Origin: Mycobacterium sp. | GTDB taxonomy: Bacteria; Actinomycetota; Actinomycetes; Mycobacteriales; Mycobacteriaceae | Reading direction: 5' to 3' | DNA: 36,568 bases | NCBI GenBank assembly: GCA_020438905.1 | Contig: JAGQTQ010000077.1 | Span: forward strand, 1 to 36,568 | Part shown: positions 1 through 36,568 of the stretch, in pieces | Position numbering within the stretch: position 1 is the first letter of the stretch | Layout of the letters: each line of letters opens with the position of its first letter | The notes under the pieces: generated by a model | Databases searched by the model: none | What the model saw: the letters and a program-made list of their open reading frames with translations, nothing else | Told to the model about the DNA's origin: nothing | Program-made: the position numbers and the translations under genes

Positions 1-54
1 TCGGGGTCTTTTGCGTCTGCTCGCCCTGGGAAGTGACGCGGGGGACGGCCACCG

Positions 55-1116
55 TCAGACGAACGGGTTGTCGCCGGCGGCGACCGCGCCGCCGAGTGCC
101 ATCAGCGTCACCGCCGAGGCATGCAACCGCTCTCCCGCCTCCCGGGTGGCCCGGCCGGCCAGATACCGCGCCCAGGTGCCCTCGATGACGACGCCGAGCT
201 TGAGGCAGGCCAGCGCCAGGTACCAGTCCTGACGTTCGACGCTCCGGCCGCCGGCCCGCCGGTAGGCCTCCAGCAGTTCGGTGCGCGATGCCAGCCCGCC
301 CAGTTCGGCCAGGTATCCGGCCGAGCCCAGCGGATTCGGCGGGACGGGCCAGCACACCAGCATCCAGCCCAGGTCCAGCAGTGGGTCCCCGATGGTGCAC
401 ATCTCCCAGTCGACGAATGCGGCGACCTCGGGCACCTCGCGGCGCAGCATGGTGTTGTTGAGGTGGATGTCGCCGTGGACGATGCCCGGTTGGTAGCCGG
501 ACGGCACCTCCGCCTCCAGCCAGTCGGCCAGGTCGTCCACTCCGGGCAGTGAGTCGAACGCGTAGCCGTCCTGGGACCGGTAGGCGGCGACCGCTCTTCG
601 CCATTGCGGCACTTGACGTTCCAGGAACGAGCCGGGTCGCTTCCAGTCCGCCAGTGGGCTGCCCTGCCAGGGCGCCTGCCCCAGACGCGCGACGTCGGCG
701 GCATAGTTCAACCCGACCTGATGGCGCAAGGACGGGTCGCGGACGTAGGCCTCGGTGATCTCGTTGCCCGGGTTGAACCCGTCGACCTCGTCCATGAGGT
801 AGAACACGACGCCGAGGACGTCGGGATCCTCGCAGGCCGCGACCAGGCGCGGGTGCGGCACCGGGCCGCCGGCCAGCGTGCGCAGCACCGCTATCTCGCG
901 CAGCATGGTGCGGTCGCTGTTGGGCCGCGGGTGCGGCGGCGGGCGGCGCAGAACCAGCCGACGTCCGTCGATCCGAAGTCGCACGACGACGTTCTGCGAC
1001 CCGCCGGCCAAGGGCACGACGTCGGTGACCTCCGACCCGATGCCCTGGGCGCGGACCCAGCCGGTCAAGGCCGCCACGGAACGCTCGTCGAGGGTTCCGG
1101 TGACGCCGGGCACCAT
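55..1116 (-). CDS. APH/choline-kinase-family phosphotransferase
   Basis: A 353-residue cytosolic protein with the aminoglycoside-phosphotransferase kinase fold. The catalytic loop HGDIHLNN is at residues 214-221 and the metal-binding segment VDWE at 235-238, followed by the GDPLLDLGW helix. The N-terminal lobe holds a glycine-rich turn (LAGGSQN, about 37-42). As far as I recall, the mycobacterial protein labelled FadE36 belongs to this family despite its name. Relatives sit beside acyl-CoA dehydrogenases or are fused to them (ACAD10), so a small hydroxy-acyl or alcohol substrate is likelier than an antibiotic; the substrate cannot be read here. The ATG at 1116 lies 13 bases past the hypE stop, so the gene is probably the last of the hypFCDE transcript. 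The frame stays open upstream into hypE, but the family-like sequence begins only at this ATG. Confidence 0.88.
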   Translation of the reverse strand: MVPGVTGTLDERSVAALTGWVRAQGIGSEVTDVVPLAGGSQNVVVRLRIDGRRLVLRRPPPHPRPNSDRTMLREIAVLRTLAGGPVPHPRLVAACEDPDVLGVVFYLMDEVDGFNPGNEITEAYVRDPSLRHQVGLNYAADVARLGQAPWQGSPLADWKRPGSFLERQVPQWRRAVAAYRSQDGYAFDSLPGVDDLADWLEAEVPSGYQPGIVHGDIHLNNTMLRREVPEVAAFVDWEMCTIGDPLLDLGWMLVCWPVPPNPLGSAGYLAELGGLASRTELLEAYRRAGGRSVERQDWYLALACLKLGVVIEGTWARYLAGRATREAGERLHASAVTLMALGGAVAAGDNPFV

Positions 1117-1129
1117 GGGCTCGGCCAAG

Positions 1130-2189
1130 TCAGCAGATCCGCGGAAGTTGTTCGCCCAGTTCGCGTTCCACCACCCGGGTGGTCCCGAACGGGGTCCGGA
1201 CCACCACCATTCCCGGGTGTTCGCCGACGGCCCGGCCGATGATCGCCGCGTCGGCCCCTTCCGGCCTCGAACGCATCGCCGCCAGCACCGCCTCGCTGTG
1301 CGCGGGGTCGACGAAAGCGACCATCTTGCCCTCGTTGGCCACCTGCATCGGGTCCAGGCCGAGGAATCCGCACGCCGAGGCCACCGTCTCGGGAATCGGG
1401 ACGGCCGCCTCGTCGAGTTCGACTCCGACACCAGCGGTGCGGGCGATCTCGACGGTGGCGGCGATCAGCCCGCCGCGGGTTGGATCACGCAGGGCATGAA
1501 CGACATTCGGTTCGCCCGAAGCGCCGAGCATGGCAGCCACCAACCGGTGTAGCGGGGCACTGTCGGTGGTGACGGTGGTGCCGAAGTCGATTCCCTCCCG
1601 CACGCTCATGATCGCCACACCGTGCTCGCCGATGTTGCCCGAGACGATGACGTGATCGCCGGGCCTGGCCAGTTCCGGCCCGATTCGCACCCCCTCGGGG
1701 ATCACACCCAGCCCGGCGGTGTTGATGAACAGACCGTCAGCGCCGCCCCGGCCCACGACTTTGGTGTCACCGGTCACGATTCCGACACCCGCCTCGGTGG
1801 CGGCCCTGCCCATCGCGTGGGCGATCGCGCCGAGCACCTCGAGTTCCAGGCCCTCCTCCAGGATGAACCCGGCGGTCAGACCCAGGGGTTGCGCGCCGCT
1901 GCAGGCCAGATCGTTGACTGTCCCGTTGACCGCCAGATCGCCGATCGTGCCACCGGGGAAGAACAGTGGGTTGACGACGTAGGAGTCGGTGGTCAGCGCG
2001 ATCCGCCCGCCGGGGTTCTCCAGGACGGCGGAGTCGCGCGAGGGACCGCCGGCGGTGCCGAAGGCGGGCAGGAAGAGGTTCTCGATGAGTTCCTCGGAGA
2101 GGATTCCGCCGCCGCCGTGTCCCAGGACTATGCGTTTGGTCTCGCGCAGCGGCAGCGGGCACACCCACTCGGCGGGGTTCGGCAGACCC

Positions 2190-2197
<8 letters not shown>
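1130..2197 (-). CDS. hypE: Hydrogenase maturation protein HypE
   Basis: HypE, 355 residues, dehydrates the carbamoyl group handed over by HypF into a thiocyanate on its own C-terminal cysteine; this becomes the cyanide ligand of the [NiFe] active site. The diagnostic PRIC tail, with the reactive Cys as residue 355, is intact. The N-terminal half carries the AIR-synthase-like ATP-binding features: LGHGGGG near residue 25, [15 protein letters not shown], and the GDTKVV strand. The C-terminal AIRS domain holds [10 protein letters not shown]. The start is a GTG that overlaps the last 8 bases of hypD, so translation is coupled. HypE works with HypF and then passes CN to the HypC-HypD complex, encoded just upstream. 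Confidence 0.97.
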
Positions 2198-3289
<1,092 letters not shown>

Positions 3290-3293
<4 letters not shown>

Positions 3294-3538
3294 GCGGTTC
3301 CCAGCTCCTCCTCGAGGATTCCGAGATCGGCGAACATCCGCAAGGTCTCGTTGGCCGAGGCCTCGTCGAGGCGGGTGATCGCGAACCCCGCGTGCACGAT
3401 GGTGTACTCGCCGGGTTCGATGTCCGGCAGGTAGGCCAGGCATACGGTCTTGGTGGTCCCGCCGAAGTCGACGGTCGACATTCGGGTGCCGGCCTCGTCC
3501 CAGATCTCGATCACCTTGCCGGGGATTCCGAGGCACAT
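3290..3538 (-). CDS. hypC: HypC/HybG/HupF-family hydrogenase assembly chaperone
   Basis: An 82-residue chaperone that begins MCLGIPGKV. Cys2 becomes N-terminal after Met removal and is the residue that binds the iron centre and the hydrogenase large-subunit precursor. The conserved His49 lies in VHAGFAI. HypC shuttles the iron group from HypD to the apo large subunit. The gene starts inside the 3' end of hypF (28-bp overlap) and its stop overlaps the hypD start by 4 bp, so hypF-hypC-hypD form one tightly coupled unit. The whole hypFCDE run contains a single hypC. A second, hydrogenase-specific copy may sit with the structural genes outside the window. Confidence 0.96.
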
Positions 3539-5889
3539 AGGCCGTTCCTTTCCGGTTGCGCGGTACTCGACCCTGCTGAACTCACTGTGGCTGAACCCAT
3601 TGTCCTCGCCCGGAGCGCTGCGGCAATGGCGGATTGCCCGAGCGCCAGCCCGCCGTCGTTACACGGAACGATACGGTGGGTCAGCACCTCGTAGCCGCTG
3701 TTGGTCAGATGTTCCCGAAGACCCTGCAACAGCACACGATTGGCGAATACCCCGCCGGTCAAACCGATCACCCCGACCCCGGCCGGATCGGCACACCGGG
3801 CCGCGGCGCGCGCGCTCGCCCGGATCACCGCTTGATGGAAACCGGCTGCGAGATCGGCCGGGTCGGCCCCGGCGCGCAACCCGGCGACGATGCCGGCGAT
3901 CACCGGCGCCGGGTCGATCACCGCACCGTCGACGGCGAAATCCAGATCGGCGGGGCGGCCGCCTCGAGCCAGGTTCTCCAACTCGACGCCCGCCTGGCCT
4001 TCATAGCTGACCTGCTGACAGACCCCCAAGAGACTGGCGACCGCGTCGAACAATCGGCCCATGCTGGTCGTCGGCACACAGCCGACGCCGCGCGGGATCT
4101 GCTGGGCCAGCACCCGCAGCCCGTCGGCGCCGACCGCGGCGACCGGCGGCAGGTCCGGGGCCCACTCGACACCGGCGCGGAACAGCAGGTCCAGGGCGAT
4201 GCGCGCGGGCTGACGCAGCGCGCCCTCCGCCCCGGGAAGTGCGAACTCGGCCAGGTGTCCGGCCCTGCCGAACTCGGCGGGGTCCTCCCCCAGCATCAGC
4301 AGCTCACCGCCCCAGATGGTGCCGTCGGTGCCGTAGCCGGTGCCGTCGTAGGTCAGCGCGACCATCGGTGTACCCAGCCGCCGGTGATCGGCGAGCAGCG
4401 ACACGGCGTGGGCGTGGTGGTGCTGGATCGCCAGCACCGGGCGTCCGCCCGCATATCGGCGCGCCCAGGCGGCGGTGGCGTAGCCGGGGTGCAGATCGCA
4501 GGCGATGACATCGGGGCGTTGACCGGTCATGAACGCCAGATGCTCCAGGGCCGACTCGAAGCACACCTGGGTCCGGGGATCGGCCATGTCGCCGAGATGC
4601 GGGGACAGGTGGGCGTTGCGGCGCCCGTCGGGTCCCGCGCCTCCCAGCAGGCAGAAGGTGGTCTTGAGGTCGCCGCCGGTGGCCAGCACGACCTCGGCCC
4701 CGGGCACGTCGACCGTCGCCGGAAGCGGGGCGTAGCCGCGGGAGCGACGCAGCGGAAGCTGCCCGCCGAGATCGTCGATGGTCACCACCGAGTCCTCGCA
4801 GGGCACCGCGATCGGCCGGTCGTGGGTGAGCACGGCATCGGCCAGACCCTCGATCCAATCGAGGTCACGGTCGCGGAACACGATCGGTGAACCACCGCGG
4901 TTGGCCGATGTCATCACCAGCGGCACGGGCCCCAACCGGTCGAACAGCAGGTGGTGCACCGGCGAGTAGGCCAGCATCAACCCCAGGTCACCGAGGCCCG
5001 GCGCCACCGCGTCGCCGAGCGCCCCGTTGCGGCGCCGGACCAGGACGATCGGTGCGGCCGATGACGTCAGCGCCGCCGCGGCGGGCGGGTCGATTTCTGC
5101 GATCGCGCCGGCAGCGGCCAGATCGGCGACCATCACCGCGAACGGTTTGGCCGGCCGGTTCTTGCGGGCCCGCAACGTGGCCACCACGGCGGTGTCGTCG
5201 GCGCGGCAGGCCAGGTGGTAGCCGCCGATGCCCTTGACCGCGACGATACGGCCCGCCAGCAAGGCGGCGGCGGCCGCGCCGATCGGGTCTCCGGCGCCGG
5301 GGACGGCTCCGTCGGTGCCACGCCAGGACAGCTGCGGCCCGCAGTCGGGACAGGCGATGGTCTGTGCGTGATAGCGGCGGTCGGCGGGATCGCGGTACTC
5401 GACCGCGCAGGCCGCGCACATGCCGAACCCCGCCATCGTGGTGGCCGGCCGGTCATAGGGCAGGTCGGTGATGACGGTGTAGCGCGGCCCGCAGTTGGTG
5501 CAGGTGATGAACGGGTGCCGGTAACGGCGATCCGCCGGGTCGCGCATCTCGCGCAGGCAGTCACCGCAGGCGGCGATGTCAGGGGGCACCAGGGTGCGTG
5601 CGCCGTCGTGGGCCCGACTGCCGACGATCTCGAAGCCGACCGCCCCGCACGGAGCCATCGGCGTGACCGTCAGGGTGTCGATCCGGGCCATCGGGGGTGG
5701 GCTGTCTTGCAGCGCCGAGATCGCGGCCTCGACGTCGTCGGCCGCCCCCTCCAGTTCGCAGTGCACCGAGCCGGCGTCGTTGTAAACCCAGCCGCTCACG
5801 CCGAACCCGGTGGCGATCCGCGCGACGGCCGGGCGGAATCCCACCCCCTGGACCACACCGGTGATGTCCAGACGAACCCGAACGGTCAC
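3511..5889 (-). CDS. hypF: Carbamoyltransferase HypF
   Basis: HypF, 792 residues, uses carbamoyl phosphate and ATP to make carbamoyl-adenylate and transfers the carbamoyl group to the HypE C-terminal Cys. Domains in order: acylphosphatase (about 3-92; [10 protein letters not shown] with Arg19); two zinc fingers with CxxC pairs at 108/111, 130/133, 158/161 and 180/183; a YrdC-like domain (about 205-390; [10 protein letters not shown]); and a Kae1-like carbamoyltransferase domain with QHHHAHA at 489-495 and [10 protein letters not shown] near 512. I place the start at the GTG at 5889, directly before the acylphosphatase domain. An upstream ATG in the same frame would lie inside hypA on the other strand. 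The last 30 or so residues after [11 protein letters not shown] form an unusual tail that overlaps hypC. Confidence 0.96.
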
Positions 5890-5919
5890 CTGGTCAACGG
5901 TAGTCGTAGGGTGCAGACG
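5890..5919. promoter_or_regulatory. Back-to-back hypF / hypA promoters in a 30-bp spacer
   Basis: The spacer between the divergent hypF (GTG at 5889) and hypA (ATG at 5920) holds two mycobacterial -10 boxes (TANNNT). TAGGGT on the plus strand (5907-5912) ends 7 bases before the hypA ATG. TACCGT on the minus strand (5897-5902) ends 7 bases before the hypF GTG. The boxes are 4 bp apart. That spacing puts each transcription start on the first base of the start codon, so both mRNAs would be leaderless, and neither gene has a Shine-Dalgarno sequence. The -35 regions would lie inside the opposite coding sequence, so simultaneous firing seems unlikely. The call rests on motif and spacing only. Confidence 0.6.
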
Positions 5920-6264
5920 ATGCATGAGTTGTCGCTGTGCCAGGCGATCGCCGGGGTGGTCAAACCCCACGCCGCCGGCCGGCGCGTCGACGTGGTGCGG
6001 GTGCGGCTAGGGGCGCTGCGTCAGGTGGTCCCGGAGACCTTGTCGTTCTGCTGGACCCTGGTGCGCGATCATCACGACATGCCGGAGGCCGAGTTGGAGT
6101 TGGAACTCGTCGCCGCCGCGGTAGCGTGCCGCCCCTGCGGCCGGGAGTCCGACATCGAGTCGCGCTTCTCGGTGTGCTGCCCGAATTGCGGAAGCGCCGA
6201 CGTGTCGGTGGTGCGCGGCGAAGAGTTCCTGGTGACATCTGTCGACGTCTCCGAAAGGGTCTGA
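5920..6264 (+). CDS. hypA: Hydrogenase nickel incorporation protein HypA
   Basis: A 114-residue nickel metallochaperone that begins MHELSLCQ; the N-terminal amine, His2 and Glu3 form the nickel site known in HypA. The zinc site is made by Cys70-x2-Cys73 and Cys87-x2-Cys90 (CRPC and CPNC). HypA passes nickel, with HypB, to the hydrogenase large subunit after the iron group is in place. The ATG at 5920 is set by the invariant MHE start. hypB begins 2 bases after the hypA stop. Cys86 next to the zinc Cys87 is an extra cysteine whose role I cannot assign. Confidence 0.96.
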   Translation: MHELSLCQAIAGVVKPHAAGRRVDVVRVRLGALRQVVPETLSFCWTLVRDHHDMPEAELELELVAAAVACRPCGRESDIESRFSVCCPNCGSADVSVVRGEEFLVTSVDVSERV

Positions 6265-6266
6265 GC

Positions 6267-7031
6267 ATGGGTCGATTCCACCGCCACGAGGACGGCACCG
6301 AACACGAGCACGAGCACGGGGACCACGACCATGAGCACGGGGACCACAGCGGCTATCGCACGGGTTCGCAGCGCATCGAGGTTCTCGAGGCCATTTTCGC
6401 CGAGAACGACAACCTGGCCGAGGTCAACCGGAGTGCCTTCGAGGCCAACGGAATTCGCGCACTGAACCTGATGAGCTCACCGGGCTCGGGCAAGACGACG
6501 ATCCTGTCGGCCACCTTGGACGAACTGGCCGGGCAGTTCGCCGTCGGCGTGATCGAAGGCGATATCGCCACCGATCTCGACGCCGCCAAGCTGGCCGGCC
6601 GCGGCGCGCAGATCTCGTTGCTGAACACCAGCGAGGGCTTCGGCGGCGAGTGTCACCTCGACGCCCCGATGGTAGGCAGGGCGCTGTCCGGCCTGGACCT
6701 GCCCGCCCTGGACCTGGTGATCATCGAGAACGTCGGAAACCTGGTCTGCCCGGCCGAGTTCGACGTCGGCGAACACGCCAAGGCGATGGTGTACTCGGTC
6801 ACCGAGGGTGAGGACAAGCCGCTGAAGTATCCGGTGATGTTCCGCTCGGTGGACGTCGTCCTGCTCAACAAGATCGACCTGGTGCCCCATCTCGACGCCG
6901 ATGTCGACACCTACGCCGCGCGGGTCCGTCAGGTCAATCCCACCGCGACCATCCTGCCGGTCAGCGCCCGCACCGGCGTCGGTATGGACGCGTGGTTCGA
7001 CTGGCTGCGGACCTTCGCTTCGGCGCCCTGA
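6267..7031 (+). CDS. hypB: Hydrogenase nickel incorporation GTPase HypB
   Basis: HypB, 254 residues, is the GTPase that drives nickel delivery to apo-hydrogenase together with HypA. The first 27 residues contain nine histidines alternating with Glu and Asp, a nickel-storage region. The N-terminal CxxCGC nickel motif of E. coli HypB is absent. The G domain shows the P-loop SSPGSGKTT (70-78), IEGDIATDLDA, the VGNLVCPAEFDVGEH segment and the guanine motif NKID. Two bases separate it from hypA. A strong inverted repeat covers its stop codon (see 7027-7054). The His-rich leader suggests the protein also stores nickel, as in rhizobial HypB. Confidence 0.97.
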   Translation: MGRFHRHEDGTEHEHEHGDHDHEHGDHSGYRTGSQRIEVLEAIFAENDNLAEVNRSAFEANGIRALNLMSSPGSGKTTILSATLDELAGQFAVGVIEGDIATDLDAAKLAGRGAQISLLNTSEGFGGECHLDAPMVGRALSGLDLPALDLVIIENVGNLVCPAEFDVGEHAKAMVYSVTEGEDKPLKYPVMFRSVDVVLLNKIDLVPHLDADVDTYAARVRQVNPTATILPVSARTGVGMDAWFDWLRTFASAP

Positions 7032-7054
7032 GGCTCAGGGCACCGAGCCTCAGG
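7027..7054. terminator. Bidirectional stem-loop over two convergent stop codons
   Basis: A perfect 10-bp inverted repeat, CCTGAGGCTC (7027-7036) and GAGCCTCAGG (7045-7054), with an 8-base loop. The hypB stop (7029-7031) lies in the left arm and the stop of the convergent phosphatase gene (7050-7052) in the right arm. There is no T-run, so it would be a mycobacterial tail-less terminator serving both genes. Confidence 0.65.
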
Positions 7055-9287
7055 AAGTTGAGCCCGACCGCCCTGCGCAGACCTTCCGCGGCCCCTCGTC
7101 GTCGGGTGTGAAGCGGACGGCGATGACGCACACGTCATCGGCGCGCGGCCTCGGCGCCAGCCGATCCTGAAGAATCGAGCAGTACGTGCCGATCCCGACG
7201 TCCGGGCTCCACCCGGCGATGATGCGCTCCGCGGAGCAAATGCCGGCCTCGATGTCCGCGCCTCGGCGTTCGACCAGGCCGTCGGTGTACATGACCAGGA
7301 TGTCGCCCGACTCGATAGCCACCGTCTCATCGGTGTAGACGGCCCCGGGTAGCGGTCCGAGAACCGGGCCGTGGGCATCGGCGAGCCGGCTCACCCCACC
7401 GGTCGCCGAACGGCGCAACAACGGCGGCGGATGGCCTGCCGAGCAGTAGCGCAGCGACCGCTCGTCGGGGGCGTAGATGGCCACCACCATGGTCGCGAAC
7501 TTGCCGTGACTGGCATCGTGGGTGAACCCGTTGAGCTCGGCCATCAGCTGGGCGGGTTCCATGCCCTGGTGGGCCAGCGCCCGGCCCGCGCTGCGCAGCT
7601 GGGCCATGTCCTCCACCGCGGGCATGCCATGACCGACGACGTCCCCGACGGCCAGGAAGGTCCGGTTCCCCGGCAGCGCCATGAGGTCGTACCAGTCGCC
7701 TCCCAGCCCCTGTTCGACGTCGGCCGGCTCGTAGGTGACGCAGACGTCCAGCCCGGAGATCTCAGCGGGGGTGGCCGGCAGAACCGCCGACTGCAGGATC
7801 GTCGCTCGGGCCCGCTCGTCGGCATAGACCTGTGCCCGCACCAGCGCCTGGCTGACCATATTGGCCACCGCGGCGACGTAGTAGAGCTGCTCGGCGTCCA
7901 ACGGCTGGGGATCGGTCCAGACCAGCAGCATTACGCCGACCGGCCTTCCGGCCGAGGACAGCGGCCAGCCCACTGTCGACTCGGCGCCGCTGAGCTGCGC
8001 CCAATGCACCTTGTCGGGGTAGATCTGCGCGTACTCCGCACTGGTCGGGATGATGATCGGCTGCCCGCCGCGCACCACGTCGGTGGCCACCGTGCGCTCA
8101 CTCAACGACATGCTGTCGCCGAACTTCTCCAGCACCACACGCGGATATCCCGACACCCACTCGAGGGTGCGTGCGTCGGGACCGACCGCTCCCAGGCTCA
8201 GCGCCTGCACGCCGACCTCGGCGATGACCTCTTCCTCCAGCGCCCGGCCGATGTCCTGAGGAGTGAGCGCCGCAGACAGTTTGCGGGCCAGTCGCGACAG
8301 CGTCTCCAGCCTGATCCGCTCCCGCCGCTCGGCCTCGTGTTCCTCCACCTCGCTCTCCCGCGCGCGGGACTCCTGAGCGATGACCATCGTCACCACAACG
8401 ATGGTCGCGATGAACACCTGGGTGAGTGCCACCCGGGTCGTCAGCGACACATCGATGTTGGCGAACAGTCCGCGGCCCCGGGTGGCCGTGACGTTGACCA
8501 GGAAGGCCACCACCGCGCCCGCCAGAGCGGCTCCGAGCATGTCGAGCCGCAGCGCCGCCCAACCCAGCACCGGCAGAATCAGCAGAGCCAGCGGGGCCGC
8601 GGTCCAGAATCCGGCGAACGAGACGGCCATCGCGACCGCGATGACCGCGACGGTCTCCCACGGCCGTTGCCGCACGAAGTGCGACTGAGTGGCCCACAAC
8701 AGGATCGGAGCCGCCACCACCAGAACGCCGAGCGCATCGCCGGCCCACCAGTTGAGCACCAGGCTCAGCCACGGCGATCCCGCGTCGATCGTCACCGCTT
8801 TGAGCGAGCCGCCGATCAGGCAGCCCGACAGTGGACCGAGTATCGCCGCGCCCATCACAAAGGCGACGAAATCACGACGCTTGCCCAGATCCGGCCGGCC
8901 GCCGCACCAGGCCAGCACCAGCGAGGCCCCGACGACCGGCTCAATGGTGTTGGCCAGCGCAAAGCCCACTGAAGCCAGCGGCGGGGTCTGGAAGAGAATG
9001 TCGACGAGTGTTTCGGCGGCGAAGATGCCGGCGACCACCGCCGACCACAGCCTGCGGCGGCTGAGGATCATGGCCGCGACGGTCACCCCGGCGGGCGGGT
9101 AGAAAAACGCCGGGCCGGCCTCCGAGCCGAAAACCTGCCAGGCCAGCAGCGAACCGCCCGCAAATGCCACGAGGACGATGACGAAGAGCCGGATCCAGTC
9201 ACCCAGACCAGATCGACGTCCAGCGGTGTTCGGGTCGGCTGCCTCCGCTGCCGCCGGATGGCTCGTAGGCGGCCCTGGCGGGCTCAT
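7050..9287 (-). CDS. MASE1-GAF-SpoIIE (PP2C) membrane phosphatase
   Basis: A 745-residue membrane sensor phosphatase. Residues 30-315 form about eight hydrophobic segments with the MASE1 pattern (YPPAGV, then LANTIEPVVGA). A charged coiled-coil linker follows (about 315-340), then a GAF-like domain (about 345-500). The C-terminal SpoIIE/PP2C phosphatase has GGDWYD (529-534), GDVVGHG (548-554), SAGHPP, YTDG (667-670) and the final metal-binding ADD (716-718). Such enzymes dephosphorylate anti-anti-sigma (STAS) proteins in partner-switching pathways; the target is not visible here. The start is the ATG at 9287, with TAGGCT 6 bases upstream, so a leaderless transcript is likely. It is a tandem paralogue of the next gene upstream. 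Confidence 0.93.
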   Translation of the reverse strand: MSPPGPPTSHPAAAEAADPNTAGRRSGLGDWIRLFVIVLVAFAGGSLLAWQVFGSEAGPAFFYPPAGVTVAAMILSRRRLWSAVVAGIFAAETLVDILFQTPPLASVGFALANTIEPVVGASLVLAWCGGRPDLGKRRDFVAFVMGAAILGPLSGCLIGGSLKAVTIDAGSPWLSLVLNWWAGDALGVLVVAAPILLWATQSHFVRQRPWETVAVIAVAMAVSFAGFWTAAPLALLILPVLGWAALRLDMLGAALAGAVVAFLVNVTATRGRGLFANIDVSLTTRVALTQVFIATIVVVTMVIAQESRARESEVEEHEAERRERIRLETLSRLARKLSAALTPQDIGRALEEEVIAEVGVQALSLGAVGPDARTLEWVSGYPRVVLEKFGDSMSLSERTVATDVVRGGQPIIIPTSAEYAQIYPDKVHWAQLSGAESTVGWPLSSAGRPVGVMLLVWTDPQPLDAEQLYYVAAVANMVSQALVRAQVYADERARATILQSAVLPATPAEISGLDVCVTYEPADVEQGLGGDWYDLMALPGNRTFLAVGDVVGHGMPAVEDMAQLRSAGRALAHQGMEPAQLMAELNGFTHDASHGKFATMVVAIYAPDERSLRYCSAGHPPPLLRRSATGGVSRLADAHGPVLGPLPGAVYTDETVAIESGDILVMYTDGLVERRGADIEAGICSAERIIAGWSPDVGIGTYCSILQDRLAPRPRADDVCVIAVRFTPDDEGPRKVCAGRSGSTS

Positions 9288-9293
9288 GTCCGA

Positions 9294-9299
9294 AGCCTA
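9294..9299 (-). promoter_or_regulatory. -10 box for a leaderless start
   Basis: TAGGCT on the minus strand, 6 bases before the ATG at 9287, in the gap between the two tandem phosphatase genes. It suggests the second gene has its own promoter rather than relying only on read-through. Confidence 0.45.
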
Positions 9300-9316
9300 T
9301 CGTGTGCCGGCAGCGC

Positions 9317-11452
9317 TCAGCTGAAACGGACGACGACAAGGCAGAGGTCATCATCGTGCGGTGACGGTGCAACGTCGTCGGCCAGGGACTCGCAGTCCAG
9401 CAGCGCTTCCGGCGGCCAGTCGGCGATCACCCGCTCCAGATGCGCGATACCTGCTTCGACGTGCTCGTCGTGGTGTTCCACCAGGCCGTCGGTGTACATC
9501 ACCAGGACGTCCCCCGGAGCGACTACGAGGGTGTCCGCGCAGTATTCGGCGTCTTCGAATGGCCCCAGGACGGGTCCGCCGGCGCCGCAGAGGCGCACCA
9601 CCTCACCGGTTGCGGCTCTCCTCAGCAACGCGGGTGGGTGGCCGGCCGAGCTGTAGGACAGCGAGCCTTCGGTGGGATCGAAAACCGCCACCAGACTGGT
9701 GGCGAACTCGCCTCGAATCTGCGGACCCGCGAACCGGTTGAGCTCAGCCAACACCCGATCCGCACTGAGACCCTGGTGGGAGTAGGCGTTTCCGGTGCTG
9801 CGCAACTGCGCCATATCCTCCACCGCCGTCAGTCCGTGGCCGATCACGTCACCGACCGATAGATAGGTTCGCCCGTCGGGCAGGGACATGACGCTGTACC
9901 AGTCGCCGCCGAGCCCGTTGGCGTCGTCGGCCGGTCGGTAGAGCGCCCGAAGATCCAGTCCGGGGGCGTCGACCGGAAGTACCGGATGCGCCGCGGTGTG
10001 CAGCACCATCGCCCGCGCGTGCTCGTCGGCGTAGGACTTCGCCCGGGACAGTGCCTGACCGGCGATGGTGGCCACCGTCGACAGATAGGCCTGTTGGGCG
10101 TCGTTCAGCGGTTGCGGCGTCGTCCAGGCCAGCGAGAAGGCGCCCAGGGTTTTCGAGCCGGCGGTCAGCGGCCAGCCGACCACAGTGTTGATCCCGTTGA
10201 CCCGAAGCCGGCGGGCGGCACCGCCGTAGCGGCGCTCGTAGTCCTCGATCGTCGGAACCAGAACCGGCTCGCCGTCACGGGCCGCATCCCCCGCGACCGA
10301 ACGATCGGCGAGGGCGGACCGCTCGCCCAATTCGGCGATGAACTGCTGCGGGTACCCCGCAACGGCCAGCCACTCGAGTTCCTCGCCGTCGGCGGTCAAC
10401 AGGCCGACTTTGATACCGGCAGCACCGAGGTCGGCGACCAACTCGGTCTCCAGCACCCGCCCGACATCACGTGGGGTCAGCGCCGAGGACAGCTGCAGGG
10501 TGAGCCGGGCGAGCGACTGAAGGCGGCGGCGTTCGGCCCGCTCGAGCGCCTTCTCCCGGGCGGCCTTCCGACGCGCCGAGGCCTCCTGCGCGATCAGCAT
10601 GGCCAGCAACACGTTGACCCCGATGAGCATCTGGGTCAGGGCCAGCCTGCCGCCCCTGGACACCCCCAGGTCGTCGAACAGGCTGAATCCGGACGCCGCT
10701 CGCAGGTTGGCCGCGAACGCGATCCCCGCCCCGGCCAGAGCGGCACCGAGCACATCGAGGCGCAGGGCCGCCCATGCCAGCACCGGCAGAATCAGCAATG
10801 ACGGCTGCAACCCGGTCCAGATCGCCAGCCACGCCATCCCGGCGGCGGTGCCCAGGATCGCCAAGGCCTCCACCGGGCGTTGCCTGAGCACGCCGAACTG
10901 CTTGGGCCACAACAGTATCGGAGCTCCCACCACCAGTGCACCGATACCGTCGCTGGCGAACCAACGCAGGGTGGCACCCGGCCACCACACACCCAGATGC
11001 CAGGCGACGGTCGCCCCGCCGATGAGCCCACCCAGCAACGGGCCGGCCAGGCACGAACCGGCGACGAAGAGGAATAGGTCCCGGCGTCGGCGCAGGTCCG
11101 GTGTTCGCTTGCCACCGGCGAGCACCAGTGCCGCCCCAAACAACGGCTCCAGCGAATTGGCCAGCACGTAACCGACGATCGCCTGCGGGGCCAGTCCCGT
11201 GAACAGATCGACCGCCGTCTCGGCCAGAACCACGGCGGCGATCACCGCCGGCCAGCGGCGGCGGGGGCTGATCAGCAGCGCCGCCGCGCTGACGCCGGCC
11301 GGCGGATACAAGGCCGGACCGAGTTCGGAACCTCCGAAGGCGACCGCCGAGACCAGTGCGCCGGCCGCGTAGGCGAGGAACACGGCCAGAAACAGGCCGG
11401 CGGCCGGCAAGCCCGGACGCGACACGGCACGCTCGGTCATCGAAAGTCGCAT
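9317..11452 (-). CDS. MASE1-GAF-SpoIIE (PP2C) membrane phosphatase, paralogue
   Basis: 711 residues with the same architecture as its downstream neighbour: a MASE1-type membrane region (about 15-300; YPPAGV, LANSLEPLFGAALVLA), a basic coiled-coil linker (about 295-325), a GAF-like domain (about 330-490) and a SpoIIE/PP2C domain with GGDWYS (515-520), GDVIGHG (534-540), SAGHPP, YTDG (653-656) and HDDDLC near the end. The catalytic aspartates are present, so both copies look active. The ATG at 11452 shares one base with the stop of the small upstream frame (TGATG), which implies translational coupling. A second in-frame ATG at 11440 is possible. It arose with its neighbour by tandem duplication. 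Sequence drift in the sensor halves suggests different signals. Confidence 0.92.
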   Translation of the reverse strand: MRLSMTERAVSRPGLPAAGLFLAVFLAYAAGALVSAVAFGGSELGPALYPPAGVSAAALLISPRRRWPAVIAAVVLAETAVDLFTGLAPQAIVGYVLANSLEPLFGAALVLAGGKRTPDLRRRRDLFLFVAGSCLAGPLLGGLIGGATVAWHLGVWWPGATLRWFASDGIGALVVGAPILLWPKQFGVLRQRPVEALAILGTAAGMAWLAIWTGLQPSLLILPVLAWAALRLDVLGAALAGAGIAFAANLRAASGFSLFDDLGVSRGGRLALTQMLIGVNVLLAMLIAQEASARRKAAREKALERAERRRLQSLARLTLQLSSALTPRDVGRVLETELVADLGAAGIKVGLLTADGEELEWLAVAGYPQQFIAELGERSALADRSVAGDAARDGEPVLVPTIEDYERRYGGAARRLRVNGINTVVGWPLTAGSKTLGAFSLAWTTPQPLNDAQQAYLSTVATIAGQALSRAKSYADEHARAMVLHTAAHPVLPVDAPGLDLRALYRPADDANGLGGDWYSVMSLPDGRTYLSVGDVIGHGLTAVEDMAQLRSTGNAYSHQGLSADRVLAELNRFAGPQIRGEFATSLVAVFDPTEGSLSYSSAGHPPALLRRAATGEVVRLCGAGGPVLGPFEDAEYCADTLVVAPGDVLVMYTDGLVEHHDEHVEAGIAHLERVIADWPPEALLDCESLADDVAPSPHDDDLCLVVVRFS

Positions 11453-11685
11453 CAGTCACCTGCTTGTACGGCGAAGATCGCCTCCGCAAACCGGACTACC
11501 GGGCCCCGCCGGCGGCGCAGCCGCGACTCCGGGGAGGGGTTCACCTGCGTCACCACGCCCGGCGCTCGCCGGAAAACCCGCTCGGCTTCAGGCCCCTGGG
11601 CGCTCGGAGTGGCGTGGACCGTCGCCCGCTCGGGCCGGACCGTTACCGTGCGCGAGCCGCGCACGGCGTTCTTGACGGGTGTCAC
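11452..11685 (-). CDS. Small basic hypothetical protein coupled to the phosphatase
   Basis: A 77-residue frame starting with GTG. I do not recognise it. It is rich in Arg, Pro and Val, has no membrane segment, and ends with an RLRRRRG patch followed by FAEAIFAVQAGD. Three things support it as a gene. A TAGGGT -10 box sits 6 bases before the GTG, the leaderless arrangement seen elsewhere in this window. Its TGA overlaps the ATG of the phosphatase as TGATG. No other start signal serves the phosphatase. It could be a leader peptide whose translation opens the downstream start, or a small regulator of the phosphatase. Low sequence complexity keeps confidence moderate. Confidence 0.45.
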   Translation of the reverse strand: MTPVKNAVRGSRTVTVRPERATVHATPSAQGPEAERVFRRAPGVVTQVNPSPESRLRRRRGPVVRFAEAIFAVQAGD

Positions 11686-11691
11686 TTGTTC

Positions 11692-11697
11692 ACCCTA
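11692..11697 (-). promoter_or_regulatory. -10 box of the phosphatase operon
   Basis: TAGGGT on the minus strand, 6 bases before the GTG at 11685. This is the likely promoter for the 77-codon frame and the coupled phosphatase. No convincing -35 is visible. Confidence 0.45.
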
Positions 11698-11751
11698 GGA
11701 CCAGCGCCGGACCAACCGGCCCCGCGGTCACGTGGATTTCCGCACCGCAAC

Positions 11752-11778
11752 GGCGTGTCGCGTGAGAAACGACACGCC
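11752..11778 (-). terminator. Stem-loop after the fused acyl-CoA dehydrogenase
   Basis: A perfect 9-bp inverted repeat, GGCGTGTCG (11752-11760) and CGACACGCC (11770-11778), with a 9-base loop. It starts 14 bases past the stop codon of the gene that ends at 11793. It lacks a T-run; most likely a tail-less terminator. Confidence 0.55.
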
Positions 11779-11792
11779 CGGGTACGGCAGAG

Positions 11793-13967
11793 CTATTTGA
11801 TCAGGGGATCCCGGGGCATGCCGAGGATGCGCTCGGCGATCTGATTGCGCGCCACCTCCGAGGTGCCACCGGCGATGGCCATCCCGCGGGCTCCCATCGC
11901 CGCCCGGGCCGCCAGCGCACCCTCGCCGCCCTCCAGGGCTAGCTCGGGTCCGAGCAGTGCCGTCGCGATGGCGCCCTGCTCGCCGAAGTGCTCGGCGAGT
12001 TTGAGTTTGGTGATGTTGCCTTCCGGCCCCGGCCCGGCACCGGCGATACTGCGCGCGGCCCGGCGCAGGTTGAGCAACCTCAGCGCATGGTCGTCGGCGA
12101 GGAACCGCCCGACCCGCTCGACCGCCCCGGCCACCCGGCTGCCGTGGGTCTTGGCCAGCTGCACCAGCCAGGCCGACGCGGGGGCGATACCGCCTGCCCC
12201 GCCGCCGATACTCACCCGCTCGTTTCCCAGCGTGGCCCGGGCCACGGTCCAGCCGGCATTGGGTTCGCCCACCACGTCCTCGTCGGGAACGAAAACGTCG
12301 TTGAAGAAGACCTCGTTGAACTCCTTGCCGCCGGTGATCTGGCGCAGCGGACGCACCTGCACCCCAGGCGCCTTCATGTCGACGATCACCATCGTGATGC
12401 CGGCGTGTTTGGGAACCTCGAAGTCGGTGCGCACCGTCGCCAGTCCGCGCCGCGCGTAGTGCGCGCCACTGGTCCAGACCTTCTGACCGGTGATCCGCCA
12501 GCCGCCCTCGACCCTGGTGGCCCGGGTCTTGACCGCCGCGGCGTCCGAGCCCGCGGAGGGCTCGGAGAACAGCTGGCACCAGATTTCGTCTTTCCGAAGA
12601 GCCCTCTCCACGAAGCGCTCGATCTGCGAAGGCGTGCCGTGCTGGATGAGGGTGAGAATCACCCACCCGGTGATCCCGTAGTCGGGCCGCTTGACCCCGG
12701 CGGCGTCGAACTCCTCTTCGATCAGCAGTTGTTCGACCGCCCCCGCCGCACGTCCCCACGGCCTGGGCCAGTGCGGCATGACGTAGCCGGTCGCGATGAG
12801 CTCGTCGAGTTGGGCCTCGGCGTCGAGTTCGGCGATCCTCCGCGCCTCGGCCCGGATCTCGCTCCGCAACGCCTCGGCCTCCGGCGGAAGATCCAGACTG
12901 TTTGCCCTGGCCACGCCCCGCGCGGTCAGCCCGAACACATCGGCGGCGGGCCCGTCGCCACCGAAGATCCCGTTGACGGTCAACGCCCGGCGCAGGTGCA
13001 GGTGTGCATCGTGCTCCCAGGTGAACCCGATGCCGCCATGCACCTGGATGTTGAGTTCGGCGTTACGGACGTAGGCAGGGAAGGCCAGCGCCGCCGCGGC
13101 CGCCGCGGCCAACTGAAACCCCGATTCCTCGCCCCCGGCGGAGTCCCCGGCCGCCCGGGCAGCGTCCCAGACACAGGCCAGCGCCGACTCCGCGGCCACC
13201 AGCATGTTGGCGCAATGGTGCTTGACCGCCTGAAACGTGGCGATGGTGCGGCCGAACTGCTCGCGGACCTTGGCGTACTCGACGGCGGACTCGACACAGT
13301 CCGCGGCCCCGCCCACGGCCTCGGCGGCGAAGAGGGTGCGAGCGCGCGCCAGGGCTGCCTCCCGCGCCCCGGGCAGCAGGTTGCCGCCGATCACGACGTC
13401 GGAGAGTCGGACCCTGCCGGACCGCCGGGTCCGGTCGAGACTGCCGGGCAGCTGTACCGAGACACCCCCGGCGCCGCGCTCGACCAACAGCATGTCCTCG
13501 CCGACCGCCAGTAGAAACACCTCCGCGAGGCAGGCGCCCGCCACGATGCCCGCGTCCCCGGAGGCACACCCGTCGACGACCTCGAGATCACCGCCGAAAC
13601 CGACTGCGGCGCTGAGTGTTCCGTCGATCAGGCCGGGAAGCAGCCGGGCCTTCTGTTCCTCGGTGCCCACCGCCGACAGCACCGCGGAGACCACCGTCGT
13701 GGGCACGAACGGCCCGGGGGCCACGGCGTGCCCGAGCTCCTCGATGACCACCACCAGTTCGGGCAGCCCGAACCCCGAGCCGCCATAGGCCTCGTCGACA
13801 TGCAGCCCGAGCCAGCCGAGCGCAGCCATTTCCCGCCAGAACGGCGGGCGGCTCTCCTCGCCGGCGTCCAACGCCGCCCGGGCCGCGCTCCGAGCCTTCT
13901 GCCCGGTCAGGAATGAGCGCGCGACCGCGCCGAGTTCGCGGTGATCGTCGGTCAGTGCGATGGGCAT
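11793..13967 (-). CDS. Fused two-domain acyl-CoA dehydrogenase (FadE type)
   Basis: 724 residues made of two acyl-CoA dehydrogenase units. The first (about 1-355) is beta-like: it lacks the flavin-contact SEPxAGSD motif but keeps HGGIGFTWEHD near its end. The second (about 375-724) is alpha-like, with FSEPSAGSD, GQKVWTSGAH, a probable catalytic Glu in the GNERVS helix, and the GGTSEVARNQIAERILGMP ending. The arrangement mirrors mycobacterial alpha2-beta2 FadE heterotetramers joined into one chain, like the roughly 720-730-residue FadE6 and FadE22 proteins. It should desaturate an acyl-CoA, perhaps a branched or steroid-derived one; the substrate is unknown. A GAGGAGG site precedes the ATG. 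The winged-helix gene 46 bp upstream is its likely regulator. Confidence 0.93.
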   Translation of the reverse strand: MPIALTDDHRELGAVARSFLTGQKARSAARAALDAGEESRPPFWREMAALGWLGLHVDEAYGGSGFGLPELVVVIEELGHAVAPGPFVPTTVVSAVLSAVGTEEQKARLLPGLIDGTLSAAVGFGGDLEVVDGCASGDAGIVAGACLAEVFLLAVGEDMLLVERGAGGVSVQLPGSLDRTRRSGRVRLSDVVIGGNLLPGAREAALARARTLFAAEAVGGAADCVESAVEYAKVREQFGRTIATFQAVKHHCANMLVAAESALACVWDAARAAGDSAGGEESGFQLAAAAAAALAFPAYVRNAELNIQVHGGIGFTWEHDAHLHLRRALTVNGIFGGDGPAADVFGLTARGVARANSLDLPPEAEALRSEIRAEARRIAELDAEAQLDELIATGYVMPHWPRPWGRAAGAVEQLLIEEEFDAAGVKRPDYGITGWVILTLIQHGTPSQIERFVERALRKDEIWCQLFSEPSAGSDAAAVKTRATRVEGGWRITGQKVWTSGAHYARRGLATVRTDFEVPKHAGITMVIVDMKAPGVQVRPLRQITGGKEFNEVFFNDVFVPDEDVVGEPNAGWTVARATLGNERVSIGGGAGGIAPASAWLVQLAKTHGSRVAGAVERVGRFLADDHALRLLNLRRAARSIAGAGPGPEGNITKLKLAEHFGEQGAIATALLGPELALEGGEGALAARAAMGARGMAIAGGTSEVARNQIAERILGMPRDPLIK

Positions 13968-14013
13968 ATTGCCTCCTCGGCGGGAATCCGCTGACAGCGG
14001 CGAGGTTACCGCG

Positions 14014-14328
14014 CTAATCCAGCGCGGTGATCAACTCGCCGACGGTGTGGTGGGCCTCCAGGGGATGCCGAAGCCGCCCTTTGTCATTGACGCGGTACAG
14101 GTTGCGCCGGCCCTGCTTGGTCTTGATCAGATAGCCGCCGTCGGTGAGATCGGCCAGGATCACCTGCACGGCCCGTTCGGTGATCCCGATCCGCAATCCC
14201 AGCTCTCGCGCGGTCAGCGCCTCGCCGCGGGCCAGGCACAGCAGGACATGGGCGTGGTTGGTGAGAAACGTCCATGCGCGCGCGGGCGGCTCGACCATAG
14301 ATCGCTCAGCCATAGGTCGTTCAGGCAT
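14014..14328 (-). CDS. Winged helix-turn-helix transcriptional regulator
   Basis: A 104-residue DNA-binding protein. After a short N-terminal tail, FLTNHAHVLLCLARG begins a winged-helix domain. ELGLRIGITERAVQVILADL is the helix-turn-helix, and GGYLIKTKQGRRNLYRV is the wing. It resembles the compact MarR/ArsR-like regulators of actinobacteria that carry no ligand domain. It is co-directional with the fused dehydrogenase 46 bp downstream and has a palindrome immediately upstream, so autoregulation plus control of the fadE gene is the simplest reading. Three in-frame ATGs (14328, 14313, 14298) lie in a 15-bp repeat, so the true start is uncertain and the N-terminal repeat may not be translated. 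Confidence 0.82.
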   Translation of the reverse strand: MPERPMAERSMVEPPARAWTFLTNHAHVLLCLARGEALTARELGLRIGITERAVQVILADLTDGGYLIKTKQGRRNLYRVNDKGRLRHPLEAHHTVGELITALD

Positions 14329-14334
14329 AGAACG
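14296..14334. repeat. Imperfect 15-bp tandem repeat at the regulator start
   Basis: Three units, each beginning CATAG: 14296-14310, 14311-14325 and 14326-14334 (partial). Each unit carries an ATG on the minus strand, giving the encoded pattern MPERP / MAERS / MVEPP. Confidence 0.6.
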
Positions 14335-14337
14335 TTT

Positions 14338-14359
14338 GTATCACTGTTGCCGGTGATAC
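14338..14359. promoter_or_regulatory. Palindromic operator upstream of the winged-helix gene
   Basis: Perfect 7-bp arms GTATCAC (14338-14344) and GTGATAC (14353-14359) around an 8-bp spacer. With one mismatch the arms extend outward by about two bases on each side. It lies 9 bp from the first possible start codon of the regulator and fits a dimeric winged-helix binding site. Confidence 0.6.
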
Positions 14360-14391
14360 GAAAGGATTCATTCGCGTAAAGGGATTCGCAA

Positions 14392-15669
14392 CTACAGCCG
14401 TGCGAACTCCTCCTTACCGCGTTCGAACTCGGCCAGCATCGCCGGGGTCAGGGTGGGTCTGATCTCGCCGATCGCCGTCAGATAGTCCTCGGTGACGGCA
14501 GATTCGCCGCGGCCGTGGCGCATCTCCCGTTCGAAGGCGGCCTGCGCCCCCTTGCGCGCCGCGAACTCGATATCGGCGGGTGTGAACAACTCCGATGCGG
14601 TGACCAGGCGCTCGATGTCGACGTGGGCGTTGGCAGCGCCCAGATAGCGTTTCCACACCGCGTTCCGCGCCGGCTGGTCGGGCGGGCCGACCGGGATGAC
14701 GTAGTCGAAACGGCCCGGCCGCAGAAACGCCGAGTCCAGGGAGTGCACGGCGTTGGTCGCACACACCAGCAGCCGGCTGTCGTGCTGACGGAATGCCGGG
14801 ATCAGTTTGAGAAGCTCGTTGGTCACGCCGAGTTCGGCGGTCGAGGCGCCCGCTCGCGCGGTGGCGATCTCCTCCACCTCGTCGATGAACAACACCAGTT
14901 CGTCGAGTTCGGCGAGGTCGGCGAAGGCCTCCCGCAGCGACGCCGCCAGACCGCCGGTGCCGCTGGCCGCCAGCCGAGACGGGAACAGTTCGACGAAGGG
15001 CCATCCCAGCCGGGAGGCGATCGCCTTGGCGAAGCTGGTCTTGCCGGTTCCGGGGGGACCGAACAGGATCACCGCCTTGGGCGGCCTGACTCCGTAGCGT
15101 TCGGCGACCTCGGGATGACCAAGTGGGTCCACGATGCGCCGTTCGATGATCTGCTTCTCGCTCTCCATACCGGCCAAATCACCCCATAGACCGGGCGGAA
15201 GCATGAGGCCACCCAGTTCCTCGAGCAGGTTGGCCTGGTCCGGGCCGAGGTGCTCGAACATCTCGTAATACACCAGGCCGCCCCGGCGGAGATACCCCGA
15301 GTTCTCCAGTGCGGCCACGCCGGTGGCCGTCTCGGGTGTCATCGCGCAGATCCGCCGCACTCCATGGGAGCGAAGCCGCCGCTCCAGGTCGGCCAACAGC
15401 GCCGAGCCGATACCGCGATTGCGCCACCGCGCCCCGATCGCCAGCAGCAGAATCCATGCCCGCTCGCCCTGGGTCTGGGCCACCGCCATGCCCACCACCT
15501 CGTCGCCCACTTCGGCCACCACCGCCGGCTCACCGGCACGGGCGGCCGCTATAACCTCCGCCACGCTGAACACCGGTTCACCCGAACCGGGAACCCGGCT
15601 CTGGTCCCATACCTGAATGGCCTGGTCCAAGTCTTCGTCGTGGTAATCACGCAGCCGCCACACCGGCAT
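14392..15669 (-). CDS. GNAT acetyltransferase / AAA+ ATPase fusion
   Basis: 425 residues with two enzymatic modules. Residues 1-140 are a GNAT N-acetyltransferase; the acetyl-CoA loop RWRNRGIGSALL is at 82-93, followed by a GVAALENSGYLRRG acceptor-site strand. Residues 165-425 are a classical AAA+ ATPase with Walker A GPPGTGKT (204-211), Walker B LFIDEVEE (260-267), sensor-1 Asn306 and the arginine-finger region FLRPGRFD (315-322), as in proteasomal and FtsH-like ATPases. No protease domain or central pore loop is obvious. The ATPase may remodel a protein that the GNAT part acetylates, or acetyl-CoA state may gate the ATPase. A GAGGAGG site lies 7 bases before the ATG. The end is 63 bp from the regulator gene on the same strand. 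Confidence 0.9.
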   Translation of the reverse strand: MPVWRLRDYHDEDLDQAIQVWDQSRVPGSGEPVFSVAEVIAAARAGEPAVVAEVGDEVVGMAVAQTQGERAWILLLAIGARWRNRGIGSALLADLERRLRSHGVRRICAMTPETATGVAALENSGYLRRGGLVYYEMFEHLGPDQANLLEELGGLMLPPGLWGDLAGMESEKQIIERRIVDPLGHPEVAERYGVRPPKAVILFGPPGTGKTSFAKAIASRLGWPFVELFPSRLAASGTGGLAASLREAFADLAELDELVLFIDEVEEIATARAGASTAELGVTNELLKLIPAFRQHDSRLLVCATNAVHSLDSAFLRPGRFDYVIPVGPPDQPARNAVWKRYLGAANAHVDIERLVTASELFTPADIEFAARKGAQAAFEREMRHGRGESAVTEDYLTAIGEIRPTLTPAMLAEFERGKEEFARL

Positions 15670-15959
15670 CGGCGCACCTCCTCGGAATCTTCCCGATCAG
15701 CATGCCGGGATCAGGTGCGCGCACACCGGCGAACGGCCGATTCCACGGGCCGCGGAACGACGAGAGACCCGGCCCCTGAGGCAGGGACCGGGCCTCTCCG
15801 GGTCACATCCGGGGGCGGGAGAACTTTTCCCGCCGGGGCTTGTTTTCCCGGGACCCGCGGTTCTCAAACATCCGGGGCTTCTCCCCCTGGCCGAGAGGCC
15901 ACCGGCACCGACCCGCTACGGTTTCTGACAACAGTCGTATGCAGATGGGAGGGCCGGGG
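15670..15959. other. Divergent intergenic region rich in stem-loops
   Basis: This 290-bp gap separates the divergent GNAT-AAA+ and dehydrogenase genes and holds no convincing frame. It contains a 17-bp stem (15762-15778 with 15782-15798, 3-base loop, two mismatches), a 7-bp stem GGCGGGA/TCCCGCC (15814-15820 with 15828-15834), and two short GC hairpins (around 15874-15887 and 15889-15900). The two mismatches of the long stem become G-U pairs if the RNA is read from the minus strand, which favours a minus-strand transcript. It may be a structured leader of the GNAT-AAA+ mRNA, a small RNA or a terminator. Confidence 0.5.
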
Positions 15960-17192
15960 ATGGACCTGATGTGGTCGGCGCAGGATCTCGCGTTCCGCGA
16001 CGAGGTCAGGGCCTTTCTGGACGAGAAGCTCACCCCGGACCTGCGCAGCGCCGGGCGGCTGATGACCAGCGTCTACGCCGACCACGAGGCGTCCATGGCA
16101 TGGCAGGCGATCCTGCACGAGCGGGGCTGGGCGGCACCGGCGTGGCCGGTCGACCACGGTGGCTGCGATTGGACCTTGACCCAGCACTACATCTTCAGCA
16201 GGGAGTCCACCCTGGCCGGGGCGCCGGCGCTGTCGCCGATGGGCATCCGAATGGTCGCCCACGCGATCATCGCCTTCGGCACCTCCGAGCAGAAGCAATA
16301 CTTCCTGCCGCGGATACTCACCGGCGAGGTGTTCTTCTGCCAGGGATACTCCGAACCGGAGGCCGGTTCGGATCTGGCCGCACTGTCGATGGCCGCGATC
16401 CCCGACGGGGACGATCTGGTCTGCACCGGAAGCAAGATCTGGACCACTCACGCGCTGGAGGCCAACTGGATCTTCGCCCTGGTCCGCACCACCCGCTCGG
16501 CGCGCAGGCAACAGGGCATCACCTTCCTGCTCATCGACATGACCTCGCCGGGTATCGAGATCCAGCCACTGGTGATGACCTCCGGTGAGGAGATCCAGAC
16601 CCAGATCTTCTTCGACTCCGTGCGGGTGCCGAGGTCGAACGTGATCGGCACCATCGACGACGGCTGGACGGTGGCCAAATATCTGCTGGAATTCGAACGG
16701 GGAGGCGGCGCGGCGGCACCGGCCCTGCAGGTGATGGCCGAATCCATCGCCACTGAGGCGGCGCTCCAGCCCGGCCCGTACGGCGGCACGCTGCTCGATG
16801 ATCCGGCGTTCTCGGCCAAACTGGCCGACGTCCGCATCCGCACCGAGGTGCTGGAGATCCTGGAGTACCGAGTGCTGACGAGTGTGGCCGAAGGCCGCAA
16901 TCCAGGGGCGGCGTCGTCGATGCTGAAGATCCTGTCCACCGAGCTGAGCCAGACCATCACCGAGCTGGCGATGGAGGCGGCCGGTCCCCGTGGCCGGGCC
17001 TACCAGCCGCACGCCACCCGGCCCGGCGGCCCGGTGGCCGACTTCACCGCCCCCGCCGATGGCTACGTCAGCGGCGAGGCGTGGCAGGCGGTGGCGCCGC
17101 TGCGGTACTTCAACGACCGGGCCGGTTCGATCTACGCCGGCAGCAACGAGATTCAGCGCAACATCCTGGCCAAAGCGACCCTGGGGCTCTAA
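15960..17192 (+). CDS. Acyl-CoA dehydrogenase, large (alpha-like) subunit
   Basis: 410 residues. The flavin and substrate motifs are complete: QGYSEPEAGSDLA (128-140), SKIWTTHA (158-165), and FERGG (245-249), whose Glu246 sits where mycobacterial FadE alpha subunits carry the catalytic base. The C-terminal GSNEIQRNILAKATLGL closes the fold. The architecture matches the large subunit of the pimeloyl-CoA dehydrogenase type (PimC-like). The next gene begins 6 bases later and encodes the small subunit, so a heterotetramer is expected. The start at 15960 follows a GGGAGGG site; a second ATG at 15969 is also in frame. Oxidises an acyl-CoA thioester, passing electrons to ETF; the chain specificity is not readable. 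Confidence 0.92.
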   Translation: MDLMWSAQDLAFRDEVRAFLDEKLTPDLRSAGRLMTSVYADHEASMAWQAILHERGWAAPAWPVDHGGCDWTLTQHYIFSRESTLAGAPALSPMGIRMVAHAIIAFGTSEQKQYFLPRILTGEVFFCQGYSEPEAGSDLAALSMAAIPDGDDLVCTGSKIWTTHALEANWIFALVRTTRSARRQQGITFLLIDMTSPGIEIQPLVMTSGEEIQTQIFFDSVRVPRSNVIGTIDDGWTVAKYLLEFERGGGAAAPALQVMAESIATEAALQPGPYGGTLLDDPAFSAKLADVRIRTEVLEILEYRVLTSVAEGRNPGAASSMLKILSTELSQTITELAMEAAGPRGRAYQPHATRPGGPVADFTAPADGYVSGEAWQAVAPLRYFNDRAGSIYAGSNEIQRNILAKATLGL

Positions 17193-17198
17193 AGCGAC

Positions 17199-18314
17199 AT
17201 GGACTTCAATCTTTCCGCCGAACAAGAGCTGCTGCGCGACGGCCTGGGGCGTTTCCTGGACGCGCGGTACGACCTTGAGAACAGCCGGGCGGCGGCCAAG
17301 ACCGGTTGCGGCTGGCAGCCGGAGATCTGGCGCAGGTTCGCCGATGAACTCGGCATCCTGGGTGCGGTGTTGCCGGAATCGGCCGGTGGCAGCGGCGGCG
17401 GCCCGGTCGAGGCCATGGTGATCGCCGAGGAGCTGGGTCGGGCGCTGGTGATCGAACCGTTCGTCGACACCGTGGTGGTGGCCGGCGGGCTGTTGGCCCG
17501 CGCCGGCGGGCAGGCCGCATCGTCGGTGCTGGACCGGATCGGCGACGGATCGGCCATCGTCGCGCTGGCGGCCGGCGAGGGCACGCAGGACTGGGAGCGG
17601 CTGTCCACCACTGCGGTCCGCGACGGCGACGAGTGGGTCCTCGCCGGCTCCGAGGCCGTCGTGATGTCGGCGCCGCTGGCCACCCACCTGCTGATCGCTG
17701 CGCGCACGGACGACGCGATCGCGCTGTTCGTGACCGAGTTCGACGCCTGCTCTCCCCCGGCCGGCCTGCGTGTGCACGGATACCGCACCGTCGACGATCG
17801 GCGTGCCGCCGATCTCGTCCTGGACGGCGTCCGGCTGCCGGGGCACGCGCTGATCGCCGCCGACGCGCGGGAGTCGCTGGACCGGGCCCGCGACGAGGGA
17901 GCCGCCGCAGTGTGCGCCGAAGCGGTCGGGGGTATGCGCAAGGTCCTGGCCGACACCGTGGACTACGGCAAGCAACGCCAGCAGTTCGGCACTCCGATCG
18001 GCAGTTTCCAGGTGCTCCAGCACCGGATGGTGGATATGTACATGGAACTCGAACAGGCCGTCTCCGCGGTGTACCTGGCGGTGCTCAACCTCGAGTCCGA
18101 TCCGATGTCACGCGCCCGGGCGGTGTCGGCGGCCAAGGTCACCGTCGGCCGCGCGGCGCGGTTCATCGGCCAGCAGGCCGTGCAACTGCACGGAGGAATG
18201 GGCATGACCGAGGAACTGGCCATCGGGCACTACTTCAAGCGGCTCACCGCACTGCAGTACGAATTCGGCTCCACCGATGCCCACCGGACCCGCTACGCGA
18301 GGCTTACCCGGTAG
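17199..18314 (+). CDS. Acyl-CoA dehydrogenase, small (beta-like) subunit
   Basis: 371 residues, acyl-CoA dehydrogenase fold, close in layout to the pimeloyl-CoA dehydrogenase small subunit (PimD-like). It keeps ADTVDYGKQRQQFGTPIGSFQ (about 250) and VQLHGGMGMTEE near 330 but lacks the SEPxAGSD motif, so it is the partner that supplies part of the FAD pocket rather than an independent enzyme. It lies 6 bp after the alpha subunit on the same transcript. Its last 11 bases overlap the end of a small membrane-protein frame on the opposite strand. Confidence 0.9.
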   Translation: MDFNLSAEQELLRDGLGRFLDARYDLENSRAAAKTGCGWQPEIWRRFADELGILGAVLPESAGGSGGGPVEAMVIAEELGRALVIEPFVDTVVVAGGLLARAGGQAASSVLDRIGDGSAIVALAAGEGTQDWERLSTTAVRDGDEWVLAGSEAVVMSAPLATHLLIAARTDDAIALFVTEFDACSPPAGLRVHGYRTVDDRRAADLVLDGVRLPGHALIAADARESLDRARDEGAAAVCAEAVGGMRKVLADTVDYGKQRQQFGTPIGSFQVLQHRMVDMYMELEQAVSAVYLAVLNLESDPMSRARAVSAAKVTVGRAARFIGQQAVQLHGGMGMTEELAIGHYFKRLTALQYEFGSTDAHRTRYARLTR

Positions 18315-18408
18315 CGGAGCGCCGCGCGGATTTGGTCACGGCCCAGAAGAACAGCACCATCGCTGCGACGATCACAAACAGCGGCACCGCGGCCAGGAGT
18401 TGTCTCAC
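18304..18408 (-). CDS. 34-residue single-pass membrane protein
   Basis: A short frame: GTG start at 18408, then RQLLAAVPLFVIVAAM, VLFFWAVTK and a basic tail SARRSATG. It predicts one membrane helix (about 4-24) with a positively charged C-terminus. An in-frame stop lies 9 bases before the GTG, so no longer protein is possible. TAGTTT on the minus strand ends 6 bases before the GTG and would give a leaderless mRNA. It converges on the dehydrogenase gene with an 11-bp overlap and diverges from the SOUL gene. I do not recognise a family; the clean hydrophobic helix and the start context argue that it is real. Confidence 0.6.
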   Translation of the reverse strand: MRQLLAAVPLFVIVAAMVLFFWAVTKSARRSATG

Positions 18409-18491
18409 GTGGGCAAACTAGCAGCGGCATATCGGTGGAACCCGAAGATCACCCTCGCACGTTGAAGGGCCGTAACCGAAGGAGGGTTGTC

Positions 18492-19121
18492 ATGCTGGAC
18501 AAGGTCGTCGATGTGTTCGGCCAGTTGGTGCAAGCCGGGGGCACGGTCGTGGGGATCCGCAACGGCACCGAGGAACCACCGTTCACCGTCGAGCGCCGAC
18601 TCGGCGATGTCGAGATCCGCCGGTACGGGTCCCGGATCGCAGCGGAGACCACCGTCGACGCCGACGAGGAAGGCGCCCGCAACGAGGGTTTCCGCCGGTT
18701 GGCGCGCTACATATTCGGCGGCAATACCGGCAAGGCCAAAATTGCGATGACCGCGCCGGTGGCCCAGCAGCAGGGCGAGAAGATCGCCATGACCGCCCCG
18801 GTCGCCGCCCAGCGCGATGCGGCCGATCATTGGGTGATCCGCTTCTTCATGCCCGCCGATCGCACGCTGGACTCATTGCCCACACCCGATGACGACCGGG
18901 TGAAGCTGGTTGACGTGGCTCCCGAGCGGGTGGCGGTTCTCGGCTTCTCCGGAATACCCAGCCCTACCTCGGTCGCCGCGCGCACCACAGAACTGCTGAC
19001 GACGCTGCGCGCCAACTCCCTGGATCCCGCGGGCGACCCGGTGGCGTGGTTCTACGACCCGCCGTGGACGATTCCGTTCCGGCGCCGCAACGAGGTGGCG
19101 GTCAGCCTCGGGTCCGAGTAG
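18492..19121 (+). CDS. SOUL-family haem-binding protein
   Basis: 209 residues of the SOUL/p22HBP haem-binding family. Signature parts are PPFTVERRLGDVEIRRYGSRIAAET (about 28-52), the GFRRLARYIFGGN helix (about 65-77), two consecutive KIAMTAPVA segments (about 81 and 97), and the C-terminal VAWFYDPPWTIPFRRRNEVAV. The family binds haem or other tetrapyrroles, usually in the cytosol; no signal peptide is seen here. The ATG at 18492 follows a strong GAAGGAGGG site. The repeat of the MTAPVA motif is usual for the family. A role in haem buffering is inferred. Confidence 0.93.
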   Translation: MLDKVVDVFGQLVQAGGTVVGIRNGTEEPPFTVERRLGDVEIRRYGSRIAAETTVDADEEGARNEGFRRLARYIFGGNTGKAKIAMTAPVAQQQGEKIAMTAPVAAQRDAADHWVIRFFMPADRTLDSLPTPDDDRVKLVDVAPERVAVLGFSGIPSPTSVAARTTELLTTLRANSLDPAGDPVAWFYDPPWTIPFRRRNEVAVSLGSE

Positions 19122-19128
19122 ACGTCAT

Positions 19129-19641
19129 TCAGGAACCCGGCGCCGCGGGCTCAGGTGACGCCGCGGGCTCCGGCGGCAGGACCTCGGCAGCGGGAGCAGT
19201 GACGGGTTCGGGGATCTCCGGAGCCCTCTGCTGCGGTGTCATCCCCTTGGGCACGCTGTCCAGTGGGCGCTGCGCGATGAGCAGCAGAGCGTCGCTCATC
19301 GTCACGTCCTCAGATCGCACCGCCTGCCAGATCTCACGCAGATAGCCCAGCCGGCGGTGTTCCGGCTCGGTCTGGGTGGTCCCGGGCGGCAGGTTGTCCG
19401 GACTCGGCAGATGCGGCACCCCTTCTGGCGCCGCCGGGGCCGCACCGGCCGTCGGGGCCGCCTCGGAGACCGAGGCCGAGGCGGACACCAGCGCAGACTC
19501 GGACACGGCCGCCGGTGCGGGCTCGTCCGGAGCGGCCGGATCGGCAGCCGCGACGGGAACACTCAGCGCTCCCAGTGCCAAGAACAGCGTCGTCAAGAAC
19601 GGCGCGCTGACGGCCACACGGACCGATGCTCGAGCGACCAA
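19129..19641 (-). CDS. Small secreted Ala/Pro-rich protein
   Basis: 170 residues from a TTG start at 19641, chosen because GGAGG lies 7 bases upstream and because the protein then opens with a typical Sec signal peptide (basic start, hydrophobic FLTTLFLALGALSVPVAA, cleavage near residue 32 before ADPAAP). The mature part is low-complexity Ala/Pro/Glu at both ends. The only compact segment is about 100-145, HRRLGYLREIWQAVRSEDV followed by MSDALLLIAQRPLDSVP, which looks folded and conserved. I do not recognise a named family; small exported proteins of this kind are common in mycobacteria. It converges on the SOUL gene with a 7-bp gap. Confidence 0.75.
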   Translation of the reverse strand: MVARASVRVAVSAPFLTTLFLALGALSVPVAAADPAAPDEPAPAAVSESALVSASASVSEAAPTAGAAPAAPEGVPHLPSPDNLPPGTTQTEPEHRRLGYLREIWQAVRSEDVTMSDALLLIAQRPLDSVPKGMTPQQRAPEIPEPVTAPAAEVLPPEPAASPEPAAPGS

Positions 19642-19830
19642 CGTCCCACCTCCGAGCCGATGAAGTCCTACACGGCGTGTATCCGATGATGCACCCGATT
19701 CGTTACACCCGCCACTGGAGCCACGCCGGGGGGATCCTGCGGGCATAGGGTGTGCCTGACTGCCGCCCCGCTGTCGACAGCGCGGGACGGGCCCGGTTAG
19801 GAATCCCATCAGAGGAGGGATGCGGATCTC

Positions 19831-20502
19831 ATGGACTCTCGATCAGGTGGCCCCACCCCCGGGATCGACGACCACGAAGAGCCCCGCCAGGCGGCCGGCT
19901 GGTTCCGGTTCCACTTCGCCGATCAGCGGTGGGAGTGGTCTCCGGAGGTCGAGGCCTTGCACGGCTACCGGCCCGGGACCGTCGTACCGAACACCGAACT
20001 GGTGTTGTCGCACAAGCATCCCGACGATCGGCGCCACGTCGCGGCCATGCTGGAGGAGATCCGGCTGCGCCGTCGGGCGTTCAGCACCCGTCATCGCATC
20101 GTCGACACCGCCGGCCGGATTCGTCACGTCATCGTCGTTGCCGACACCATGACGGGCCCGGCCGGCGGTGTCGTCGGCACGCACGGGTTCTACGTCGACG
20201 TGACACCCTCGGAGGACCTTGACCGGGAACGGTTCAGCGCCGCGATCGCCGAGATCGCCGAGAACCGGGCCGTCATCGAACAGGCAAAGGGCATGTTGAT
20301 GGCTGTCTACGGCATCGACGCCGATGCGGCGTTCGGCCTGCTGCGCTGGCGCTCTCAGGAGTCCAACGTCAAGTTGCGACTGCTGGCCGAACAGGTGGTC
20401 CGCGATTTCGTCGCCGTCGCGCAGGACGGGCAGACACCCGACCGCTCGGCCTACGACAACCTGCTGCTGACGGCGGACCGACGAATCCACGGCGAGGCGT
20501 GA
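19831..20502 (+). CDS. PAS-ANTAR transcription antitermination regulator
   Basis: 223 residues. The N-terminal half (about 22-125) is a PAS domain (WFRFHFADQRWEWSPEVEALHGY, later RHRIVDTAGRIRHV). The C-terminal half (about 140-195) is an ANTAR RNA-binding domain with the hallmark ENRAVIEQAKGMLMAVYGI and a conserved three-helix end. ANTAR proteins bind paired hairpins in leader RNAs and prevent termination; activity is usually controlled by a sensor domain, here PAS. The ATG at 19831 lies 12 bases after a GAGGAGGG site. Another ATG at 19819 is out of frame. It stands alone, so its target transcripts are not evident from context. Confidence 0.92.
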   Translation: MDSRSGGPTPGIDDHEEPRQAAGWFRFHFADQRWEWSPEVEALHGYRPGTVVPNTELVLSHKHPDDRRHVAAMLEEIRLRRRAFSTRHRIVDTAGRIRHVIVVADTMTGPAGGVVGTHGFYVDVTPSEDLDRERFSAAIAEIAENRAVIEQAKGMLMAVYGIDADAAFGLLRWRSQESNVKLRLLAEQVVRDFVAVAQDGQTPDRSAYDNLLLTADRRIHGEA

Positions 20503-20587
20503 ACGTTCCGCGGTACCGCTACGAGGCCGAACACCTGGATTTGGGCCGCCCGATCGGCGGCCGGTAGGGAATGTGGACAATGCAGGG

Positions 20588-21253
20588 ATGCGACATCTGC
20601 TGGCCGCGACGGCCTTCACCGGAGCCCTGGCCTGGCTGGCACTCAGCCCGGACGTGAACGCCGATCCCGGCGCAGGCGTGCCCCCGGTCAGCCCGCAGGC
20701 CCAGGCCGCCGGACTCCTCGACGTGCGGACGGTGGTTCCCGACGCGATCGTGGATCTCCGGTACGCGACCCCGAACAACTTCGTCGGCGTCGCGCTGTAC
20801 CCACCCGATGCCCGCTGCATGGTGCACGAATCGCTGGCGCCGGGGCTGGCGACCGCGGCGGCCGAACTGCGCGCCAAGGGGCTGACCCTGGTGTTCTGGG
20901 ACTGCTACCGACCGCACGAGGTGCAGGTGCGGATGTTCGAGGAGGTGCCCGACCCGAGGTGGGTCGCCCGGCCCTCCGAGTACGCCCGCAGCCACGAGTC
21001 CGGCCGTTCGGTGGACGTGACCATGGCCTCCGGCGGCGTCCTGGTGGACATGGGCACCGATTTCGACGATTTCTCGGCGGCCGCCAACGCCTATGCCACC
21101 GATGGGGTCGACTCCCGGCAGCAGGCCAACCGCGCGGTGTTGCGCAACGCCATGGCCAAGGGCGGGCTGGCCCCCTATACGGCCGAGTGGTGGCATTTCG
21201 ACGGGCCGGGCGCCGGACAGCCCCGCCCGATTCTCGAGGTTCCGATCAGCTGA
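20588..21253 (+). CDS. Secreted D-Ala-D-Ala dipeptidase (VanX family, M15D)
   Basis: 221 residues with a Sec signal peptide (cleavage near ADPGAG, about 26). The zinc-peptidase motifs of the VanX group are complete: the zinc ligands His136 and Asp143 in SHESGRSVD, Glu200 and His203 in AEWWHF, and the oxyanion-type Arg in DCYRPHE (about 105-111). VanX cleaves D-Ala-D-Ala. No VanH or VanA ligase is nearby and the enzyme is exported, so recycling of peptidoglycan dipeptides outside the membrane is more likely than glycopeptide resistance. I chose the ATG at 20588 because it gives a clean signal peptide; a GTG at 20573 would add five residues. Confidence 0.9.
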   Translation: MRHLLAATAFTGALAWLALSPDVNADPGAGVPPVSPQAQAAGLLDVRTVVPDAIVDLRYATPNNFVGVALYPPDARCMVHESLAPGLATAAAELRAKGLTLVFWDCYRPHEVQVRMFEEVPDPRWVARPSEYARSHESGRSVDVTMASGGVLVDMGTDFDDFSAAANAYATDGVDSRQQANRAVLRNAMAKGGLAPYTAEWWHFDGPGAGQPRPILEVPIS

Positions 21254-21294
21254 CCTCGATCGCCCTGACCTCGATCACCCTGACCTCGATCACC
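21250..21294. repeat. 15-bp tandem repeat, three units
   Basis: Units at 21250-21264, 21265-21279 and 21280-21294, each starting CTGACCTCGATC; the last two are identical and the first differs by one base. The array starts on the stop codon of the VanX-type gene and runs into a long hairpin. Confidence 0.85.
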
Positions 21295-21349
21295 GAGTGA
21301 GGACTCACGCAGACAAAGTGCGGGTAGCCATCTGCGTGGTTCCTCACTC
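21295..21349. terminator. Long interrupted hairpin between convergent genes
   Basis: Outer arms GAGTGAGGA (21295-21303) and TCCTCACTC (21341-21349), inner arms ACGCAGA (21307-21313) and TCTGCGT (21331-21337), a 3/3 internal loop and a 17-base loop. It sits between the VanX-type gene and the convergent monooxygenase and may terminate both. Two copies of CGCCCGGGCAC follow it (about 21352-21382). Confidence 0.6.
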
Positions 21350-21386
21350 AACGCCCGGGCACCGACTCAGCGCCCGGGCACTGACC

Positions 21387-22919
21387 TCAGGCCTGGGCGG
21401 CCGCGACCGGCGCCTCGACGCGAGACACCGCGCTGAACCGCAGCGCCGGGTCGTCGACCGGTCCCTTGCGCAGCCGCGCGCGGTCGGCGGGGACGTTCAT
21501 CTCCACTGTCCAGGGCCCGCTGGTGCCCTGCTGGGGGAACAACTCGACCGCTCGCAGGATGTAGCCCGCGGAGAAGTCCAGCATCGGCTTGGTCTGGATG
21601 CTCGGGTCGTCGAACACCGGGGTGACGGTGGTGTAGCCGTGCTGGTCCATGTACGCCATCAACCGGCACAGGTGCTCGCACACCAGGTCCACCTTGAGCG
21701 TCCACGAGGAGTTGGTATAGCCGAACGCGAACGCGAAGTTCGGGATGCCCGACACCATGAAGCTCTTGTAGACCACGGCATGATGCGGATCCTGGACCTC
21801 ACCGTCGACCGAAATCTGAATTCCCCCCAGCGGCAACAGTTTCAGTCCGGTGGCCGTGACGATGATGTCGGCCGGCAACTCCCGCCCCGACTCCAGCAGG
21901 ATTCCGGTCTTGGTGAACCGGACGATCTTGTCGGTGACCACCGAGGCCGTCCCCTTGGAGATGGCTTTGAACAGGTCGTTGTCCGGCACCGCGCAAAGCC
22001 GCTGGTCCCACGGCTTGTAGGAGGGGTTGAAATGGGTGTCGATGTCATACCCCTTGGGCAGGGCCATTTCGTTGAAGTGCCGGATGATCCGGCGCGCGAT
22101 CTTGGGCTGGTTCTGGCCCAGGTTGTAGATGAACCGCTGCCGGCCCATGTTGAGCCGACGGGTGATCTTGTAGGCCGTCTTCTCGGGCAACACTTTGCGC
22201 AGCCCGTTGGCGACCGGATCCTTGCGCGGTAGCGGCATCACGTAGGTCGGCGAGCGCTGCAACATGGTGATGTGCGCGGTGTCCTCCGCCATCGCCGGGA
22301 TGAGCGTGACGGCGGTTGCGCCACTGCCGATGACGACGACATTCTTGCCCTTGTAATCCAGATCCTCCGGCCAGAACTGCGGATGCACGATCTGGCCCTC
22401 GAAGTCCTCCTGGCCCTCGAAGTGCGGGGTGTGTCCGGAGGCGTAGTCGTAGTAGCCGGTCGCGCCGAAGAGCCAGTTGCACGTGACCTCCCACTGCCGG
22501 CCGTCACCCTCCAGGGTCACCGACCACTGCGCCGTCTCGGTATTGAAGTCGGCGCGGATCACCTTGTGCCCGAAATAGATCCGCTCGGCCAGGCCGCCTT
22601 CCTCGACCACCTCGTGGATGTAGTCGAGGATCTCGTGCGCGTCGGCGATGGCGTTGTCTGAGGTCCAAGGCTTGAACTCGTAGCCGAAGGTGTGCAGGTC
22701 GGAATCCGACCGGATACCCGGATAGCGGAACAGATCCCAGGTGCCGCCGACGGCCCCGCGGGCGTCGACGATGGCGAAGCTGTGCTCCGGCAGCATCGTG
22801 ACGAGGTAATGCCCGAGGCCGATCCCGGAGATACCGGCACCGACGACGAGCACGTCGACATGCCCGCTCAGCGGGTGGGTGGGGCTGGCCTGGTTGAGCG
22901 AAGCGACGGACATGGGCAC
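21387..22919 (-). CDS. EthA-like Baeyer-Villiger flavin monooxygenase
   Basis: 510 residues. An N-terminal FAD-binding GAGISG (27-32), the Baeyer-Villiger fingerprint FEGQIVHPQFWP (173-184), and a second Rossmann motif VVVIGSGATAVT for NADPH (194-205) are all intact. Similarity to M. tuberculosis EthA is visible along the chain: GGTWDLFRYPGIRSDSD, WPEDLDYKGKNVVVIGSGATA, YNPWDQRLC-like and SGRELPADIIVTATGL segments. EthA oxidises ketones and activates ethionamide; MymA is another mycobacterial relative, so the natural substrate stays open. A minor alternative start is the ATG at 22913. It diverges from a TetR gene with a shared promoter region. Confidence 0.93.
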   Translation of the reverse strand: MPMSVASLNQASPTHPLSGHVDVLVVGAGISGIGLGHYLVTMLPEHSFAIVDARGAVGGTWDLFRYPGIRSDSDLHTFGYEFKPWTSDNAIADAHEILDYIHEVVEEGGLAERIYFGHKVIRADFNTETAQWSVTLEGDGRQWEVTCNWLFGATGYYDYASGHTPHFEGQEDFEGQIVHPQFWPEDLDYKGKNVVVIGSGATAVTLIPAMAEDTAHITMLQRSPTYVMPLPRKDPVANGLRKVLPEKTAYKITRRLNMGRQRFIYNLGQNQPKIARRIIRHFNEMALPKGYDIDTHFNPSYKPWDQRLCAVPDNDLFKAISKGTASVVTDKIVRFTKTGILLESGRELPADIIVTATGLKLLPLGGIQISVDGEVQDPHHAVVYKSFMVSGIPNFAFAFGYTNSSWTLKVDLVCEHLCRLMAYMDQHGYTTVTPVFDDPSIQTKPMLDFSAGYILRAVELFPQQGTSGPWTVEMNVPADRARLRKGPVDDPALRFSAVSRVEAPVAAAQA

Positions 22920-22979
22920 TCCCGGATGGACGTTGGCGGATAGGCGCTGAGACGATGACGCGAATCTGTAACGTGAACA

Positions 22980-23007
22980 ATGTTATATTTTTCTCGACAG
23001 CTGTCAA
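22980..23007 (-). promoter_or_regulatory. Promoter of the monooxygenase with palindromic operator
   Basis: On the minus strand TTGACA (23002-23007) and TAACAT (22980-22985) are 16 bp apart, a good housekeeping promoter for the monooxygenase. The perfect palindrome GACAGCTGTC (22996-23005) overlaps the -35. TAAC and GTTA flank a 9-bp spacer over the -10 (22969-22985). The divergent TetR protein is the obvious candidate to bind here. Confidence 0.55.
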
Positions 23008-23044
23008 GGAATCCGCCGAGTCGAAGTGGGAGGGCAGGCCCGGA

Positions 23045-23692
23045 ATGACCGTCACCGGTGTTCAGCGGCGCGAACCGATGCAGGAGCGCAGCCGCAAGAC
23101 GGTGACGCGGATTCTCGACGCCGCCGCCGCGATCGCCGACGAGCAGGGGGTCGACGCCGCGACCACCCGCGCGATCGCCGACCGGGCCGGCGTCTCGGCC
23201 CCCTCGCTCTACCGTTTCTTCGCCGACCGCGAGGCGATCCTGGATGAACTGCTCGAACAGCACTGCGCCGCCCTCGACGCCAGATGCGTGGAGGCCGAGC
23301 GGACCTGGGAGATCGATTCCGTCGCCGACCTGCTCGACCACGAGATCGACCTGCACGTGCACTACTACCGCCGCTACCCGAGTTCGGCGCGGTTGTGGAT
23401 GGGCGGACGCACCTCCCCCACCGTCACCCGGCATGTGCGGGCACGGATGAAGACACTGGCCGATCGCCTGCACGCGATCCTGGTCGACGCCGGTCTCATA
23501 CCGCCCGAGACCGACCCGCGCGCCATGCTGGTGGCCGTGGAGATGGCCGACCGCGTGCTGGAGTTGTCGTTCCGGGACAGCACCGGCGCCGACGCCGACT
23601 TCGACGAGGACGTCCTGGCCATCGGCCGGCGAGCGCTCAACGCTTTCGGCCGAGACCTTTCCGGGGACCTTTCCCGGCACGCCCCCAGCTGA
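23045..23692 (+). CDS. TetR-family transcriptional regulator
   Basis: 215 residues. The TetR DNA-binding domain spans about 15-65: RKTVTRILDAAAAIADEQG, TTRAIADRAGVSAPSLYRFF as the helix-turn-helix, then ADREAILDELL. The C-terminal ligand domain (about 80-205) shows no recognisable pocket signature and does not resemble EthR beyond the HTH. Being divergent from the EthA-like gene, with a shared operator-bearing spacer, it is probably that gene's repressor. The ATG at 23045 is preceded by GGGAGGG; an upstream frame extension has no such support. Its 3' end overlaps the convergent acyltransferase gene by 56 bp. Confidence 0.9.
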   Translation: MTVTGVQRREPMQERSRKTVTRILDAAAAIADEQGVDAATTRAIADRAGVSAPSLYRFFADREAILDELLEQHCAALDARCVEAERTWEIDSVADLLDHEIDLHVHYYRRYPSSARLWMGGRTSPTVTRHVRARMKTLADRLHAILVDAGLIPPETDPRAMLVAVEMADRVLELSFRDSTGADADFDEDVLAIGRRALNAFGRDLSGDLSRHAPS

Positions 23693-25235
23693 CCGGCATC
23701 AGCACCACACCCGGGGTGGCGTCGGCCAGCCGCTCGAAAGCGTCGACGAAGCCGTCGACGATCATCTCGTGGTCGGGCACGAGCTCTGCGTCGCAGGCGA
23801 TTCCGACCATGACCCGGCCGTTGTAGCTGGAGATGGTGAAACTCATCGGCTGGTCCCCGGAGACCGGCGCCCAGCCGACGATGCCCTCCACCTGGCTGCC
23901 GGCAAGGTATACCGGCGCCGGCGGGCCGGGAACGTTGGTCAGCGTGCCCAGCGTCCGGTTGGCGAACAGATCCACCGATGCCTCGTAGAGCCCGCGACTG
24001 AACCCGGCGATGGTCTCCTGAAACCGGAACGCCAGCGCCGCCTCGTGGCCGTGCTTGATCCGGTCCATCCGCCGCTTGGCCGCCGCGAGCACCTTGATCG
24101 GGTCGGGCTCATCGGTCGGCAGCTCCAACTGCACCAGCGCGAAGTCGTTGCCGAGGGTGTCCGGCAGCGACAGATCCAGCGGCTTCAGGTTCACCGGCAC
24201 CATGAAGGTCACCGAGGAGCACAACGCGTCGTGGGCCCGCAGGTAGTCGTGCAACGCCCCGGCGACGCAGGCGACCAGAACATCGTTGACGGTGCAGCGG
24301 TTGGCCCTGGCCAGGGCCTTGATGGCCGCCAGCGGCAGCGCTTCGGACCACGCCACGCTCTTCTTCTCACCGGCGGTCCCGGTCCAGACGGTCGCGTCGT
24401 TGCGGGTGCCCAGCAGGAGCTTGCGGACGGTGTCGACGTCGCCGGGCACCGCGGAGAAGACGTCCACCAGCGCCCCGCCGCCGGGAACCGCGACCCGAAC
24501 CGTCCCGGCCAGGTCCGCGGCGATGGCGCGAGAGGCGGTCAGCAGCGTGGCACCTGCCCCCACCGGGTTGCGTAGCACGAAACGGCCCAGCCGGCCCGCG
24601 CGTTCGAGCAGTTCCGGCGCGCCGTTGACCCGGCCGACCGCACCGGTCGCGGTCCGCGCGACCTCTGCCGCACCGGTCCGCACCCGTTGCGCCAGCGGCT
24701 GCCCCGGGGGGTGGGGGCGAGCCGCGGACGGGATGACCGCCGGGGCGAGGATCGGGCCGCCCTCGGGGGTCGAGTCGAACAGACTCATCGCCAGTTGAAC
24801 CATCCGGATGCCGTCGGCGATGGCGTGGTGGCTGCGCAGGATCATCGCGCTGCCCTCGCCGAAGCGTCGGATCCAAATCGACTGCCACAGCGGACGATCG
24901 CGGTCGAGCATGTCGTTGCGGTGGGCGGCGACGAGCTCCTGCAGCGCGTGCGGGTCGTCCGGATTGTGCAGCGACACCAGCGACACGTGGTTGTCGAAAT
25001 TGAAGTCCGGATCGGGCTCCCACCACCAGTCCCCGTCCTCATCCTGAACGGCCCGGCTCTTGAACACCGGGTAGCGGTCCAGCAGCCGCTCCTCGACCAC
25101 CTCGCGCAGCGCTCCGAAGTCCAGTGGCTCGGAGGTCCAGATGACCGAATCGACCACCATCAGGTTGTTGGGGCGGTCCATCTCCAGCCAGAGGGCGTCC
25201 TGCACTCCGAGTCGACGTCGCTCGCCCACCGCCAC
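23637..25235 (-). CDS. WS/DGAT wax ester synthase / diacylglycerol acyltransferase
   Basis: 532 residues of the bifunctional WS/DGAT family. The catalytic HHxxxDG is at 136-142 (HHAIADG). Further family marks are PLWQSIWIRRF before it, the VNDVLVACVAGALHDYL helix near 320, LGNDFALVQLELP, and LTNVPGPPAPVYLAGSQ. The enzyme joins acyl-CoA to diacylglycerol or fatty alcohol to store lipid, acting at the membrane face. Length is a little above the 450-480 typical of the family, because of an Ala/Pro-rich linker (about 165-200). The GTG start at 25235 is uncertain: a GGAGG motif overlaps it, and the third codon is also GTG. It converges on the TetR gene with a 56-bp overlap. Confidence 0.92.
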   Translation of the reverse strand: MAVGERRRLGVQDALWLEMDRPNNLMVVDSVIWTSEPLDFGALREVVEERLLDRYPVFKSRAVQDEDGDWWWEPDPDFNFDNHVSLVSLHNPDDPHALQELVAAHRNDMLDRDRPLWQSIWIRRFGEGSAMILRSHHAIADGIRMVQLAMSLFDSTPEGGPILAPAVIPSAARPHPPGQPLAQRVRTGAAEVARTATGAVGRVNGAPELLERAGRLGRFVLRNPVGAGATLLTASRAIAADLAGTVRVAVPGGGALVDVFSAVPGDVDTVRKLLLGTRNDATVWTGTAGEKKSVAWSEALPLAAIKALARANRCTVNDVLVACVAGALHDYLRAHDALCSSVTFMVPVNLKPLDLSLPDTLGNDFALVQLELPTDEPDPIKVLAAAKRRMDRIKHGHEAALAFRFQETIAGFSRGLYEASVDLFANRTLGTLTNVPGPPAPVYLAGSQVEGIVGWAPVSGDQPMSFTISSYNGRVMVGIACDAELVPDHEMIVDGFVDAFERLADATPGVVLMPVSWGRAGKGPRKGLGRKR

Positions 25236-25364
25236 CTCCGACCGAAAGGAATGAGAAGCCCCCAGTCTGCCTCATTCGTCCCGACCGGCGAGCCGCCGCC
25301 CCGATCTTCCACACAGCAAACGATCGGACCGGCATACTGACGACGCCGAAACCTAAGGACGGTT

Positions 25365-26450
25365 ATGTCACGAGCTTCCCTCACCCGCCTTCTCGCCGGT
25401 CTCGGCGTCGCGATCGCTCTGCTCGGCGCCGCCCCGCCAGCGAACGCCTGTAGCCGGGTCACCTGGCTGGGCCCGGACAACATGGTGATCACCGGCCGTT
25501 CGATGGATTGGCCGTACTCCTTTAACTCCCACCTCTACGCCATGCCGGCCGGATCCACCCAGGACGGCGCCGGCGGGGTGAACTCGCTGACCTGGACCCG
25601 AAAATACGGCGCGATCGAGGTGGCCGGCACCACCGACCCCCACGGGCCGATCGACGGCGTCTTCGACGGCATGAACACCGCCGGACTGGTGGCCAACCTG
25701 CTGTATCTGGGCGAGTCCGACTTCGGGCCGGCACCGTCCGACGACCGGCCGCGACTGTCCTTCGCCGCCTGGGTCGACTATGTGCTGAGCAGCTTCGCCA
25801 CCGTCAACGAGGTGGTGGACGCCTTCACCGACCCCTCGATCTACCTCGTCCCGATCAACTTCGGTCCGGGCGGGGCGGCCAAGCCGACCGTGCACCTGTC
25901 GGTCAGCGACGCATCCGGTGACTCCGCCATCATCGAGTACCTCGACGGCAAGCCCGTCATCCACCACGGCCGGCAATACCAGGTGATGACGAACAGCCCG
26001 ACCTACGACGAGCAACTGACGCTCAACGCGCAGTGGGAGAACGTCGACCGCAACAAGGACCTACCCGGTTCGATCCAGTCCGCCGACCGTTTCGTGCGCG
26101 CCTCCTACTACTTGAGCAAGCTGCCCCAGACCACCGACGAGCGCCAGGCGGTCGCCGGGGTGTTCAGCGTGATGCGCAACGTGTCGGTCCCGTGGGGCGT
26201 GGGAGACCCGAACCACCCGAACCTGTCCCCCACCTACTGGCGATCGGTGGCCGACTCGACGACCAAGGTCTATTACTTCGAGTCCGCGCTGAGCCCCAAC
26301 ATCGTCTGGGTCAATCTGAACAAGATCAATCTCGGCCCCGGTTCGGGTATCCGGGCGGTGGCCGTCGAGGACAACTACTCGATCATCGGCAATATCGACA
26401 ACGCCCTGGCGCCGGCGGCACCGATCAACTACCTGGCGGCGCCGACCTGA
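25365..26450 (+). CDS. Secreted choloylglycine hydrolase / penicillin V acylase family Ntn-hydrolase
   Basis: 361 residues. A Sec signal peptide ends APPANA, and the next residue, Cys29, is the catalytic N-terminal nucleophile, so signal peptidase cleavage would itself expose the active site. Other family residues visible are the Arg and Asp of GRSMDW (about 45-50), Asn in VMTNSPTYDEQ and Arg in DRFVRASYY. The family cleaves amide bonds in conjugated bile acids, penicillin V or acyl-homoserine lactones; which one applies cannot be told. The sequence before Cys29 is a poor lipobox, so lipidation is less likely. AAGGACG precedes the ATG. It converges with the M15 peptidase gene (4-bp gap). Confidence 0.9.
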   Translation: MSRASLTRLLAGLGVAIALLGAAPPANACSRVTWLGPDNMVITGRSMDWPYSFNSHLYAMPAGSTQDGAGGVNSLTWTRKYGAIEVAGTTDPHGPIDGVFDGMNTAGLVANLLYLGESDFGPAPSDDRPRLSFAAWVDYVLSSFATVNEVVDAFTDPSIYLVPINFGPGGAAKPTVHLSVSDASGDSAIIEYLDGKPVIHHGRQYQVMTNSPTYDEQLTLNAQWENVDRNKDLPGSIQSADRFVRASYYLSKLPQTTDERQAVAGVFSVMRNVSVPWGVGDPNHPNLSPTYWRSVADSTTKVYYFESALSPNIVWVNLNKINLGPGSGIRAVAVEDNYSIIGNIDNALAPAAPINYLAAPT

Positions 26451-26454
26451 ACGC

Positions 26455-27165
26455 TCAGCCGATTTCGAAGTGCTGGTAGTCGATCGGATTGCGCCACGCC
26501 CCGCCCCACCGCCAGCCCCGGTCGGTGAAGGCGAGCACCGCCGGATCGCCGGCATTCAACAGGGCGGGATCGGGCAGGGTGCGGTCCAGGTACCGGCCCG
26601 CGGTCGCCGGCTCCAGATTCCCAGCGCCATCGATGTAGGGGTTGAGCAGCGGATTGATGTCGATTGCCCGGCCATAGGCGTGCAGTGACCATTTGTCGCT
26701 GCCGGGCAGCGGCCGGCAGTTGAACGCCGAGGTGTTGTTGTCGCGCATCGACAACTCGTCCTCGGCGTGGCGGTAGTTCTCGACGGTCTGCATCTTCTCG
26801 ATCGGATAGCGCTGCTCGGCGAGCAGGCCGAAGATCTCGATGACGTCCTCGACAAGTTCGAGATGAACCACCAGGGCGCCGCGGCGCAGGTTCCCGTCCG
26901 AGCCCACGTGGTTCAGTTCCACCCGACGCAACAGCTCCGGCGCGACCGGACATCCGGGACGCCAGCTGGCGCCCAGGTCCGCGGCGGTCACCGTCTTGAC
27001 CACGGGACCCGGGGCCAAGAAAGGCCGCGGCGCGGCAACCGAACGCATGAACTCCGGCAATCGCCCGGGGTCGCCGGCCGGCGCCGACGGCACCGGTGCG
27101 CCGCACCCGGCGGTACAGACGGCGACCATCGCCGACACCGACCAGCCCCACATCGCCGCCCTCAT
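26455..27165 (-). CDS. M15-family D-Ala-D-Ala carboxypeptidase-like lipoprotein
   Basis: 236 residues. A short hydrophobic leader ends TAGC (Cys21), a near-lipobox, so it is probably anchored outside the membrane. The catalytic domain (about 90-236) has the M15 zinc motif SLHAYGRAIDINPLLNPY (His and Asp ligands), the DNNTSAFNCRPLPGS segment, and RGWRWGGAWRNPIDYQHFEIG with the last His ligand. M15 enzymes of this layout trim D-Ala from peptidoglycan or act as L-Ala-D-Glu peptidases. The ATG at 27165 gives a compact leader; a GTG at 27183 is an alternative. It is the last gene of a minus-strand run with the PE-PPE and MPT64 genes. Confidence 0.9.
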   Translation of the reverse strand: MRAAMWGWSVSAMVAVCTAGCGAPVPSAPAGDPGRLPEFMRSVAAPRPFLAPGPVVKTVTAADLGASWRPGCPVAPELLRRVELNHVGSDGNLRRGALVVHLELVEDVIEIFGLLAEQRYPIEKMQTVENYRHAEDELSMRDNNTSAFNCRPLPGSDKWSLHAYGRAIDINPLLNPYIDGAGNLEPATAGRYLDRTLPDPALLNAGDPAVLAFTDRGWRWGGAWRNPIDYQHFEIG

Positions 27166-27203
27166 CACAGTCGATCCCACCACACGGCGGGACCGATACC
27201 GCT

Positions 27204-28193
27204 TCAGGCCGCGGCGCGGCGATGACCTTGTCTCGACGGCGAACCGGACCGGTCGCGCCCGGGGTTGCCTCTGTCGGCATACGAGGCAGCCGACGATCCG
27301 TTGATCCCCACCCGCGCGCGAGTCCCGCCGGGCTCGGCGGGCGCACCCGCGGCGGCCGTCGGGACCGGAGGGTCGTTGCGCACGTATCCGGCGTCGACCA
27401 TCGCCTTGAGCGGCTCCTCCAAGGCGGCAACCATCGGCTCCGGAACGCCGATATCGCGCAGCGGCTGCACCAGCGGCAGACGCGGCGTCGGGATCAGGTA
27501 GACCGTCGTGGTTCCGCCCAGGCTGTTGGTGCTGGTGGTGATGTTCGCCGGGGGCACGGTCGACAGATCCAGGCCGCCGGGGATCAATTCGTAACCGCCG
27601 TGGACGTAGGCGGTGCCGAGCAGGGCGTTGGCCAGGCTCACCAGGTTCCAGGGCCGGTCCGGAAAGTCCGCCCAGCCGTCGTACTCGCCGTTGACCACCA
27701 CGGTGTCGTATGGCGTCTCAGGAGGCGCGAACGGAGTCAGATCCAGCAGCGGAACCTTGAACGGCAGCGACCGCAGGATGCCCTGCGGCCCGGTCGGGTC
27801 ACCGAGGGTGACGAACTCCAGCCTGCCTGGAGCCGGGCGCAGCTCGGCCGGCAGTGTCATCAGGGCCTGTTTGACGTAGCCCACCGCGATGGCGCCCTGG
27901 CTGAACCCCGCCGCGACGAGGTTGCCGACACCGTTCTGCACAGCGTCCAGCAGGCCGGCGGCCGCGACCGCCACCGAGGCGTCCATTCCCAGAACCGACG
28001 CCGGGTAGTCGATCCGGGTGACGGCGTCGCCGGAGAAGTAGCCGGGAAGCAGCTGCTCGGGATAGGGCGGCGGATGGAAGGTGCGAGTTCCGCTGACGGT
28101 GAAGGCGGTCGTGGCGATCGCCGGCGCGGCGAGGATGACGGCGGCCGCGACGGCCGTCGACAGAACCGCTCCCACGACCCGCCGGATCGGCAT
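27204..28193 (-). CDS. PE-PPE-domain secreted hydrolase/acyltransferase
   Basis: 329 residues: a signal peptide or membrane anchor (about 5-30) followed by the alpha/beta-hydrolase PE-PPE domain (about 45-270). The nucleophile elbow GFSQGA (Ser98), the GDP strand (LGDPTGPQG) and YDGWADFPDRPWNLVSLANALLG are typical. The PE and PPE export domains themselves are absent, so this is a stand-alone catalytic unit, like mycobacterial Chp proteins that transfer acyl groups onto trehalose. The C-terminal 60 residues are low-complexity and basic. It lies 48 bp downstream of the mpt64 homologue on the same strand. Esterase and acyltransferase roles are both possible. Confidence 0.92.
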   Translation of the reverse strand: MPIRRVVGAVLSTAVAAAVILAAPAIATTAFTVSGTRTFHPPPYPEQLLPGYFSGDAVTRIDYPASVLGMDASVAVAAAGLLDAVQNGVGNLVAAGFSQGAIAVGYVKQALMTLPAELRPAPGRLEFVTLGDPTGPQGILRSLPFKVPLLDLTPFAPPETPYDTVVVNGEYDGWADFPDRPWNLVSLANALLGTAYVHGGYELIPGGLDLSTVPPANITTSTNSLGGTTTVYLIPTPRLPLVQPLRDIGVPEPMVAALEEPLKAMVDAGYVRNDPPVPTAAAGAPAEPGGTRARVGINGSSAASYADRGNPGRDRSGSPSRQGHRRAAA

Positions 28194-28241
28194 GGTCCGA
28201 GTATCCGCCCCCGACCGGCCGATCGGGGGCGAATCGACAGC

Positions 28242-28931
28242 TCAGGCCAGCAGCGGGTCGATCACCGAGCGCGGCACCAACACCTGGGTGGCGCCGGCCG
28301 CCGCGGGCAGCAGGCCGCCCTGGCTGAAGAAGAAGATCACGCCGTCGTTGGTGATCGCGAAATTCTGGTAGTTGGCCGGATCGAGTCCAGCGGCGGGCGA
28401 GATGGCGACGGGATGACCGGTCTGCTTCTCCAAACCGGCCTGCACCGCGGGAAAGACGACGGCCAGCGGGTCGGTCTCGGGCTGCCAGAGGGTCTCGTAG
28501 GTGACCAGCTTGCGATAGGCCTGATCCCACACGAACGACTTGAACGACGTCTGCGACTGTCCGGCGCCGACGTTCTGCTCGACCCTGAGCACCACCGACA
28601 ACTGCCCGCGCGGCGGCACGAACGAGTTGTAGGTAGCCGCTGTGATGTCCAGCGTGTACGGAGCGGTGCGCGGAGCCGAGGACTTCGCCACGTTCAGGAA
28701 ATCGTCGCGGGTCTGCGAGACGAACTTGCTCACCGACTTCATGTCCGGGAAATCGCTGGGAAAGCTGATGTCGACGATGTAGCCGGGATCGGTGAGCGCG
28801 ATCTGGCACACGGATCCGGTGTCGACACCCTTGATGTCGGTGCAATAGTTCTTCGGCTTGGCCTCGGCGACGGCCGGGGCCGCTAGGACCGCGGCGGCGG
28901 CCATCACTGCGACTGCGCGTGCGAGAAACAC
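28242..28931 (-). CDS. mpt64: MPT64 homologue, secreted antigen
   Basis: 229 residues, nearly the same length as MPT64 (Rv1980c, 228). The resemblance runs through the chain: the signal peptide ending AEAKPKNYC, LKGxDTGxxCQI near the start, FKSFVWDQAYRKLVTYETLW, PETDPLAVVFPAVQ, AGLDPANYQNFAITNDGVIF, and the LVPRSVIDPLLA end. MPT64 is a major secreted antigen of the tuberculosis complex with a DUF3298/RsiV-like fold; its function in the bacterium is unresolved. Homologues also occur in environmental mycobacteria, so this does not mark a pathogen. The GTG start has TAGGTT 6 bases upstream (28938-28943), consistent with a leaderless mRNA. Confidence 0.96.
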   Translation of the reverse strand: MFLARAVAVMAAAAVLAAPAVAEAKPKNYCTDIKGVDTGSVCQIALTDPGYIVDISFPSDFPDMKSVSKFVSQTRDDFLNVAKSSAPRTAPYTLDITAATYNSFVPPRGQLSVVLRVEQNVGAGQSQTSFKSFVWDQAYRKLVTYETLWQPETDPLAVVFPAVQAGLEKQTGHPVAISPAAGLDPANYQNFAITNDGVIFFFSQGGLLPAAAGATQVLVPRSVIDPLLA

Positions 28932-28937
28932 GCCGAC

Positions 28938-28943
28938 AACCTA
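28938..28943 (-). promoter_or_regulatory. -10 box before the mpt64 homologue
   Basis: TAGGTT on the minus strand, 6 bases before the GTG start; it would give a leaderless transcript covering mpt64, the PE-PPE gene and the M15 gene. Confidence 0.45.
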
Positions 28944-29010
28944 CCGATTCCCCGGATGCGATGCGAACCGTTCCCGTACGGGTGGAAATCTCAGCTGCCG
29001 CCGGAACCGT

Positions 29011-29691
29011 TCACCCGCCCCTACCGGTCCCCTTCGACTTCGCGACGAACTCCTGCTCGGGACGCCCCGTGGTGCCGTACCGCAGACCGACCTTGACCTC
29101 GTTGCCGGTGGCCAGCCCTGCCAGGTAACGCTGGGCGGTCGCCCGCGACACCCCGATCTCGGCGGCCACCTCGGCCGCCGACATCGGGCCGTCGGCGTCC
29201 TCGAGGGCCCGAAGCACGAGTTCCTTGGTGGGCGAGGGCGCTACGACGGGTGTCTGCCGAGCCGAGACACGGGGACGCAACGCGTCCAGGGCGGCGTCGA
29301 TGTCGCCGGGCCCGAGGTTGCTTCCGGACAGGATCCGCCGGTAGCGCGAGTAGCCGGACAGTCGCGCGGCCAGTTCGGCGGGGGCGAAGGGTTTGACCAG
29401 ATAACCGAACGCTCCCGCCGCGACGGCTGCACGAATCGTCTCGGCCTCCGTAGCCGCGCTCAGCACGATCTTGTCGTAGAGCATCTCCCTGATGAGGTCG
29501 ATGCCGGAGCCGTCCGGCAGGTAGACGTCGACGAGTGCGAGGTCGACGGGGCCGGCCTCGCGAGCGGCGGCCATGGTGTTGACGGTGGCGGCCACCGTGA
29601 AGCCGGGCAGCGCCTCGACGATACCGGCGTGCATGTTGGCGACCCGGAAGTCGTCCTCGACGACCAGCACCGTCAGTTCGGTGTCGCTCAC
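29011..29691 (-). CDS. CitB/DcuR-like response regulator
   Basis: 226 residues. The receiver domain (1-120) has the acidic pair VEDD (11-14), phosphorylated Asp55 (VDVYLPDGSG) and LVKPF (about 103-107). The C-terminal domain (about 160-215) is a helix-turn-helix: GPMSAAEVAAEIGVSRATAQRYL. This is the layout of DpiA/CitB/DcuR regulators of C4-dicarboxylate or citrate use. The GTG start overlaps the stop of the histidine kinase gene by 4 bp (GTGA), so the two are translated together. The frame stays open upstream inside the kinase gene, but that part is not receiver-like. Confidence 0.93.
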   Translation of the reverse strand: MSDTELTVLVVEDDFRVANMHAGIVEALPGFTVAATVNTMAAAREAGPVDLALVDVYLPDGSGIDLIREMLYDKIVLSAATEAETIRAAVAAGAFGYLVKPFAPAELAARLSGYSRYRRILSGSNLGPGDIDAALDALRPRVSARQTPVVAPSPTKELVLRALEDADGPMSAAEVAAEIGVSRATAQRYLAGLATGNEVKVGLRYGTTGRPEQEFVAKSKGTGRGG

Positions 29692-31343
29692 TGCGCCTCC
29701 TCCGCCATCACGCCCGGCAGCCTGGCGATGAACTCCGCGCCACACAACTCCGCGCCCGGGCTTCCCGGGCTCGACAGCCGGACGTCCCCGCCCAGGGCCC
29801 GGGCGATCTGGCGGGACAAAGCCAGGCCGATCCCCCTCCCACCGGGCAGATCGGAGTCCGGTTTGGTCGATGTGCCTTCGACGAAGACCTGGTCGACGAA
29901 ATGCGCCGCCACACCGTGCCCGCTGTCGCCGACGGTGATGTGCAGGGTCGAATCCTCTTGCAGCAGTTCGACATCCACCACCTTCGTTTCGCCCTCGCCG
30001 GCCCGCACGGCGTCGATTGCGTTGTCGAGCAGGTTACCGAGCACGGTGGTGACGTCCACCGGGAAGGCGACCCAGCCCGGCGCCCAGCTGTTCTCACCGA
30101 TGCGCAGCCTCGCCCCGGCCTCTCTGGCCACCGCCGCCTTGGCGGCCAGGAACGCCTGCAGGAACGGGTCGCGGATGGTGTCGATACCCGGCAGCGCCGT
30201 GCCCAACGGCCCCGAGCCGAGCAGCTCCTGAAGGTAGCGGGTGGCCTCGTCGGTGTGCCCGCTGTGCAACAGGCCGTTGAGCAGATGCAGCCGATTGGCG
30301 AACTCGTGGCGCTGCGCGCGCAGCACGGTGGTCATCAACTTGACGGCGTCGAGTTGGCGGGTCAGCAGTTCGACGTCGGTGCGGTCCCGCACGATCAGCA
30401 CCGTCCCCAGTTCGCGCCCTTCCCTGGACACCGGCCGCGCCGAAACCACCAGAACATGCTCCCCGACGGTCGCGACCGTCGGCGCGGATTCGCAGGATCG
30501 AAGAACATCCAGCACCCGCGGAGTCAGCCCGATCTGGTCGATGGGATGGCCGATGGCGGACTCGATCTGGAGGAGCCGGCTGGCTTCGTCGTTGACGAAG
30601 GTGGTGTTGCCCTTGGTGTCGGCGGCCAGCACGCCCTCACCGATGCCGTGCAGCACCGCCTCCTGGGTGCGCACCAATTCGGTCATCTCGGGCGGCTGCA
30701 GATCCAGCGTCTGCTCCCGCCAGCGCCGCGCCGGCAGAACGCACAACACCACCCCGAGGAGCAGGGCGGGGCCACCGGTGATGGCAGCCCCACGTTGGTT
30801 GCTGCGCAGCAGCTCGTAGACCGACGACGTCGACATTCCGACGCTGACCTGCCCGACCACCCGGTCGGAATCCGGCGCCAGCACCGGAACCTTCGCCCGG
30901 ATCGAGGGCCCGAGGGTGCCGGTCTGCTGAACCACCTCTTCGGCGCCGCTCAGCGCGGACGGGTCGGTGCTGACCCGCTTGTCCAGTTCCTCGACGTTGG
31001 GATGGGACAGCCGGATACCGCGGTCATCGGTGATCACCACGAACAGGGCACCGGTACCGAGCCGAACCTGGTCCGCGACCTTCTGCAACGGACCACCCGC
31101 CAGCTCGGCGGCCGACGGCGTGCCGACGGCGTCGTAGTGGGCGACCTCGTCGCGCACCGCGGGGGCGGCGGCGAGGACTCGGGCGATGTCGAGCGAACGA
31201 TGCCCGTACTCGTCGATCAACCGGTTGTGGAGCACCACTCCGGCGAGCGCGAACGCGACCCCCAGAGTGAGGGCGACCACCGCAAGCTGCAGCAGCAGAA
31301 TCTGCGTTGCCAGCCGCACATCGATGCGGTGCTTGCTTGCCAC
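29688..31343 (-). CDS. CitA/DcuS-like sensor histidine kinase
   Basis: 551 residues. Transmembrane helix 1 (about 13-38), an extracytoplasmic sCache/PAS-like sensor (about 39-185) with the CitA/DcuS hallmark RLSHPNVEEL, helix 2 (about 187-204), a cytoplasmic PAS domain (about 222-325), then the H-box LRAQRHEFANRLHLLNGLL (His346). The HATPase has NLLDNAIDAV, GDSGHGV and GGRGIGLAL. CitA/DcuS kinases sense citrate or C4-dicarboxylates; the ligand here is inferred only from family. TAAGCT lies 6 bases before the GTG start, so the kinase-regulator pair has its own leaderless promoter although the PapA-like gene upstream is on the same strand. Confidence 0.94.
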   Translation of the reverse strand: MASKHRIDVRLATQILLLQLAVVALTLGVAFALAGVVLHNRLIDEYGHRSLDIARVLAAAPAVRDEVAHYDAVGTPSAAELAGGPLQKVADQVRLGTGALFVVITDDRGIRLSHPNVEELDKRVSTDPSALSGAEEVVQQTGTLGPSIRAKVPVLAPDSDRVVGQVSVGMSTSSVYELLRSNQRGAAITGGPALLLGVVLCVLPARRWREQTLDLQPPEMTELVRTQEAVLHGIGEGVLAADTKGNTTFVNDEASRLLQIESAIGHPIDQIGLTPRVLDVLRSCESAPTVATVGEHVLVVSARPVSREGRELGTVLIVRDRTDVELLTRQLDAVKLMTTVLRAQRHEFANRLHLLNGLLHSGHTDEATRYLQELLGSGPLGTALPGIDTIRDPFLQAFLAAKAAVAREAGARLRIGENSWAPGWVAFPVDVTTVLGNLLDNAIDAVRAGEGETKVVDVELLQEDSTLHITVGDSGHGVAAHFVDQVFVEGTSTKPDSDLPGGRGIGLALSRQIARALGGDVRLSSPGSPGAELCGAEFIARLPGVMAEEAQ

Positions 31344-31349
31344 ACCGGA

Positions 31350-31355
31350 AGCTTA
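31350..31355 (-). promoter_or_regulatory. -10 box of the two-component operon
   Basis: TAAGCT on the minus strand, 6 bases before the GTG at 31343, inside the 21-bp gap after the PapA-like gene. Confidence 0.45.
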
Positions 31356-31364
31356 GCCGCCTGA

Positions 31365-32786
31365 CTAAGCAGAATGAGCAAAAGCACCGTCGGCAACCTC
31401 GTCGAGCCAGCCGGACGCGGCATCGATGAAGGCCGAACGCAGCACCCCGAGGTAGTCGTGCACCGAGTGCCGGCCCTCCGGGGTGTCCGGGAAGGAGACC
31501 GTGACGATGGTCTGATCGGCGTTGCGGGTGACCCACATGTTGAAGCCGCCGTGGGACAGCTCGTCGATGTAGAGGCCGAACCGGTTGGCGTTGGCGTCAT
31601 AGAGCCGCCGGAAGTCGAACAGCGACACCATCATCGACGGCCGCCCCGGCGGGGTCACGCCCAACTCGTCCTCCGAGGCCAGATCCAGCGCGCGCTCGAA
31701 CGGGACGCCCGACAGGTGGCGGTTGGCGTCGAAGGATTTCTGCGCCGCCCGGGCCATCTGGCCGAAGTCCCCGTCCTCGATAGGGATCGAGACCGGGAAG
31801 ACGCTGGCGTACCAGCCGGCGCTGAGCGCCTGCGCCTCACCGATCCGGGTGTCCGAGGGGCTGAAAGTGTGGAAGGTTTCGGTTCCGGTGATCGAGTGGT
31901 CGGCAATGGCCGCACACGCCATGACACCGCCGCTGAACCGCGCGCCCGCGGCGCGGCAGGCGGTGTCGAACGCCTCGGTCTGCTGCGCGTTGAGCAGTTC
32001 CACGGTGATGACCCGGCCGGCACTGGTGGACGAGGTGTCACCCAGGTCCAACGGGAAGCCCGGCCAGTCTCCGTCGACGTCGGCGGCGAAGTCGGCCCAG
32101 TCCCTGATCGGCCTGGAGTCCATGGTCATGGCCTCCACCTGCATGCCCTGCCGCGCGGTGAAGTCGCGGTAGCCGGCGGTCTGCGGCAACGGGTTGGGCA
32201 GTTCGTGGACCAGAGCCTGATAGGTCAGGTGGATGTCGCGGTAGATCAGCACGCCCGAGGATCCGTCGCTGTGCAGGTGGTCGATGCTGGCGTAGACGGT
32301 GAAGTGGTCCGCCTTCTGCACGACACCGAAGGTGAAGCAATCCCATTCCAGGGTGCCCGGGGTCGCGGTCACCACGTGGTTGCGGATCTCGTCCTCGTCC
32401 ATGAATCCCAGAGCGGTGGGAACGAACTCGATGAGCTCGGGGTCCTCGACGGACCGCCGGGTGATGATCTCGGCATCGTCGCCCTCGACATCGAAGGCGC
32501 TGTGGTAGGTGTCGTGGCGACGGAGGTGGGTGTTGATCGCCTCGGTCATCGCGGCGATGTCGCACCAGCCCTCGACCTCCCATGCCGCCATGATCAACCG
32601 CGGGACATCGCGACCCAGCGTCCTGGCGAAATGCGCCGTGCGCAGGTGCTGCGCCTGCTGGAAACTGGGCGCAAGCAGATCTTGCTCGGCCCGCGCCATG
32701 ATCTGGCGGCTGGCGGTGGACGCCGACCACGTAGTCACCGGCCCACGCCCCGGCTGCCAGGACGAGATTGAACCGATGGCGACCAT
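31365..32786 (-). CDS. PapA-like condensation-domain acyltransferase
   Basis: 473 residues of the condensation-domain superfamily. The active-site motif reads DHLHSDG, with His170 and Asp174 (HxxxDG); the first His of the usual HH pair is Asp. The fold continues with ITVELLNAQQTEAFDTACRAAG and FSPSDTR and VSLFDFRRL near the channel region. It is closest in build to mycobacterial PapA proteins, which esterify trehalose or phthiocerol lipids. The ATG at 32786 was chosen for AAGGAG 7 bases upstream. The PE-PPE hydrolase 3.2 kb away recalls PapA-Chp pairs of trehalose-lipid synthesis, but no MmpL or Pks gene is in the window, so the product is open. Confidence 0.88.
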   Translation of the reverse strand: MVAIGSISSWQPGRGPVTTWSASTASRQIMARAEQDLLAPSFQQAQHLRTAHFARTLGRDVPRLIMAAWEVEGWCDIAAMTEAINTHLRRHDTYHSAFDVEGDDAEIITRRSVEDPELIEFVPTALGFMDEDEIRNHVVTATPGTLEWDCFTFGVVQKADHFTVYASIDHLHSDGSSGVLIYRDIHLTYQALVHELPNPLPQTAGYRDFTARQGMQVEAMTMDSRPIRDWADFAADVDGDWPGFPLDLGDTSSTSAGRVITVELLNAQQTEAFDTACRAAGARFSGGVMACAAIADHSITGTETFHTFSPSDTRIGEAQALSAGWYASVFPVSIPIEDGDFGQMARAAQKSFDANRHLSGVPFERALDLASEDELGVTPPGRPSMMVSLFDFRRLYDANANRFGLYIDELSHGGFNMWVTRNADQTIVTVSFPDTPEGRHSVHDYLGVLRSAFIDAASGWLDEVADGAFAHSA

Positions 32787-33104
32787 TTCCGAACTCCTTA
32801 AGCTCAGGCTGAAATTGCGTTCCCGATGACCGTAGGAGAACCAAAACCGCATGTCGCGGTTGTGCGCGCTACCCGCGAAGTGCACGATATGCCGGCTTTT
32901 GCGCATTCTGCGCACCGAACCGGGATTGCTCCGGCAGCCTGCACCGCCGCTCCGGGTTTGACTTCGCCGGTTTGGTCAATCCCTACCGCAGGAGTACGTC
33001 GAAAGTAACCCCCAGGTAATCGATGGGTCTTACAGTTCGGTTGTCGGCATCTGAGCACCCAGGTCGGGCGTCTTGGCCATGGCTGACATGTCCGGGAGGT
33101 CGGT
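32787..33104. other. Divergent intergenic region, no gene seen
   Basis: 318 bp between the PapA-like gene and the RsbW-like gene. I see no credible frame. It holds two TGCGCA palindromes 3 bp apart (32900-32905 and 32909-32914) and, for the plus-strand gene, GTTT (32970-32973) followed 17 bp later by GGAGTA (32991-32996). The latter partly resembles a SigF promoter (GTTT, then GGGTA); the match is weak. Confidence 0.3.
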
Positions 33105-33488
33105 ATGTTCATCGGGCGCCAGGCCCTGGCCGACGTTCATGCGGCCTTGGAAGACTGCTGGAAGTCGAACAGTCAAGTGCCCGAACGCGTGCGGATCGAA
33201 CTCGACATCGCGGTGGGCGAGATCGTTGCCAACATCGTCGAGCACGCATCCCGGGGCGAGACGGTTCTGGTGCAGATGTCGATCGAAGTGCTCTCCGATC
33301 AGATCAACATCGACCTGACCGACGACGGCATCGAGTGCGAGGTCAACCCCGACCGCGCGCACATGCCCGACGAACTCGCCCACCGCGGACGGGGTATCGC
33401 CATGGCGCGCGCCGTACTGAGCAGATTGTCCTACCAGCGCTCGGGTGCCCAAAACCACTGGCGACTGGCCAGTCGTTCCTTCGCGTAG
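33105..33488 (+). CDS. RsbW-like anti-sigma ATP-binding protein
   Basis: 127 residues, essentially one HATPase domain of the RsbW/SpoIIAB type. The N-box is ELDIAVGEIVANIVEHAS (about 32-49), the G1 box LTDDGIE (about 75-81), and the G2 box HRGRGIAMARAVLSRLSYQR (about 92-111), ending NHWRL. Such proteins phosphorylate a STAS anti-anti-sigma factor and hold a sigma factor when unphosphorylated. No sigma or STAS gene is adjacent. The two SpoIIE phosphatases at 7050-11452 are the kind of enzyme that opposes these kinases, but a direct link is only a guess. GGGAGG lies 7 bases before the ATG. Confidence 0.88.
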   Translation: MFIGRQALADVHAALEDCWKSNSQVPERVRIELDIAVGEIVANIVEHASRGETVLVQMSIEVLSDQINIDLTDDGIECEVNPDRAHMPDELAHRGRGIAMARAVLSRLSYQRSGAQNHWRLASRSFA

Positions 33489-33595
33489 AGATCTGCGGAG
33501 CACCTGTGCAATGCAGGCGCCTTCAGGGACTTCGTCTGCCCGAACGCGGGAATGCAACCTGAAGCCCCGCTCAGGGCCGTTTTCCCCCGCGCCGG

Positions 33596-33853
33596 CTAGT
33601 CGGTTGGGCGGAAATATGGTTCAACGGTGCCGCTGAGCTTGATGACCATGGGGTTTCCACGACGGTCCCTGGCGGTGGGAACTTCAACACGCACCCAGCC
33701 CTCTGCCACGTCGTACTCGTGAACATTGTTCTTCTCGACGCCGTTGAAGCGAATACCCACGTCGCGGCTGAGCACCTCTTCGCTGTAGAACGGGCTGCGC
33801 GGATCGATGGAGAGGTGGTTCGGCGGAACGTCTGCGATCTGATCCTCGGACAT
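33596..33853 (-). CDS. DUF3297 family protein
   Basis: 85 residues matching the DUF3297 family over its whole length: PPNHLSIDPRSPFYSEEVL, RDVGIRFNGVEKNNVHEYDV, EGWVRV, RRGNPMVIKLSGTVEPYF. The family is widespread in proteobacteria and actinobacteria; no function is established. It converges on the RsbW-like gene with a 107-bp gap. A palindrome TGAGTCG/CGACTCA (33880-33895) lies 27 bp upstream and could be its operator or an old terminator of the tRNA locus next door. Confidence 0.9.
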   Translation of the reverse strand: MSEDQIADVPPNHLSIDPRSPFYSEEVLSRDVGIRFNGVEKNNVHEYDVAEGWVRVEVPTARDRRGNPMVIKLSGTVEPYFRPTD

Positions 33854-33948
33854 GATGACTTTCGTTGAGTGCTGCGTCGTGAGTCGGACGACTCAGAACC
33901 TACGCGAACTCGACCAGCGCGACCACCAGACATCAGCGGCAATTTCCT

Positions 33949-33992
33949 TGGTGGAGCCGCGGGGACTCGAACCCCTGACCCCAGAGTGCCAG
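33949..33992 (-). pseudogene. Diverged tRNA 3' half (outermost att core)
   Basis: On the minus strand this reads from an anticodon-loop-like CTGGCAC through a T-arm (GGGGTTCGAGTCCCC) to an acceptor strand CGGCTCC and an encoded ACCA. The 5' half of a tRNA is missing. Compared with the copy at 34766 it has two substitutions and a one-base loss in the anticodon stem and variable loop, and a different acceptor strand (CGGCTCC instead of TAGCTCC). It marks the far boundary of the two small islands. Confidence 0.75.
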
Positions 33993-34066
33993 AAACGGGC
34001 ATAGCCCCTGAACAGGCAGTTCAGGCTCATTCTTGGGCTGAAGTTGGTGTCATAGAGGTCGTAACT

Positions 34067-34097
34067 GTCGTCAGGGTTGTCGTCAAAATTGTCGTCG
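34067..34097. repeat. Left-end arm-type repeats, island A
   Basis: GTCGTCA at 34067-34073 and 34079-34085 and GTCGTCG at 34091-34097, a strict 12-bp period. The array looks like arm-type binding sites of a tyrosine integrase and is repeated with identical spacing at 34881-34911. Confidence 0.65.
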
Positions 34098-34101
34098 ATC
34101 T

Positions 34102-34338
34102 TCAGGCGGCGGGGTGATCGCCTTGGTCAAGCTTCTCAGCGATCCAGACCTTGATGAGCGACTGCCGAGTGACGCCGAGTCTGGTTGCCTCACGGTCGAG
34201 TTCGGTGATCATCCACGCCGGGAAATCCACATTCACACGCCGGTGTTCCTCACCGGGGCGCCGCGCCCGAGCGGTATCCAGAGCGGCCGCCATGTCCTCG
34301 CCGGCATCGAATCGCTCCTCGAATTCCTTAGCCTTCAT
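34102..34338 (-). CDS. brnA: BrnA-type antitoxin (CopG/RHH-like)
   Basis: 78 residues: MKAKEFEERFDAGEDM, then a short linker and the ribbon-helix-helix RRVNVDFPAWMITELDREA, ending RLGVTRQSLIKVWIAEKL. This is the layout of BrnA/CopG-family antitoxins encoded after BrnT. As known for BrnA, it should dimerise, neutralise BrnT and repress its own promoter. The gene starts 6 bp after the brnT stop. Its stop codon is only 4 bp from the arm-type repeats of the island end, so the cargo fills the element completely. Confidence 0.88.
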   Translation of the reverse strand: MKAKEFEERFDAGEDMAAALDTARARRPGEEHRRVNVDFPAWMITELDREATRLGVTRQSLIKVWIAEKLDQGDHPAA

Positions 34339-34344
34339 AAATCG

Positions 34345-34590
34345 TCACCTCGTTCTCTCGAGAGGGGCGTACCGAGATGATTCGCCGTGTTCATCCCGAT
34401 ACGTCACCACCGCCGACCAAACCCGGCCGCCGATCCGGCCGATCACCATCCACCGAGGCTCATCCGTCGTCCGCGCCGGAACTTCGATGCGATGCGTATC
34501 CCGACACAAGGTCTGCGCCTCGGTGAAGTCGATACCGTGCTTGAGCAGGTTTGCCTCACTCTTGGCGGGGTCAAACTCGAACTCAGGCAT
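34345..34590 (-). CDS. brnT: BrnT-type toxin (DUF497 ribonuclease)
   Basis: 81 residues of the BrnT family: FEFDPAKSEANLLKHGIDFTEA at the N-terminus, the middle strand RWMVIGRIGGRVWSAVVTYR, and a basic end SSRYAPLERTR. BrnT is a RelE-like ribonuclease that stops translation. The typical downstream RISARRA-like stretch is shortened here (SSRYAPLERTR), so activity is probable but not certain. It is upstream of and nearly joined to brnA, the usual order. TATGAT lies 8 bases before the ATG, within an imperfect palindrome. Together with brnA it forms an addiction module, the whole gene content of island A. Confidence 0.88.
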   Translation of the reverse strand: MPEFEFDPAKSEANLLKHGIDFTEAQTLCRDTHRIEVPARTTDEPRWMVIGRIGGRVWSAVVTYRDEHGESSRYAPLERTR

Positions 34591-34605
34591 GTATAAAAAT
34601 CATAC
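34591..34605. promoter_or_regulatory. brnTA promoter/operator candidate
   Basis: An AT-rich imperfect palindrome (GTAT ... ATAC, 15 bp) directly before the brnT ATG, overlapping the -10-like TATGAT on the minus strand. Autorepression by BrnA at such a site would be usual for the family. Confidence 0.4.
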
Positions 34606-34645
34606 CTAAACTACTCATTTCGCGCCGACGGTCCTCAAACTTCAG

Positions 34646-34701
34646 TGTGGTGACACCACATTGCGGGCAGCGGTCCCACAACGCCGTCAAAACTGTCGTC
34701 A
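34646..34701. repeat. Right-end sites of island A
   Basis: A perfect palindrome TGTGGTG-A-CACCACA (34646-34660), then GCCGTCA (34683-34689) and GTCGTCA (34695-34701) 12 bp apart. The same two kinds of site recur at the right end of island B (36436-36483) with the palindrome arms turned outward. Confidence 0.6.
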
Positions 34702-34728
34702 AACGCCCCCACCGGCCCGCACCCAGCA

Positions 34729-34760
34729 AAAAACCCGAGGCCTCACGGCCTCGGGTTTTT
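34729..34760. terminator. Rho-independent terminator (tRNA type), copy 1
   Basis: A perfect 14-bp stem AAAAACCCGAGGCC (34729-34742) and GGCCTCGGGTTTTT (34747-34760) with loop TCAC, six A on one side and five T on the other, so it works both ways. Its distance to the tRNA-half copy equals that at the right edge, so it was carried with the element. Confidence 0.9.
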
Positions 34761-34765
34761 GATTG

Positions 34766-34807
34766 TGGAGCTAAGGGGACTCGAACCCCTGACCCCCACA
34801 CTGCCAG
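34766..34807 (-). pseudogene. tRNA-Ala(GGC) 3' half, internal att core
   Basis: On the minus strand: anticodon loop CTGGCAG (anticodon GGC), stem TGTGG, variable loop GGGTC, T-arm AGGGG-TTCGAGT-CCCCT, acceptor strand TAGCTCC and discriminator A. It begins exactly at the anticodon loop; the sequence before it (CCTGTTC) does not pair with TGTGG, so the 5' half is missing. Such 3'-half copies are what tyrosine-integrase elements leave at a tRNA target. The Ala identity is read from the GGC anticodon and typical sequence, not from a complete gene. Confidence 0.8.
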
Positions 34808-34880
34808 GAACAGGCATGACCGCTGAACAGGCAGTTCAGGCCCATTTTCGGCTGCAGTTGGTGTCGTTGGGGTAGTAACT

Positions 34881-34911
34881 GTCGTCAGGGTTGTCGTCAA
34901 AATTGTCGTCG
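34881..34911. repeat. Left-end arm-type repeats, island B
   Basis: GTCGTCA at 34881-34887 and 34893-34899 and GTCGTCG at 34905-34911. This 31-bp block is identical to the one at 34067-34097. Confidence 0.65.
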
Positions 34912-35003
34912 GTCCAGGCATGGAATCACCGGCGCGACAGCCCTTCGACCGGCTCCCCACAAAGGGGAACCTACCTCTGCGCTCCCCACCGCAGCATGAT
35001 GTA

Positions 35004-35066
35004 TTGATGGTTACAAACAGCGGTTATGATGATTAATATCTGTCGTAGCGACTTTTTGTAAGGAGG
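35004..35066 (+). promoter_or_regulatory. Promoter and ribosome site of the fic gene
   Basis: TTGATG (35004-35009) and TATGAT (35025-35030), 15 bp apart, lie in a stretch far richer in A and T than the rest of the window. AAGGAGG (35060-35066) stands 8 bases before the ATG at 35075 and decides that start over an out-of-frame ATG at 35068. Confidence 0.5.
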
Positions 35067-35074
35067 TATGCATC

Positions 35075-36253
35075 ATGCTGTTCGAGCCGCCGGAACTGGA
35101 CGCTCGCGAGCACGAGGTCATCTCCGAAATCGACGAACTTCGCCAACGACTGCGTTCCCGCCTCTACGAACCGCGCCGCTGGACGGGCTCCCTGCGCCGC
35201 GTGCAATTCGCCCGCGCAGTCCAGGGCTCCAACAGCATCGAGGGCTATGAAGCCAAACTCGACGATGCGCTCGCCATCGAGATGGGCGAAGAGGCGCTGG
35301 ATGCGAGCGAAGAGACCGCCTTGGCTATCAAGGGCTACCGCGATGCGATGACCTATGTCCTCCAACTTGCCGAGGAGCCCCGGTTCCGTTTCGAAGAGCA
35401 GCTCATCAAGAGCCTTCACTTCATGATGACGAACTACGACCTGAAGAGCCGCCCCGGCCGCTGGCGCGCGGGCCCCATCTACGTCCAGAAGGAAGAGACC
35501 GGAGAGATCGTCTACGAGGGCGTCGACGTGGATTCTGTCGATGCCCTCTTGCATGAACTCGTCACCTACCTGGAATCCGATGGCGACATCCCCATCGTCG
35601 CCAAAGCCGCGATGGCTCACCTCAACCTCGTATTGATCCATCCCTTCCGAGACGGAAACGGCCGGATGGCGCGCTGCCTCCAAACCCTGGTGCTCGCCAG
35701 GGAAGGAATCGTTTCCCCGGTCTTCTCCAGCATCGAGGAATATCTCGGCCAGGACACACGCTCGTACTACGACGTGCTCGCCGAGGTCGGAGCCGGCTCA
35801 TGGCAACCAACCAGAGATACGCGGCCCTGGATTCGCTACGTGCTCACCGCTCATCTGCGCCAAGCGAAAACCGTTCTGCGCCGGACCAAAGAGATCGAGA
35901 CGGTGTATCTCGAATTCGAACGCCTCGTCGCCCGTTACCGACTACCGGAGCGAACACTCGAAGCCCTCTTCGACGCCACCTCCGGGCTCAGAGTCCGGCG
36001 GGCCGTCTACCGCGCGATCCTCGAAAACCAAAGCGATGATCCGGTCAGTGAACAGACCGCAACCCGCGACCTGCAGAGCCTCACCAATCATGGGCTCCTC
36101 GTCGCTCACGGCGAACGCCGCGGACGCTATTACACGGCAGGCCCCGAACTCGCCGCCATCCGTGAGCGCGTTATCAAGAACCGCGATCCCCGCGACGACT
36201 CCGACCCTTTCGCCGTTCCGGCGTCGGATTCATCCCAAGAAGGCCTGTCCTAG
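35075..36253 (+). CDS. fic: Fic/DOC-family AMP-transferase with inhibitory motif
   Basis: 392 residues. The Fic core carries the complete motif HPFRDGNGRMAR (189-200), with catalytic His189, so it can in principle transfer AMP from ATP to a protein hydroxyl. The N-terminal helix contains the inhibitory motif (S/T)xxxE(G/N) as SNSIEG (52-57), which marks a self-inhibited class II Fic protein. The C-terminal part (about 300-370) looks like a winged helix (SEQTATRDLQSLTNHGLLVAHGERRGRYY), often present in stand-alone Fic proteins. No antitoxin gene is beside it, in line with built-in inhibition. It is the sole gene of island B. The target is unknown. Confidence 0.94.
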   Translation: MLFEPPELDAREHEVISEIDELRQRLRSRLYEPRRWTGSLRRVQFARAVQGSNSIEGYEAKLDDALAIEMGEEALDASEETALAIKGYRDAMTYVLQLAEEPRFRFEEQLIKSLHFMMTNYDLKSRPGRWRAGPIYVQKEETGEIVYEGVDVDSVDALLHELVTYLESDGDIPIVAKAAMAHLNLVLIHPFRDGNGRMARCLQTLVLAREGIVSPVFSSIEEYLGQDTRSYYDVLAEVGAGSWQPTRDTRPWIRYVLTAHLRQAKTVLRRTKEIETVYLEFERLVARYRLPERTLEALFDATSGLRVRRAVYRAILENQSDDPVSEQTATRDLQSLTNHGLLVAHGERRGRYYTAGPELAAIRERVIKNRDPRDDSDPFAVPASDSSQEGLS

Positions 36254-36435
36254 ATTTCCCGGCCCACCCCGCTTGCAGCTTTCACTTCCACCTCCAAGTT
36301 CCTCCGGGTCTGAATCAGACAAATAGCAGCACTTGAAGCGGTCAATCAGCCTTGCCAGAACGTGAGTCGGCACGCGTATCTCTGCAGCGTTGGAGGTACG
36401 GCGCGTGGTCGTTCGCAAGCTACACACCCCATGTG
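36254..36435. other. Non-coding stretch after the fic gene
   Basis: 182 bp of lower GC between the fic stop and the right-end sites of island B. I see no credible gene, clear hairpin or promoter in it. Confidence 0.4.
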
Positions 36436-36483
36436 CACCACACCAGAATGTGGTGGTCAGTCGTTGTCGTCAAACTGTCGTCA
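36436..36483. repeat. Right-end sites of island B
   Basis: CACCACA (36436-36442) and TGTGGTG (36449-36455) form an inverted repeat with a 6-bp centre, followed by GTCGTCA at 36466-36472 and 36477-36483 (11-bp period). Same site types and order as at 34646-34701. Confidence 0.6.
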
Positions 36484-36510
36484 AACCGCCCGGGCCGCCT
36501 CCACCCAGCA

Positions 36511-36541
36511 AAAAACCCGAGGCCTTCAGCCTCGGGTTTTT
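36511..36541. terminator. Rho-independent terminator of the tRNA, copy 2
   Basis: A 13-bp stem AAAAACCCGAGGC (36511-36523) and GCCTCGGGTTTTT (36529-36541) with loop CTTCA. It lies 5 bases past the tRNA 3' end on the minus strand and matches the copy at 34729-34760 except near the loop. Confidence 0.9.
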
Positions 36542-36546
36542 CTCTG

Positions 36547-36568
36547 TGGAGCTAAGGGGACTCGAACC
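36547..36568 (-). tRNA. tRNA 3' end, probably Ala(GGC), cut by the window edge
   Basis: The last 22 bases read, on the minus strand, as the end of a T-arm (GGTTCGAGTCCCCT), acceptor strand TAGCTCC and discriminator A. They are identical to the 3' part of the half-tRNA at 34766. With the terminator just downstream, this is most simply the working tRNA gene entering the window. Only the 3' end is visible, so it could instead be another half copy, with the gene further right. Confidence 0.7.

Follow-up and report, generated by a model that had tools for sequence, protein, structure and literature searches.

Cis-mobilizable elements (CIMEs) have been described as derivatives whose genes for integration and transfer were lost (PMC5704250). 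Islands at the ssrA gene of Dehalococcoides lie in tandem with copies of the RNA gene 3' end, and 16 of them were described with and 15 without an integration module (PMC3146451). AICEs of the pSAM2 type carry RepSA, FtsK, an HTH-type Xis and a tyrosine integrase at a tRNA 3' end (PMC3218068). In the survey given there, Mycobacterium AICEs employ serine recombinases in all cases but Mkan24688, and tRNA-Ala is not mentioned in its main text. Chromosomal integrons are arrays of small cassettes without an integrase of their own. Toxin-antitoxin and defence genes are among the cargo of integron cassettes.

Here, two small units (U1 and U2) at a tRNA-Ala gene of Mycobacterium sp. were analyzed in a window of 36,568 nucleotides, the term denoting the whole stretch of DNA under analysis. 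The array is best filed under cis-mobilizable elements, as a new variant there, namely a tRNA-anchored array of non-autonomous cassettes. As in the CIMEs described in PMC5704250, attL and attR are kept, integration and transfer genes are missing and the units stand in tandem at the 3' end of a tRNA, next to an element that has an integrase. U1 and U2 have a core copy and predicted arm sites at either end, and only BrnTA and Fic were found in place of integration or transfer genes. In contrast to those CIMEs, the units are very small and hold one module, and the same cassette occurs in distant species and in different orders. Tandem islands with RNA-gene 3'-end copies are common to the cassettes and the ssrA islands, but the latter are described with the serine recombinase DsiB, a tmRNA target and rdhA cargo (PMC3146451), whereas the cassettes are linked to a tyrosine integrase (of the helper), tRNA-Ala, defined arm sites and single toxin or defence modules. 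The pSAM2-type AICEs are part of the helper family, yet the cassettes are without RepSA, FtsK, Xis and Int; U1 and U2 thus have neither the int, rep and FtsK-type tra genes of an AICE nor, as neither has an integrase, the integration and excision functions of an IME. They differ from chromosomal integrons in their tRNA core and arm borders, in genes on either strand and in an integrase that comes from a separate element. An IntI platform was not found, the cognate integrase scoring 32 bits against an integron-integrase cut-off of 265 bits. Judged from sequence, the tRNA 3'-half/TGTCGTC borders and this score would set the cassettes apart from integrons.

Layout of the tRNA-Ala locus and anatomy of the units

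The locus reads DUF3297, U1 (0.81 kb, BrnT/BrnA), U2 (1.78 kb, Fic), tRNA-Ala and MFS (Table 1), and the att core spans the anticodon loop to the tRNA 3' end. The contig runs 4.1 kb past the window, through the rest of the tRNA-Ala gene (its middle masked as N) and into the MFS gene. An earlier note on this DNA had counted three copies of a tRNA 3' half; all are present, with coordinates shifted by 1-2 bases, but the third copy is the real tRNA-Ala gene and not a duplicate. ARAGORN detected no complete tRNA within the window. The anticodon is GGC at related loci and masked in the window's own tRNA-Ala. The two tandem units of about 0.8 and 1.8 kb with matching ends were recovered as proposed, and one larger element is ruled against as the source of these ends, since tRNA copies delimit both U1 and U2 and chromosomal genes flank the two units on either side.

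Table 1. Positions of the features at the tRNA-Ala locus, numbered from the first base of the window
Feature	Position	Strand	Support
DUF3297 gene, left chromosomal flank	33596..33853	-	Pfam DUF3297 E 6e-35
att core copy 1, displaced and degenerate 3' half of tRNA-Ala (37/43)	33951..33992	-	
U1 left arm sites, TGTCGTC at 34066, 34078, 34090 (+74, +86, +98 from core end)	34066..34096	+	
BrnA antitoxin, U1	34102..34338	-	NCBIfam NF047399 E 7e-35
BrnT RNase toxin, U1	34345..34590	-	Pfam PF04365 E 2e-18
U1 right arm sites, weaker copy with 2 mismatches 12 bp ahead of TGTCGTCA at 34694	34682..34701	+	
tRNA terminator-like hairpin, U1 right end	34729..34760	-	perfect inverted repeat I7
att core copy 2, tRNA-Ala 3' half (43/43), U1/U2 boundary	34765..34807	-	
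U2 left arm sites, TGTCGTC at 34880, 34892, 34904 (+73, +85, +97)	34880..34910	+	
Fic-domain protein, stand-alone, U2	35075..36253	+	Pfam Fic E 1e-14; best PADLOC model SoFic E 7e-50
U2 right arm sites, two copies of TGTCGTCA (36465, 36476)	36465..36483	+	
tRNA terminator-like hairpin, U2 right end	36510..36542	-	inverted repeat I6, repeat D3
3' end of real tRNA-Ala gene, cut by window end	36546..36568	-	contig continuation L010

Each unit starts with a tRNA 3' half followed by three TGTCGTC arm sites, and its far end holds arm sites and a terminator. Arm-type repeats were thus verified inside both ends of U1 and U2, and these ends contain 9 of the 11 TGTCGTC words on the + strand of the 36.6-kb window. 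Neither right-end hairpin was picked up by a simple terminator scan. BrnT and Fic were identified by Pfam and BrnA by NCBIfam (where BrnT had no match), in agreement with a single stress or toxin module per unit. The proposed lack of a recombinase was borne out as well, with no integrase ORF in U1 or U2 and no match to helper-type FtsK, RepSA, Xis or Int.

A cassette family across genomes

The geometry of U1 was found at 51 sites in 44 of 396 genomes of the same genus, while a reversed-pattern control gave 0. As the pattern was fixed at 74 bp and missed U2 and other variants at 73 or 75 bp, 44 of 396 is a lower bound. The first arm lies at 73-75 bp in 52 of the 54 distinct left ends that remained after filtering (looser rules gave 99, 59 of them distinct). 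Closed units of up to 3 kb numbered 22 in 17 genomes, which supplies the further units with other cargo that had been anticipated. Duplicate loci were counted once (L050=L037, L052=L109, L054=L090, L059/L062=L091, L081=L039), and G310/G525, G315/G535 and G307/G481 are each one genome under two labels. The sample holds one genome per species, and several hosts, including that of the window, are or look like metagenome assemblies. Family hosts belong to the Mycobacteriaceae and Nocardiaceae, and the cultured ones include M. hodleri S5.20, M. litorale F4 and Skermania sp. ID1734. A search of 301 genomes matched 21 overall; the g24 matches were, among those listed, chance similarity in an rpL5-like gene, and G000, G239, G112, G029, G026 and G032 were kept. 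L016/L038 (G194), L018, L040 and L041 were dropped, their membership of the family not being clear, and L045, L075 and L078 (of 46 stretches) stayed out of the count, as they are without the three-arm geometry.

Recurring cargo comprises BrnTA (four units), AAA_14-DUF4143 (eight units), Fic, AbiE, HepT-MntA and PIN-like genes, next to differing neighbours. The BrnTA cassette measures 812-822 bp in four genomes, and the eight DUF4143 units fall into two types of near-constant length; neighbours and stack positions vary in both cases. An integrase-less unit with the same left end in G239 carries an ABC-F-like protein, and another, from M. litorale F4, a set of 10 kb resembling arsenic resistance by eye. 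Given this cargo, the cassette route extends beyond toxins.

Integrase-bearing elements with the same ends

The postulated integrase-bearing elements with the same ends were found as separate elements that share core and arms at the same tRNA; they form a distinct xis-int family that includes pSAM2-type AICEs. Long matches to the cognate integrase at 59% identity or more were obtained in 20 of 396 genomes, the next long match being at 39%; shorter pieces of about 117 residues (71-73% identical) in G485 and G657 were left out of the 20. The three-arm geometry is present in 17 of these 20 genomes versus 27 of the 376 others (Fisher p 2e-15), an association that includes, in part, the integrase-bearing elements' own ends, and 27 of the 44 geometry-positive genomes gave no long match to this integrase. 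The window's own genome, only 85% complete, likewise yielded no cognate-family integrase. All five fetched sister integrases (37-39% identity) sit at tRNA-Pro without TGTCGTC pairs. An M. gastri integrase (about 60% identical) adjoins tRNA-Arg, not tRNA-Ala, with a TGTCGTC pair, and a similar one in G604 adjoins tRNA-Arg/tRNA-Ser. Among the elements, L100 has int and rep, and L102 int, rep and FtsK; an environmental element of 23.4 kb carries a xis-int pair.

Cassettes and a xis-int element reside together in G460 and, across a contig break, in G310, a close relative (MFS 92% identical) with three cassettes and the element at the same tRNA. The fourth left end of G310, assigned to the xis-int element across this break, is the nearest to both U1 (87.7%) and U2 (88.6%), while the element's right end is not the nearest to either. 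Gaps were allowed in these left-end comparisons because one-base shifts mislead an ungapped one. Only Xis and Int, and no pSAM2-type FtsK or RepSA, were found in the parts read of this innermost element, which is why it is termed xis-int and not AICE.

Another integrase with the same tRNA target, for example that of a prophage, could also move the cassettes, with the TGTCGTC arms being incidental. M. abscessus prophages such as prophiGD05-1 have a copy of the tRNA-Ala 3' end plus terminator, L064 and L071 carry different integrases next to a core, and the G308 unit contains a piece of another integrase. However, the ends of prophiGD05-1 bear a different repeat (TTAGTGATGA), the cassette left end is unmatched in phage records, the end geometry is absent from viral contigs, and integrase matches, obtained in 39 phage records, are all less than 60% identical to the cognate enzyme (32.3% in the first listed), so that this explanation is given hardly any weight. 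On the same evidence of left end, geometry and arm repeat a phage satellite was rejected; no phage packaging or helper-phage genes were seen in U1 and U2, where only BrnTA or Fic was called. Plasmid carriage was rejected as well: the 15 listed of 23 records match the BrnTA cargo of U1 only (query 135-614 at most) and not the ends, matches to a tRNA-plus-left-end query are confined to its first 43 bases (24 rows), and plasmid relatives of Fic are less than 60% identical.

An empty site and the descent of the cassettes

One empty tRNA-Ala locus, as had been predicted, was found in G347 of the same genus, in the order DUF3297-terminator-tRNA-Ala. The MFS gene is missing from this site, where the tRNA neighbour is a gene resembling the phosphoglucomutase-type neighbour of other genomes. 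DUF3297 adjoins the tRNA here, whereas in several other sites, which are occupied, it adjoins the first core. The DNA at this place is not constant among relatives, as different DNA was found at the same site.

Cassette interiors were compared with host markers, giving 95.7% versus 78.9% (MFS) for G310a/G342, 82.6% versus 69.5% (MFS) for G307/G310c, 84.9% versus 72.8% (MFS) for G323/G448, and 90.6% versus 84.9% (rpoB region) for G307/G315b. Both values were available for 14 of the 20 same-cargo pairs; the cassette exceeded MFS in 12, by more than 10 points in 3, and fell below it in 2. Four cassette pairs are thus much more alike than their host markers and the other pairs not clearly so, and the BrnTA quartet that includes U1 would fit descent that is older or in part vertical. 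No excised circle and no strain-level gain or loss was seen among these genomes, one per species.

Ordinary homologous exchange between mycobacteria, by way of the conserved flanks and the ends in common and without an integrase taking part at present, might instead move the cassettes, as many genomes have an orthologous locus bordered by MFS on one side and different cassettes in the window's clade have similar ends. Such exchange is nevertheless very improbable: the MFS flank does not accompany near-identical cassettes, stack positions differ, and junctions fall at the tRNA core with the regular arm spacing noted above.

A further possibility is that full integrase-bearing islands each inserted, were stripped of nearly all but their ends and a toxin module that stabilises them, and have since been passed on vertically, i.e. 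CIME decay. Decay does occur at the site (the cognate integrase of G316 is interrupted), some stacks have degenerate outer cores (37/43 in G000; 34 and 39/43 in G310), BrnTA identities follow chromosome identity, the ends are common to xis-int elements and the definition in PMC5704250 fits. Against this stand cassette types of near-constant length with different neighbours and stack positions and the four pairs far closer than host markers. Moreover, 21 of the 22 small units are without an integrase ORF, and 20 without any trace of a helper gene. The traces are a 68-residue match (E 5e-4) in G307 and, in G308, a 279-aa piece of a different integrase, which, with just 36% identity to the cognate Int, is not a decayed cognate helper. 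Such relics are therefore considered an unlikely explanation.

Proposed mechanism and significance

We consider it likely that the units are non-autonomous site-specific integrative cassettes that are moved by a helper integrase and stack at tRNA-Ala. They are tiny, many carry a single toxin, stress or defence module, and the integrase that moves them is probably that of a larger element sharing their ends. Of the earlier view of parasitic cassettes moved by another element's integrase, the family and the same-ended elements now stand, while the movement is deduced and "parasitic" is an interpretation only. A cassette would consist of a tRNA-Ala 3'-half core, three left arms, one module, one or two right arms and a terminator in replacement of the tRNA's own. 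The helper integrase would bind the TGTCGTC arms and recombine the cassette at the tRNA core, and we infer excision as well as mobilisation in trans. Each insertion would rebuild the tRNA 3' end and leave the old core copy outside, so that cassettes would pile up and the outer cores would be free to decay. Transfer from cell to cell would probably occur in cis, in a composite circle with the helper, or else the integrase would act in trans on DNA that had come in by a different route. Toxin/antitoxin cargo may help to retain a cassette in place.

Single-gene defence and toxin-antitoxin modules move between bacteria, and the vehicle for such small pieces is usually unclear. The 43-bp tRNA core with three spaced arm sites offers a concrete and testable vehicle that is used by integrase-bearing elements and by cassettes of less than 1 kb alike. 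This end signature is a search handle for further defence-type genes, and it supplies mycobacterial genetics with a minimal att system of natural origin. The locus may also be an example of integron-like arrays arising in the absence of an integron. More tentatively, Mycobacteria and close relatives might possess an integron-like storage platform without a resident integrase, anchored at tRNA-Ala(GGC) and served by a roaming xis-int recombinase, in which independent 0.8-3 kb cassettes, each with one toxin, stress or antiphage module, would circulate with ends tuned to the integrase of the lineage and with their cargo swapped.

Two stacked units at a tRNA-Ala gene

The window comprises the first 36,568 bases of a 40,681-base contig; the draft assembly, at 3.69 Mb in 189 contigs and 84.9% completeness, has the appearance of a metagenome assembly. 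At the right end of the window, a DUF3297 gene is followed by a tRNA 3'-half copy, unit U1, a second copy, unit U2 and the tRNA-Ala gene, and then by an MFS gene; the 5' part of the tRNA gene falls just outside the window. Of the three tRNA 3'-half copies proposed by the earlier note, the first two are displaced copies, whereas the third is the tRNA gene itself. The two units have the sizes described there, and each carries one stress or toxin module (see table). The Fic protein of U2 contains HPFRDGNGR, which we take to be the catalytic motif, and SNSIEG, presumably a motif of the self-inhibitory type. Small frames without assignment lie near a capsid-like frame on the same contig, possibly marking a prophage or satellite near the tRNA-Ala locus.

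The 43-bp att core reaches from the anticodon loop as far as the 3' end of the tRNA. It is followed in the left end by three TGTCGTC words with a 12-bp period, and the right end has one or two such words and a terminator-like hairpin ahead of the next core. Arm-type repeats were found inside both ends of both units, as claimed; 9 of the 11 plus-strand TGTCGTC words in the whole window sit in unit ends. The distance from first arm to core end is 74 bp in U1 and 73 bp in U2. Among 54 distinct filtered left ends it was 74 bp in 43, 73 bp in six, 75 bp in three and elsewhere in two.

Features of the window and of fetched loci (L) in other genomes (G)
Feature	Locus	Coordinates	Size	Content
U1	window		814 bp	BrnT and BrnA
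U2	window		1,780 bp	single Fic protein
Capsid-like frame	L010 (contig C41, 3 kb past tRNA)	6475-7682		HK97-type phage major capsid-like, by eye; at contig end
Small unit	L034 (G239)	7714-10696	3.0 kb	family left end; one ABC-F-like ATPase, by eye; 53% GC
Larger unit	L092 (M. litorale F4)	2851-13086	10.2 kb	family left end; no integrase
Larger unit	L140 (G635)		~10.2-10.3 kb	no integrase; alone at tRNA
Integrase	L239 (M. gastri)	687-4053		by tRNA-Arg(ACG)
Other integrase	L064	4233-5375		ends next to outer tRNA core
Other integrase	L071	1202-2095		ends next to outer tRNA core

Distribution and cargo of the cassettes

A pattern scan of genome_contigs, a database described as covering 84,980 species, returned 46 stretches, 42 of which have titles naming members of the Mycobacteriaceae or Nocardiaceae. 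The named hosts are Mycobacterium, Mycolicibacterium, Nocardia, Skermania and Antrihabitans, plus MAGs of both families. Within the window's genus, a fixed 74-bp pattern located 51 left-end sites in 44 of 396 genomes, sampled as one genome per species, and the reversed pattern yielded no sites in the same genomes. MAGs account for several of the key hosts, but named strains are also represented (M. gastri, M. hodleri and Skermania sp.).

From 93 unit entries including duplicates, those closed on both sides and no longer than 3 kb were kept, duplicates were removed and U2, closed by the masked tRNA, was added. The resulting 22 small closed units in 17 genomes confirmed that further units with other cargo exist. 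Cargo was called by a profile scan of one protein per type and by nucleotide match for the remaining members. Eight units encode AAA_14-DUF4143 ATPases of two types (PADLOC candidate PDC-S01), four BrnTA (the window's genome, G310, G322 and G326), two Fic, two AbiEii with a partner, and one each HepT-MntA (above the Pfam but below the NCBIfam cut-off), a DUF5615 PIN-like protein and, by eye, an ABC-F-like protein; the cargo of two (G032, G315a) is unclear. The remaining unit, in G308, contains an AbiE piece. Another Fic gene was seen by eye upstream of a core in G026. An integrase profile detected an integrase ORF in only one of the 22 units, the G308 piece, with 36% identity to the cognate integrase described below; neither window unit carries a recombinase, in line with the earlier note. 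Among the 11 larger closed units (5.9-11.6 kb), eight likewise lack an integrase, one being present in L100, L101 and, in interrupted form, L098. The right end of the L034 unit lacks a clear TGTCGTC pair, and the proteins of the M. litorale F4 unit resemble, by eye, a set for arsenic resistance.

A cognate integrase family

The integrase adjoining the tRNA in G310 was used as query, and long matches of at least 59% identity were obtained in 20 of the 396 genomes, the next long match being at 39%. Left ends occur in 17 of these 20 genomes versus 27 of the 376 others, an association that partly counts the proposed helper's own end. Four of the 20 fetched integrase loci extend to a tRNA-Ala(GGC), which is always preceded by a TGTCGTC-like pair, and the others stop short of any tRNA except those of G604 (L230, by tRNA-Ser/Arg) and M. 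gastri. These two integrases are ~60% identical to the cognate one, have the TGTCGTC pair and have apparently retained the arm sequence while switching the tRNA target. Sister integrases at 37-39% identity all lie at tRNA-Pro (5/5), and none has the pair. The window's genome has seven integrase-domain matches, none of the cognate family.

RepSA, FtsK, an HTH Xis-like protein and Int are encoded by the 23.4-kb element in L102, and RepSA, GntR and Int by the 5.9-kb L100 of N. jiangxiensis. FtsK-like matches were additionally obtained in N. pneumoniae and N. puris, and neither FtsK nor RepSA was found within the examined parts of G310, G304, G334, G316 and G320. Elements of 23.4-24.5 kb with RepSA, FtsK, Xis and Int were observed in G029 (L036 and L102), G340 (L103-L104) and others. 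In 11 genomes of the window's genus, the left end of these elements shows no difference over the 80 displayed bases, which suggests recent cross-species spread.

Ends, stacks and the empty site

G310 contains an array of DUF4143-B, BrnTA and DUF4143-A cassettes and a fourth left end that reaches the contig end; a separate contig carries xis, int, right arms and an intact tRNA, and we infer that both belong to a single element. This fourth end is the best left-end match for U1 (87.7%) and U2 (88.6%). Integrase-bearing elements with shared core and arms, as sought by the earlier note, do exist; the right ends of U1 and U2 are closest to other cassettes. Left ends in the window's clade cluster by lineage and not by cargo, that of U1 being closest to the G310 fourth end, U2 (Fic) and G313 (PIN). 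For DUF4143-B, the nearest left end belongs to the same cargo in three of five cases (G309, G317, G310a), for G315c the G310 fourth end is an equally close match, and G342 has a DUF4143-A end as its nearest neighbour. Either the end sequence may be imposed by local helpers or cargo may be swapped between ends.

Three cassettes are stacked in M. gastri and at least two in G032, and in G460 a 10.2-kb integrase-less unit (L145) adjoins the 23.4-kb integrase-bearing element. Outer cores match 37 of 43 positions in the window's genome and 34 and 39 in G310, while inner cores match all 43, as expected if newer units insert beside the tRNA; the M. gastri cores (43, 43 and 40) do not show this trend. 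A tRNA-Ala locus without any unit, as sought in relatives, was found in G347, where DUF3297, a terminator and intact tRNA-Ala follow each other. There the MFS gene is missing, its place beyond the tRNA being taken by a phosphoglucomutase-like gene. G347 alone has DUF3297 within the 1.5 kb shown among 19 loci (18 genomes) with the intact-tRNA pattern. The other integrases in L064 and L071 indicate that several element families appear to share the tRNA-Ala site.

Mobility and relation to known elements

Cassette interiors exceed the flanking MFS gene in identity in G310a/G342 (95.7% versus 78.9%), AbiE of G323/G448 (84.9% versus 72.8%) and DUF4143-A of G307/G310c (82.6% versus 69.5%), and the DUF4143-A cassettes of M. 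hodleri and M. gastri share 90.6% identity, with rpoB regions at 84.9%. The BrnTA quartet follows the chromosome (77.8-87.4 versus 76.0-92.2), and a large excess is absent in 11 of the 14 pairs having both values, the MFS value being missing for 6 of 20 pairs. At the level of sequence comparison, horizontal movement is therefore well supported for some cassettes and possible for U1. Excision, helper action and cell-to-cell transfer would be the presumed steps.

Portions of PMC5704250, PMC3146451, PMC3218068, PMC8190616 and PMC7478629 were compared. In the parts considered, integrase-less islands in tandem at an RNA gene are already known as CIMEs (PMC5704250) and as Dehalococcoides ssrA islands (PMC3146451), and a Mycolicibacterium survey describes AICE reports in the family as few. 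Searches of the open-licence PubMed Central literature turned up no description of comparable cassettes from mycobacteria, which would make them a variation on a known type of element.
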